From Trileptium ribeirensis (lineage: Eukaryota; Nematoda; Enoplea; Enoplida; Thoracostomopsidae): a stretch of 64,000 bases of DNA. The stretch is from positions 46,941 to 110,940 of the forward strand of contig JASANE010029999.1 of NCBI GenBank assembly GCA_030248225.1, written 5' to 3'. Each line of letters opens with the position of its first letter. Positions within the stretch are counted from its first letter, which is position 1. The notes under the pieces are model-generated. The model worked only from the letters and a program-made list of their open reading frames with translations. It did no database searches and was not told the DNA's origin. Shown piece after piece: positions 1 through 64,000 of this stretch. A program made the position numbers and the translations under genes.

Positions 1-1213
1 GAGCAATTGGGAAAATTTTAAGTAATTTTTAGTCTCAAAAATTTATCCCCGTACCGATCATCCCAACCGACGACTGGCTGATCCCTTAGTCGTGTGACAT
101 ATTAATTTCCACAATTAGCCTCTTGATACATATGTTGGCTTTATTTCTGGGCTGCTTAGAACACATCTATTTCATAGTAAATAATGGTGGGAAAATTCTT
201 GTGTGAAACTACGTCATTAGTTGTTGAACATATGAGTTGGCCCACCTGGTAAGAAGCTACGGACCTCACCCCCTCGGTACTTTCTGGCCCTAATAATTTT
301 ATTAATTCTTGGAATTATTAAAATTAAGAGAGTTTAAAATAATATAAAATTTTAAAATTTGTGTGCAAGGGCTACAGTTTTGATTACCTATCGGGTTTGA
401 GCGTAGGCCCTGGGTGCCTTAACTATTACACTTACATTAGCGTAAATGTAAGTGTATTTCTGCTGGATTTTCCAAAATTTGTTGTGAGTTAGAAATTCGG
501 AGAATTTTATAAAAAAGAATTCTATAATACAAAAATTTAAGTTAAGTTAGAGAGCAAAATTTTAAATTCTTTGAATTTCTAGCTCTTAACTATAGGAATT
601 AGGCTTTACAGAAATTCCTGGGTTTTGAGTCCAGATCAACAGTTTATTTAAACGCTTGCACCGTGAGCTTAGTGCCTCAGTTTGCGCGTACAATCGGTGA
701 ACTAAGTGTTGTTATTCGGTGTGTTTGTATAATCGGAGTAATTTATCGTATATCTTGTATATTCTGATTTTAACGTAAGTGAATGTATGTTTACTTGTTT
801 ATGTGTATGATATATCTCATATTGGGTGTAGTAAATAGTTGACTGGAATAAATTTCGAATACATATTCACATATAGAGATCCGACACCGTGTGGTTTAGT
901 TGTGTCAACTGTGCTACCCCTAAGATCCTTGTCATACTCAGCCCAAGTTAGGACTCACGCGGGCTACAGTCGAGACGACCTCCCACCGTCGAGGACCCGC
1001 TTTCTCGCTCCTAGGATTTGGGAGTTCGCCCTGGGGGAAGGGATAGGCAATACTAAAATTGTAGCGGGCCATTGTATTGGCGTACGTCTACAAGCAATAT
1101 CTAGGTAAGGGTGGGTCGCGCCCCACCATTCGGCCGCCCCTCTCACACAAAAGGTAAAATTACTTTGAATATTTTGTATTCAAGCTATTTTTAGTTGCCG
1201 CAGTCCGAACTCT
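1..1213. other. Non-coding region with LTR-like signals
   Basis: No convincing coding region; the short ORFs show no recognisable family. On the plus strand there is a TATA-like TTTATTTAAA near 644-653, an AATAAA at about 847 followed by GT-rich sequence, and a stretch near 1017-1040 (ATTTGGGAGTTCGCCCTGGG) that resembles an LTR/primer-binding-site junction. A similar stretch occurs near 18,975. This could be a decayed 5' LTR, but no partner LTR was found and no retroelement ORF follows. Confidence 0.25.
427..456. other. Perfect 12-bp hairpin
   Basis: TACACTTACATT (427-438) is the exact reverse complement of 445-456, with a 6-nt loop (AGCGTA). It stands alone in AT-rich DNA and has no visible role; it may be the remnant of a small foldback element. 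Confidence 0.6.
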
Positions 1214-2131
1214 ATTACCAGGAGGAATAATTTGGCATCGAGCGGATATTTTATTTAAGGCATAGCTTGTTTCACACTACGGGGTTGAGTGGTCATGACT
1301 GATGATCAGGTTGTAATAATTATGACGATGCTTGAGGGACCTGGAGACATCTCGCTTTTCAACTCAATTACCAGGAGGAATAATTTGGCATCGAGCGGAT
1401 ATTTTATTTAAGGCATAGCTTGTTTCACACTACGGGGTTGAGTGGTCATGACTGATGATCAGGTTGTAATAATTATGACGATGCTTGAGGGACCTGGAGA
1501 CATCTCGCTTTTCAACTCAATTACCAGGAGGAATAATTTGGCATCGAGCGGATATTTTATTTAAGGCATAGCTTGTTTCACACTACGGGGTTGAGTGGTC
1601 ATGACTGATGATCAGGTTGTAATAATTATGACGATGCTTGAGGGACCTGGAGACATCTCGCTTTTCAACTCAATTACCAGGAGGAATAATTTGGCATCGA
1701 GCGGATATTTTATTTAAGGCATAGCTTGTTTCACACTACGGGGTTGAGTGGTCATGACTGATGATCAGGTTGTAATAATTATGACGATGCTTGAGGGACC
1801 TGGAGACATCTCGCTTTTCAGCTCAATTACCAGGAGGAATAATTTGGCATCGAGCGGATATTTTATTTAAGGCATAGCTTGTTTCACACTACGGGGTTGA
1901 GTGGTCATGACTGATGATCAGGTTGTAATAATTATGACGATGCTTGAGGGACCTGGAGACATCTCGCTTTTCAGCTCAATTACCAGAAGGAATAATTTGG
2001 CATCGAGCGGATATTTTATTTAAGGCATAGCTTGTTTCACACTACGGGGTTGAGTGGTCATGACTGATGATCAGGTTGTAATAATTATGACGATGCTTGA
2101 GGGAACTGGAGACGTCTCGCTTTTCAACTCA
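1214..2131. repeat. Satellite-like tandem array, 6 x 153 bp
   Basis: The string ATTACCAGGAGGAATAATTT recurs at 1214, 1367, 1520, 1673, 1826 and (as ...CCAGAAGG...) 1979, exactly 153 bases apart. Units are almost identical: scattered single changes such as AACTC versus GCTC, GGAGG versus GAAGG in the last unit, and GACATC versus GACGTC near the end. This points to recent expansion or homogenisation. There is no shared ORF, and 153 being a multiple of 3 yields no long frame here. Not recognised as a named satellite. Confidence 0.95.
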
Positions 2132-2357
2132 ATTTTTATCTAAGCTTGATCTGTGTTGTTCTGGCTTTTTGTTTGTTCGCTTCTGTTTCACTGGTTTCGT
2201 GTTATATAGAAGATAAATACGGTCTTATTTATATCGGGTTATTGTATACGATCGATTATTAATTATTTTTTACTGTTATATTACTTTAGTTTTTGACTGT
2301 TGTTGTTATAATGCTTATTGTTTTATTGTTGTGGCTTGTGTGGGTAGCATGTCTTTT
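2132..2357. other. AT-rich spacer after the 153-bp array
   Basis: T-rich sequence between the satellite and the dispersed repeat. No gene, structure or repeat is visible. Confidence 0.5.
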
Positions 2358-2761
2358 TTCATATTCTATGCGCACGTTTTTCCGAGCCAACGTCGGGCCT
2401 TTAGTGCACTAGTCTCGAGAAAAATGTGCAATTTTGTACCAAATCACCAGGAAAAGAAACATAATCTATTATAGTATTTTGCCGCAATGACATTGTCACC
2501 TAGATATATGACTTTTACTACTTTTGACTATATCCAAACTGAAATTTGCGACCCTGGTGGCCCATACTAATTTTTGCTCGTTTCTGCATCATAATCTTGT
2601 GGCGACTATTAAAATGGCAATTTATTACAAACATAGCCATGCATGAAGATTCTGTTTATGGTTTTGCTTGTTTTCTTTCTGTTTCTCTTTTTTAATTATC
2701 ACAACGTAGTGAAACGTAGTGGAGATTGTGTATTGCAGTGGTGAAAGCTTTTAAATTCCGT

Positions 2762-2940
2762 CTCTGTGTGTGTGTGTGATCGGGCATAACTCGAGAATGA
2801 CTGAACCGATTTTCATGATATTGGGCTCATTCGAATCGGCATACCGATTTACCGCATCTCCCAGGGTTTTTTGATTTGGGGTCTGGTTCCGGGCTCAGGG
2901 GTCAAAATATGGGGTTTTGGCCTCATTTTACCCCAGTTTA
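2762..2940. repeat. (TG)n-headed repeat family, copy 1
   Basis: A short TG run is followed by a segment with ATAACTCGAGAA, ACCGATTTT and GCTCATTCGAATCG, and then C/T-rich sequence. A related copy with the same order of motifs (TG/TC run, ATCTCGATAACT, CCGAATTTGATG, GCTCATTCGAACCG) lies at about 15,995-16,250. Two copies in the same arrangement indicate a dispersed element rather than chance. Confidence 0.55.
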
Positions 2941-3920
2941 ATGCCCTTCACGGAAGCAAGGTTATTTTTTTCTCTGGATAGTTTTATTTCATAGTAAAAT
3001 GATAAATGCCGATGCCTCTTTTTTTTGTTTTTCGATTAAGGCTCCGGTTGTGGAATTATGGGGTTTGAGGTACGGGGTATAGCGCCCCAATGGTTCCCCG
3101 ACCCATAATTCAAAAATTTGTTCTGATGTCGTGGGGGCTGAAAAGTTTCACTTGGGGGTTTTCGGGCAGGGGAAACTCATCGCCGGGTATAGGTATTGCT
3201 CTATGACCCATGCTTTCATGGGTACGGGGACATGGCGTCTCCAAGGTTCGAGGTCAGAGGTCAAAACGAGGGTTTTTCACCCCATTTTAGTATCCTTCAC
3301 TGAAGCAAGCTTATTTTTATCTTAACTTTCGAATTTTTTCTCTGGTTGGTTTTATTTCATAGTAAAATGATTAATGCCGATGCTTCTTTTTTGTTTTTCG
3401 ATTAAGGCTCCGGTTCTAGAGTTGTGAGGTTTGAGGGCACCCCCAAGGTTCGGGGTCAGAGAGCAAAATAAAGGTTTTTTTTACCTCATTTTAGTACCCT
3501 TCATGGAAGCAAGATTATTTTTACCTTAACTTTCTAATTTTTTTCTCTACGTGGTTTTGTTTCATAGTAAATGATGAATGCCGATGCCTTTTTTCAATTA
3601 CTGCACCGGTTCATGGGGTTTGAGGTATGGCACCCGCGTGGACACCGGAAGTTCGAAAATTTGTTCTCACGTCCTGGGCGGCTGAAAAGCTATACTTGGA
3701 AACTCATTGCTGGTGTTGATTTTGCTCTGCGGTTCATGGTTCTATGGGTACGGGGGTGCGGCGCTGCCATGGTTCATCGACCCAAAATTACTAATTTTAC
3801 TATTACCTCCTGGGAGGCTAATAGCTTGAACTTGGGGGCTTTGGGGCATAGAAAACTTATTGTCGGTGTAAGTGTTGTTCTAACTTGTGCGGCATTGTGT
3901 GATATCCACATATAACATGC
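2941..3920. repeat. Degenerate tandem duplications
   Basis: Three unequal copies share the landmarks CCTTCA.(G)GAAGCAAG, TTTCATAGTAAAATGAT, GCCGATGC, TTTTTCGATTAAGGCTCCGGTT and GGGGTTTGAGG, starting near 2945, 3293 and 3497. The middle copy is shortened. Divergence between copies is high, so the duplication is old. The 64-aa and 114-aa ORFs here come from this repeat and resemble no known protein. Confidence 0.7.
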
Positions 3921-4100
3921 CGACGTATGCTATCGAGAGCTGATTGGCTATGCACGCAAAAGCCGTAGGTGTACCTATGCTTCACTACGTTCTGCAGTCT
4001 TGATAGAGTTACCAGTCATTAAAGTCCAACAGTTTTTACGGTAGCTGGTACTCGCCGACGTTGGCGCTTAGTATGTATATTTCATATTCTATAAGCGCGT

Positions 4101-5007
4101 TTGATACCATAATTTGATGTAAATTTATATTTTTTGACTCCATTTATAAATTATATATATTTGAAAGTGGATATATTTGGTCTAGTATATTAATGTGTCA
4201 TTTTTTATTTTCGGTTTTAGACACGGTTTTTGTAGATGTATCTATATGATCTTTGTGACACTGAAAGTTGGTTCCATGTGCTAATCATAAGGCATGATAA
4301 GCAAAAAGTCTACTATTTTTTAAATATTCGTTTCCCTTACAGCGGCAAAGGGAATTCTTTGAATCCCAGCTGCATCCCGCTGTTATGTGCAACATTTTTT
4401 GTTCTATAGCCAGTTTGCGTAAAGCGAAAGCGAGAAAACTTGACATGACTAAAAAAGCACAAAAATTTAAAATTTAATTATTCCAAGCCCAGGCTAAGCT
4501 TAGGCTTAGAGAGTTAGACTTACGCAGATGATTATTCCGACCGAACCCGATGTGATTATTGTTTTAAAAATTTTATTTTCTTATAAAATTAATATTTTTG
4601 GTTACTCAGCGATGCAATGGATAATTTGAACAATGCGTTTGATTGTCAATGTAATACTGCAAGTGCACACAAAAAGCATTGATAAATGTTTTGTCATAAA
4701 ACAAGGCGAAGAATTTTGTCTAGTATAGTCCATATTCCTACGAAAATTCAACGAAGCGTTGCCGGAATGAATAAAGGTATAGGGCGAAATAGCCACTGAA
4801 AATTTTAGCAAATATTTACAATATACAGATAATACTTGGCCCACATACTTGGGGTTGCCTCATACGACTTCTCATCCGGTGCCCTCCGCAGTCCTGAGTT
4901 GCGATGAAAATGGTATAGCGCGATTTTTTAAAAAAATTTGAAGAATTTTAGGACAAATAATAAGAAAAAAATGCAGATAGGAGAAATTGAATATGCGTTT
5001 CTGCTAG
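4101..5007. other. AT-rich region without recognised genes
   Basis: No coding region is supported. A short stretch with GGCTAAGCTTAGGCTTAG near 4490-4510 resembles the core of the MITE family seen at 7622 and may be a scrap of it. Confidence 0.5.
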
Positions 5008-5189
5008 TCCCACGCTGGGAACATCTCTGCTACTCCCACGCTGGGAACATCTCTGCTACTCCCACGCTGGGAACATCTCTGCTACTCCCACGCTGGGAAC
5101 ATCTCTGCTACTCCCACGCTGGGAACATCTCTGCTACTCCCACGCTGGGAACATCTCTGCTACTCCCACGCTGGGAACGTCTCTGTTAC
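5008..5189. repeat. Minisatellite, 7 x 26 bp
   Basis: Seven head-to-tail copies of a 26-bp unit containing CCCACGCTGGGAACATCTCT; the motif CACGCTGGGA recurs every 26 bases from 5011 to 5167. The last unit has changes (AACGTCTCTGTTAC). Each unit holds an imperfect CCCA-CGC-TGGG palindrome. The 99-aa ORF across it is a by-product of the repeat. There are no spacers, so this is not a CRISPR. Confidence 0.95.
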
Positions 5190-5528
5190 GAACCCTGTGC
5201 GCCTATAATACGGATATATAATGTAGAATTACACTGATTGAAACTGTTTTCGCGTCAAAATGGCATTGATAAATTGCCGATTTTCTAAACATAATAAATT
5301 TGAAGGTTTGTTCTCAACCATTGGAGATCGTAATCGGGTCAGGTGCCGGTAAGGTAAGGCTCGTAATATTTGGTTTAGGATACCACAAGGTTGGGCTGTG
5401 CTAATTACGTGGAAACGACATTTATGGTATATTCGAAGCAGCACACTTGTAAAAGATTTGACTCCCGTCTTCACCGTGTAGCCGAGGCAGTTTTAGACAA
5501 AATACTGGTTAAAACCCACATAGCGTAG
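5190..5528. other. Spacer without recognised features
   Basis: No gene, RNA or repeat recognised between the minisatellite and the TIR element. Confidence 0.4.
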
Positions 5529-6080
5529 TTATGCGCGAGTAAACTTAAGACGCGCCCATCGACTATCCTATTTTGTAAAAGCCGATAGCGAAGCGCAAAC
5601 CATTGTTACGGAACAAATGTGGAAATTTCATCGACTTTTCGATAACAGAAAATTGGCAAAATCAGAAAGAAGCACCTAAAATTACAGTTTGTGTTCGAAC
5701 AGAATTTTGACGATTTTGAATTTGCAGTGAAAACTGTTATCGAACGCCTATCAGCTTCTGATTCGTATTTGTCTGTGTTCGCGAACAAATTTAACACAAT
5801 ACTGACGTCACAAATCAATCGTTCATGTTGTTTACGTTACAGTGTTCGCGAACAAATTCAGCGAATCCAAATCCGGCAGATTTTCGTTCGCAAAAAATTC
5901 GGTAATTTTCCTTGAATTTTCGCGAACACAAATTTACCGGATTACTATCACAGAGCTTTGTGTTCGCGAACACTTTTGCGCCGCATTATGGTTTACCAAA
6001 AAACGTTCAGTAACAGATTTTTAACCGAAATACCAAAATAGGATTATTGATGGGCGTGGGTTAAGTTTACTCTCGCATTA
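5529..6080. mobile_element. MITE with ~45-bp imperfect TIRs and TTCGCGAA repeats
   Basis: The left end (TTATGCGCGAGTAAACTTAA, then GCGCCCATC and ATCCTATTTTG) is an inverted match to the right end ending ...CTCTCGCATTA at 6080, over about 45 bases with a few mismatches. Inside, the palindrome TTCGCGAA occurs at about 5777, 5842, 5918 and 5962, usually within GTGTTCGCGAACA. No transposase is encoded: the 60-74 aa ORFs only reflect the internal repeats. A non-autonomous DNA transposon is the best fit; superfamily undetermined because the target duplication is unclear. Confidence 0.75.
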
Positions 6081-6128
6081 CAAGTAATAATTTCAGTTTT
6101 AGTCATAACCTATTACCTAGCCGGCTCG

Positions 6129-6227
6129 AAGTACAATGGTCTTCTTGGGTTGGTTCAACCCGATGAGGTTTCTGCACAAGGTACAATTGTATCCTTGGGT
6201 TGGTTCAAGCCGATTAGGTTTCTGGGC
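6129..6227. repeat. Two-copy ~49-bp tandem duplication
   Basis: GTACAATGGTCTTCTTGGGT and GTACAATTGTATCCTTGGGT start two adjacent units that both continue TGGTTCAA.CCGAT.AGGTTTCTG. About 90 percent of positions agree by eye. Confidence 0.75.
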
Positions 6228-6589
6228 GTTTTAGCAGTTGGATATGATTTAGCTTAAGACGATAATATTGGTTTCAGAATGTATACGGTTATTGGGAGAA
6301 TGTTGGACAATGGATACACAGTGGATAGTATGTTATACTGAGAGATAACATGTCATTTGATATAGCTTCCGCTTGTTAATTTTAACATTGTGATTTCACA
6401 GATGTGTACTATATCAAATCGTTATTTCATTGCATTGTAAATGATTATTCAAATAAAGCTTTTATCTTAATCTTTTATTGAAGAGCTAATAGCGACAGAT
6501 TTTCTTCGGTTTTACACGTGTCCAAGTGTAGTTGGCCTTGTTAAAGGCTTAAATTGTCAATGTGGCGAACCTATATTAATAATAACTGA

Positions 6590-6740
6590 GTTCAACGTGT
6601 GGCCCAAATCACTGTGAGAGACAACGTCGCTTCAAAACAGCTTAATACCGATAGTGCGGTGGCCCCCGACTTAGCCTTAGGCTAAACTACAAGATTTATG
6701 TAGGAACTTTTAGCTTAAGCTTAGTATATTATAGTCTCAA
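6590..6740 (+). mobile_element. Degraded copy of the 7.6-kb MITE family
   Basis: CCCCCGACTTAGCCTTAGGC, then TAGGAAC, TTTAGCTTAAGCTTAGTATAT, follows the same order as the MITE at 7622-7835 but with deletions. The ends are not preserved. Confidence 0.4.
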
Positions 6741-7621
6741 CGTTGTTTTCTATGTCTATTTTCATGAAAAAATAATTTATAAAAACGCTCGAAAAATTGA
6801 TAAGAATGGAGATTGTATATCATTTGCATTCTATTTCCGGCTGAAGATGTGAAACCTTTAAATTACTCCTTAATATAGTTTCGCTAAAAAACTAGTATGT
6901 TTTGATAAATTAGATAAGGGATTTATAACGTAAAAAAATTTGGCATATTAATTATCCTAAAATCTAGATATAACATAGCCTCGAATATCAGTATAATAAA
7001 TGCTATTGAAGTTTCAATGGTGAATATCGTACTAGTCAATGACTGGAAGAAAGCACGGAACAGTTTCTATGCTGTTTAAAAACTACATTTCAGAATAGAG
7101 CTACATTGAAAACTTGAAACAAGCATAAGGCTACACTGAAAATGCTTAAGCTTAATATATTTTGTATCGCGTTATGGTTAATAAAAACGCTAGCAATGAT
7201 ATGATAGCACAATAAATACCATAGCATAGATTATGCTTATTTTAAGCAAATAGTAAACTTTCCTAATACCGTCACGTTTCCTATTATCGACACATCTAGT
7301 TTAGGAAAATTTATACCAGCTTTATAAGACTTAGGGATGTGGATTTCAAATCTGATTTCTAAAAATTGGATTGTTAAAATAGCGAAAAAGTTATGAACAA
7401 TTTTTATATTGAGCAATAATTGGCCTATTATCGATAGTATTGAGTTCTGTGATATATATTGTCAATACTTGTTGTATTATCGACATTTCGTGTCTGGGTA
7501 TTGTTTAATATATTCTGCGCCGGAAGAAATTGGCTTTACATGTCAAATTTGGGCCAATGAGTGTCATACACGGAATAAAATATGCAATGATCGTTGTGAT
7601 ACAAGTTGATTACTATGGCCC

Positions 7622-7835
7622 ATGTCACCTTTAGGGGCCGGACGTTATAAAGTTAGATAAAAACAGCTTAGAGCGGGGGGTTCGGGGGCGGCGTCCCCCC
7701 GATTTAGGCTTAGTACATGACTAATATAGAAACGTTAGCTTAGGCTAAGACTAAGGCTTAGGCTTAGTATATATCGAGAGCGGCATAGCACGCATTTCAT
7801 TTCCGCCTCTAAAGGTTACATTGGCCATTACGATC
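7622..7835 (+). mobile_element. MITE family copy 1 (CTTAGGCTTAG-rich)
   Basis: Starts GTCACCTTTAGGGGCCGG and ends CCGCCTCTAAAGGTTAC, inverted near-matches of about 17 bp. The interior has a G-rich/C-rich dyad (GGGGGGTTCG..CGTCCCCCCG) and repeated GCTTAGGCTAAG blocks. Other copies: 10,196-10,438 (inverted), 32,690-32,905, 47,105-47,300 (degraded, inverted) and scraps near 6590, 36,170 and 36,970. Copy number and TIRs support a MITE. Confidence 0.75.
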
Positions 7836-8149
7836 ATGTCAAGTGTTGCTCTGTAACACATGGGGTGGGGTAGTTGGATATAATTACATTAAGACGAAAA
7901 TGTAAAGACTAATTGTGGGTCTAGGCTATGCTTAAGCTTAGTTTTAGCGTTAAAAGACTGAAGGAAAAACGTCACACGAATATATACACGAGTGGGAAAA
8001 CTTGACATGATACACAGGGGAGGGTTGAGAAGACTTGACATTATCCCATTATTCGATATTGCAGCTGACAATTTATTATTCTGTAGGCATGGAAAATGTT
8101 TTGCTGCTACCATTTAACATTTGAATGTAATAAATATTACACACTAAAA

Positions 8150-9513
8150 ACTCTGAGTGAATATTTGATATTAGGCCGGCAGTGGTTTTATGATTCAAAA
8201 AAATCGAGTCAAACTTTAGCTCAACCTGATCTAAAAATTTATTATTATTAGCGTGTGATTAAACTTTGATTCAAACATGAGTAGATGCCTAAAACTTTCC
8301 TGACGTCCTGAACTATCATTTTAGCTTCAAAATTTTTGGGTTTTTGTCACCCATAGATGGAACGCGTTAGTAAGCATTGGATTCCTTGTAACTTTAATGC
8401 CTCATTCGTGCCTCCGAGCGTGATTTTCATGGGAACGCGATTAGCACACACATCAGAGTTTCAAATCGTATCCGAAAGGTATCAAGTTGATCACGTCTAA
8501 ATCTGGTTGGATTGACAGGGATTTGTTTTTACAGTGGTTCGACCATTTTATAGCTTATGTACCACATAGGAACGATTATCGTTATTAGTTCTCTTGATGG
8601 ATGGTCATTCCACTCACGAAGGAATCCAGCTATATTAAAAGGCCTGGGAAAATCGGATGGAATTAACGTCCCGTACACGTTAAGCGTCACCGCATCTTCA
8701 GCTTTTAGATAAATCGGTATTCTTGTTGCTTAAGAAATCGCGCTCCTAACGTTGTCGTCAGTTTGTGGACAAGAATCCCAGTGCTGCTCTTCAGGCGATG
8801 TTTGGATAAATATTTACGGCAACTCATGCGCAAAACGGGGGCTTTCAGAAAACTGGCATCTTTCCGCTGGATTCTGGCCAAATCGGTCAAACCGTATTCG
8901 CAATATCTTCATCACTAAATTGATTCTGCAGAGACAAAGGCACCTGAGTTGCCGGCAACGAGTCCACGTTCGTTCAGGCAACTACCCAAACTCAACACTC
9001 TTCATTCTATCAGCCACCTGTGTCAGCGCAACGTTTGCGACAGAGAACTACAGATTTGACGACTGCGCATTGTATGATGATTTGGCGGAAGAGTGAGCAA
9101 TAGATTGGAGGAGAAATTCGATTTGGCAACGGATGATAATAAAACTCATCGCCAGCAGATAGGGCTAGCACGTCAATGTTTTCTCCGCGGGTTGTGTCTC
9201 AACTGTTATATGTTCAGCCTGACGGATCCAATAGTTGCACTTGTCCTATGCCTGAATCATGTATTTTATTGAGACTAGAAGAGTGCTACACGAATAATGC
9301 ACGGTCGCTTGCTAACCTTGACCAAATGTCGACCGACAGGATCAATGGAAGGGGACCGTCAACATCAGCTATACCTGTATATGTAACAACTACTGTCGAA
9401 ATATCGATCAAACGTGATCCACTTCACGAGACGCCGGTTTGCGGACACTACCAATTTCGCGCAAGCTTCACTTCACATGGCTGGTAACTCCGATTTCGGC
9501 TGGAGACGATAAC
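8150..9513. other. No recognised gene
   Basis: A stretch with somewhat higher GC and several 60-114 aa open frames on both strands. None shows a known domain or a consistent coding signature, and I see no terminal repeats. It could hold decayed coding sequence inside the surrounding transposon relic. Confidence 0.4.
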
Positions 9514-9671
9514 GCGAAAAAGACACTTCAACGAATAAAAAAGTGGTAGCTCAATTAAACTTTTCTCCAGCGAAAGCAGCTAACTCTATCGACGTCATGA
9601 AAAAGAGCAAATCACCAAAGAAAACCGTTAAATCATCGTTTGCGAAGCTTGCGGAATTAATTATAAAATGA
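9514..9671 (+). other. Short lysine-rich open frame, doubtful
   Basis: An open frame runs from just after a TAA at 9511 to a TGA at 9669-9671. It has a basic, low-complexity composition (KKSKSPKKTVKSSFAKLAEL in its second half). The only in-frame ATG is at about 9597, giving roughly 24 codons. It could be the tail of a decayed transposon protein or chance. No family recognised. Confidence 0.2.
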
Positions 9672-10195
9672 TAAGACAGGGATTTGGATCAAGGGACATA
9701 CAAGTATCAGTACAAGTATTTGGCGTGGGAACACTAGAACTGTGGTTAACGTAAAACAGGGGGTCACTTTTACGACAAAATTTGTGTTTCAATAGTAATT
9801 GCTTGCTGTCTAAATAAAGCAGTGCCCTGTGTATTTTATGCTCTTTTTCTGAAGCGCTGCCACCTTGTCCTCGGTATAAATTTTGTTTCATACATTTTTA
9901 TTTAGGAAAATTAGAGGCAATTTTGCGAATTTCAGAAATGCAAACGATATTATATATTAGCACGAAATGATTTCCATAAAGGTCTCGTAGCAAAATGTTA
10001 CACAAACGATTTGACAGCCTCGGAACATAAATGTTTAACTTTACATCCTGTGTCTAGAGGACATGATAGGCGACGTGTTGTAGAATTTTTCTGCAGGTTT
10101 TACAAAACGAAAAAGGATAAAATTCAAAAGGCGAGCAAATCATATCTTATATATTACTGCTAAAATAGGGAGTAGTGTACGCAACATCATCAATG

Positions 10196-10438
10196 TAAAA
10201 CGTCCAGGTGTTGGTACGACACTTTTTTCGGTCAATGTAAAGGGCGGAAGTGAAATGCATGCTATGCTGTTCTCGATATACTAAGCCTAAGCGTTAGTCT
10301 TAGCCTAAGCTAACGTTCCTATATGAGCCATGTGCTAAGTCTAAGTCGGGGGGCTGCCGCCCCCCGACCCCACCGCTATAAGCTGCTCTTTTTTCTAACA
10401 TTATAACGTCCGCGCCTGAAGGTGACATGGACCCTTTT
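10196..10438 (-). mobile_element. MITE family copy 2, inverted
   Basis: Read on the minus strand it repeats the order of copy 1: GTCACCTTCAGGCGCGG, TTATAACGTTAGAAAAAAG-type linker, CGGGGGGCGGCAGCCCCCCG dyad, CTTAGCTTAGGCTAAGACTA, then TATCGAGAACAGCATAGCATGC. Bases flanking the GTCACC end (CCAT) also match copy 1, so the true border may be a few bases further out. Confidence 0.75.
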
Positions 10439-10739
10439 TTCAAATATGTACAGTATTTACAGTTTTGGATCGACTCACTACAGCGTTGGGAATTTTCCTG
10501 ACATTTTTGAATAATTATTTGATTCTTGAAACAATTGTATGCTAAAATAGCGCTACATTTGTTGTTTTATTGTATGGTTTTAGTTTATTGGGCTGATTCA
10601 GGGTGGGTCGATATTAGGCACAATTGTCTATATTAACCAAGTTCCATTACGTACATTCTTTATAATGATGTCGAAAGTGTCGATATAAGGAAAGTTTACC
10701 ATAATTGGGCATATTGGAACCTTGTAAAGATGGCGCCAG

Positions 10740-11512
10740 GAAGAAAAATGCTGAAAATTTATTTTTTGTAGATAGCCAATCTAACTATTGTTTCATCATT
10801 CTTGTAAATGAATTTGGACAATTTTTTTGTTCGAATAGAAAAATGATGACCATGTACCTTTAATGCGGCCCTTTAAAGGCAAAGTGGTCAGGGATAAGAA
10901 ATGTTTAACCGACGGGTTAAATTGATGAACCGTTTCATATGCACTCTAGTGTAAGTTTCGTATGGAGTTGAGGAAGTTTTTTTTACGCCAGGCTAAAGTC
11001 GAACCCGGATGTCTTGGCTCAGAGCAGTTGCTAGAACGCCAAGCAATTTTCGCAGCGAACTATACACGGCGTTCTGCTTCTGCTCTAGCTTCAGGCTTTT
11101 TTAAAATCGTTGGTACGGCCCAGTCCAAATTTTCCACGTAAAGCTTGAAGCCCGGCCCGGCCCGAATGAAAATGACACATGAGCCGGACTTCTCACCTCT
11201 AATATTGGGTAATATATATCCTTTCCACTACTTTTGCGCAACATATTCATCGAGTTTATACCACAGTCCAAACCACTCATCACTGACGAATTCCCACGAC
11301 AGAAAGTTACGTTTCGCAATAGTAAACAAATCATTATAAAGTATAATTTATTTATATGTCACACACCAAAATCAAATTATATGTAATGTGGCAGCTACAG
11401 TGTAACAGCCCGAGATTTTCGGGAATTTTAATCGAATATCTAATATAAAGTGATTATCTAAATCTAGGCCCAAAAAAGGGGGCAAATTGAATGTTATGGG
11501 CGATTGGATAGC
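10740..11512. other. No recognised gene
   Basis: Mixed AT-rich sequence. ORFs of 64-77 aa on both strands near 11.1-11.3 kb overlap one another and match nothing I recognise. A TGTAACAGCCCGAGATTTTC stretch at 11,400 looks like an LTR start (TGT.., with an internal CCCGA/TCGGG dyad), but no second copy was found. Confidence 0.35.
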
Positions 11513-11611
11513 GGTGGAGCGTGATCCCAGTATTATATTTTGTGACATTTTTGTTGTTATAAAATAAAAGTTATATCATAGTTATAACCTGTTGCATCAT
11601 CACGCTCCACC
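11513..11611. repeat. Small foldback with 13-bp arms
   Basis: GGTGGAGCGTGAT (11,513-11,525) is the exact reverse complement of 11,599-11,611. The 73-nt interior is AT-rich. Confidence 0.7.
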
Positions 11612-12968
11612 TGCCTGGCATGTGTGGGCATGATCATTTTCGCATGGGAAATAACAAAATGGTGACCTGAACTGCAGGTATCCGGTATCAGGCCCTAAAT
11701 GAATTTGATAATATCGTTGTATTAATAATGTATTGTGGAAAGAGGCTGAGCACTAGGATGGGCCGGGGACAAGGGCCAAGACTTCTGCGGCTTTACTCTC
11801 GTTTTCATTGATCTGGTGCCCTAAGGCTGATCCCGGTGCGTACGCCTGATACTAATATAGTAATAATAATGAGAATTGATGGGTGCATAAAGAAATTTTA
11901 TTTTATTTTATCGAATATCGTGAAAGAGTGTAGTACCGTGTGTTCGGATGGGTCGGGGCAGAGTGCGGGATTTTAAGCGAAATTCTAATGGGGACTTTTG
12001 TTGCAGCTCGGATCTCGAGGACCGATCCTGGCATGCGGTAGTGGAATAATCGAATCAGAAAGTGAAGTCAGAAATCAAATTTACGGGAAAGAAAAGCGAC
12101 AGAATTTGTCTACGACGTCATTTTCATAGGGTTTATTCAAAAGCAAAATTTTAACAGTTTCTGACACTTAAGGTGAGGTGGACTTATCTCGTTATCAATA
12201 GGGTTTCTCAAGGCTCCAAAATTGTGCGTTAGAGTTAACCTACTCCCCACCAGTAAATACTCAGGGACCCCTGAGTAGGCGTTTAAACACCCAATTTTCA
12301 AAGGTTTAAATCTCAACCAAAATAACGAAAACTCCCCAATTTTTCCAGCTCTACACCTCCATGGGTCTTACCCTATCTATTCTATTGAAATCCGGGGCCG
12401 CCTAGCCTCGTCGGTACGCACAGGAGCCTAATAACCTTCTGGGAGCACAGAAATTTCCTACACTTAGCGTATAAAACGGCCTCTAACAGGCCACCCATTT
12501 GCGTTACATTCAAAACTTTATTTTCATTAGTAGGCGACCAGCCAGGGCCTGGGTCTGACCCCACCCACGGCCGCCTACTGTTCCCCGTTGATCCGCGAGC
12601 ATCAAAAATGCATTCTGATTTTAATGCAACGCCAGCGCCCCGAGCGCTCGTATGGTTTGCTGTCCTAAAAGCGTTGCGCCGACCAGCGCGAGCTTTGGTT
12701 GTTTACGCTGTTGGCCTCGCTTCTTGTCGTCCCCAGTGTACGATCAATTATAAGCCGTGTTATTGTAAGCGACCAGCGGCGACTCGTAAATTAATGTATG
12801 GTTTGTGCTGTGTGCTCCAGTCGTGAAATGTATTTATAACCATCAAAGCTTTATATTTGTATATGTTGATCTGCAGATTTTCAAATTTAAAATCGGCAAT
12901 TTTGGGGTTACGCCAAGCAAATTTAGGGGCTCAGACGGTTGACGAGCGCGGAAGTGGGGTTATCGTAT

Positions 12969-13039
12969 TATAAAAGGAGCAAGACCCAATGTAGCATTGG
13001 GACCAGTCGAGAAAAACGCCGCTAGAGTCGGCGGTTTTT
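12969..13039 (+). promoter_or_regulatory. TATA box followed by two hairpins
   Basis: TATAAAAG at 12,969-12,976. From 12,985 the stem CCCAATG/CATTGGG (loop TAG, 12,985-13,001) begins, then AAAAACGCCG pairs with CGGCG-G-TTTTT (13,012-13,039, one bulged G). Transcription from this TATA would be expected to start about 25-30 bases downstream, at or just inside the hairpins, so they would lie at the 5' end of the RNA. The arrangement resembles the R region of LTR retroelements. No ORF of a known retroelement follows. Confidence 0.4.
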
Positions 13040-14635
13040 GCAGCTTGCGTTTGGTGGTTGTCGCCAGCTAAGGCAGTTAGGCGATTTTCGAGTTTTCTTT
13101 TTGATTTTTCTGTTCACTCTTGCTTTTGATTTTTCCAGGAGCGGCTCTGGCTGTGCAGAGGCAGTGCAGAGTCCCTCCTGGTGACCTCTTTTTCTGTCTT
13201 TCAAAATTTCGTCGGTAAGGGCTGCCCTTGCGGGTGTTGGAGTGTCCGAAGGATGCCCCGCGCATCCGTAAGTGCAGGCCCAACAAGTTGAGAAATGCGC
13301 ACGCTGAGATCGCTCATGAAATTTTAGTTCTCGACTGGTTCCCCGCTCGCCGGGTCATAATTTTAGTTTCAAACCCGGGGCGAGAAGTTTTTATTTTTAG
13401 TGATGTGAGCGGAAAGAGGTAACAAGCGTTACACACGGGGAAGGGAGAAGGACATACGGACACGGGAGGGGTAAGATGATTTAAATGGCGTGTTGACCTG
13501 GAGGCAACCGTTAGTACAGACAAAAAGAATTCAGTATAAGTCAGAACCAGTGCTAGGCTTCCTTTCAAAAATTAGAGCATTTGTTCCCTGAGCATTTCAA
13601 GCGCTAAGTAGCTGACAGCTCGTTTCAAAACCAGTCCTCCATGCCGAGTAGACATGGTAGGAGACCTTAATAATTTGCATCAAATAGGTTAGGGCCCTGC
13701 CGCAAATTGGCATTACAGGACATAACCGAATTTTTGAACGACTTATAAAGGACGATAGAGCCTCGTTTGACCCGTGCTCCTCTCGTGCTGGTTTTCGAAT
13801 TAGTAGCATAAGTTGAGGTTGCATTATAGGAAAGTTAACGTGGTCGGCTCCAGGTCACACGACTTAAAGACCCACTTGTTGGGGAATAAAAGAATCATCC
13901 GGCCCAGGACGGACGTAGTCATTTGCACGCAAAGAGTTGTTCAAAAGATTTGAAGAACGGAACCTCTGGCGCCAGCTTCGAAACTCGAGCTCCTGCCATG
14001 AGCTTTGTTTTTATCAGGCGAAAATTCAACTAACTAGCCCCGAAATGCAGACGGGTCTCATGCCGTGAAGAAACTGTAGAGTACTCCGTCATGAACTTTT
14101 CACAATAAAATAACTATCGTCGGGTCGAAGCGGCTGCACCATAGGGAGTGAAGTGTCAGGATTTTTTGTGCGTTATATTCCACTACTTTTCACCGTTTTG
14201 TTAATCTTACTGTTCCAACCAAACAAGGGTATCCGAAGTGTTTTAAACGCAAATCCTCACAGTTTTCTTTTGGTGTCAAATTAAGCATTTTGGTTGAGGG
14301 CGTGGCAGCACTCGCGCCGTAATTGTGCTTGCAAATTACTGCGGACCTTCACTTGGATCGAAGGCAATCGGAGGAGTGAACCACTGAATTATGAAGTGAG
14401 ACGGAGTCAGCTGTGACGTTTAGCTGAGTTGAATTTAATCAAAATCGTTCGGGATCGCACCCGGTGGTCGAGCTACGGCCCTGAGAGGGATACACCGCAA
14501 ATGCTCCGCTAAACTCAAAACGAAATTAGTAGGCGTGGACCCTCAAACCGTGTAGACACGGTGGGTTCCCGTTATAGCGTTCTGTTTTCATGTCAAATAG
14601 TATATTCAAAATCTTTAAAAAGGCAAACAACGTTC

Positions 14636-14657
14636 GGGAGACGCGGCAGCGCCTCCC
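14636..14657 (+). other. GC-rich stem followed by T run
   Basis: GGGAG.CGC pairs with GCG.CTCCC around a GGCAGC loop, then CTTTTT. It looks like an intrinsic terminator by shape. In animal DNA a T run after a stem can end RNA polymerase III transcripts, but no Pol III promoter boxes are visible close upstream. Confidence 0.3.
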
Positions 14658-15397
14658 CTTTTTACACGGCCCGCGTTTTCGGTCTGACCCGGAAGCGAGC
14701 AAACTTTTCGATCTTAGGCCAATCTTGTAACAGATCCGCAGCTGACGTCCCGGCTCGGTGAGACGACCTCCACTGAAGAGGAGCGTGGAGTAAAGAGAGG
14801 TTACGGCAAGAGAGTGTTGAACAACGGTCGTCTAGGGCGTGTTTTACAAACGCATTCAACAAGTGATCAGTAAGGAAGTGATCATGGGAATACGGTCCAG
14901 ATGGTAACGTAGGTCCCCAGGGATATAAATTGTGGGGCGAGCCGAGCTAATTTTTCATAATCCCCATCTTGGATTCGCGTAGATTAGGATTCACATCACC
15001 TCGTAAGTATATATATTTAGGGTACACTGCGTGGTACCCACATTTGAAACCTTGTGTAAATATCTCACTAGCCTTTATGATCATACATGTATCTTTGCTT
15101 TACATGATTAAAGTGTTAGAGTGTTCGATAAATCCTCAGTCGATATGTCTTATCTAATTGATATTGGATAGTTAGGGGTCTATTGCGTCGCGTAAACGTG
15201 CTTTCGTAATCACAAACGAAAATAATCACTTAGTTGTCTCGCAAACCGATCAGGTATTACCATTTAGGGAATCCGTAACGGAACATGATCACAAATAGGA
15301 AAGCGCACCATCATTAAGGATTTAAATGAAATGAGGGAAAGGCGGGTCAGCTTTATTACCTGTGAGCAGGCCTAAGGGTTGACCCTCCCTCAGGGGG

Positions 15398-15605
15398 ACC
15401 TTCATACCGCTAGATACGTGGGCCAATATAGGTGCCTGGCCGAACACCCTGGTAAACCCGCCGGCAGCCTGCTAAGGTAAGCGATTCCCTTAGGTCAACT
15501 CGCGGTTCACCGGGCAGTCGTGGAAGCCGGGGTTGTCCGGGCACCACACCAAGAAAAATGGTGGTGCAGCTGGGATCCCTTAGGGCCAGAACTGGTCCTA
15601 GTACA
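15398..15605. repeat. ~210-bp dispersed repeat, copy 1
   Basis: From ACCTTC.TACC.CTAGATACGT to CTGGTCCTAGTACA this matches 27,697-27,909 in the same orientation at roughly 88-90 percent by eye. Shared blocks include CGAACACCCTGGT, CCGCCGGCAGCCT, GTCGTGGAAGCCGGGGTTGT and GATCCCTTAGGGCCAGAACT. The other copy sits immediately after the Gypsy pol stop codon, so this could be a lone LTR fragment of that family, or an unrelated repeat. A CACCAC..GGTGGTG hairpin is present in both copies. Confidence 0.85.
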
Positions 15606-15994
15606 CAGCACATGATGTTCTGATCGTTTAACCTGTCAGCCAACCCCCGGCCATCCGGAATAGCGGCATACCTCCACTGTCCGGAATAGCGGATACGCCA
15701 GTCGGCGGGGAGATGTGCGGCTGTCCACACTTTTATATTGGACGCTCAGTACGAATGAAGCATGCAAACGTAACAGATGATGGTCCTGAAGTAATTCTAA
15801 ATTAATCATTGCACCTAAATCCAAGAGTCTCAACGCAGCGTCTAGTTATGTTTACCTGTGCGTGTTTTAGAGTTTCCTTTACGCGTATCTATGTCAAATT
15901 ATATACCGTGCTATGTGTTGTAGACTTCGTGTGTGTATACATTTGATAGCGAGCGAGGGGAACGAGAATTTTCAATTTTGGCTCTGGAGGGAGG
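15606..15994. other. No recognised gene
   Basis: Contains a short direct repeat TCCGGAATAGCGG (15,655 and 15,680). Otherwise nothing recognised. The 65-106 aa minus-strand frames here run into the dispersed repeat and are not credible genes. Confidence 0.4.
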
Positions 15995-16300
15995 TTGAGG
16001 AGGTCCTGTCTGTGTGTCTGTGTGGGTGTCTGTCGCACCTGGATCTCGATAACTGTTGGGCCGAATTTGATGCACTATAGCTCATTCGAACCGCAATGGT
16101 CGATTTAGGTGTAGTGACGGAGCCCGATTTTTGAATTTTTTCCCGTGCGAAAAGTTATGGGGCAAAATGACGTCATTTTGGCCCATTTTTCGGCAACCCC
16201 TCCAGTTTTTGCGACTTTTCTCAATAAGTGAACGAGATATCCGCAAACTAATGGACCTATTCTATGTAGCTTTACCAGGGCTTTCCAATGATGTATAACA
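15995..16300. repeat. (TG)n-headed repeat family, copy 2
   Basis: A TGTGTGTCTGTG run is followed by ATCTCGATAACTGT, CCGAATTTGATG and GCTCATTCGAACCG, in the same order as at 2762-2940. Confidence 0.55.
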
Positions 16301-16361
16301 AATTTTTGAACAACTTCCCAATCGGGAGTCTATAAGCTTATAGATGGCGCCAAATCTCATA

Positions 16362-16690
16362 TTTGGTGAAAAGTCGTGGGAAATGCACCTAAATGTGTGT
16401 GTTTTGTTGCTTTTAGTGTCTTATATGGGGTTTTTTGGGCAGATAAACCCATTGCACGTTGTTGGGCAAATATTTTTTACACTTCTGGTTCATACTTGGC
16501 ATAAAAATGACGTTTTCGAAATTTTTGGTGAAAAGTCGTGGGAAAAGCACCTGAATCTGTGTTTATTCTTGGCTTAGTGTCGGATATGGGGTTTTACGGG
16601 CCGACAAGCTCATTGCGAGTGCTAAAAATATTGTGTGGCAAATATTTTTCACACTTCTGCTTCATACTTGGTATGAAAAATGAGATTTTT
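16362..16690. repeat. Two-copy 162-bp tandem duplication
   Basis: TTTGGTGAAAAGTCGTGGGA starts at 16,362 and again at 16,524. Both copies continue CACCT.AAT.TGTGT, TATGGGGTTTT, GGCAAATATTTTT and CACTTCTG.TTCATACTTGG. Copies have diverged by substitutions and one short insertion (CTAAAAATATTGTG). The 77-aa frame across it is a by-product. Confidence 0.85.
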
Positions 16691-17515
16691 CTAAAGTGAC
16701 GGTTTGAATTCTTTAACGTTCTTCTCACGGTCAATTTAGGGTTTTATTGAATTATTAAATTGTTAGTTCATTGTTTTTGTACTCGTTGTATGATGTTTTG
16801 TCTACTGCATACGTTGGCTATCAAACGAGGCGGGCGGAACTATGACTCATCACTCACGGTTTACATAATGCTGCACCTGCGTACTGTGCGTAGGCTTTAT
16901 TTGTGTGTGCTTTCTACAACAGACTTCCGGGGATTGTTCTCACCACTCGAATTCTGGCTCGCTAGCGAGCTTCACTAGTTTACTAAAAATGCTTGTGTGC
17001 TGAAAATTAGTAGTACCTGCGAATACGATAAACTTGTGATTTTTATAATAACTGGCATAAATAAAAGAACTGAAGCCGACAGTTAATAAACAGGACGAAA
17101 CTAGAATATTATTTTTATCTTGAAAGATTAGCTGTCGTAAACTGAGCTGCTACCGTGTTTACACCTGGAACTTTGTCGCTTTTTTACAGATTTGTAGTTT
17201 AAATTCACCAATTTTTGTAAACAAAAGATAATACATTTTGTGTTTTTCTCATAGTTCGCTGTTCCGCGTCAGTATGGTGGTAAATATTATGATACTGCTT
17301 TTGCAGTTACATCTATATGTTGTATTTAAGCTTCTGAATTTCTCGTGATCTGACTGCCCAGTAATAAATAAATATTATCTGTTGCCAAATTTGGTGTAAA
17401 CAAGCATCGACAAACTTGTAAATCTATTAAAATTTTGATCATAAACATTCAGGGCCTTTGGTTGAGGGCAACTTTCGCACTGTTTTCCTCGGTGGTAAAG
17501 TACGTACCAAGGAAT
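16691..17515. other. No recognised gene
   Basis: AT-rich, with a 72-aa plus frame at 16,760-16,978 of no recognisable family. No RNA gene or repeat seen. Confidence 0.4.
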
Positions 17516-17853
17516 ATTGGTCTGGTAGGTTCTTTTCCGTTATCCTGCCCAGCTCGAATTTTGAAGATACAAGGTTGATTTTGTTACCAATCGATTCAGC
17601 TCGATGAGTCGGTTCAAAAAATTTAATTTTACCCATATCTCTGAAAAAAATTTTTTTCGATTTTTTGAGATCCCAATGGTCCCCCCTAGGAGCCCAAATG
17701 TCGAAAAAAATTTTTTCAGATATATGGGTAAAATTAAATGTTTTTGAACCGACTCATCGAGCTGAATCGATTGGTACCAAAATCAGCCCTGTATCTTCAA
17801 AATTTACCTAATTCGAGCTGGGGGATCATGGAAAAGAACCGGTCGGGTATATG
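17516..17853. mobile_element. Foldback element, ~155-bp arms
   Basis: Left-arm landmarks TTCTTTTCC, CAGCTCGAATT, ACCAATCGATTCAGCTCGAT, GAGTCGGTTCAAAAA, AATTTTACCCATAT return in inverted order on the right (ATATGGGTAAAATT, TTTTTGAACCGACTC, ATCGAGCTGAATCGATTGGT, AATTCGAGCTG, GGAAAAGAA). The dyad axis is near 17,685, with a short C/T-rich middle (CCCAATGGTCCCCCCTAGGA). Arms are close to 90 percent alike. A similar end (GTATCTTCAAAATTACC) appears near 37,160. Confidence 0.85.
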
Positions 17854-18910
17854 ATTGTACGGGTATATAAGCACTGATAGCTTGCGCGATATTAAGGAAA
17901 ACGTATCACATTGTAATTATAAAATCTATGTTTAATGTGGGCAACGTCCGTTCAGAGGGAAGGGATAGATTGTGTAGGTCAGCCGAGGGGGTGTAAACTT
18001 TTGAAATTTTTAGAAACTCATGATTTTCCAAATATTGTCAAATATTTTGAGGATATTTTGCAAATTTTCCACCAAAACTTTTTACCCAATTTTGGTCAAA
18101 ATATATACTTTCCGCGTGGCTTCGGCGTGCATAGGAGAGGGTAATTATAGCTTGAGGGGATTGACCCTTAGGCTAATAACTCCAAATTCCTATGGATATC
18201 TTTGGTTTTATGATAGTCATTAAAATTAATGTGAGAAAAATCATGAAAAGCTCCGCGAATTTTTTTATATTTTAGAAAAACAGGTTGGTTTTCGTTCGCA
18301 TTTCAGTACAATGTGCAATATCAACTGTGATTGAAAATCAAAAAATGGATTCATAATGAAACCAAAAATATCTGGCCAAAGTAATCCTGGAGGGCCAAAG
18401 TGTTTTAAATATATACGAATTTTTAGCCGTAGGAGAGTTCTCATTAGACCCGCGCCCACGCTTTATATTGCTACCCGTTTACCCATCGCGGAAGCTAATC
18501 CACGCACGAATCCTTCATAAATCACCCAAATGGCTATAAACCAACTGATCATCGATATCATTTACAACTGTGCGTCAACAAAACAGGAAACAGATACGGT
18601 TTCTCAACGTTTATCACTTTTGTTTTCGCAAATCTAGCATTGCTGCAGCACTTTTAGGCCATAATATTGTTTTTTAGCTGTTTGGTAACGTGTTGCATTG
18701 TGAATTTATGCTTTACACACTGCAGTTTATTTCCTACTGTTTCAATGTTGGACTAATGAACCGGAGTTGTTGGTGGCAATCTGCATATTAAATTAAATGA
18801 CATGACGTAGCGACTTGTGGAGACGAAATACTAAAATAACTGGCTAAAATATTTTCGTGCCTTTCACTTCCTGAATTAATTTACATTTCGATTATCGATG
18901 AACAATTGTT
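17854..18910. other. No recognised gene
   Basis: AT-rich with two overlapping 67-69 aa frames near 18.0-18.2 kb and a 64-aa minus frame near 18.4 kb, none recognisable. Confidence 0.4.
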
Positions 18911-18990
18911 ATATAAAGGTAGTTGTGAGGTTCCGATTTACGGAACAATAAAGCGAAAGAACACGCTGATCTATTTTGGGAGCTATTGCC
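18911..18990 (+). promoter_or_regulatory. Possible LTR R-U5 and primer-site junction
   Basis: In order: TATATAAAGG (about 18,910), CAATAAAG (about 18,947) and ATTTTGGGAGCTATTGCCGG (about 18,973-18,992). TATA box, poly(A) signal and a TTTTGGGAGCT..GCCGGG motif at this spacing resemble a short BEL/Pao-type LTR end with its primer site. Its orientation is opposite to the pol fragment at 20.1-22.8 kb, so it would belong to another copy. No matching second LTR found. Confidence 0.3.
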
Positions 18991-20117
18991 GGGTTCATTA
19001 AAGGCTCCTCGCAAAGAAAGCGAACAACACGCGTATAATTAGGCAGGCAGGACCTGTTCGCCGAATTAACACAGAACACCGCTTTGAAACGGAGTTAGCT
19101 GTTGTCATACAACTGCAGGTTTATAAGGGGATATTTAAGCCAATGGTTTAGGAACGCCTTTTAAAACTATTTGATGTCGGAATTACGTTGCATGCCGTGC
19201 ATGATTTGACAAACTTTAGCCGGTTCCCAGTAACCGAAACCGGGTAACAGGAGCTCAAGCGGTCTATGTATATCGCTAAGTTACACGAGTTACACACAGT
19301 GTAGCTGTCGATGGGGGTAGTAAGAGAACTGTCGTGAAGAGCGCGCTAGATAATACGACACAAGTAAATAACAGTTACTAACCGAATGTTTCTGGATGCA
19401 ATTGGGGATAAACCAATCACGATTAGACCGAATGCGCACGAATGATGATCCAACGACGACAGAGACGATTGTTTGTCGACTTTGATCACGGATGGAAACC
19501 CAATGGGCGGGCGACAGTTGATGCCACGCACAACACACGATTATCGCTTTTCGAAGACACGGCAAATTGACCACAGTTTTGTTGATGCTGTTTGAATACG
19601 GTGGTTGTTGTTGTTGCCGTAGTTGTTGTTAATTCGTAGGCACCTATTTGACTGTTGATTTCGATGCAATTGCTACTGATTCTGAATCGTGATGACTTGC
19701 GATACGACGTCGTTATGTATCAATGTCAATGACGATATCTGGCAATAACTAACGATGACGACAATGGCGACTATGATGCTGTGTTGATGATGATGGTGAT
19801 TGTGAATCAATAAACCTAAGAAATTTTCACAGGATAGTTAATTTTATAAACGATTACTACTTAGATTCAAATCTGAAACAGTTTGCTTATGCAGAATGGA
19901 GCAGATACCGATGATCTCTGATGTACAGAAAAGTCTGTACCTCCATTTTTCGATAATGTTGATGTCCAAAGCTTTACTGATGAAGAAAAGATGATCCTGG
20001 AACAATAAAACACCGAGGCCGTACTGGTTCACAGATGAATTTCCTGACACTCCCCAGAAAACGATTCGATGATTACTAGATTGTTTATGAATAATTAATC
20101 GTTGTAATGTGTTTATA
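18991..20117. other. Region beyond the BEL pol 3' end
   Basis: On the minus strand this follows the BEL pol stop. A purine block CTGGGGAG directly before TGTCAGGAAATTC (minus strand, near 20,055-20,035) would fit a polypurine tract and LTR start, so the 3' LTR may begin there. Its other end and a 5' partner were not found. Trinucleotide-like GTTGTTGTTG and GATGATG runs occur at 19,600-19,800. Confidence 0.35.
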
Positions 20118-20902
20118 TTAGAAGAGTAGAGTGGCAGCAGAGTTCGATAAGCTGGCATTCAAAAGTTGACGCCCTTTTATTAAAGCCGGAAGATTGACCT
20201 CAGATGGTGGTTTAGGAGTTACATCGGAGTGTCGTAAAGTTATTGCTTCGAGTCTCTGCTCAGCAGCTAATACTTCGTGTGGCTCAAATCCATCAAAATC
20301 AGCTTCAGTGTCTAAATTGTCTTCTTGAACAATGGGATCAGACGGGACTTCAAGTCGATATAAATGATTAATTGGGCGTTTGACAATCATACCATTTGGC
20401 ATTTGCAGCTCCGCGGATCGTATGGTGTCATCTGCAGATCGTAAAAATCGTAGAATCCGGCATAATTTCCATTGACCACGAGGTGCTTCAGTGTTTTTGA
20501 GTAGCACAACTTCGCCGATTGCGGGCGATTCATTGATACTCCCGCGAGGAGTACGATGTGCCGGTTGACTCTTTTCTCTAAGGCTCAAAAGATAGTGGTC
20601 ATACCATTGTCGCCAAACGGCGTTGAGACGGTTTTGTTTAGCTTTCCAGAACCCCAGCAGCGGTTTTGTACAGTCGGATCCGCACTTGGTGTACCGGTCG
20701 AAAGATCGACAAGAAAGTCGATGGGACGTAATGCAACACCGGAGTCCATGTCCCCGTGGACATAGGTGATTGGGCGTGAATTAACAATCGCTTCTGTTTC
20801 GGTGATCAGCGTTATGAACTCGTCCCACCTTAGCAGTCGGCGTCCAATCATCGATCTGAATGTAGATTTAACAATTCCCACTAGACGCTCGTAGAATCCG
20901 CC
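20118..20902 (-). pseudogene. BEL/Pao pol fragment: integrase C-terminus with DUF5641 domain
   Basis: Continues the BEL pol after the stop codon at 20,903. Residues after that stop (GGFYERLVGIVKS) include the integrase catalytic Glu context, then the long helical region (TETEAIVNSRPITY). The last part, from about 20,580 down to 20,330, carries the DUF5641 pattern typical of BEL/Pao: GEVVLLKN, PRGQWKLCRI, RSAELQMPNG and RPINHLYRLEV. DUF5641 is the chromatin/target-side C-terminal domain of this integrase group. A frameshift lies near 20,650, because the WKAKQNRLNAVWRQWYDHYL-type linker is in a different frame from the preceding segment. The copy cannot make a functional integrase. Confidence 0.88.
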
Positions 20903-21590
20903 TTACCATGGCGCTAATTCGGTGGTAAATTTCCAAACGATGTCGTGGTCTGCAATATACGACCGAATTTGCTCATCGGTAACGATTTTATGCCATGTTC
21001 TATCGATTAAGGTTTTGGCCAATCTGAATTGCGGTGCGTTGTCGCTAATGATTTGATGAGGACACCCTCGTCTAGAAACAAAACGGCTCAGACACTCCAT
21101 AAACGATTGAGCAGTGCAGTCGGTAACGCATTCAAGATGAATTGCGCGGGTTGATAGACAGGTGAATAAACAACACCACATCCAATCCCTTCGTGACAAA
21201 TCCGTCAGCGACCTTGACGGTTGCCGGGCCGAAATAATCAAGACCTGCGAATTCGAACGGTTTCGCACGTGTTACTCGTTCTCTGGGCCATGGTGGCATA
21301 TTCGGTAATGCAAATGGAGGCCCTTTGTGCTTCCGACAAACGATGCATTTGGTTATGACACGACGCACCGCGTTGCGACCCTGTGGAATCCAATACGAGC
21401 GGCGTAGTTGACTGAGGGTATGGCTTGCGCCAGCATGGAATAATTGTTGATGAACTTCGACAATAATGTGCTTCGTGATGTGGCTGTCCTTCGGGAGAAG
21501 TATCGGGTTAATAGCGTCAGGATGCAACTCGGCGTTTTGCAATCGGCCACGACAACGAACAACTTGCTTTGAATCCAAATAAAGTCCAAG
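20903..21590 (-). pseudogene. BEL/Pao pol fragment: integrase zinc-binding and core
   Basis: From the minus strand: KQVVRCRGRLQNAEL, then an HHCC zinc-binding region (HQQLFHAG, SQLRRSYWIPQGR, CIVCRKHKG), then the core with its first Asp in the GLDYFGP context (about 21,240) and its second in ISDNAPQF (about 21,030). These words are diagnostic of BEL/Pao integrase. A frameshift lies between about 21,190 and 21,160, splitting VTKGLDVV from LFTCLSTRAIHLECV. A stop codon (TAA, 20,903-20,905) interrupts the core just before the Glu region. Inactive, but only moderately decayed. Confidence 0.9.
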
Positions 21591-22780
21591 TTACTTTACT
21601 GTGTAGTTGGTTTTGTTCGATTTGATCGATGCGATTATTTGTTCAAGCTCAGTCGCCTGGACCGAAATGATCCACAGCGTTTGGGCCACCGCTAAATCGG
21701 CAGCTGTGATATAAATGTCGCTAGATAAAGATGCGAACATATCTGACAGAAAAGGAATCTTAGTTCGAACAGACATATTTGAGCGGCTCCACAAATATGA
21801 TTTGAGGAACTTGAGACATACTGCTGTGATACGAAGGAGCTTCTTGAATGCCGAATACGACGTGATATCAATATGAAACGGCACAAGCTGCACTTCGTCG
21901 CGGAGCCCCTCTCCCGCAAGCAGCGAAATGACAGGGCCAGGGGAACGCTGCAGTTCAGACGCAAACTCCGAATTCGAAATGGGCTCGACGACGTCAGCGG
22001 TAGGCCAGTCTTCACTATCGCTGGAGATCCAAGTTGGCCCATGCCACCAAATGCTTGATGTAGCGAGATTGTCACCCGACAAACCTCGCGTGCACAGGTC
22101 GGCAGGATTTTCTGTAGTTCGAACATGAAGAAATTCAGCTTTTTCGATCTGTTTTATTTCTCTGATGCGATTTGCGACAAAGCGCTGCAGTGGCTTATCA
22201 GTTCGAAGCCAACCTAAGATGCAAGATGAATCAGTGAGAAAATAGCATTTGATGTCATCGGCTGGTATTGTTCGAGTAGACGACCGTACAAATGTGGCAG
22301 CCCGTCCGAGAAGTTCAAGACGAGGTATTGAGAATGGTTGTTTTTGCTCTGGTGCTAAACGAGATTTCGAAAAGATGAGATTTGACGTCCATTTGTCGTC
22401 ATACTTCAACATGCAACGAATGTAAACTGTAGCAGCATATGAGTCCTTTGACGCGTCGGAGAATATAACCAACGTCACCTTAGAAGATTTGTCCAATGGA
22501 TACAACAGAGGCGGCAGTTTGATACTGAAGCAGCTTCGAATATCGGAATGAAGACTCTTCCAAGCATGCTGGAGGTCTTCACTTAGCTCATCGTCCCAAC
22601 CCTGATTATCTTTCCACAGGTTGCGCAAGAAACATTTAGCATTGAGCGTTGACGGCAAAAAGAACCCCAATGGATCGAAGACTGATGCTATCGACTGTAG
22701 AATTTGTCGTTTTGGTTTGCAAGTTCCGCGCTCTTTCCAGTTTCCTCGTAAATGCAGTGTATCGGTATCTGTGTTCCAAG
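21591..22780 (-). pseudogene. BEL/Pao pol fragment: RT tail and RNase H region
   Basis: A 359-aa frame on the minus strand, with homology continuing upstream to about 22,780. It reads SVFDPLGFFLP at the RT-RNase H linker, then the RNase H words FSDASKDSYAA, IPRLELLGRA, LTDSSCILGWLR, and the BEL-specific NPADLCTRGLSG and WWHGPTW. The RT active site, protease and gag are absent. The frame ends in a TAA (21,591-21,593) where the pol reading frame otherwise continues. At its 5' side homology stops where the plus-strand Gypsy/IMPACT frame starts. The missing 5' half is not found beyond the Gypsy element, so this fragment was truncated rather than simply split by an insertion. Confidence 0.92.
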
Positions 22781-24333
22781 TTTATACAGTATTTGATGTG
22801 CGGTGCGTGCTTGAGACGCTAAAAATGAACAAAAAAATTGCCATGGCCACCCATAACATATATGCATTCATCATTTTTTCAAAGGGAACCGTTTTGGATT
22901 CTGATTTTTCGGATGACGGAGAATTCGGGGCCGGTGCTCGCCTGCTTCGCATTCTTCAGTTGTCAAAAACGCAAAATGTCATCATTATTGTTAGTAGATG
23001 GTACGGCGGTGTGCATTTGTGTTCAGACAGATTTCGACACATTAATGCGGTTGCCACACGAATTTTGCAACATTGCAATTTTATACCGCATAAAAAAGAA
23101 CCAGCTTCTTTGAAAACTTCAAGAAATGTCAAGTTTATGCAAGTGGAACAAAATGATCACAACACTAAAGTTAACAATAGGAAACAACAGCACACCGAAA
23201 ATCGGTCTAAAAATAAATATTCGCAAAAATGGAAAGGGCAAACATCCCACAAGGTTCAGAATTGGCAGACAGAGTTCAACCCGATTGAAAACATTGACAC
23301 AAACTCTAAGGACAAAAATATCTTTTTGCAGCCATCAAACTTTCACAACCAACCACATTTTTATGGGTTCAACCAGGCCAACGGAGTGAGGAGTCAATGT
23401 AAAGGATCTTCTGTTGTTTCGTACCAACAAAAATTGCAAAATCATGATATGCTAACTGCACGAAACAGAAGATTACTATGTACATCTCTGATTACACTTC
23501 TGATATTTTTTGGTTGTTTGTGTCTTGCTAATGAAGCTTCCTCGTACACAATTCCTAAAAAAATCAGCTACTCTACAAAAAACTACAGACAACCTATATG
23601 CTCCACGCATAAAAACAGTCAGCATATCAACAGCTTAAGACAATTGCTAATTATAGGGGGGATTGAACCCAACCCTGGACCACCAATTTTTCCCGATTTA
23701 GAAAATCTTGATCGGGAAATACTAACTAAAGCTTTACAATTAATACACGAAGAAGACATGGATTATGCAATACCAGGCACAAAACGATTGATTATAGATT
23801 CTTTGAATCAACAACCACGTCCTGTTGTGAAAATGGCAATTCAAATTGCACAACAACATATACAACAACAGAACGTGGGACCCACTCACACAGTTAATGA
23901 ATCTTTGCCAAAACTTCCGATTTTCTACGAAAAAGATACAAAAGCGTGGTTTACACAAATAGAACCATTACTTGATGGAAAATCTGAACAAATAAAACGA
24001 AATAGTCTTTTGAGTGTGTTACCAACCAATGTTTTAAACGATTGTGGTGTCAAAACTACTGACAACTACAATTCAGTAAAAGAATGTATTCTAAAATTTT
24101 ATGGTCTCAGTCAAGAAAAATTACTCAGAAATTTACTAGCAGAACAAACATTAGGAGACCGAAAACCATCTGTAGCACTTCGGCAACTGCAACGACTTGC
24201 ACCAAACAATTCAGAACTTGTTAAATGGAGATTCCTCGACATTTTACCCGAAAAAGTTCGAATTGCACTTGCAGTTGTCGAAGATATGGAAATTGAAAAA
24301 TTAGCCGATTTAGCTGATAAGATTGTGGAATAA
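22774..24333 (+). pseudogene. IMPACT-like domain + membrane segment + 2A-like motif + Gag N-terminal body (one frame)
   Basis: One uninterrupted frame. (1) 22,774-23,094 resembles the IMPACT/UPF0029 (YigZ) domain: ATHNIYAF (22,846-22,869), SDDGE..AG.RLL (from 22,909), NVIIIVSRWYGGVHL (to 23,022), DRFRHIN. In animals IMPACT binds GCN1 and dampens GCN2 activation; a role here is inference. (2) 23,095-23,470 basic, Asn/Gln/Lys-rich linker. (3) 23,473-23,529 a 19-residue hydrophobic segment preceded by RNRR. (4) LLIIGGIEPNPGP ending at 23,682. (5) Gag-like body to 24,330. No in-frame ATG precedes the domain start; the first is at 22,825, inside it, so the 5' end is probably truncated at the BEL junction. 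A TAA at 24,331-24,333 interrupts gag, while the same frame continues downstream to 24,699. I know of no named Gypsy lineage with this leader. Confidence 0.75.
23641..23682 (+). other. 2A-like ribosome-skipping motif (GIEPNPG/P)
   Basis: The codons give QLLIIGGIEPNPGP, with the would-be skip between Gly (23,677-23,679) and Pro (23,680-23,682). The 2A consensus is D-V/I-E-x-N-P-G-P behind a Leu-rich stretch. Here all positions match except Asp, which is Gly. 2A-like motifs are known in animal non-LTR retrotransposons and in some RNA viruses. Position, just after a hydrophobic segment and just before the Gag body, fits separation of the leader from Gag. Activity cannot be judged from sequence. 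Confidence 0.65.
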
Positions 24334-24699
24334 GTCCTCCCAACCGCATCTGTGCAGGAACAACAATCCACATCTCAATCAACATGCGGAAAGTGTGCAA
24401 GTCAGTGGGATGATTTGGCGTATAGCGTGGCACAGCTAACCAAAACTATGCAAAATTTTCAATCATTTCCGCGAAATCACTCATCCCCTAGAAATAACCC
24501 CGCTAACCGCCCTGAAAAAAGACCTAACAGTTCTAACAGAAGGCGCTCTTTTTCTGGAAATCGCAAATATAATCCGGAAGGCGGTTGGTGCTGGTACCAC
24601 TTTAATTTTGGTGAACTTGCCCACAAATGCAATGAGCCTTGCACATGGTCAAATGATCGCAAACCGCAGCCGGGAAACGCCCCCACTCCACCGAATTAG
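24334..24699 (+). pseudogene. Gypsy gag C-terminal part with CHCC zinc motif
   Basis: Same frame as the upstream gag, after the TAA at 24,331. The chain is basic and Ser/Asn-rich, then has CWYHFNFGELAHKCNEPC (24,589-24,642), spacing C-x2-H-x9-C-x3-C. This CHCC nucleocapsid motif, instead of the usual CCHC, is the known mark of the CsRn1/Kabuki-type Gypsy lineage. The frame ends with TAG at 24,697-24,699. A -1 frameshift signal at 24,672-24,736 lies over its end. The single stop upstream is the only break seen in gag; readthrough cannot be excluded, but a nonsense mutation is simpler. Confidence 0.85.
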
Positions 24700-24736
24700 C
24701 GGCACACGGTGGAGTCAATACTATACAAGTGGCCGC
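24672..24736 (+). promoter_or_regulatory. Programmed -1 frameshift signal, gag to pol
   Basis: Slippery heptamer GGGAAAC at 24,672-24,678, read G GGA AAC in the gag frame. Spacer of 6 nt (24,679-24,684). Perfect 9-bp stem ACTCCACCG (24,685-24,693) with CGGTGGAGT (24,707-24,715). The loop contains the gag TAG stop. GCGGC in the loop (24,699-24,703) can pair with GCCGC at 24,732-24,736 to make an H-type pseudoknot with loops of 5, 3 and 16 nt. A -1 slip here enters exactly the frame of protease-RT. G GGA AAC belongs to the canonical X XXY YYZ class used by retroviruses. Confidence 0.85.
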
Positions 24737-26582
24737 ATCTACTGTTGGAAGTTTCCTTGTTGATAGTGGTGCAACAAAAAGTTTCTTACCAAAATATTTC
24801 GCAAATGACACTAAAAAAACATCCCACAATTTTATTGCAGCCAACGGCACTCCTGTGCAAACTTTTGGTTCCAGGACTTTGTCGTTTCATTTGAATTGTC
24901 TTCAAAAAAACTACACGTGGGATTTCATTATTGGAAATGTAACTAAGCCAATTTTGGGTTTCGATTTTTTGTGCAAAAACAATTTAATGCTCGATTGCAA
25001 AAATCATAAACTAATTCAAAACAAAAACGACGAACGTCTTAATGTCGATTCAACGAAAACAGTAGCACCTTCCACTATAACATTGATAAGTTCAATCACT
25101 GAACGAAACTGTGATAAATCAAATTCATTTATTCAAGATTTGATGAAAAGTTACAATGTGCTGTTTGACCCAATTTCTGTCCAACAAAAAGTCTTACATC
25201 AGGTCGAACATCACATTGTGACAAACGGCGCACCAGTTTTCGCGCGGCCCAGGCGATTGTTTGGGGAAAAGCTGCAAATAGCAAAGGACACATTTTATAA
25301 ACTTGAAAAACAAGGGGTTATGTTTCGAGGTGAATCTCCGTGGGCTACCCCACTACATATGGCCCCAAAAAATGACCCAACCAATCCCTTTAGACCATGC
25401 GGGGACCATAGGGCGTTGAATGCAGTGACTGTCCCCGATCGGTATCCAATGCCAAATTTACACGATATAACAAATAACTTACACCATTGTAAAGTTTTTT
25501 CGAAGTTAGATTTAGTTTCGGCTTATCACCAAATTCCCCTAGCTGAAAAAGACAAACTCAAAACCGCAATAACAACCCCATTCGGCTTATTCATATATCG
25601 CCGCATGCCTTTTGGTTTGCGAAACGCGGCGCAAACTTTCCAACGGTTGATGGACATTGTGTTGCAAGACATTCCACACGCTAAGGCTTACATTGATGAT
25701 ATTTTAATAGCTAGCCCGGATGTCGAGCAACATCAACGTCATTTAAAAACCGTGTTAAAAAAACTAAAAGAGAATGGTTTACACCTAAAGGCCGAAAAAT
25801 GTCAGTTTTTTCAAACAAAAACTAACTTTATAGGCATTGAGTTAAACCAACACGGGTTTCGTCCATTTTCTGAAAAAATTTCAGCAATTTCAAAATATGA
25901 AAAAGCCGAAACCATTAAAGGGATAAAACGATTTCTGGGGATGGCTGGATTTTATCACAGATTTGTACCACATTTTTCCGAAATCGCCGCACCTTTAACT
26001 AATTTAACACGCAATGCTAAACCCAAAACAACCAAACCGGTCGAATGGACCTCAGCTGCTAACGAGGCATTTGAAAAACTTAAAATTGCACTCGAACAGA
26101 GCATAACACTAGCTTTTCCAAGCAAAATAGCTAATTTAGAATTAACTACTGACGCATCCACTGTTGCAGCCGGTGCTGTACTGCATCAAGTTAATCATGA
26201 TAATAAACAACCATTAGCATTTTTCTCTCGAAAATTTACCGACTTAGAAACTAAAAAATCGGCGTTTGATAGAGAGCTATTGGCAATTTATTTAGTACTC
26301 AAACATTTTTCGTGGCTACTGGGCGTGCAGTTTGTAATCAAAACCGATCATAAACCGCTAGTTAATGCAATGCACATGAATACGCCCACACCACAAAAAG
26401 CTGGATGGCTTTCGTATATTTCAGAATTCAGTTGCACTATTGAGCATGTTTCAGGTTCGGAAAACATTGTTGCAGATGCATTATCGCGTTCAATTTCAAC
26501 TATTATGGGACAAAAAGGGTCTGATTGGGAAAACGCTCAAAAACAAGATAGTGAGTTGCAAAAATTTTTCAAAAAAAAATAA
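24678..26582 (+). CDS. pol: Gypsy pol: protease, reverse transcriptase, RNase H
   Basis: Frame -1 to gag; open from about 24,657 and entered by the frameshift at 24,672-24,678, so no own start codon is needed. Protease: [11 protein letters not shown] (about 24,753-24,785) with Asp-Ser-Gly active site and ILGFDFL flap-side motif. [17 protein letters not shown] and catalytic YIDD at 25,689-25,700. RNase H: TTDAST (Asp at 26,151), [23 protein letters not shown] and VADALSRS give the four acidic residues. The protein would assemble with Gag in a cytoplasmic particle and copy the element RNA. All core motifs are intact, with no internal stop over about 620 codons. The frame ends at a TAA (26,580-26,582) right after an A9 run, and integrase follows in another frame. 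Confidence 0.93.
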
Positions 26583-27693
26583 TTTACAAGTAAAGCATTG
26601 GAACCTAGAAAGTAGCGATATAGTATGTGACGGAAGGTCGGCAGCATTTAGACCATATGTCCCATCATGTCTTCGACGTCAAATATTTCATGAAATTCAT
26701 AATCTATCACATCCTGGTCCAAACGCAACTTTACGAACAGTAGCAGAAAAATACGTTTGGCCAGGAATGAATAAAGATGTGAGAAGATGGGCTAAGTGCT
26801 GCAGATTTTGCCAAGCCGCAAAAGTTACACGCCACACGAAAGCCTCAATAGGAACAATTCCTACAAGTGCTCGATTGCACACGATACACATCGATATCGT
26901 AGGACCTTTGCCTCCGTCAGAAGGTTATTCGTATTTGGTTACAATTATTGACCGTTTTACACGCTGGGCCGAGGTAGTTCCAGTTAAGGACATCAGTTCT
27001 GAAACCGTAGCCACCGCATTAATAAGCACTTGGGTAAGTAGGTATGGTGTTCCCCGCATTATCGTTTCAGATCGTGGCACTCAGTTCGAATCAGGACTAT
27101 GGAGCGAGTTGATGCGACAGCTCGGAATACATCGCAAACGCACGACCGCATACCACCCCGCGTGCAATGGAACGATCGAGCGATTCCATCGAACATTAAA
27201 ACAATCATTAAGAGCCCATTGTGATAACAAACAATGGTCTCTGACATTACCACTTATCCTCTTAGGTTTAAGAACAACCATTAATAAAGAAGGTACTAGT
27301 CCTGCAAGTTTGCTTTATGGGACATCTCTTGATCTACCGCATCATTTCTTTATGGAAACAAAACCCGAATACTCTCAAGCCACGCCCGAATTTATATCAA
27401 AATTATTCGGGGCAATTCGAAATTTTAAACCTCCCATTCGGGAATACGCTGGACACAGTTATATTCCAAAAGAACTTAATGTGGCTAAATTCGTTTGGAT
27501 GCTTGACATCTCGCCTAAGACTAGCCTACATCCGCGCTATATAGGGCCATTTGAAGTTCTCGATCGGGACTCCAAGATCGTGACAATTTTAATTAACGAA
27601 AAACCGCAAAAAGTATCTGTTGACAGGGTAAAACCCGCATTTTTGAGGGAATTAGACACTGAGGTACCAGAAAAACAAGCGAATCTCTGGTAA
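26583..27693 (+). pseudogene. Gypsy pol: integrase, separated by a frameshift
   Basis: The frame is open from about 26,440 but true homology starts just after 26,580. Zinc-binding [15 protein letters not shown] with CCRFCQAAK. Core: [10 protein letters not shown] (first Asp), [11 protein letters not shown] (second Asp), and Glu in NGTIERFH exactly 35 residues later (D,D-35-E). The C-terminal region ends [12 protein letters not shown] and [12 protein letters not shown], typical of CsRn1/Kabuki-like integrases. It would insert the cDNA. It is in the +1 frame relative to RNase H; loss of one base from the A9 tract at 26,571-26,579 would join the frames, so a homopolymer indel (mutation or sequencing error) is the likely break. 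The stop is at 27,691-27,693, four bases before the ~210-bp repeat. Confidence 0.92.
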
Positions 27694-27696
27694 AAA

Positions 27697-27909
27697 ACCT
27701 TCGTACCACTAGATACGTGGGCCAAAATAGGGGCCGGGCCGAACACCCTGGTTAACCCGCCGGCAGCCTACTAAGCTAAGCGGTTCCCTTAGGTCATCGC
27801 ATAGATCACCGGGGAGTCGTGGAAGCCGGGGTTGTCCGGGCACCACACACCAAAAAAAAAAACGGTGGTGCAGCTGGGATCCCTTAGGGCCAGAACTGGT
27901 CCTAGTACA
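27697..27909. repeat. ~210-bp dispersed repeat, copy 2 (candidate Gypsy 3' LTR)
   Basis: Same orientation as the copy at 15,398-15,605. It starts almost at the pol stop codon and ends TAGTACA. That position suits a 3' LTR, but a 5' LTR is missing because the element is cut off at 22,774. No TATA box or AATAAA is visible inside, so another class of repeat inserted here is possible. This copy has an A-run (10 A) inside the CACCAC..GGTGGTG hairpin. Confidence 0.8.
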
Positions 27910-28530
27910 TACTAGTATCTCACAAGCGCGGATGAATCGGAGCGCCGGTGTTGTTTAATCTATAAGTTGTCATATCTGTAATCGCCTGAATCAAGCTTTG
28001 CGTTTGATGTATATATCATAGTTCAAAAATTAATGCAACGTTTACGTTATAAATCTCCCGAAATATGAAATTTTTGTTGCATAACACCGCCAGCAATATG
28101 ATGTGCAGTACACCATTACTATTAACGCCGCATTACTGTAATTTAAGAAAATAGAATGTCCAATAAATTTAGGCAATTGACAACAAACTTTTTCACTTAA
28201 GTTGAGCAAACATAATAGTGATCGAAAAGACTTTTATAAAAACTTATACAAATTATTTGCTTAGATATACCAATTGTTCGAAACAATTCAAACCATTGAT
28301 CAGATTTGTTCTGTTCGTTAGAAATTGCCCGACACATTCGCCAATATCCAGTCGAATACAGAATAAGTACGGTTTCTTCCTGAAAACAATCCACAGTTCT
28401 ACATTAGTTAGTGATCTTAGCACAAAACATTTAAATTATTATCAGGTAGCGTGTGACAAGAAACTCATTTTCGGTTTTAAATACCTATGAAAAATAACCT
28501 ATAAATTCTTCTGCTGAAATAACTTGTGAG
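27910..28530. other. No recognised gene
   Basis: AT-rich sequence downstream of the retrotransposon. The rest of the BEL element is not found here. Overlapping 65-90 aa frames on both strands near 28.2-28.5 kb are not convincing. Confidence 0.4.
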
Positions 28531-28538
28531 TATAAAAG
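28531..28538 (+). promoter_or_regulatory. TATA-box-like element
   Basis: GTATAAAAGC lies about 50 bases before the ATG at 28,587, leaving room for a start site near 28,560 and a short 5' leader. Such matches are common by chance in AT-rich DNA. Confidence 0.3.
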
Positions 28539-28586
28539 CATAAAACTGAAAGCTATCGACATCAGAAAACATTGCTATATATAGAA

Positions 28587-28697
28587 ATGGGCAATCTCGA
28601 TTTGTCTGGACCTGCTTATGGCGTTTTGATGGCTGCTGCGTCTGATTATAAGTCCGCAAAAATAGCCAAAAAATATGCTTTACCAGAAGCATGTTAA
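28587..28697 (+). CDS. Putative 36-aa ORF behind a TATA box
   Basis: ATG at 28,587-28,589 (context AGAAATGG), stop TAA at 28,695-28,697. The peptide starts MGNLDLSGPAYGVLMAAASD and ends with a Lys/Ala-rich helix-like part. Its composition is unlike the surrounding AT-rich noise, which normally gives Ile/Asn/Lys/Phe/Tyr-rich frames. It could be a micropeptide or a first exon, but no clear splice donor is seen within it. No family recognised. Confidence 0.25.
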   Translation: MGNLDLSGPAYGVLMAAASDYKSAKIAKKYALPEAC

Positions 28698-28699
28698 AA

Positions 28700-29523
28700 T
28701 GTCACAATATGTAGCCGAGAGGAGAAACAAATTCGCAATGTTATTGTACAAAAATGGATTTAAAATTATGATTGATAGTTTGAAATATAGCTTATGCGTT
28801 TATTTTCAAAATCTAAAACATTAAATTGAAAAAGTTAGGCATAGAGTTTCAGTCTGCCGGGCGTTAAGACATACCAAAAAATTTTTTTACAGTTTTTGTG
28901 TACGGACTGTCTTACTGTTACAAAATATGATATACACACTGAAGACAAGTACAGATCAATGTGTAGTCTTCGAAATGCAAAGAATTCGGCCATGTTCCCA
29001 GTAAAAATATATATTTCATTGCATTTGCCTAAGTTGACAAATGGCACTGTTCAGCAAATGTGCTTCCAGTCCAAGTATAAATAATCTTGAAGTGTGTTAG
29101 TGTTGCCTTGTCTTGTGTCGTACAGGAACACTTCATAAGTTCATTTTTGTTTATGCGGCGTTCACAGGATAATGCGTATGAATAAGAGTATGAGTCGTAT
29201 ATGATAAGGAAGTGATATTTTGTTGATCCAGATTTTAGGGGGAAGTTCATATTCATACGTTTGCAACTAGAAATATTGGTTCCATTGCAAAATCGGTGGG
29301 AGAGGAAAGAATCATCATACGTCTCAATTTATTTCAGGGAACGATATGATGTTCCATCGTGGATATAGTTGACACGTTGGATTCAACCTACAAAAATACA
29401 GCAAACAACGGACATAGTACCAAGACAAATCTTTAGACACTGAGTGTGTTTCATTAATAGTATTTTAAGAATAATCATTATTTTTACGTCAATTGCTAGA
29501 ATAGCCTTTCATATATAGCTTAC
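28700..29523. other. No recognised gene; possible intron
   Basis: AT-rich sequence. If the minus-strand exon at 29,524-29,772 is real, this would be its first intron. A fragment TTATGCGGCGTTCACAGGAT at about 29,151 resembles the end of the MITE at 36,546. Confidence 0.35.
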
Positions 29524-29772
29524 ATGTTCAAATTTGGCTCCGCCCTTCCACATTTTGATATCGTCAATGTCAGCTACAGCTTCGTTTAACTCAGCCGGTT
29601 GTAATATCATTGGTTCGACAACAAATAGCCATTCGGTTGGAATAGCGCTCCCAACTAGAAACAGCAGTGCCGTAATGCCGAATGTAAACGTGACGCTTGC
29701 AACACATAGATTGCTACATCGCATATGAATAAATCGACTTTCAAGACGAGATTTGAACGAGGTTGAAGCCAT
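29524..29772 (-). CDS. Candidate first coding exon of a small multi-span membrane protein
   Basis: Minus-strand ATG at 29,770-29,772. The frame starts MASTSFKSRLESRFIH, then a strongly hydrophobic segment (CVASVTFTFGITALLFLVGS, a likely first transmembrane helix) and PTEWLFVVEP, and then a polar acidic stretch. A GTAAGC (29,523-29,518) follows a GAACAT and would be a good splice donor, since the frame stops only 4 codons later. N-terminal helix followed by a short ..TEW.. motif and a polar loop recalls TM1 plus extracellular loop of claudin/calcium-channel-gamma-like proteins, but that is weak. Downstream exons were not identified. It could also be a chance frame. Confidence 0.35.
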
Positions 29773-30667
29773 TGATTTTTTATTTTATTCAAAGAAAATA
29801 GCTGAATGGTTGCATTAAGTATGATATCTAGCAGGGATTGATAAATGGATTTGACACTTTTACATGTTTTTATGCGAATATATACGATTATGGCTAATGA
29901 TTTTTTGTGAATAAAATTTAATACTTGCACTGCCACATCCTGCTTCTAATGTACTTCAATAATTAAAGCAAACAACGAAAATTTGGCGATCCACAGGTCA
30001 CATTTTTTTAATAATCCAAACACTAAAAATTTTACTATGTTGAAACTAGAAATATAATATAAGTTTGTACATTTTATGGCATATCTTATATAAAGCATTA
30101 CATATCTTTCCAGAATCATGCAAATAATGCGCAGATGCCGAATATCACTGATTACCAACTAAAAGATCACCTGAAATTGCCCGATATTGAGTTCGGGATC
30201 GAATTAAAATCTATTTTTGCCTAGCTGCGTTTTTGTATGATTGATTTTAAACCGAGTTGCAAACTGAAGGAGAGAAAATCGTCCAAGATGTATATCTGTC
30301 GACAAATTCGGGAGCAGCGACAAACACTAGCAGAATTACTTATCATTGGCTCGCGGTTGATTACTTTTTGTGATTTGGTAAATAATCTTAGGGAAACGTA
30401 AAGTACGGGGATTGGTTTGATAGGAAGATGTGATAGTTTGAAAATAATGGAGCAATCAGCTCACCAACTCCTGATATTCCTATAATAAAATGATATTCTG
30501 ATTGTACAACTGAGAAATATGACGAATTAAACCAATTGAAGTGAACACTAACTATGCATACAGCTATGACAGTTGAAGCAATTTATAGATATTGGCGTGA
30601 CAATGCGGCTATTATAGTTGCATTTACGTCACGACAGTGGTACTAATTTGCTGATGGCGTAATTGAA
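29773..30667. other. No recognised gene
   Basis: AT-rich. It would contain the upstream region of the candidate exon at 29,772. No clear promoter elements or repeats were recognised. Confidence 0.4.
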
Positions 30668-32104
30668 GTTGCACTACTAACTTGCAAATAGTGTATGTGT
30701 CAATAGCAATTTAGAAGCTGTTTTATATATCTGTTGCAGAACTCTGTACATGGTGTAACGCTAGCAATCAATTTGTACATGGGATCGAGGCTTTGTCAAC
30801 TAGCAGCAGTCACTCCGGCTCCATCAACTTGGGGTTATGAGGCGATGCATGGAACAGAATGTGAATCCTGCGTTAGTTTGGGTTAGCCGCTGATGAAGCC
30901 GGAGTGACAGTTGCACTACTAACTTGCAAATAGTGTATGTGTCAATAGCAATTTAGAAGCTGTTTTATATATCTGTTGCAGAACTCTGTACATGGTGTAA
31001 CGCTAGCAATCAATTTGTACATGGGATCGAGGCTTTGTCAACTAGCAGCAGTCACTCCGGCTCAATCAACTTGGGGGTATGAGGCGATGCATGGAACAGA
31101 ATGTGAATCCTGCGTTAGTTTGGGTTAGCCGCTGATGAAGCCGGAGTGACAGTTGTACTACTAACTTGCAAATAGAGTATATGTCAATAGCAATTTAGAA
31201 GTTGTTTTATATATCTGTTGAAAAATTCTGTGCATGGTGTAACGCCAGAAATGAATTTGTACATGGGATCGAGGCTTTGTCAGCTAGCAGCTGTCACTCC
31301 GGCTCCATCAACTTGGGGTTACGAGGTGATACATGGAACAGAATGTGAATCCTGCGTTAGTTTGGGTTAGCCGCTGACGGAGCCGGAGTGACAGTTGCAC
31401 TACTAACTTGCAAATAGTGTATATGTCAATAGCAATTTAGAAGTTGTTTTATATATCTGTTGGAGAATTCTGTACATGGTGTAACGCCAGAAATGAATTT
31501 GTACATGGGATCGAGGCTTTGTCAGTAGCAGCTGTCACTCCGGCTCCATCAACTTGGGGTTACGAGGTGATACATGGAACAGAATGTGAATCCTGCGTTA
31601 GTTTGGGTTAGCCGCTGACGGAGCCGGAGTGACAGTTGCACTACTAACTTGCAAATAGTGTATATGTCAATAGCAATTTAGAAGTTGTTTTATATATCTG
31701 TTGGAGAATTCTGTACATGGTGTAACGCTAGAAATGAATTTGTACATGGGATCGAGGCTTTGTCAGCTAGCAGCTGTCACTCCGGCTCCATCAACTTGGG
31801 GTTACGAGGTGATACATGGAACAGAATGTGAATCCTGCGTTAGTTTGGGTTAGCCGCTGACGGAGCCGGAGTGACAGTTGCACTACTAACTTGCAAATAG
31901 TGTATATGTCAATAGCAATTTAGAAGTTGATTTATATATATGTTGCGGAATTCTATACATGGTGTAACGCTAGAAATGAATTTGTACTTGGGATCGAGGC
32001 TTTGTCAGCTAGCAGCTGTCATTCCGGCTCAATCAACTTGGGGCTATGAGCCGATGCATGGAATAGAATGTGAATCCTGCGTTACTTTGGATTAGCCGCT
32101 GATA
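30668..32104. repeat. Tandem array, 6 x ~242 bp, units with internal inverted repeat
   Basis: GTTGCACTACTAACTTGCAA (or close) recurs at 30,668, 30,910, 31,152, 31,394, 31,635 and 31,877. Every unit contains GTCACTCCGGCT(C/T)CATCA and, about 80 bases later, its inverse TGATGAAGCCGGAGTGAC (TGACGGAGCC.. in some units). The junction between units lies just after this inverse copy. The first two units are closest to each other; units 3-5 form a second subgroup (GAAGTTG, ACGAGGTGATA). The last is most diverged and loses the inverse repeat. Confidence 0.95.
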
Positions 32105-32689
32105 GGCCTTCTGTGTACAACATGTAATAATGTATAGTATAATTAAAATATATATAACATATAAAAGTAGACTTGTTTTAGCAATATGTATTTCAGAATT
32201 TCTCAAAACATCCAACAGTTCTGAAATTCAGCAATTCTCAATCCTGGATTAGTATATAAACGTGTTACCAGCGATACTTTATGTTTGAAATAAAATATAA
32301 AATCAAATAGCCGCTATATGCAGCGGGCGGTCCAGATCACCGTTTCCCGAAGTTTTTCGGCCTGTACGAGGTTCAAAATGGTATGTTGAAATCACAAGTG
32401 GCGTCTCCATAATCGACTTTTTCTCACGTATGCTACTTAATTTTGTGACTTAGGAGCAGAAGTTTCAGTGATACCAGACCGGATTGAGTAACGACTTTAC
32501 GGTTGAAAAAGTACCTACGGTAACCCAACCAAGCCACTGTGTCTAGTCTTATAACAGACAATTCATTAGTGTGAGTCAACACTGGGTCAGACTGCGTTAC
32601 ATTAGACTAATTTCGAACCGACTCGATTACGGCAAATACGAGTCAACGTTTTTACAGTGTACTAGTGTTTTCGTTAGCTCAAGCAAGGG
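32105..32689. other. No recognised gene
   Basis: AT-rich. No repeat, RNA or coding region supported. Confidence 0.4.
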
Positions 32690-32905
32690 CCTAAATAATG
32701 CTGAGGTGCGGTTCGTTATAGCGTTAGAAAAAAGAACAGCTTAGAGCGGAAGGTTTGGGGCAGCGCCCCGATTTATGCTTAGGCTTAGTGTATGTCTCAT
32801 ATAGGTACCTTAGCTTAGGCAAAGATTAAGCCTTAGGCGTAGTGTATCGAGAACGGCATGGCCTGCATTGTATTTCCGCCCTCAGGGTTACTTTTGCCCA
32901 AACGA
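32690..32905 (+). mobile_element. MITE family copy 3
   Basis: Same order as 7622-7835: GAACAGCTTAGAGCGG, GGGGCAGCGCCCCGATTTA, GCTTAGGCTTAGTGTAT, CTTAGCTTAGGCAAAGA, TATCGAGAACGGCATGGC and TTTCCGCCCTCAGGGTTAC. Confidence 0.75.
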
Positions 32906-33479
32906 GGATAGGTTTTGACAAAATGATTTGCTTAAATTTTTTTAGATTGGTTTGACGCGGTACACATATTTTGGAAAACGCGGTAAAGATGTAATGCCGC
33001 TAGGTTTCACCGTTTTGTGAAAGACGTTATATAACTAAATTATAGTACATAAGTAAAAATTAAAATACAATTTTCTATCGAAGTTGAAGAAATCGGTCGT
33101 AGGAAACCTATTTGTAATCAATATGAAATTTTCATAAAAAATATCACCTGGTAAAAAATATTACGAATTTGGGGCGAACGTTGCAATATATGAAGCCGAA
33201 TAAGTTGAGCTCTACGCTGGAATAGCTATATAAAATTTGAATCTTTATAATCATTTTTTCAAATGTTAAATTTAACCAGTAGTACATAGCATACATGAGT
33301 GATAGATGTAACTGTCAGCTTTGAAATGATAATTGTATCTGATTTTATACTTAATTATAAACATGGTGTAGTTAGCAATAAGAACTTTCAAGTTTTGCTG
33401 GTAATAGAATTCGTAAATGAAAATGTAATTGAAATTTTGAAATATATATTTGATATTATGTATATATATGTTATGTAAG
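32906..33479. other. No recognised gene
   Basis: AT-rich, unstructured. Nothing recognised. Confidence 0.4.
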
Positions 33480-33775
33480 AAAGTATGTTATCGTCCCCGT
33501 CGTTAGGCTCTGACTTTCTTTTCGTCTCTGGACACACTCAGCACATACACATAGTGCATACATGCCATAAGGACCAGGTCTTACGGGTATAGAGAGTCTT
33601 CAGGCAGAGGTGGGGCGGTGCGGCCTAGCGTTCGGCGCCTGAGGTGGCTGTGTTGCGTCCTTTTGAGGGGTGGGTATGGAGAAGGGAGGCGCTTCACGCC
33701 AAAACGAGTGGGGCGACGACTCGAGGGGGAATAATTCACCTTTCCCGTCCTATGAGCATGTATGACGTCCTTTGC
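33480..33775. repeat. GC-rich SINE-like island 1
   Basis: An abrupt GC-rich insert in AT-rich DNA. It ends CCCGTCCTATGAGCATGTATGACG; the island at 41,330-41,533 ends similarly (TGTCCCTTTTCGAGCATGTA, TGATTC). Shared end and composition suggest one repeat family. No tRNA-like boxes are visible. Confidence 0.4.
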
Positions 33776-34660
33776 AGCAAGCAGCTGCTAAATACTTAAT
33801 ATATTATTACATCATATTAAAAGCAATGTGGTCCAATTTTTAATATCAGACATTGTCGCATTTAGATTAACAGCATTGTATTAGGAGTATTCTGTGTGTT
33901 TTTAACGTAATCATAGTCTTATTATTGTGTGGTTTGGTTCTGGTACTCATTTCCTCCGACACAGGTATACCTCCGACAAAAATTCTTATGTTCTTCCGAA
34001 TCTAAATATCGGTGTTAAATTTAAATTTTTATTGATTTAATAAGGAGCGGACAATTTAAAAATTACTGTGCAACTGTCACATATTTCGGTTAAGAAAAAT
34101 ATTATTCATATATCAAATGTCAACCTGAAGTTTACTTTTCACAATGAACCTTGTTACATATTTTGGTGTGTTCACACTGCATCCAATCCGATCCGAATCC
34201 AATTCGATACAGCATGCACAATCTTTATAAGAAGCAAATCGGAAACGAGTCGGGTCAGGTAGTGCGTATACATATACATATACACACGTATATGGCAAGT
34301 ATAGTTTGCTCGTGTTGCAGCTTAACCGAACGGAAACCGGAATGGATCTAAACGAATCGGATCCCACCGGCCGGAATCTTAATAACCTGAAAACGGTCTT
34401 TTTATTCACAAGCATATATGTCAACACATCTAAAGAAGAATCTAATAAACAATTGTTTGTTTGAAAGATATATACGTCTTTTATCAAAACGATAATGCTA
34501 ATACAAAACATATTAAGATTTATGTCTTAAAATTTTGTTTTGTTATTCCATAATAATTTTTACTTTATTTCAATGTTTGTGTTGACACGTAAAATGTATT
34601 TCGAACGGAGGTGATAAAGAGACTTAAACAATAGTAAAACAATTGATATCGATATCCTAA
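33776..34660. other. No recognised gene
   Basis: AT-rich. A 132-aa minus frame at 34,113-34,511 has low-complexity composition and no recognisable family. ATACATATACATATACACAC-type runs are near 34,270. Confidence 0.35.
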
Positions 34661-34953
34661 AGGCGTGTTCAGACGCTCAAACTTTTTGCTCAAACTTTGA
34701 TCAAAATTGGAGTTCAAATTTTGATCAAAAGTTGAAGTATCTTTTTTGCATTTTTTGCAAATTTGAACGTGTGAACACTGTTCAAACGTTTTCATCAATA
34801 TTCCTGTAGCCAATCATGGACGAGATGTATTACCTGAAAAAGTTTGAGCTCAAACTTTGATCTCAAATTCTGAAATATCGCAATATTCATTTAAAATCAG
34901 CGTCAAATTTTGATCAAAATCTGAGCAAAAAGTTTGAGCGTGTGAACACGCCT
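34661..34953. mobile_element. PIF/Harbinger-like MITE with TAA target duplication
   Basis: Ends AGGCGTGTTCAGACGCTCAA and, inverted, AGGCGTGTTCACACGCTCAA; the TIR continues ACTTTTTGCTCA.A.TTTGATCAAAATT for about 47 bp. Flanking TAA at 34,658-34,660 and 34,954-34,956 is the 3-bp duplication expected for PIF/Harbinger. The interior has more GATCAAA dyads, giving extensive fold-back. No ORF. The intact TIR and clean duplication suggest a relatively young insertion. Confidence 0.88.
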
Positions 34954-35040
34954 TAAGCAAAGTTTATACGAATGAGATTACAAATTTGGAAAGGTTGTAA
35001 CTGCTCACTAAGCCGGACTACGTGTAGCATCAACGGTAGT

Positions 35041-35125
35041 TGATCATTGCATGTAGTGTAGTATTAGCGCACTGGTCTTGCAATGTAGTGGCCCACATTC
35101 TCCACCGTAGACATCGTTCGTGTAT
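35041..35125 (+). repeat. tRNA-derived SINE head, copy 1
   Basis: TAGTGTAGTATTAGCGCACTGGTCTTGCAA, followed by CCCACATTCTCCACC, aligns with the clearer copy at 38,505-38,575. The pattern is that of a tRNA with A-box-like and B-box-like blocks, degraded. Confidence 0.45.
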
Positions 35126-36545
35126 CGTTTCACAGTTGATTTCACAGGAAAATTTTCATAATTATAGTTAGATTTGAGTCCATTGAGTTTAGGACCATCT
35201 TATAAATTTCATTTTATGCCCGAAGAACTTGGTTCAATGTTTTTAATGAACAGAAAATAATTTTTCTTTTCCTGTGCAAAAAGTAAAGGCGGAGTTCACA
35301 ATTTAAAAAATTTTGCAGTACACTCTACTATTAAACCAACAACGTTCCTGTATCAAAAATTAATATTTTATTAAGAAATGTGGCCTAAACGGTAAAAACA
35401 TTCTTAATCGCTAGACAGATGTCAGAGTCGCTGTGGGTTTTTAATATTACATTTCATTGAATTTTCTTCTGACTCAGGTTTGGTAAACACCGATACAGAC
35501 TTGACCAAAACGGTTTTTCATTGTAAAAGCTTTTTATGGTTCAAAGTTCTTCTAATAATTTGCTTTGGGATATTGTTCGCCATTGAATAGGTTCTCTGGC
35601 ACTGTTCTAAACAGCTTTACCGTACTGGCTTAACCCGTGATTCGAAAGACAAAGCTGCTGTCAGTCACTTTACGGTAATAGGAATGAGAGTCTTTTGCTA
35701 ATTAATTAATATATCAATCAACCATTTGTTATTTCAACAGAGAAAAATCCGGTATCGCAATTTAATCAGTCACAATGATTTCTATTGACACTTGCTAGAT
35801 ATGCACATTATCTTACAGCTTTGCCAATACCAACGGGAGCGCTTGATAGAATAAGGCGGCAACGGAAAACTAAAAAATAAAACAAACTATCTGGAAATGT
35901 TGTATGCTTCGCAAAGCTGAGCCGACAAAAGAATCTACATATGGGGATATTATGTCACTGGCATTGTAAATCAAAAAATTTATTACCAACAGAACCTGTG
36001 AAAAAATAGTTACAAAGTTGAACTACCAAAGGTTAGTGAGGTATTAAACCAAAAAGTTCTGTCTTGGAAAGTTAAAAGTATAAATGCCGTCTTTTGTCAA
36101 GATGTCCGCCTGGCGTATAATTTTCACTTTGTGACACCTCGCAAGGTAATCTCTGTATGTTTTGTCTCTAGCCTGAGCCTAAGCGTAAACCTAAGCATAC
36201 CTTTAGCTTTTGCTGACAACCGAACATCAAATTTTTGCCACGCTGTGCTCACACTGTTTCCCCTGTTATGCTTACAAATCTTGACATGTTTCGAAAAACT
36301 GCGCATTTGTAGCATGATGACATTTTTAAATTATCATGGCTTGAGCAAAATATATTTTGTTGCAGCCCGGTTGTATGAAATAACATTTCTCTAATGTCCT
36401 TCGTTTAGCTGTGATTATTCCGGATACAAGGTTTAATATAAAAATAAACCCTACACAACACATATTTCAATGAAGTAGAATGTGACAAAATTAAGATAAG
36501 ATCATAGTTCAGTTAGCGCTAGAGTTAATTGCAACACAGACTTAT
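35126..36545. other. No recognised gene
   Basis: AT-rich. A scrap CCTGAGCCTAAGCGTAAACC near 36,172 resembles the 7.6-kb MITE core. Overlapping opposite-strand frames at 36.13-36.39 kb are mutual shadows. Confidence 0.4.
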
Positions 36546-36799
36546 GCGGCGTTCATGTTATGATGTCCACAACGCTTGGAACATTTGTACCCGTACAGTA
36601 TCAATCACACCATCGACAGCAGGCTGTCTTAGACACCCCATGTTTTTCGCAAAAAAATTTATGGATAATTAGATAGGGTTGTATACCTTCATAAATTGAT
36701 TTACGGTATGGGTGTGACCCCGCCTGTCGATACGGCAGAATTGCGACTACAGGGGACAAAAGTTCCAAAACAGTGGGGATATTACAACGCGAGCGCCGC
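36546..36799. mobile_element. MITE with ~75-bp imperfect TIRs
   Basis: The left end GCGGCGTTCATGTTATGATG and the inverted right end GCGGCGCTCGCGTTGTAATA match, and the match continues through TTGGAAC.TTTGT.CCC to the CGACAG blocks. TTAT lies close to both ends (a possible short target duplication). No transposase. Confidence 0.7.
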
Positions 36800-37285
36800 G
36801 TTATCACTTAGGACTGAAATGAAAAATATATCATATAGATTATGGATTTTCACTTCCATTGCCTCAAAATTCCTTGATAAATGTATAATTTTACACATTA
36901 TTCGAACCGCACGGCTGATCGGAATCATGGTAAAATAAGTTGAATAAGCTAACGCGTTAATAAGTAATTGAAAGCTATGTGAATTCCTAAGTCTAAGATT
37001 AAGACTAAGCTTTAGTCTTTCTCCTAAATCGTTAATCCGTGACCCGACTCAGATTATTCTTCTCAAATGATAAATAAAATTACACATTTATAGAGATTTT
37101 TCTCAAAATTTTTCATTTTAGAAAAAGAATCCAAAAATAAAATCCCGAATTATCGCTGTATCTTCAAAATTACCCAATTTCAGTGTGGTGACGGCACAAG
37201 AAAAAGACCCGTATTATTTACTAACCTTTTGTTTCTTGTTTTTGATTGATTATTAAAAGAAAGTCTAATTTTCATACAAGTTTGG
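36800..37285. other. No recognised gene
   Basis: AT-rich. Contains a CTAAGTCTAAGATTAAGACT scrap (about 36,988) of the CTTAGG-type MITE and a GTATCTTCAAAATTACC motif (about 37,160) shared with the foldback at 17.5-17.85 kb. Confidence 0.4.
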
Positions 37286-37712
37286 AGTTCGCCGACCGAG
37301 GTGCCTCTGTATATTTTATACCCAACTACCGTTGGGCTTTTAGTGCAATAAATTAAAAAAACACGCATTTTTTGTAGCAAATCCACAGCTTTATAGAAAA
37401 TAAACAAATCCATTATATTGTGTTTTTCCGCAGAGATATGGTCACCTAGTTGTGTCTTTTACTACGCTTGGCTATGTCCAAGCTGAAGTTTGCGACGACG
37501 ATGGTCAAAACCAATTTCTGCTCATTTCTGAGTTATAATCTTATTGCGCCTAGTATAATGGCAATTTATTACATAGCTAGTGAAGAAGGCCATGTTTCTG
37601 GTTCTGATTGCTTTCCTTTTTGTTTCTCTTTTTTTTCGATTATGATTATCGTTAAGGTCCAACAAATTTGATGGTAGTTGAGGATTTGCCGACCTAGGCG
37701 CTTAGTATACTA
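37286..37712. repeat. Dispersed repeat copy B
   Basis: Shares over 300 bp with 2380-2710 and its outer end with 4050-4080. Flanked by direct repeats of the type T.GCCGACC.AGG.GC.T (37,287-37,305 and 37,687-37,705). This is the compact form, without the internal expansion of copy A. Confidence 0.65.
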
Positions 37713-38500
37713 TTAAAGATATTGTTTCGCGGTAAACATTTAAACCCTCTTCTTTCAAAAGAAATGCATGTAAAATTAGAAAATGAAAATGACACAAACT
37801 AGACGAAGTGATTGAAGACAATAATAAACTAAGTAGGTTTTATTATAGCTTTATCTTAATCAGGTTGGCCGGCAGCGAAAACGAAGTTTAGTTCTGAATT
37901 TCCGAACTTTCCGACACATTGTGTTTTCAGTAATCTTGATTATAAAGTGATTATTTGCTGAAATTTACTTGAAAATTTGATTTTTGCTAGTTATAGAATT
38001 TGGAAATGACATCGTGCCTACAGAATGTAGTAAGATAGTTGAATAATCGAATAATATAAGTAACTCACGCTGCTTATACGGTGATATTCTTAACTAGATC
38101 ACACTTAAAGATTTGGTTTAAATAAATGAAGTTTATAATGTAGCGCTGCACTAGGGTCCTTCGCTTTCCTGTTAGCTAGCCCAAGGCAGAAATTCGTCAA
38201 TTTTGGAGATACAACAATATATTCAGCACCATTCGCATTAGCCTAACGCCCATAGCGTAACTTTAGCTTTAGCTAATCAGAAATTGAACTGTAATGGCAG
38301 TAAACTAACTGTTTCCGGCTAGATGCCCGCATTCTAGTTGCGGTTAGTACAACATGACTACCTCTCATGGATCTTTTCATTTGGTGAAGCGATATCATCA
38401 TCTGCACGGAGCTTCTTAACAAAACTCAACTTGCGAATCCAGCTGCGAAACGACGTTGTGCCACACTAAACTAGAGTACATTGCGTAGCTTCAAAACAAG
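37713..38500. other. No recognised gene
   Basis: AT-rich. A TTAGCCTAACGCCCATAGCG scrap near 38,240 may be another MITE fragment. Confidence 0.4.
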
Positions 38501-38504
38501 TTGA

Positions 38505-38575
38505 CCGGGCTCAGTGGTGCGCTAGTCTTGCAAGCTACAACCGCGGGCTCTACTCTCGGCTGGTTTCACGTCTGC
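38505..38575 (+). repeat. tRNA-derived SINE head, copy 2
   Basis: GGGCTCAGTGGTGCGCTAGT (A-box-like), then CTTGCAAGC in the anticodon-arm position, and GGGCTCTACTCTCGGC (B-box-like, GGTTC weakened). It has tRNA-like order and spacing but poor acceptor pairing, so a SINE head or tRNA pseudogene. It aligns with 35,041-35,125. Confidence 0.55.
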
Positions 38576-38766
38576 AATAATAGTAATAACAATAGATTGG
38601 GAAACATACCAAAGTTATAGTCTATATAGGGTCCATGATCTGGTGTTCCAACATGCGTTTATAATTATTGTATAAATCGTGCATAGACTGGAAATTCAAT
38701 GCATGGGTTTAGCAAACAGATTAAACTATTTAAAGTATTTAAATTAGGTAAAATTTTTCAGCATAG

Positions 38767-39197
38767 AAAATGCTTATGCTTGATAAATTTAGTATCGTCT
38801 CGCTCTTAACAAAAATCGGGCATAATTATCCTTAATTTCAATCATAATTCTACTTATTGCAAACTTTTCGCAAAATCTGATGCTAAATATTAAGCTTTTT
38901 AATGCTAACTAACATTTAAGCATAATTATGTTAAATAATTTAAGTAGCAAAAATAAGGTTTTCGTACTTAATCGTACTTAATAGTTAGCAATATTATGCT
39001 TAAAATGTAAGTCTTTAAATCCTTTTAAATATTAAACTTATTTATGCTAAACATTTCAAGTCCTCATTTAGCATAATTATGCTAAATAAGTAGCATAAAT
39101 TGCTAAATATTAAGCAAAGTTTAAGGCATTTAAGATATTGGACATAGTTATGCGCAAAATAAGCTTAATATTACTAAATATTCAGCATAAGCATTTT
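38767..39197. mobile_element. AT-rich MITE with repeated GCATAATTATGC motifs
   Basis: Ends AAAATGCTTATGCTTGATAA and, inverted, AAAATGCTTATGCTGAATAT; the first 14 bases are identical. The interior is full of GCATAATTATGCTAAATA, AAATATTAAGC and GCTTAATATT words, i.e. nested palindromes. No ORF. Confidence 0.75.
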
Positions 39198-39204
39198 GAG
39201 TGTA

Positions 39205-39480
39205 CGGGGCAATTTTTTCTAATTGGCTAAAATGTTTTAAAGCTGGTCAAACTGTCTTCAAATTGGTTAAAATTTTTTAAAAGTGGGTAAAATTTTAAAT
39301 TTAAATTAAAAAAAATTTAAAAAATTAAAAAAATTTAAAAACTTAAATTTAAAATTTTAAAAGTGGCTAAAATGTTTTTAAACTGGTCAAACTGTCTTCA
39401 AATTGGCTAAACTTTTTTAAAAGTGAGTAAAATTTTTGCAAACTTGGTGGATATTTTCAAACCGGGTACATTTTTGTACC
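39205..39480. repeat. Direct repeat flanking an A/T-only block
   Basis: TGGCTAAAATGTTTT, CTGGTCAAACTGTCTTCAAA and TTTTAAAAGTG.GTAAAATTTT occur at 39,222-39,298 and again at 39,362-39,438. Between them is a block of AAATTT/TTTAAA words. A later AAACCGGGTACATTTTTGTA piece looks like a further degraded unit. Confidence 0.75.
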
Positions 39481-39840
39481 AATTGTTTATTTGTGTGGCA
39501 AGAGTATACTAGTGCAATGAACTAGATCAAGTTAATGCTTATCAGATTCGCTAGGCTGATGGTGAAAGTGGGAAACTTTTTGAATAATTTAAATATAACA
39601 AATGCTTGATTGCAGCTGATATTGTTTTGCTCTGTACAAATTAGCAGCAGATGTAGAACATTGCACACATATTTGAGTTTTCTTAGTGATGCAAAACAAG
39701 CTGTTTCACACATTAAAATTTAAAAATCAATCTAGAACTACCAAGTTAGCTTGCAAAAGACAGCGTCTCTTCATTATGTCAAATGCATAACTCTAAAAAA
39801 CTAGAAAATTAACTAAATAAATTTTAAAACTGACTTTGTA
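39481..39840. other. No recognised gene
   Basis: AT-rich. Nothing recognised; the 63-aa minus frame is unconvincing. Confidence 0.4.
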
Positions 39841-40170
39841 CCACTCTGCACTAGAGAATGCTCGGACGCTTCACTATGACCGTTGGGTTGGTAGGTCCTG
39901 TACTGTACTGTACCTTGTCTATACCACATATATAAAAACATACTCAAAATGCAGATATCAAAAAATTATGAACCGGCCATGAACCACTCTGCATTATGCA
40001 TCATTTACCTGAAGGTGTGTGCGGCAGGGCCGGATTTCGTCACAGTGGCTCTAAAGTCAAGCTTGGCTAGCCGCGATTAGCCAGTGTGACATTTTTGGGC
40101 CGAGCCAGACTTTAGAAATATATTAGCAAATAGTAAAGGGAAGCTGAGAAATTGTCACAAGGGCCGGAAT
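39841..40170. repeat. Repeat with hAT-like GGGCCGGA ends, left piece
   Basis: Contains CAGGGCCGGATTTCGTCACA (about 40,026) and AGGGCCGGAATCGGCTCTAG (about 40,161), which resemble hAT-type termini. A segment with CACTATGACCGTTGGGTTGG and ATATAAAAACATACTCA recurs in degraded form at 43,741-43,820. The layout is rearranged, so borders are uncertain. Confidence 0.35.
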
Positions 40171-40414
40171 CGGCTCTAGAAGCCATAAATACATGACGAC
40201 AATGAAAAATGACGGAAAAATGAAAAGTGGTGATACATATGTTATATATTCATAAAACATCCTTCCAGTTGCAATAGTATAATTTTCATGTATGAAAGGG
40301 CGTGTTTTACATGTTACTAATTTGTCTAGTAAAAGGAGCTTAAACAAAAATTTTGAAATAGCGATATTTATGTATTTACTTTACCTGCATTTATGCCTCT
40401 TACTTTAAGTATTA

Positions 40415-43400
40415 TAGTGCTTGGGGTTATTAATGACAACCCGGGTAATAAGGACACCTTTTAATTTGAGCCCACGTATCTCCTGATTGGCGTTATACAC
40501 GAGCACGTGACTTGGATTGACGAATAGCTGTGCCTCTACTCTAGACAAATATTGCGACATCTCGGTCTATATATGTACTCTTCATTCAATAAACAACATC
40601 AAGCGAATGTTGTTTAGTTTTCATCTAATGCGTTTTCAATACGATCTTTGAGGTACTAAGCTGTTTTTCGATTAACTTTTTAACGGCTTGTTATTAGCGT
40701 AATTTTTTTTACAACTAACTGAAAAGATTGTAGCCAATCTCTGTGTGTGTTAAATTAACAAAAAAATATGTTTATCGAACAAAGCTTGTTGCATTTCGAA
40801 CCGTCTAATAAGGACAACATCCGGGTATTAAGAACCTGGTCGGGATATTGACACTCGGTAGGGTAATAAGGACAGTTGTTTAGATCTACAATTTGCTACA
40901 TATAAGTAAAGTTGAAAACAAGAAACAAATTTTAGTGTCAGTACACCTGTTTTGTCTGGCATATATAGTCGTGGATTTATAGCTTTAATCAATATTTAAT
41001 GGTGTCGTCGGCCGTCGTCTGTACTTAAGTTAAATAGTAACTCCGATAGCTAGCCTATATGATTTTCTAAAATTCTACACTAAAGAAACGAGGCTGTATT
41101 CAAAACTGAAACGCTATAGTTCACATGATTTACCTGTCAACAGTTAAGACTTAAATTATTCAACAGTCGGCTTCGATAGAGTCACACTCCGCACAATCTC
41201 ATTCCAGACAGTCTCATTCCATACAGTCGCATTCTACACAGTCGCCAATTGATACCAATTTGTCATATTTTCCACTAATATTTGCCTATTCCCCATCAAT
41301 TTTTGCCTATTTCCTATCAGTTTTTGCCGCCATTTTCCGCGGGAATACGGCGAAGGATGCGCGGAGCATCGAAGGATCAGGCTACCTTCCAGGGGGAGGG
41401 AGGCGGTCAGTACCTTAGGGGCAAGTCCCTATCCCACTGGGAAAAAATTCCCAGATCCCCTCCCAGTGTGGAGGGTGGTCTGACGCCCATGGGATAGTCC
41501 CACTATGTCCCTTTTCGAGCATGTATGATTCAGATCAAACCGTGATTAACACCTAATTCAAACGGTAATAAACTCAATTTATAGACATCAATTATTCATA
41601 GCTGAACTTTAAACAAATCGCTCTATTCTATGCAAAGTTACAGACGGTAGCAGTAACATTTGGGCGTTTTGATCCGGAAAATATGTACCCCTTATTTCGA
41701 AAGGTCAAAGTCGACTGTACAGTATGCACTTTATAGGGACACCGCGGTTAAAATTTAAAACACCATGCATCATACTTAAGCAATCAACAACAGCAATATC
41801 TAAGCGATTTTGACAAAATGTTGGATTTTTGAGTCGTTTCAGCTGTTAAAGCCGTTATCAGATAGATTTCAATCCTGCGGTTGCAATAACACAAGCCCAC
41901 TGCACTGTGAAAGTTATGTTAAAAGTGTTTTATTTTATCCAGCCTCTTCGAAAGGGACACATAAAGAGCAATTCTCCTACCACTATGTGCCGATGATTAA
42001 CTGCAATCAATGGTAAAAATTTTTTAATCCAACCGTGCGTTTCTGAGCGTTGCTGTTGCTGTAACAAAACTTTGGGTTAGCGCGGGAACCTAGCAACTGA
42101 TAATCTATCTTAAACACATAACTTAGCAGCTTATGGTTTCAAATTTAGCACTTTTTAAATTGTGTCTTGCTCGGAGTAGAATCTATCGTAATAGGTTAAT
42201 GATTCATAGATGACGGTTATTCCTGCCTATAACTTGAACAACGTTTGTATGTTTCCATCTTTGAGTTTAGCATCTAGAGGGGTCGAATTTTTGTTTTGTA
42301 TTACACAGGGTAAACCCAACGGCAATAACTTCTCGCTATATTTTCTACGAAAATGCAATATGTAAATTGGAAGAATCATTGTCTGTGATATGCGTAGTCG
42401 AAAACGAATGGCAGACGTGGGAAAACAGAGAAGTTTAATGGCTATATAGATCTAGAAAAAGCAGATTGCGATTACAGCAGAGTTAGACGGGAACAATATT
42501 TGTAACAGCGCCAGGACATGTGAATATTGTCACAAAAGTTTGTACGGATTGGTTAGAAAATACTAGACGATGCGTTGAGACTGTCGGATTTAGGGCCATT
42601 GCTTTTAATTATTTGCTAACCAGATCAAACCGAGACTAATATTCTGATCAAATAAAACGGAAAACTCGAAGATACAGACGAGACCAGTAACATTTTGCCC
42701 CGTTCTGGTTCGAAAAATATATTCATCCCTGATGAATATTAGTCTCATGGATGTGTCCTGGATGCGACATATCGTGGAACAAAGACAAAAAGTTTGACAC
42801 AGAAGCTAAATGGTCGCAAAGTAGCGAATGCGACCGCTGGCAGCACGAGAATATCTCTTATCAAAGAAATCGGACGCTGCGATATTTTTTGCAAGATTTG
42901 TGTTGCACAAATGAGAAAAAGTGATATTGCATACATATATTATGACAGCTGAGGGATCTTTACATATTTGTGTTTATCTAAAACTACATATTTCAAACAT
43001 GATATATATACTGTTATAAAAGCATCTGTAACTGTTTCCGTTCTGTCGGCAGAATTAACAGCAACAAGCCTCTAGTTGCCTTATTCTGAGACATTACAAT
43101 GATTCTGCTAATCCTTGAGTTACTGATTACGCTGGACGAACTTATTTGCGGGTAGTCAATTGATGGAAAATCTTTCTATCCACATTGTCCTTATTACCTG
43201 GAACGACGGGGACACTTAAACGGATACAATGTCCTTATTCGCCGAAGTCCGGCTAATAAGGGCAATTTTTTATTTTAGCTTATTTCTGCTTAGCAACAAG
43301 ATGCTGTGGCGCAATTTTTCGTTTAAGACATTATGCCATGGCGCGGATTTGGAATATGTAAAAAAAACTTTTTTCAGTTTTGTTTAGTTGTGATTTTACG

Positions 43401-43470
43401 ATTAAAAGTGTTAATGTCCTTATTAGGCGACAGCTAATATTTTCGGTGTCCTTAATACCCCCAAACACTA
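40415..43470. mobile_element. 3.06-kb TA-flanked DNA transposon without transposase
   Basis: Ends TAGTGCTTGGGGTTATTAAT and, inverted, TAGTGTTTGGGGGTATTAAG (about 26 bp, five mismatches), each followed outwards by TA (40,413-40,414 and 43,471-43,472). That is Tc1/mariner-type structure. Subterminal repeats of (G)TAATAAGGACA recur at 40,449, 40,808 and 40,862, and inverted (TGTCCTTATTA) at 43,187, 43,228 and 43,418. No ORF above about 70 aa resembles a DD-E transposase, so this is a non-autonomous derivative. A GC-rich SINE-like island sits inside (41,330-41,533). Confidence 0.8.
41330..41533. repeat. GC-rich SINE-like island 2
   Basis: GC-rich insert inside the 3-kb transposon. It contains a strong dyad TCCCACTGGGAAAAAATTCCC and ends TTTTCGAGCATGTATGA, as at 33,775. 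The 71-aa frame across it is not credible. Confidence 0.4.
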
Positions 43471-43614
43471 TACTAACTTTGCCTTTTTTGTGGTAAATAT
43501 TTTTCCTGTCGCACAATCCGCTAAACTGAAGGTAATAAATATTTTTCAGTAGTCCGTCCCGACTATCAAACCCTGACATCATACGAACATACTAGCAGGG
43601 CTTAGCTATTTATT

Positions 43615-43830
43615 TCATGTATGAGGGGCCGGATTTGGCTGCTCTTTTTGTCACGTGCCGGAATTGGCTCTGTGACAGAATTCGGCAGTAGGCGCACACA
43701 TCCTAAGGTAAATGATGCATTAGTCATTGCTCTAATGCTACACTATGACTGTTGCGTTGGCTCGAACTGTGATCTACCTAATTTAAACCACAGATATAAA
43801 ACATACTCACAGATACAGCTAATCTATCAA
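43615..43830. repeat. Repeat with hAT-like GGGCCGGA ends, right piece
   Basis: GGGGCCGGATTTGGCTGCTC and TGCCGGAATTGGCTCTGTGA, plus a segment matching 39,866-39,955 directly and one (GGTAAATGATGCATTA) matching 40,000 in inverted orientation. Together with 39,841-40,170 it brackets the 3-kb TA-flanked element. Confidence 0.35.
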
Positions 43831-46800
43831 TTTGTCAAAATAGAAATACCAGTGTTTACTTTTGAAAATGACGGTAACTTTTTTCATATGCTAGACTTTA
43901 AAATAATATTACCTCTATTGCAATCATTGCACTTGTACTGTTTTTTCCTTTTTCTATGTTCCATGGAGACATAAAACCGGCATCAGAGCTGACACAAGGC
44001 AATTTGTCAAGCAAAACCGAAGCCGTGGCGCCTATTTTCAAAGCTAGGAAACACTGCGTACCAATTTCGCCTAAAATATTTGTCGAAACCGACAGCTACT
44101 GCTGAGAAGAGTATACATAAATTGCGGTAGGGAGTCAAACTATTAAGATATTATCTTTTAAAAATCTATTTAAAAAGTGAATATGAATTGTTGAAACATG
44201 ATAAGCGAAAATAAACTTCTCAACCGAACAACGCGTTCTCGTCATCTGACGGACGGCCGTGATATACCGATTCGCTAATCCATAAGTATAGATATCCAAT
44301 ATATAATTATATTTCTATAAAAGAACATTAATTAAGATTTAATTGTGACAGTCTTTACTAAATTAACTACATCTATAAAATTAAATTTTTTTTCACAGGG
44401 ATAATTTTTTTCACTGACTGTGTTTTAGTATATATTTCCACCTACCGTTTACGGCGTTTCATCATTTAATTAAGATCACATAGCTTGTACAAATAATTCA
44501 CGATGGAGCTTTCGATAGCCATAACTCAACAAAGGCTGGTCGGATCGGTTTCAACGATAGCACAAAATGGTTCTTTTAATGTATTCTAGCAGTCTTGGTG
44601 TATAACTTAAACATCTACACCCCGCCTTATTTCTGCTATTATATATCATCACTTTTTGGCCATGTCTCGTTATGTAAACTTTATAATATTATTTGCAACA
44701 AAAGTATGCTTGGAATGCATTAGCCAATTTTACTCAAGATACTTTTAGTACAATGCTACGTAGGTTCTGCGTGTACGTGATTATACATTTGACAACACAA
44801 GATTCTGTTCGTAAGTGAAAACTGCTCAACCGTCGTTAAAAATTGAAATCTGATAACAGTTCGATTCAGGATTTTCGGTATCACTTGTATGAAATTGCAG
44901 GTAAGAACAAATCACAAATTAGTCATATCACAAGATATATGAGGACCTCGTGTGTTGTCACTTTAAATATTTATTCCACTGGATCCGGTATTCCAGTTTA
45001 ATGGCAAATTTAGATCAAAATTTCATCGAATTTTAGTATATTTTCGGTTGACACACGTAGCTAATATTCAATTTATATTTACGGTACCTTAAATTTACCT
45101 GACACTTTTCATCTAATATCCATCAATAAATTAGTATACATCGACGAAACCATGCCCTAAATAGTGTTATAATTGCGTGGTAGAACAATGCTTAACTCTA
45201 AAGTTCGAGAATTAGTCTTAGATTCGAAACGTAAGCCTTTCTTTTCTAGTTTTTGACATACTGAACCAGGCGCAAGGTCATAAATAGGAACCGACATAAT
45301 GCCGAGCACTAACGACTAACCTGTTATTTATTACTTAACGAAAGTCAGTAATATGTTAAAAGCCCTTTAAACTAAGATTATATTTTCAACTATTCCTGCT
45401 GTAAATTACGTATAATGAAACCAAAGTAATCAATCGGTTGAAAGTGGCTTGCTGCTAAATTTTTCGTGCATGTGAGTGACAGCATCGGTATAATTTTAAC
45501 ATTATTGTGTTCAATCAAAGCTTATAACTCAGTTATTAGACGGTATGTTGAGAAATATGTGTGCTACTTGCAAGTATCAAATAGTTACAACTTAAATAAA
45601 CTATATGGCTGCTGAACATAGCCTTCGATTAAAAAGTAGCCACAATACATATGGCCACAGTGCTCCAAATGGAATTCGACTTGAGTATTTTTGTAAGAAT
45701 ATATGCTTAAACACACTTTGAGATTTTATTGAAAGTTCAGAACCAAGAACAATGGTGTAAACATACCCAATTCTATTCGTGTGTATACCGAGTATTTCAT
45801 GATGTTAGACATATAATTTCGTGGCTAATTACGCAACGTATGCCACGTTTTACTGGTTCTACGGCAGTTGGGGTTTCGTCTCTTGCTGGCGATTTGTACC
45901 TATTCACATAACGCACTCCGAATTGCTGTATCACTCTTTACTAGTAGCTTTGGTTGAACAACCCTCTTTCAGAGCAAAATTAGTCCGAATTTCGTGTTAG
46001 TATAATGCGTAACATGATAATTAACGGATGTAGTGGACTTATAGTTTCCCAGCGCATACGGAATTAGTTGATCTTATTATAGTCACAGCGGTGTTATATT
46101 ACTATCATAGCAGCCGCTAGACCGTGTAAAATAGGTTTATACACTTTACATAGATTTGTGCGGAACATCTGTAACCCGATCTCTTACTGTACTGTCGATT
46201 GGCTGATTTTCTTTGAATAGTTAATTAAAATCCGTATATCAGTGGAGCAGTATAGCCAATGTATTGATGTCAACACAAAACTAACATTCACAAAGGAAAT
46301 GTAAGCATTACGTATAAACAGTTTTATACAAATTTCATATTGAATCAATCAATTGCTTTGTTGTAAAATTTGTGTCAAGTGTTGACTTCGTTTAATAAAT
46401 TACGGGACACTACACAGCAGCAGAGGATTTGATACTTAGATCATAGTAAGTTGAACGTGAACAAAGCTGTTGAACAATGTCGTCAAACATACACTTATAA
46501 ACCGAACAGTACAACTGAATCCTCACTTTAGTATAATGATGGTTATAGAAACAGCCTGAAACACTGTTATTAATGGAAAATATTGCAGCATTGCTCGCAT
46601 AGGTGCTCATTCTATTTTAAGCGCTATAATTCATTCATCCTCAAAATTTTGTAATAGCGCACATTCCGATGCGTTTTGTTAATTGATACTGTCCTTGTTA
46701 TGCTGGATTGCACGCGACATATTATTTGCTCGCTTTTTTGGTGTTTATTAAGCACCAGAGCAACATGTCCCAGATAGGTTTATGATATTGCGTACACCGC

Positions 46801-47104
46801 TTGTAACCGGGACAATCTTGTTTCAATTTCTAGTTCGCCATACATGATACGGTAGTTAATTCAAGCATTAAATGGCTTAAAGCTTACTACAATATTGCGT
46901 TTGAGCAGTAGGGTAATACAAATTGGCAAAGCATGTTTACAGTGTGATTCATACGAATATGGCCTGCTGTTTTGTTGTTGGTATCTGTACAAGGGACATG
47001 GCTACGATTGGCTGTTTTTATTTCGCAACTAGAAATACCATATACCAATTACATGAAATAAATATCTTATAATTACCAAAACGCTTACTTGGGCATTTAT
47101 CCAA
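43831..47104. other. AT-rich region without recognised genes
   Basis: Over 3 kb with no credible coding region, RNA gene, tandem array or terminal repeats. Frames of 60-66 aa are isolated and low-complexity. Confidence 0.45.
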
Positions 47105-47300
47105 TTGAAAGTTTTAAGGACGGAAGTTAAAAACATTCTACGACGTTCTCAATATACAAAGCTTAAGGATTAGCCCTTTGCTTAACCTTCACATAATATA
47201 TAAGGGTTGCATTAAACCCAAGTCTAACTTGGAAGCCGCACACACTCGAATCTCACGCAATTAGCTGCTCTTTGTTCTAACGATATAAATCTTCTGCCCC
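47105..47300 (-). mobile_element. MITE family copy 4, degraded
   Basis: On the minus strand the order GAACAAAGAGCAGCTAATTG, AAGTTAGACTTGG, TAAGCTTTGTATATTGAGAA and CTTCCGTCC parallels the copy at 7622-7835, with the central dyad mostly lost. Confidence 0.5.
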
Positions 47301-50300
47301 GTAAATGAAGTATAATGGACTGTGTATCTAACTTTAAAAACCGAATGCCAAACCTCAAAATACTCTAAACTACATACTGATGCTGCCATTATCTATTGTT
47401 GTTTAGCACTACCACAAAGGTCACTCAACCATATAACGGTATCTATCATATCGCCGTTTCACTGCAATCTATTCCGGTTTCTATCAGCATCACAAATCCA
47501 AACGCCAACCAAATATAATTATTTCATAGTCAAAAATATAAAGTCGCCGAACATGAAGGTCTTAAAACCAAATATGCGCTTGGCTCCAAAACCTAATTAA
47601 CAGATCCGCATTCTGATCGTATATCATGCTAAGCTAAACAATCACCAGAGGCATAAATTGAGATGAGAGAACACCGTATGTAAGAGAACAAAGAGTTACA
47701 CAATGTGTTGTTGAATGCAGTTATGTAGGTAAAATGGTATTAGCTTTGGGAAATGTATACATATGTATATTTACGCATATATTTATGTATATATAATATA
47801 AATATTAGACATATAGGTACTATATATTATAATACATTCATGTATAATACAAATAGTTGTATATTAGTGTATATATGACATATATGCGTGCTTTGAGACC
47901 ATTTGCTTTGATTTCAACAGAAGATAATACTTAAGAACCTGTTTTCAACCGGTCGGTGCTGTGAATCTCTCTGACCATGTCTATCAGTGGAAGATGTTTA
48001 TGAAATTATGACTGAAAACTGAATACTCAATTGTATTTAACTGTAGTGTAAAATGAAGCTTTTAAAGAATCATATTACAAAATTATAAACAATATATGTG
48101 TTATTTTATTGTCAAATTGTAGACAATAATTATAAGCAAGGTCTGAGCGAGATGTGCAACAACAATTTGACACAAATGATTGTCGAATAAGAAAAATAAA
48201 TAAAATTTAACGGCTAAAATTTCACTTTTATACATGAAGACACACTTCACAGTGATGCTTGACTGTACCTTGCAACATATTTTCGCTATAGGTTAAAACG
48301 ACGTTTTTAAAAAAGCTGAAGGAATAGCTATAAATATTTCGGCTACTATAAATTTTATACAAATAAGATTGAATGAAACGCTATAATAGAAAGGGTCTCA
48401 TTTGTGCAATACCTGAAGTAACCTAAATATCAAAAACACACTCACAGACACTTGCGGTTGCTTATATTATTTTGTGGAGCTCTTAATGGTAGAGATAGTC
48501 TTTGCCTCAGTCTTTGACTGCTTTTAAAGCCAGTAATATTAGAATTAGTGCTATTCTGCAAAATATTTCTTTATGTACGTTCATCTAGTGATATATATAC
48601 AAAATCAGATATGTACAGTCGCGTTAACCGCAATGACTTGGCGAATTCTGTATGCCAAAATGAGATTAACTAGCTGGTTAAATCTAGAGCTCGTGAATCA
48701 AATTTTGTAGAAGAGTATGAAACACGGGTATACTCGTGCGTAGTAAAGGGACCAAATCTGTGTCATTAAATTGCATAATTTTTTGCTGAAAAAGTTTTGT
48801 GCTGACTTGGTGTTTGTTATTTCGTTACCGCGGCACTGGTATGCATGAAATTTTCTGCTTTACTAGATATAACATTTTGCCTGTACCATGCCAGTTTTTA
48901 CGATCTCCACTTAAACAGTTCTTACATTGTGGGTCAAAATATAGGAACGATACCCTTTTGACGCACGTTAAGCGAGGGTTCGAAAAGTACTTCGGGGGTT
49001 TCGATGTGCGTCAAATCCCTTTAAATGTTCGTCAAGCTATGAACACTGATATGAAAATATAATGATATAAAAAGCTGTACACAAACATATCAGGACACAA
49101 ACGCATGTCCTGAATGGTTATTTCACTCATTCATCGCTAGAATCCGTCTGCACTGAAAACTTTGCAAGAGTTCGTGGATTGGGGCCCGTTGGGTCGTTAC
49201 CAGCTATCAAGGAGTTTTGGCAGAGCCCGTGAAACAGGAAGCCTTCCTTCAACCGAGGCTTAGAAATTTATAAATTTTAAAATTTCTGTATTTTTCGGGT
49301 AAGGGGGATAAAATAAGATGTACCGGAAACACTGCCAAAATGTTTCTGACAGAGCGTGAACGCGAATATTAAGTATATTTTACGTAATACATAAATTAGC
49401 TTCAGAACTGCATTTTGGTTAAATTTTGTGTGAACTTGGTGCGTTTTGGGAGAAAACAATTCACCGCCAGAATCGAACCAGGGAATGTCGATATTTCGCC
49501 ATGAGGCAAGGACCAGGGGGGTCACGCGTTCTGAAACAGGGGAACCGAAAAATTACCGAACATCAAACTCCCAATTTGGATAGCGCAGATTTACCACCGT
49601 ATCATATACCCTAAATAAGACACACAAACTGTAACTCTGTTGTCACTAAAAGCAAAATTAGTTTTCACGATGATATTCACACGGTCTAAAATTTTGAGAG
49701 GCACTGAAAATCATTACACGTGGAGCATCCTGGGCGTGACCCCAGAGCTTGTACATTTGTGGGCACATTTGCTATTTCCATTGTAGCAGTGAATCATTAT
49801 CATTCTTTATATATCCTGTACTAGTGAGTGCGAAATATAACGCAGGGCATTACCGTTTTGTTTTTGAGTGGAAAATGACCATTTTGTGATCTGCCATAAG
49901 CTGCTATTCCAAATTCCTTGAAAGTAGAATGTGGGTCAACCCATGATTGCGCAGCGAGTGGTATCGCTGCGAGCGACGGTTATATCCATATAACGTTTGA
50001 ACGGATCGCCCCATCGTAATATCACCATCAAATAACCACCAAAATTGAAAACCTTAATATTCTCAGATTTAACGAATTACAGCGTTTCGCTTCGAAATCC
50101 ACGAAATCAAGCATGTTTCAAAAAGCGTGGGCTAGAGAATTCTATGTGATATATGCCGCAGAATTCCAAACATTTTATATGTGTATCAGGTATTACGTTT
50201 CCAATAGGCAATGAGATTAGAGCACGAATAGGAGCCACCTATGATTCCCTCCTGTTCGAATACCATTGGTTATAGGAGACCTAATACCTAGTACCCCCAT

Positions 50301-52301
50301 AAGATATTGGGACCATATACCCCTGTAATCTTTTGGGGTCAGGCCGAAACAAGACCACATCTCCGGATAGCGGAAACTATATGCGTGTAACTGAATGTCA
50401 TACTCTTCTATAATATTTAATCATAGACTCTTGGTACAATCACAAATCCATGAAAGTTGACTCTGCTGAAAAGTGTTATATTCTTCGGCTTTCCCTTACC
50501 AAGGCCGCGATACGACGCTGTCGTTTAAGCTCTTAGTTCCCCCTCCCACAGGTTTTCGAGCCACTAAATTCAGAGCTCTTCATGTTTTCGAACTAATTTT
50601 CAGACCAATAAATCTTTTTTAATCACTCTTTCAGATCCCTCTAATATTTTTGAACCACTTTTTCAGACCCCCAGATTTTCAACACAACGAATTTTTCAGT
50701 TTTTAGTGGGTCGAAAACTTGGGGGGGCGGGGGTTTAAAAAATGGTTCGAAAATACAGAAAGTTACGAATCTAGTTGGTCAAAAATCCGGACGGTCATAG
50801 ATTGGTGGTTCAAAAGTCTGGTTGGGATATAAGTCAGTGGCTCGAAAACTTGGGTGGTGTGGATGTGGTGGTCTAAGAACATGGGTGGGCTGCATCTTAT
50901 TTTCGACCTACTTGGTCTGTCGAAATCCTGAAAGGTAGGGGGAAGCGACCGAAACCTACCTCGCGCGATAGTAACGGAAAGCTGAAGAGTATCGAACTCT
51001 CCAGCAGAGTAGACTATCATCGGCTCTTGGTACAATCAAGACATTACCTATAACAGCATACATTATGTGTATTAGAATATAGATAAATGACTTACCGATT
51101 TGATCATGCCGCTTGTATTTGTGACTTGTCTAAATATGTTGAAAGATATTTATTGATCATTTTATTGATCAGGCTCTTTTCGTTTACACCATTGAGAATG
51201 CCTAAAATTACAATGCAAATCTAATTCAAACAAATTGAAAAAGAAATACAACCAAAATTAGTTAAAATCATATATAAATATAATTTTACAATTAAAATAC
51301 AGTCCAGGTACAAAGCTCATGTATTTAGTAACTTGTTCGTCTTAAAATATTAATAAGTTATATTGTACGAAAGCGATTGTCATCTGTAAACGTTCACCCT
51401 ACAATTTCAGGTTATAATTTTTCTACTAAAAATTCTAGTCAGGGCAGTCATGTTTTCAGATAATGTCTGGCTTTAAAATATAGAGTTCTTTGAAATGAAT
51501 TTTCTAAATACACACTCTGCGTCGGCGAAATTGCAGCAAACACATGCCCGCATCGCTGGAGTCTGCAGGATCCTAAGTTATCACATAACGATTATTAGTT
51601 AGATTTAATGTTAGCATGCTTATGAAATAAAAATAATTACCCAAAACCATAGTTGATGCTGTAAGCTAAAAGTATAAATGTCAAATTATATTATTCATTT
51701 AAACACCGAACGGCGCGGGAACTAGAATATACCGAAATGCAGCCATATCCTAATTCTACAACACTACGTAGCAGTAACCACCGTGCATGCCAGCAATATA
51801 AAGAATATTAATTCAATATATAAAAATTTAATATATCAAACCAAAAACGCAAGCATGCCCCGCCATATTCGACATGTTATGAAACCTTTTTGGTAGCACT
51901 ATAATAAAAGTTATACTATGTGTAATACAGAAATAATGAAATGTTTATAATTCAGATGAAATCTGAACATTAGACAATCGATTGTTTTTGAGTATAAGAG
52001 AAGTAAGAAAACATCAATAACATGCACAATTTTGCTTTAAAGCTGTGTAGTTGAAATATTTTTTAAATTTCCGAAATTTAGTCATGTATTCAATGAAGCA
52101 GCTACTATGTCAAGGACCGTGTACGGACACACATCTGACAAACATGAAATAAGTAATCACGGCTGATGCCCTTACTAAAAATTTATACTTTGTTGGTATA
52201 TTTATTTTTGTGAAAATTATCTCTATACTAAAATGTCTATATTATATCGGAGCCAACCACATCGAAACTAGCATTCTTGTGTTTTTGACAGACTTTAGGC
52301 T

Positions 52302-52586
52302 GTGGCATTGTCTTCTTATTTGCCCGGTATTGCTGTAAGTTCCACTGTTCCTCATTCACAAGTGATTTATTTTACCAAATGCGACTTCTGGAGTCCAAAA
52401 TCATATCAAGAAACGTGCTCTACAAACGCCTTGGATTTGACTGACGGCATGAAAGGTGACAAAATTCTTTTTCTTCAGGGGCTCTGTTCATTTTATGGCA
52501 CTTTATCCTTAGCAGGAGTTATGGGCTTCCAGGCAGTGCAGTTATATATTGTTCATTTTAACACAAATTATCAAATTACGCGGTAG
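52302..52586 (+). other. 94-aa frame mirrored in the right arm, doubtful
   Basis: An open frame present in both arms (58,990-59,256 on the minus strand). The stretch CSTNALDLTDGMKGDKILFL and a Leu/Val/Gln-rich end are preserved. The arms differ by frameshifts near the start. No family recognised and no start or splice context stands out. Preservation may reflect only the recent duplication. Confidence 0.2.
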
Positions 52587-52748
52587 TTACTGTGGTATAC
52601 GACAGAAAATTACGAGGTGCATCTATTTCGCAACATTCGCAAATTTTCAACTTTAGGGGTTTTATTTAGGGCTCAAAAAATTTCAACGACATTTTGTGTC
52701 GTTCTTTTTCGGTATAAAGTATAATTAATCTATAACCTAACAGAAAAT

Positions 52749-53582
52749 TAAAATTATAGATTTATAGAGCTGGAAGCGGTATAGGTTGACCCGCGGAGCA
52801 CCACCATCACCCGGAGAGGGGTGGCGGATTGTAACCGTGATTGACAGCGCCGTTTCGTATTCCACGCTGGTAATACATGAGGTAAGCTAAAATTATAGAT
52901 TTATAGAGCTGGAAGCGGTATAGGTTGACCCGCGGAGCACCACCATCACCCGGAGAGGGGTGGCGGATTGTAGCCGTGATTGACAGCGCCGTTTCGTATT
53001 CCACGCTGGTAATACATGAGGTAAGCTAAAATTATAGATTTATAGAGCTGGAAGCGGTATAGGTTGACCCGCGGAGCACCACCATCACCCGGAGAGGGGT
53101 GGCGGATTGTAGCCGTGATTGACAGCGCCGTTTCGTATTCCACGCTGGTAATACATGAGGTAAGCTAAAATTATAGATTTATAGAGCTGGAAGCGGTATA
53201 GGTTGACCCGCGGAGCACCACCATCACCCGGAGAGGGGCGGCGGATTGTAGCCGTGATTGACAGCGCCGTTTCGTATTCCACGCTGGTAATACATGAGGT
53301 AAGCTAAAATTATAGATTTATAGAGCTGGAAGCGGTATAGGTTGACCCGCGGAGCACCACCATCACCCGGAGAGGGGTGGCGGATTGTAGCCGTGATTGA
53401 CAGCGCCGTTTCGTATTCCACGCTGGTAATACATGAGGTAAGCTAAAATTATAGATTTATAGAGCTGGAAGCGGTATAGGTTGACCCGCGGAGCACCACC
53501 ATCACCCGGAGAGGGGTGGCGGATTGTAGCCGCGATTGACAGCGCCGTTTCGTATTCCACGCTGTTAATACGTGAGGTAAGC
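52749..53582. repeat. Tandem array, 6 x 139 bp (left arm)
   Basis: TAAAATTATAGATTTATAGA recurs at 52,749, 52,888, 53,027, 53,166, 53,305 and 53,444; six units fill 834 bp exactly. Units are nearly identical. Private changes: GTAACC in unit 1, GGGCGG in unit 4, and GCCGCG plus GTTAATACGTG in unit 6. Each unit gives the same 65-aa minus-strand frame, an artefact of repetition. Confidence 0.97.
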
Positions 53583-54381
53583 GCATAATTAATTAACGTT
53601 GCCGGTTCGTTAAAAGTCTGGAAATTTCGTGTTGCATCCTTATTTCAATAAAGATTTGTTCGCAGTCATGATAATTTAAATGTATAATTCAGCTATTAAT
53701 TTTGAGTATTTATACTGATACTTTTAGTTATCTCAGCTGTGATTAACAGGATTTGTACTGCTTTTTTAGCTTCTTAATAAGGCAGTGGGTACAACAGGGC
53801 ACGGGGCATGGCGGCGTGGGTAGGATTGGGCTCCGGCACTTCCGATTCTGGTGCAGGACAAGCTTACGTCGAAATTAGGATAGTCCGTTCACAGTAGACC
53901 AACCTCATTCTTCAAAATCTAACGGCTTCAACTTCAAAATCAAAAGGTAATTATGTAGAACATCCCATATTCAAAAATATGACTAATACTGCACAAATTT
54001 TTGATGCTGTGATTTTGTTTTCGGTTTATTTCAGACTCTGCATCTTGCATCAGGCGTCTTGCTTCATGCACCATGTTGCGCCATGCGTCTTCCCTTTAAG
54101 AGGTGTATCACATATATCGCCAAACCAAGTCGCGTGTACCTAATTTAGCCAAATATTAACCATATAAACATTTCTGGTCAATTTTTAGTTTCGGAAGCTG
54201 CGGTCAAAGACGGCGACCGTCTGCAATGCAAGACAAGGAATAAATTCCGTTACGTCATTCGACGCTTGAAATTTCGTACTAAATTATGTACATATGCAAA
54301 TAGCTACTTTGCTAAATCTTAATAACGAACAATAAGCTAAGACACTATATATAATATTTTGAAGCAAAAGAAACGGCAATG
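53583..54381. other. Left-arm sequence between array and tRNA-like segment
   Basis: AT-rich. A GC-richer patch near 53,790-53,870 (GGGCATGGCGGCGTGGG, CTTCCGATTCTGG) is mirrored near 57,715-57,760. CATCTTGCATCAGGCGTCTT words form a short local repeat near 54,045-54,090. Confidence 0.5.
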
Positions 54382-54452
54382 GCCTGATAGCTCAATGATT
54401 GAGCTATTGATTAATACGTAACTGATTCTTGGTTCGAGCCCGAGTCAGAACT
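54382..54452 (+). repeat. tRNA-like SINE head or tRNA pseudogene, left arm
   Basis: A-box-like GATAGCTCAATGATTGAG and B-box GGTTCGAGCCC at 54,431-54,441 have tRNA-like spacing. Acceptor pairing is poor (only CTGA/TCAG). Mirrored at 57,131-57,190, where 8 bases around the B-box are missing. Confidence 0.5.
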
Positions 54453-55226
54453 TCCATGCTTCCAATTTTTATCATATATATGGTACAAACGTCCGTGATA
54501 AGATTCTATTGTATAAAACATTTATTGAGCAACGGTTTTGTCAGTGAGGTTTGCAGATATGCAGGTGACTCTTAAATAAGATCATGAACCGCTAACAATA
54601 GAACCTGCTGTGATCCATTTCTTTTAAGAAAATATACACAATTTGAATCTAAAAATTTCACCAAAGTTTCATTTTTGTACATTAGAGCTTTTAGTAATTC
54701 CAGCAGCTAAGGTGATTTAACCATGTACAAAGTTGATCTGTAGAGAAAATTACTATCAGGCAGACCAAAAACGTAAACAATGTTAAATCGTTATTGCTAA
54801 ACACTAAGATTGGATTTTATGGACAACCAAAATTTTTATCTACAGTACCAATATCATGAGAGCATAAAAATGTTATAGAGAAGTATAACACTCGACCGTA
54901 TCCACATAGATTGCCTTATCCGATGACATTGTCTTTTTTCAGCTTACTCTCTCAAGTTCTGTTTCTGGTTCTATTCCTGGTGTACCCAATATTTATTTTG
55001 AGGGTTTTTACCAAAATACCTAAGATAGCTTATATTTGGTGAACCCGACATTATCCCAGTGCACATCAGTCTATGCTAAGAGTAAAAGAGTAATGAGCTC
55101 AAATATGCTTGATCTGCAGCTGGCCGCGGGAGTAGTGTAGTGATCACGCAATATATAGTAACTGCTATCGAACGCGTTATGATTCGCCGGTTAGACTAAC
55201 ATCAGCAATTTCCATCCGTTTCAAGC

Positions 55227-55297
55227 GGGTCCGTGGTGTATGGTTAACACGCTGCGGCGTACGCGTAAGGCCTGATGTACGATTCCCGGCGGAACCC
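55227..55297 (+). repeat. tRNA-like segment 2, left arm
   Basis: 71 bp from GGGTCCGTGGTGTATGGTTA (A-box-like TGGTGTATGG) to ACGATTCCCGGCGGAACCC (B-box-like, acceptor end). The ends pair partly (GGGT with ACCC). Mirrored at 56,306-56,372 with small indels. The loop sequence is not typical, so a tRNA-derived repeat is more likely than a working tRNA gene. Confidence 0.5.
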
Positions 55298-55457
55298 AAT
55301 TTTGAGCTTGAGCGGGATTTAACAAAATAACTAACATAGCTTATAGTCATACTCCTCTACAACTATTTGTTCATGTACAGATGCTAATATCAATTTCAAA
55401 TTTTATAAGTTTGTAAAACATGTTAAGTTTTGCATACGATAAAACACTAAACCGTTG

Positions 55458-56147
55458 GGCTGGAAACACCAGGGTTAGATCAAACACTAAGTATTACGCT
55501 ATTTCTGCATTTAGACAACTACTGCTGTGCATTCGAGAGAATTGCATTTATTTAATACAATTTTAGAGCACGGGCTATTGCTTGAGGCCTATGATTCATT
55601 TAAACAGTCAGGTCTCCACATAATGAATGGGTACAGTTAAATAATTCAATAGAAATGTTTTAGAAGAAATATTGGTTAAGAATTTACAATTTTTTTAATA
55701 TCTGTAGCAGGTGCATTTTTTTATTTCACATATTAAGGCCGGTGAACACGATACTTGTTTCCATCATGGATCCATAATTTACATGGTGTCGTGCTTTCGA
55801 TTTAATAGGTGCAGTACATATATGAACACAGATGCTAGTTACAACCTGGATATATATTGCCGCCTGTGAAGTCCGGACTAAACGCCTTTTACCGCCTGCA
55901 ACCCGGGTTAAAAATATTTTTTCCATTTTAGCATAGCCTAAGTGTGATTATTCAAAAGCAATAAGAAAAGGACAATCGAAACTTTTGAATGGCTGTTTGG
56001 AACAACTGATACACCGTTGCAACAATATTAGTCGTAGTTCAGATGTGAAACCAAGGTATGCATATAAGAAGGTTAGTGAATGTTCCCAGTTTGTTGCTCT
56101 GGATATCGGAACGAGAACAAACGAGGTAGAAAGGTGAGTTTACGGGT
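55458..56147. other. 690-bp spacer of the giant inverted repeat
   Basis: Unique sequence between the arms; the two sides show no inverted similarity. A 66-aa minus frame (55,726-55,926) is not recognisable. AT-rich, no gene seen. Confidence 0.75.
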
Positions 56148-56305
56148 CAACGGTTTAGTGTTTTATGTATGCAAACTTTAACATTTTACAAACTTATAAA
56201 ATTTGAAATTGATATTAGGCATCTCTGTACATGAAAACAAATAGTTGTAGAGGAGTATGACTATAAGCTATGTTAGTTATTTTGTTAAATCCGCTCATCA
56301 AAATT

Positions 56306-56372
56306 GGGTTCCGGGGAATCGTACATCAGGCCTTACGTACGCCGCAGCGTGTTAACATACACCACGGGACCC
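56306..56372 (-). repeat. tRNA-like segment 2, right arm
   Basis: Inverted copy of 55,227-55,297. It differs by small indels (GGGTCCCG, TATGTTAAC, GTACGTAAGG), typical of the indel-rich difference between the arms. Confidence 0.5.
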
Positions 56373-57130
56373 GGTTGAGCGGATGGAAATTGCTGATGTT
56401 AGTCTAACGCGCGAATCATAACGCGTTCGATAGCAGTTTACATATATTGCGTGATCACTACACTACTCCCGCGGCCAGCTGCAGATATTGAGCTCATTAC
56501 TCTTTTCCTCTTAGCATAGATGTGCACTGGGATAATGTCGGGTTCACCAAAATATAAGCTATTTAGGTATTTTGGTAAAAACCCTCAAATATGAATATTG
56601 GGTACACAGAATAGAACAGAAACAGAACTTTAAAAATAAGCTGAAAGAACATGTATCAAATAAGGCATCTATGTGGATACAGTCAAGTGTTATACTTCTC
56701 TATTATAACATTTTTATACTCTCATGATATTGGTACTATTAGATAAAAATTTTGGTTGTCCATAAAATCCAATCTTAGTGTTTAGCAATAACGATTTAAC
56801 ATTGTTTACATTTTTGGTCTGCCTAATAGTAATTTTCTCTACAGATCAACTTTTATTACGTGGTTAAATCACCTTACGTGTGGAATTACTAAAAGCTCTA
56901 ATGTACAAAAATGAAACTTTGGTGAAATTTAGATTCCAAATTGTGTCTTTCTTAAAAGAAATGGGATCACAGCAGGTTCTATATTGTTAGCGGTTCATGT
57001 CTTATTTAAGAGTCACCTGCATATCTGCAAACTCACTGACAAAACCATTTCTCAATAATGTTTTTTGCGATAGAATCTTATCACGGACGTTTGTACCATA
57101 TATATGATAAAAATTGGAAGCATGGAAGTT

Positions 57131-57190
57131 CTGACTCGGGCTCAAACCAATTACGTATTAATCAATAGCTCATCATTGAGCTATCAGGCC
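57131..57190 (-). repeat. tRNA-like SINE head, right arm
   Basis: Inverted copy of 54,382-54,452, with GGTTTGAGCCC at the B-box position and a short deletion before it. Confidence 0.5.
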
Positions 57191-57964
57191 ATTGCCGTTT
57201 CTTTTGCTTCAAAATATTATATATAGTGTCTTACTTATTGTTCGTTTATTTAAGATTTAGCAATAGCTATTTGCATATGTACATAATTTTAGTACGAAAT
57301 TTCAAGCATCAATGAGCGTAACGGAATTTATTCCTTGTACTACAGTACAAACAGTACCGCCATTTTGATTCGAAACGAAAATTGAGCCAGAATGTTTATA
57401 TGGTTAATATTTGGCTAGATTAGGTACACAACTTGGTTTGGCGATATATGTGATACACCTCTTAAAGGGAAGACGCATAGCGCCAGACATGAGGTGCATG
57501 AAGCAAGACGCCTGATGCAAGATGCAGAGTCTGAAATAAACGAAAACAAAATCACAGCATCAAAAAATTTGTGCAGTATTAGTCATATTTTGAATATGGG
57601 TGTTCTACATAATTACCTTTTTGATTTTGAAGTTGAAGCCGTTAGATTTTGAAATGAGGTTGGGTCTCCTGTGAACGGACTCTGTAATTTGACGTAAGCT
57701 TGTCCTGCACCAGAATCGGAAGTGCCGGAGCCCAATAGCCCCGCGCCGCCATGCCCCGTGCCTTGTTGTACCCACTGTGCTATTAAAGTTAAAAAAGCAG
57801 TACAATCCCTTAATCACAGCTGGGTAACTAAAAAGTATCAGTATAAATACTCAAAATTAATAGCTGAATTATACATTTAAATTATCATGACTGCGAACAT
57901 CTTTATTGAAATAAGGTGCAACACGATTTCCAGAATTTTAACGAACCGGCAACATTTAATTATG

Positions 57965-58800
57965 CGCTTACCTCACGTATTAACAGCGTGGAATACGAAA
58001 CGGCGCTGTCAATCGCGGCTCATCCGCCACCTTCTCCGGGTAATAATTAGTACTCCGCGGTCGACCTACTCACTTCCCAGCTCTATAAATCTATAACTAC
58101 CTCATGTATTACCAGCGTGGAATACGAAAGGGCGCTGTCAATCACGGCTACAATCCGCCACCTTCTCCGGGTGATGGTGGTGCTCCGCGGGTCAACCTAT
58201 ACCGCTTTTCCAGCTCTATAAATCTATAATTTTTAGCTTACCTAGTACTGTATTACCAGCGTGGAATACGAAACGGCGCTGTCAATCACGGTACAATCGC
58301 CGCCGGGTGATGAGGTGGTGCTCCGCGGCTCAACCTATACACTTCCAGCTCTATAAATCTATCATTTCTAAGCTTCTAGGTGTGCCCAGCGTGGAACACC
58401 AAAAAAACCTGACAATCACGGCTCCTATCCGCCACCCTTCTCCATTTTTCGGTAGTGCTCCGCGGGTGCCAACCTATACCGCTTCCCAGCTCTATAAAAC
58501 TATAATTTTAGCTTCCCTCATGTATTACCAGCGTGGAATACGAAACGGCGCTGCCAATCAAAGCACCAGTACGCCACCCCTCCTCCGGGTGGGTGGTGGT
58601 GCTCCGCGGGGCTTTTTTTGCCGCTTCCGGGTTTTATAAATCTATAATTTTAGCTTACCTCATGTATTACCAGCAGTGGAATACGAAACGGCGCTGTCAA
58701 ATCACGGGGTTCCTAACCGCCACCCCTCTCCGGGGCGGTGGTGGTGCTCCGCGGGTCAACCTACTACCGCTTCCAGCTCTATAAATCTATCTAATTTTAA
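57965..58800. repeat. Tandem array, 6 x ~139 bp, degraded mirror (right arm)
   Basis: GTGGAATACGAAA (or variants) recurs six times, at about 57,988, 58,118, 58,259, 58,390, 58,532 and 58,676. The outermost unit at 57,968 carries AACACGTG-side and GCGGC variants that match the private changes of left unit 6, so the arrays correspond unit by unit. Unlike the left array, each unit has its own indels. Confidence 0.92.
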
Positions 58801-61800
58801 TTTTCTGTTAGGTTATAGATTAATTATACTTTATCCAAAAAAGAAACGACACAAAAATGTCGTTGAAATTTTTTTCAAGCCCTAAATAAAACCCCAAAAA
58901 AAAAAAAAATACGAATGTTGCGAAATAAATGCACCTAGGAATTTTCTGTCGTATACCACAGGAACTACCGCGTAATTTTATAGTTTGTGTTAAAGCTGAA
59001 CAATATATAACTGCACTGCCTGGAAGCCCATAACTCGTGCTAAGGATAATGCCCCATAAAATGAACAGAGCCCCTGAAGGAAAAGAATTTTGTCACCTTT
59101 CATGCCGTCAGTCAAATCCAAGGCGTTTGTAGAGCACGTTTCTTGATACGATTTAGAAAACTCCAGAAGTCGCATTTGGTAAAATAAAAAGTCGCTTGGT
59201 GAAATATGAACAGTGGAACTTACAGCAATACATGGCAAATAAGAAGACAATGCCACACCCTAAAGTCTCTCAAAAAACACAAGGATGCCAGTTTCGATGT
59301 GGTTGGCTCCTAAAATATATAATATAAACATTTTAGTATAGATACAATTTTCACAAAAATAAATATACCAACAAAGTATAAATTTTAAGTAAGGGCATCA
59401 GCCGTGATTACTATTTTTCATGTTTGTCAGATGTGTTTGTCCGTACACGCTCCTTTACATGGTAGCTGCTTCATATGAATACATGAACTAAATTTCGGAA
59501 ATTTAAAAAATATTTCAACTACACAGCTTTAAAGCAAAATTATACATGTTACTGATGTTTTCTTATTTTTTCTTATACTCAAAAACAATCGATTGTCTAA
59601 TGTTCAGATTTCCACTGAATTATAAACATTTCATTATTTCTGTATTACACGTAGTATAACTTTTATTATAGTGCTACCAAAAAGGTTTCATAACATGTGG
59701 AATGTGGCGGGGCATGCTTGGTTTTTAGTTTAATATATTAAATTTTTATATATTGAATTAATATTCTTTATATTGCTGGCATGCACCCGGTGGTTACTGC
59801 TACGTCGTGTTGTAGAATTAGGATCTGGCTGCATTTCGGATATTCTAGTTCCCTGTGCCGTTCCAGTGTTTAAATGAATAATATAATTTGACATTTATAC
59901 TTTTACTTACTGGCATCAACTATGGTTTTGGGTAATTATTTTTTTTTCATAAGCATGCTAACTTAAATCTAACTAATAATCGTTATGTGATAACTTAGGA
60001 TCCTGCAGACTCCAGCGATGCGATGCGGGCATGTGTTTGTTGCAAGTTCGCCGATGCAGAGTCAGAAAATCTCATTTTCAAAGAACTACTATATTTTAAA
60101 GCCAGAGATTATCTGAAAACATGACGACCCTTACTTAGAATTTTTAGCATGAAAAATTTTAACCTGAAATTGTAGGGTGAACGTTTACAGATGACAATCG
60201 CTTTCGTACATATATAAATTAATATTTTTAACGAACGAGTTACCTAAAGTAGATGTAAGCTTTGTACCTGGACTGTATTTTTAATTGTAAAATTATATTT
60301 ATATATAGTTTAACGAATTTTCGGTTGTATTTTTTTTTCAATTTGTTTGAATTAGATTTGTATTTGAGTTGAGGCATTCTCAATGGTGTAAACAAAAAGA
60401 GCCTGATCAATAAAATGATAAATAAATATATTTCAACATAAATTTAGACAAGATCACAAATACAAGCGGCATGAATCAAATCGGTCAGTCATTTATCTAT
60501 ATTCTCATACACATAATGTATGCTGGTTGTCATATATATCTTGATCGTACCAAGAGCCGATGATAGTCTACTCTGCTTGGAGAGTTCGAATACTCTTTAG
60601 CTTTCCGTTACTATCGCGCGAGGTAGGTTCCCGTCGCTTCCCCTACCCTTCAGGGTTCCGACAGACCAAGTAGGTCGAAAATAATACGCAGCCCACCCAT
60701 GTTCTTAGACCACCACATCCACACCACCCAAGTTTTTGAGCCACTGACTTATATCCCAACCAGACTTTTGAACCACCAATCTATGACCGTCCGGAATTTC
60801 TGAAACTAGATTCGTAACTTTCTGTATTTTCGAACCATTTTTTAAACCCCCGCCCCCCCAAGTTTTCGACCCTGTAAAAACTGAAAAAATATTAAAATTG
60901 AAAATATGTCCAAGAGTCTGAAATTTTCATTAAAAAATATTAGGAGGGATCTGAAAGAGTGATTAAAAAAGATTTCCTGGCCTGAAAATTATTTCAAAAA
61001 AAAGAAGAGCTCTGAATTTAGTGGCTCGAAAAGGGGTGGGAGGGGGAACTGAGAGCTTAAACGACAGCGTCGTATCGCAGGCCTCAAAAAAAAAAAAAAA
61101 AAAAACATTTTTTTTTTCGGCAGAGTCAACTTTCATGGATTTGTGATTGTACCAAGAGTCTATGATTAAATATTATAGAGAAGAGTATAACATTCCCAGT
61201 TACACGCATATAGTTTCAGCTATCAGAAAATATGGTCTCTTCTAGGCCTAACCCTTTTTTTTTACAGGTATATGGTCCCAAGATATGTATTATGGGGGTA
61301 CTAGGTTGTAGGTCTCCTATAACCAATGGTAAAAAAAAAACAGGGAATAATCATAGGTGGATATCTAAACGTTGAGAAAAAAAAAAAAAAAAAATTGCTA
61401 AATGGCAGCGTAATACATGTGATACACATATTGAGATGTTTTGGAAATATACAGCTTATATAGCATAGACCCAAATTCTCTAGCCCACACATTTTGAAAC
61501 ATGCTTGAGATTTCGTGGATTTACAAAGCGAAAGGTATTAATTCGTTAAATCTGAGAATATTTGAGGTTTTCAATTTTTAGGTGGTTATTTGATGGTGGT
61601 ATAAAATAAAAACAATCTTTTCAAACGTTATATGGATATAACCCATTCACTCGCCACGATACTCCTCGCTACGCACAATCATGGGTTGAAATTTCCGCAT
61701 TGCTACTTTTAGAGGAATTTGGAATAGCAGCTTATGGCAGATCACAAAACGTAGTTTTTTGCCACTCGAAGACAAAACATTAATACCCCTGCGTTCTGTT

Positions 61801-64000
61801 GGCGGGCTTCGCTGGTACGGGGAATCTATAGAAGAATAGGTAGGGATTCGGTGCGTCCTATGGAAAATGGTTTCTAATGTCCCCACAAATGTACAAGCTC
61901 TAGGGGGTCACGCCCCCCAGGATTGCTCCACGTGTAATTTTTTCCAGTGCTCATCGAAATTTTCAACCTTTTTGTGAAACTCATCGTGAAAACTAATTTC
62001 CCCTTCCGGGGCAACAGAGTTACAGTTTGTGTGACTATATTTACGGTATATGATACGGTGGTGATGCTGCGCTATCCAATTGGGAGTTTGATGTTCGGTA
62101 ATTTTCAGGTTCCCCTGTTTCAGAACGCGTGACCCCCCTGGTCCTTGCCTCATGGCGAAATATCGACATTCCCTGGTCAATTTGGCAGTAAATGTTTTCT
62201 CCCAAAACGCACCAAGTTCACACAAAATTTAACCAAAATGCAGTTCTGAAGCTAATTTATGTATTACGTAAAATATACTTAATATTCGCGTTCACGCTCT
62301 GTCAGAAACATTTTGGCAGTGTTTCCGGTACATCTTATTTTATCCCCCTTACCCGAAAAAATCAAAGTTTTAAAACTTTCTAGATTTAGGCCTCGGTTGA
62401 AGGAAGGCTTCCTGTTTCACGGGCTCTGCAAAACTCCTTGATAGCTGGTAACGACCCAACGGGCCCAATCCACGAACTCTTGCAAAGTTTTCAGTGCAGA
62501 CGGATTCTAGCGATGAATGAGTGAAATAACCATTGGGGACATACGTTTTTGTGTCCTGATATGTTTGTGTACAGCTTTTTATATCATTATATTTTCATAT
62601 CAGTGTTCATAGCTTGACGAACATTTAAAAGGGATTTGACGCACATCAAAACCCCCAAAGTACTTTTCGAACCCTCGCTTAACGTGCGTCAAAAGGGTAT
62701 CGTTCCTATATTTTGACCCACAATGTGAGACTGTTTAAGTGAAGTCGTAAAAACTGGCATGGTACAGGCAAAATGTTATATCTAGTAAAGCAGAACTTCA
62801 TGCATACCAGTGCCGCGGTAACGAAATAACAAACACCAAGTCAGCACAAAACTTTCCGCAAAAAATTATGCAATTTTAAGATACAAATTTGGTCCCTTTT
62901 ACTACACAAGTATACCCGTGTTTTAGTATTCTACAAAATTTGATTCACGAGCTCTAAATTTAAGCAGCGTTAGTTAATCTCATTTTGGCATACAGAATTC
63001 GCCAAGTCATTGCGGTTAACGCGACTGTACATATCTGATTTTGTATATATATCACTAGATGAACGTACGTGAAGAAATATCAAATAGCACTAATTCTAAT
63101 ATTACTGGCTTTAAAAGCAGTGAAAAACTTGAGGCAAAGACTATCTCTACCATTCAAGCTCCCACAAAATAATCTAAGCAACCGCAAGTGTCTGTGAGTG
63201 TGTTTTGATATTTAGGTTACTTCATGTACAAATGAGACCCTTTCTATTATAGCGTTTCATTCAATCTTATATTTATAAAATTTATAAGTAGCCGAAATAT
63301 TTATAGCTATTCCTTCAGCTTTTTTAAAAACGTCGTTTTAACCTATAGCGAAAATATGTTGCAAGGTACAGTCAAGCATCACTGTGAAGTGTGTCTTCAT
63401 GTATAAAAGTGAAGTATTATTAGCCGTTAAATTTTTATTTATTTTTCTTATGTCGACAATCGTTTGTGTCGAATTGTTGTTGCACATCTGCGCTTCAGAC
63501 CTTGCTTATAATTATTGTCTACAATTTTGACAATAAAATAACACATATATTGTTTATAATTTTGTAATATGATTCTTTAAAAGCTTCATTTTACACTACA
63601 GTTAAATACAATTGAGTATTCAGTTTTCAGTCATAATTTCATAAACATCTTCCACTGATAGACATGGTCGAGAGATTCGCAGCACCGACCGGTTGAAAAC
63701 AGGTTCTTTAAGTATTATCTTCTGTTGAAATCAAAGCAAATGGTCTCAAAGCACGCATATCTGTCATATATACACTAATATACAGATCTGTTTTGTCTTA
63801 TACATGAATGTATCTATAATATATAGTACCTATATGTCTAATATTTATATTATATACATAAATATATGCGTAAATATACATATGTATACATTTCCCAAAG
63901 CTAATACCATTTTACCTACATAACTGCATTCAACAACACATTGTGTAACTCTTTGTTCTCTTACATACGGTGTTCTCTCATCTCAATTTATGCCTCTGGT

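What the first reader, a model, noticed from the sequence alone, without database searches (positions are those of the whole stretch)
22774..24333. IMPACT-like domain, membrane segment and 2A-like motif fused upstream of a Gypsy Gag
Seen: one continuous frame links an IMPACT/UPF0029-like domain (DDGE..AG.RLL, SRWYGG, DRFRHIN), a basic linker, a 19-residue hydrophobic segment, an NPGP motif and Gag. Known: IMPACT binds GCN1 and limits GCN2 signalling, and 2A motifs cause ribosome skipping. Inference: the element may have captured a host stress-response regulator as a separately released, membrane-targeted leader, perhaps keeping translation going while the element is expressed. I do not know a named element with this layout. 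The alternative is a chance join of a decayed host or LINE fragment to gag, but the open frame over about 500 codons argues against long-standing decay.
Basis: partly seen in the sequence, partly recalled or inferred. Interest (0 to 1): 0.88.

Follow-up and report, generated by a model that had tools for sequence, protein, structure and literature searches.

The report
Retrotransposon family carrying captured IMPACT gene
A family of Gypsy retrotransposons in this eukaryotic genome encodes an IMPACT domain, most likely taken from a host gene, between two 2A-like motifs ahead of its Gag, so that it is probably released as a separate membrane-anchored helper protein whose job in the element's life cycle is still unknown.

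Summary
PF01205 matches the window frame at E 2.1e-21. The window copy (22779-27696) is a decayed fragment, cut by a BEL/Pao piece on the left and an unrelated repeat on the right. The window's own genome (687 Mb) holds 101 PF01205 matches (93 loci). All 20 loci that I fetched (of the 21 strongest matches) carry Gypsy gag directly downstream; 11 of 20 show an LTR pair, two of them 100% identical. The complete layout is LTR - leader - 2A#1 - IMPACT 'ancient' domain - basic linker - hydrophobic segment - 2A#2 - Gag - PR-RT-RH-IN-PWWP - LTR. Four sister elements without IMPACT have leader - one 2A - Gag, so an IMPACT+2A cassette appears to have been inserted. The IMPACT domain is almost as conserved as Gag (56% against 62%); the linker is not (16%). 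Best reading: a 2A-punctuated polyprotein releases IMPACT as its own cytosol-facing membrane protein, perhaps acting on the element's ribosomes or RNA. Two other protein types (LINE-ORF1-like; a Gypsy pol) also carry the domain. My searches showed no published element with this layout.

The parts
22779..27696 (+). Fragment of the Gypsy element (lacks 5' LTR, leader, 2A#1 and domain start; lacks PWWP and 3' LTR)
   Evidence: 98.9% nt identity to full-length copy L055 (BLAST match window 22779-27700); boundaries read from both sequences
22779..23064 (+). IMPACT/UPF0029 'ancient' domain, N-terminal ~12 residues missing
   Evidence: PF01205 E 2.1e-21, frame residues 55-153; 6bqi; alignment with 18 own-genome copies
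23065..23472 (+). Basic linker (18 K/R, 9 D/E in the 120 residues counted)
   Evidence: open frame non-random
23473..23529 (+). Predicted transmembrane segment LLCTSLITLLIFFGCLCLA
   Evidence: Kyte-Doolittle 2.52 over 19 residues; a segment at the equivalent place in 8 of 8 relatives (of 12 examined) whose open frame reaches it
23659..23682 (+). 2A/StopGo octapeptide GIEPNPGP (2A#2); predicted skip between G and P (23679/23680)
   Evidence: sequence; same motif before Gag in 19 of 20 own-genome loci
23680..24333 (+). Gag capsid region, interrupted by an in-frame stop at 24331-24333
   Evidence: 73% and 75% identity to Gag of L033 and L036; weak DUF7041, below its cut-off
24334..24699 (+). Gag nucleocapsid region with a zinc-binding motif (read by eye; no Pfam match)
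   Evidence: same frame as 22606-24333; no Pfam match
24657..26582 (+). pol: protease, reverse transcriptase, RNase H
   Evidence: PF08284 2.7e-5, PF00078 7.4e-35, PF17919 2e-25
26380..27693 (+). pol: integrase (H2C2, rve), cut off before the PWWP domain of its relatives
   Evidence: PF17921 2e-18, PF00665 6.3e-15; no PWWP match in the 3.7 kb from 27301
20118..22778 (-). BEL/Pao pol remnant that borders the element fragment on the left (flank, not part of it)
   Evidence: PF05380 3.4e-41, PF17921 2.9e-12, PF18701 2.5e-13

Best explanation
The window holds a truncated, decayed copy of a Gypsy LTR retrotransposon family whose reading frame runs leader - 2A-like motif - IMPACT 'ancient' domain - basic linker - hydrophobic segment - second 2A-like motif - Gag, so the IMPACT segment is likely released by ribosome skipping as its own protein and predicted to sit in a membrane with the IMPACT domain facing the cytosol. 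Steps: (1) shown: in most copies with a readable 5' end the open frame has ATGs inside the 5' LTR and reads through the primer binding site into a leader with one to three hydrophobic segments; that translation starts there is inferred; (2) predicted: skipping at 2A#1 frees the leader; (3) predicted: skipping at 2A#2 frees the ~300-350-residue IMPACT protein, anchored near its C-terminus, and lets Gag (and Pol, usually in another frame) start free in the cytosol beside the membrane; (4) inferred, least certain: the IMPACT domain and basic linker hold or tune the element's ribosomes or RNA at that membrane, using the domain's ancient, non-GCN1 activity. I put step 4 at about 0.35. The score below is for steps 1-3.
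For: Family: 101 PF01205 matches (93 loci) in the own genome. Gag downstream in 20 of 20 fetched loci, which are 20 of the 21 strongest matches. Of 150 scored gag hits (of 1,005 candidates), an IMPACT hit lies within 3 kb upstream on the same strand in 32 of 36 with >=60% identity, 19 of 27 with 50-59%, 5 of 26 with 45-49%, 2 of 61 below 45%. LTR pairs in 11 of 20 loci, 100% identical over 531 bp (L039) and 450 bp (L051); PBS-like site after the 5' LTR in 10 of 11 (two with a base variant); G-rich tract before the 3' LTR in 9 of 11. 2A#1 in 18 of 20, 2A#2 in 19 of 20. Both fit the assayed core (D/G/C/N)(V/I)ExNPGP and, by eye, the 'LLLLSG-like' upstream class (PMC12846837 passages); GxExNPGP works in DHAV-1 (PMC6249498 passages). 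Continuous frames of 887, 1012 and 921 aa run from inside the LTR through both 2As and Gag in L045, L040, L051. Constraint: IMPACT 56% mean identity, Gag 62%, linker 16%, N-module 29%; omega 0.06 for L033/L036 at dS 1.08; 42 of 46 strongly conserved columns equal both host IMPACT rows.
Against: No expression, skipping or localisation data. Many of the genome's copies have stops or frame breaks. Only 3 of 171 IMPACT pairs and 0 of 45 gag pairs have a usable dS, so omega rests on three pairs. TM calls are hydropathy only. For step 4: in Yih1 the regions sufficient for ribosome and GCN1 binding were mapped to a stretch that includes the linker between the two domains, not to the ancient domain alone (PMC4503747 passages), and no partner of the ancient domain is known. 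No copy with this layout was found outside this genome, in searches of limited reach. 36 of 93 IMPACT loci have no gag among the 150 scored (4 of these 36 were fetched and do have gag).
Confidence: 0.82

Rival explanations
1. Stress-response antagonist: the IMPACT segment acts as a decoy that keeps GCN1 from activating GCN2, protecting translation of the element; a sharper form is that it cancels a GCN1 signal raised by ribosomes pausing at the element's own two 2A sites.
For: Host IMPACT impairs GCN2 activation with less GCN1-GCN2 interaction and associates with translating ribosomes (PMC7140605 passages). The domain keeps 42 of 46 conserved columns of host IMPACT.
Against: The mapped GCN1-binding residues (RWD helix H3) lie in a domain that is absent from the element. 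Bacterial YigZ shares the ancient domain's motifs (PMC4503747) but bacteria have no GCN1 (general knowledge), so the conserved activity is unlikely to be GCN1 binding.
Confidence: 0.15
2. The 2As are inactive or leaky and the IMPACT segment works as an N-terminal extension of Gag, placing particles at a membrane.
For: Continuous frame into Gag in at least six loci (L033, L039, L040, L041, L045, L051); N-terminal 2As that also act as signal sequences when they do not separate are known in sea urchin proteins (PMC4981915 passages).
Against: The octapeptides are preserved at both sites in nearly all fetched loci while linkers drift to 16% identity.
Confidence: 0.1
3. The IMPACT domain is a passenger: a one-time read-through or retrocopy join kept only because it stays in frame.
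For: Some copies carry stops or breaks inside the domain (stops column; L055).
Against: Domain conserved about as well as Gag across copies with saturated dS; omega 0.06-0.28 in the three usable pairs; the 14 Gag rows of IMPACT elements form one side of a branch with support 99/99.
Confidence: 0.04
4. Chance join of a decayed host or LINE fragment to gag in the window only.
For: The window copy is indeed truncated and abuts a BEL piece.
Against: L055 and 20 other loci have the same order, 12 of these 21 with LTR pairs.
Confidence: 0.01

Closest known systems
Ty3/Gypsy LTR retrotransposons with DUF7041-like Gag (CsRn1-like; clade label recalled, not tested)
   Same: LTRs, PBS-like site, G-rich tract, Gag, PR-RT-RH-IN order
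   Different: Frame with ATGs inside the LTR that reads through the PBS; leader, IMPACT and two 2A sites precede Gag; PWWP instead of a chromodomain at the end of integrase
IMPACT / Yih1 (host GCN2 regulator)
   Same: Ancient domain with the same core residues; sequence and fold match to 6bqi
   Different: No RWD; followed by a basic linker and a predicted TM; flanked by 2A motifs; element-borne and multicopy
2A/StopGo polyproteins of picornaviruses, and 2A in APE-type non-LTR retrotransposons (Odon 2013, seen only as a reference-list entry of PMC12846837; not held)
   Same: Core octapeptide and LLLL-type upstream sequence
   Different: LTR (Gypsy) element; two 2As that delimit a captured host domain
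P0027 (Gypsy polyprotein, 1353 aa, unnamed source, contig of 4,505 bases)
   Same: Related pol (54% identity over 75% of the query) and carries PF01205 (1.8e-25) and PWWP (2.5e-11)
   Different: IMPACT lies between protease and RT; no NPGP motif in its printed sequence
P0004 and P0005 (421 and 418 aa, unnamed sources; look like LINE ORF1p by eye, but Pfam gives no ORF1 match)
   Same: PF01205 at 1.4e-25 and 6.5e-23
   Different: IMPACT at the C-terminus of a coiled-coil-like protein; they pair apart from the rest in the tree (93/91)

Membership tests
Ty3/Gypsy LTR retrotransposon | gag then PR-RT-RNaseH-IN in pol | tested here: met
Ty3/Gypsy LTR retrotransposon | Paired LTRs with PBS, PPT and target duplication | tested here: met
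   11 of 20 relatives have LTR pairs (L041's only 129 bp at 87%), 10 of these 11 a PBS-like and 9 of 11 a PPT-like site; 4-5 bp duplications read by eye at L039, L047, L051 and L055, not at every pair. Absent at the truncated window copy.
IMPACT/Yih1 protein | UPF0029 ancient domain | tested here: met
IMPACT/Yih1 protein | N-terminal RWD domain (GCN1 binding) | tested here: not met
   no PF05773 match in the window frame or in 7 own-genome frames that carry the domain; so it is not filed as an IMPACT protein, only as carrying its ancient domain
2A/StopGo | (D/G/C/N)(V/I)ExNPGP core | tested here: met
   window GIEPNPGP; 2A#1 in 18 of 20 (L046 with F at the second place), 2A#2 in 19 of 20 (N changed to H in L034 and S in L044) (core from PMC12846837)
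2A/StopGo | Ribosome skipping activity | not testable with these tools
   needs in vitro translation
Chromovirus (Gypsy with chromodomain) | Chromodomain at the integrase C-terminus | tested here: not met
   PWWP (PF00855 1.9e-9) and no chromodomain match in L055 pol
CsRn1 clade | CHCC-type Gag zinc motif and tRNA-Trp PBS (both recalled) | not tested
   C-x2-H-x9-C-x3-C read by eye in the window; no named reference sequences or RT tree used

The most novel reading that the evidence does not exclude
Retrotransposons have repeatedly recruited the IMPACT ancient domain as a translation accessory: this Gypsy family makes it from between two StopGo sites as a membrane-anchored antidote that quiets collision or GCN1-type signalling raised by the element's own programmed ribosome pauses, and LINE-like ORF1 and a Gypsy pol reached the same solution by fusion. 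The elements would then reveal the unknown ancient-domain activity.
Probability: 0.15. Interest if true: 0.96.

Novelty: new variant of a known kind. Interest (0 to 1): 0.87.

Why it matters
An LTR retrotransposon that makes a picornavirus-like, 2A-punctuated polyprotein and would use it to express a captured host translation-regulator domain is, as far as my listings show (open papers only), undescribed. [quoted passage not shown] It also shows how a StopGo slot could let a mobile element add new proteins ahead of Gag.

Tried and rejected
Rejected: the ~210-bp repeat pair 15398-15605 / 27697-27909 as the element's LTRs. The near-identical copy L055 has other LTRs (558 bp), and the window fragment ends at 27696 before PWWP. 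Rejected: origin of the window domain from LINE-ORF1-like IMPACT; that pair branches apart, and the window domain is nearer to host IMPACT and to other own-genome copies. Not resolved: whether the host gene of this very species was the donor. The IMPACT tree has 14 of 21 inner branches open. The own-genome search for RWD (PF05773) did not complete. The P0003 search matched only residues 159 and up, which does not show that the host gene is missing, since exons are matched singly and only 120 candidates were scored. Led nowhere: viral-contig scans with P0001 and pol (none); with the IMPACT alignment one bacterial phage-like contig with a stand-alone UPF0029-like protein; the genome-contig scan gave 24 loci of other Gypsy elements in MAGs, none with IMPACT by profile or a [DGNES]xExNPGP motif. 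The organism was not identified. Rows dropped: L048 from the gag alignment because its frame has stops; IMPACT stretches under 85 residues and gag under 180 from dN/dS, leaving 19 and 10 rows; gag rows under 120 residues from the gag tree; L041 from the LTR-start table because no PBS stood after its repeat.
Full report
What is in the window. The frame 22606-24333 is open for 575 codons. Residues 55-153 match UPF0029/PF01205 at E 2.1e-21. Yeast Yih1 matches by sequence (6bqi, E 2.5e-16) and by fold (E 4.9e-6, TM 0.46; YigZ 1vi7 at E 0.035, probability 1.0), from a model that is fair over the domain only and best of five by a wide margin. A basic linker, one hydrophobic segment, GIEPNPGP and a Gag follow, then PR, RT, RNase H and integrase. 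The upstream part of the open frame is antisense to a BEL/Pao pol remnant (PF05380 3.4e-41) and is not part of the feature.

The window copy is a fragment. The own genome (G000, 687 Mb, 20,229 contigs; window at C19727:46941-110940) holds a second copy at C6486 (L055) that is 98.9% identical over window 22779-27700. L055 continues on both sides: 5' LTR, leader, 2A#1 and the start of the domain on the left; PWWP and 3' LTR on the right. Its LTRs are 98.4% identical over 561 aligned positions. In the window the match begins at 22779 and ends at 27696. Both copies are decayed: the window has an in-frame stop in gag and a frame break in pol; L055 has a frame break in the domain.

The family. PF01205 matches the own genome 101 times, all over the curated cut-off, at 93 loci after merging neighbouring pieces. 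I fetched the surroundings of 20 of the 21 strongest matches (L033-L052). All 20 have Gypsy gag downstream on the same strand. PWWP follows in 10 of 20 at E <= 1e-4 (an eleventh hit, in L043, lies upstream). LTR pairs were found in 11 of 20, from 87% (129 bp, L041) to 100% (531 bp in L039, 450 bp in L051); 10 of the 11 have TGGTGAACCC or a one-base variant after the 5' LTR, and 9 of 11 a G-rich tract before the 3' LTR. Of the ten pairs other than L041, plus L055, 10 of 11 showed the PBS pattern of my script; in 9 of these 10 the frame that reads through it (as GEP) has an ATG inside the LTR, and in 5 of the 9 it runs on to the IMPACT domain.

Two 2A sites. Upstream of the domain stands a D-type motif (typically RLLLLVAGDVExNPGP) in 18 of 20 loci (not found in L044 and L050). 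Upstream of Gag stands a G-type motif (LRxLLIIGGIExNPGP) in 19 of 20 (not found in L038). Both fit the core (D/G/C/N)(V/I)ExNPGP supported by counts and assays on viral sequences, in which G at the first place is as prevalent as D, and the upstream residues resemble the LLLLSG-like class of that paper (PMC12846837, passages). GxExNPGP separates proteins in DHAV-1 (PMC6249498, passages). Leaders that are both signal sequence and 2A are known from sea urchin (PMC4981915, passages). Skipping itself was not tested here.

Is it a family trait? I searched the own genome with the window's Gag; 150 of 1,005 candidates were scored. An IMPACT match lies within 3 kb upstream on the same strand for 32 of 36 hits at >=60% identity, 19 of 27 at 50-59%, 5 of 26 at 45-49% and 2 of 61 below 45%. 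57 of 93 IMPACT loci have a listed gag downstream; four of the other 36 were among those fetched, and they have gag too. Of the 92 gag hits without IMPACT I fetched four, not chosen at random (L056-L059): all four have an open frame with a leader, one D-type 2A and then Gag. In a Gag tree of 21 rows the 14 IMPACT rows form one side of a branch with support 99/99, in 100% of 200 bootstrap trees; the tool warns of long branches among the other rows, and the four non-IMPACT own rows do not form one group. I infer that leader-2A-Gag came first, and that an IMPACT-linker-TM-2A cassette was inserted between the leader's 2A and Gag.

Constraint. Mean pairwise protein identity is 56% for IMPACT (7 rows), 62% for Gag (7), 16% for linker plus TM (7) and 29% for the N-module (3). 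dS is usable for 3 of 171 IMPACT pairs, which give omega 0.06, 0.26 and 0.28, and for 0 of 45 gag pairs. Of 46 columns conserved at >=85% in 19 own-genome domains, 42 equal both host IMPACT rows (P0002 cockroach, P0003 oyster). So the domain was most likely taken from a host IMPACT gene and kept for its core residues. The tree cannot say which host: P0002/P0003 fall among the element rows with most forks open.

How it likely works. From the anatomy: an mRNA starting in the LTR would be read into a leader with hydrophobic segments, skip at 2A#1, make the IMPACT protein, skip at 2A#2, and continue with Gag. Pol lies in another frame in L033, L039, L041, L045, L051 and the window, which suggests a frameshift; in L040 gag runs on into protease in frame. 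A hydrophobic segment ends about 49-60 residues before the 2A#2 skip site in the relatives whose frame spans both and in the window, after a mostly basic linker. By the positive-inside rule (general knowledge) the IMPACT domain and linker would face the cytosol. What it does there is inferred. In Yih1 the GCN1 contact and the Gcn2-inhibiting activity are in the RWD domain; the ancient domain's function and partners are described as elusive (PMC4503747 and PMC7140605, passages). RWD is absent from the frames tested, so the GCN2 idea is a rival at 0.15. Because the core motifs shared with bacterial YigZ are the ones kept, I favour a direct action on ribosomes or RNA, near the membrane where Gag would assemble (0.35). 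Against this, the stretch of Yih1 that suffices for ribosome binding was mapped around the linker and not to the ancient domain alone (PMC4503747 passages).

Recurrence. In the pol search (4,577 hits at E <= 1e-30, best 120 listed) one listed protein carries PF01205: P0027, from an unnamed source, contig of 4,505 bases, with the domain between protease and RT. Two proteins of unnamed source that look to me like LINE ORF1p (recalled resemblance; no Pfam ORF1 match) carry it at their C-terminus (P0004, P0005). Three kinds of placement in retroelement-like proteins suggest repeated recruitment, but the IMPACT tree is too weak to count events.

Literature, seen as listings of titles and abstract starts unless passages are named: UPF0029 with retrotransposon (0 papers); IMPACT/GCN2 with transposons (20 of 27 listed); 2A with retrotransposons (20 of 47; 6 of 6; 15 of 158); UPF0029 with ORF1/non-LTR (0); a wider set (10 of 3,167, none of the ten with an IMPACT term). 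No listed paper describes an element of this layout. The library holds only open papers, and Repbase-type entries cannot be searched here.

Verdict. A real, multicopy, apparently recently active family (identical LTRs in two of 20 loci).

Noticed in passing
L033, L034, L035, L037, L039, L045, L047, L048, L050, L051, L055; P0010-P0014, P0018, P0019, P0027: A PWWP domain at the C-terminus of integrase in this Gypsy clade (8 of 120 listed proteins), where chromoviruses have a chromodomain; it might steer integration to marked chromatin. No report of it among the 15 of 137 and 10 of 22 papers listed.
   Followed up: partly
L034, L037, L039, L040, L045, L047, L048, L051, L055 (5' LTR ends): The frame through the primer binding site, which it reads as GEP, has an ATG inside the 5' LTR.
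   Followed up: partly
L056-L059: Sister Gypsy elements without IMPACT also have a leader and a single 2A directly before Gag.
   Followed up: partly
P0004, P0005: Proteins of unnamed source resembling LINE ORF1p with a C-terminal IMPACT domain.
   Followed up: partly
window 20118-22778 (-): BEL/Pao pol remnant that ends abruptly at the junction with the IMPACT fragment.
   Followed up: partly
window 15398-15605 and 27697-27909: A ~210-bp G+C-rich direct repeat, 89% identical, 12.3 kb apart; the second copy abuts the end of the Gypsy fragment. Possibly a SINE-like repeat.
   Followed up: no
window 47644-64000: A very large palindrome: 17 pairs of inverted-repeat arms, 87-100% complementary, centred near 55.8 kb.
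   Followed up: no
window 1055-2272, 30559-32067, 52610-53604: Tandem arrays with periods of about 153, 242 and 139 bp.
   Followed up: no
L060:1-369: A 122-aa stand-alone UPF0029-like protein on a bacterial phage-like contig with a terminase-like gene (both by eye).
   Followed up: no
L001-L024: Contigs of bacterial and archaeal MAGs that encode Gypsy-like pol, likely eukaryotic contamination of reference MAGs.
   Followed up: no
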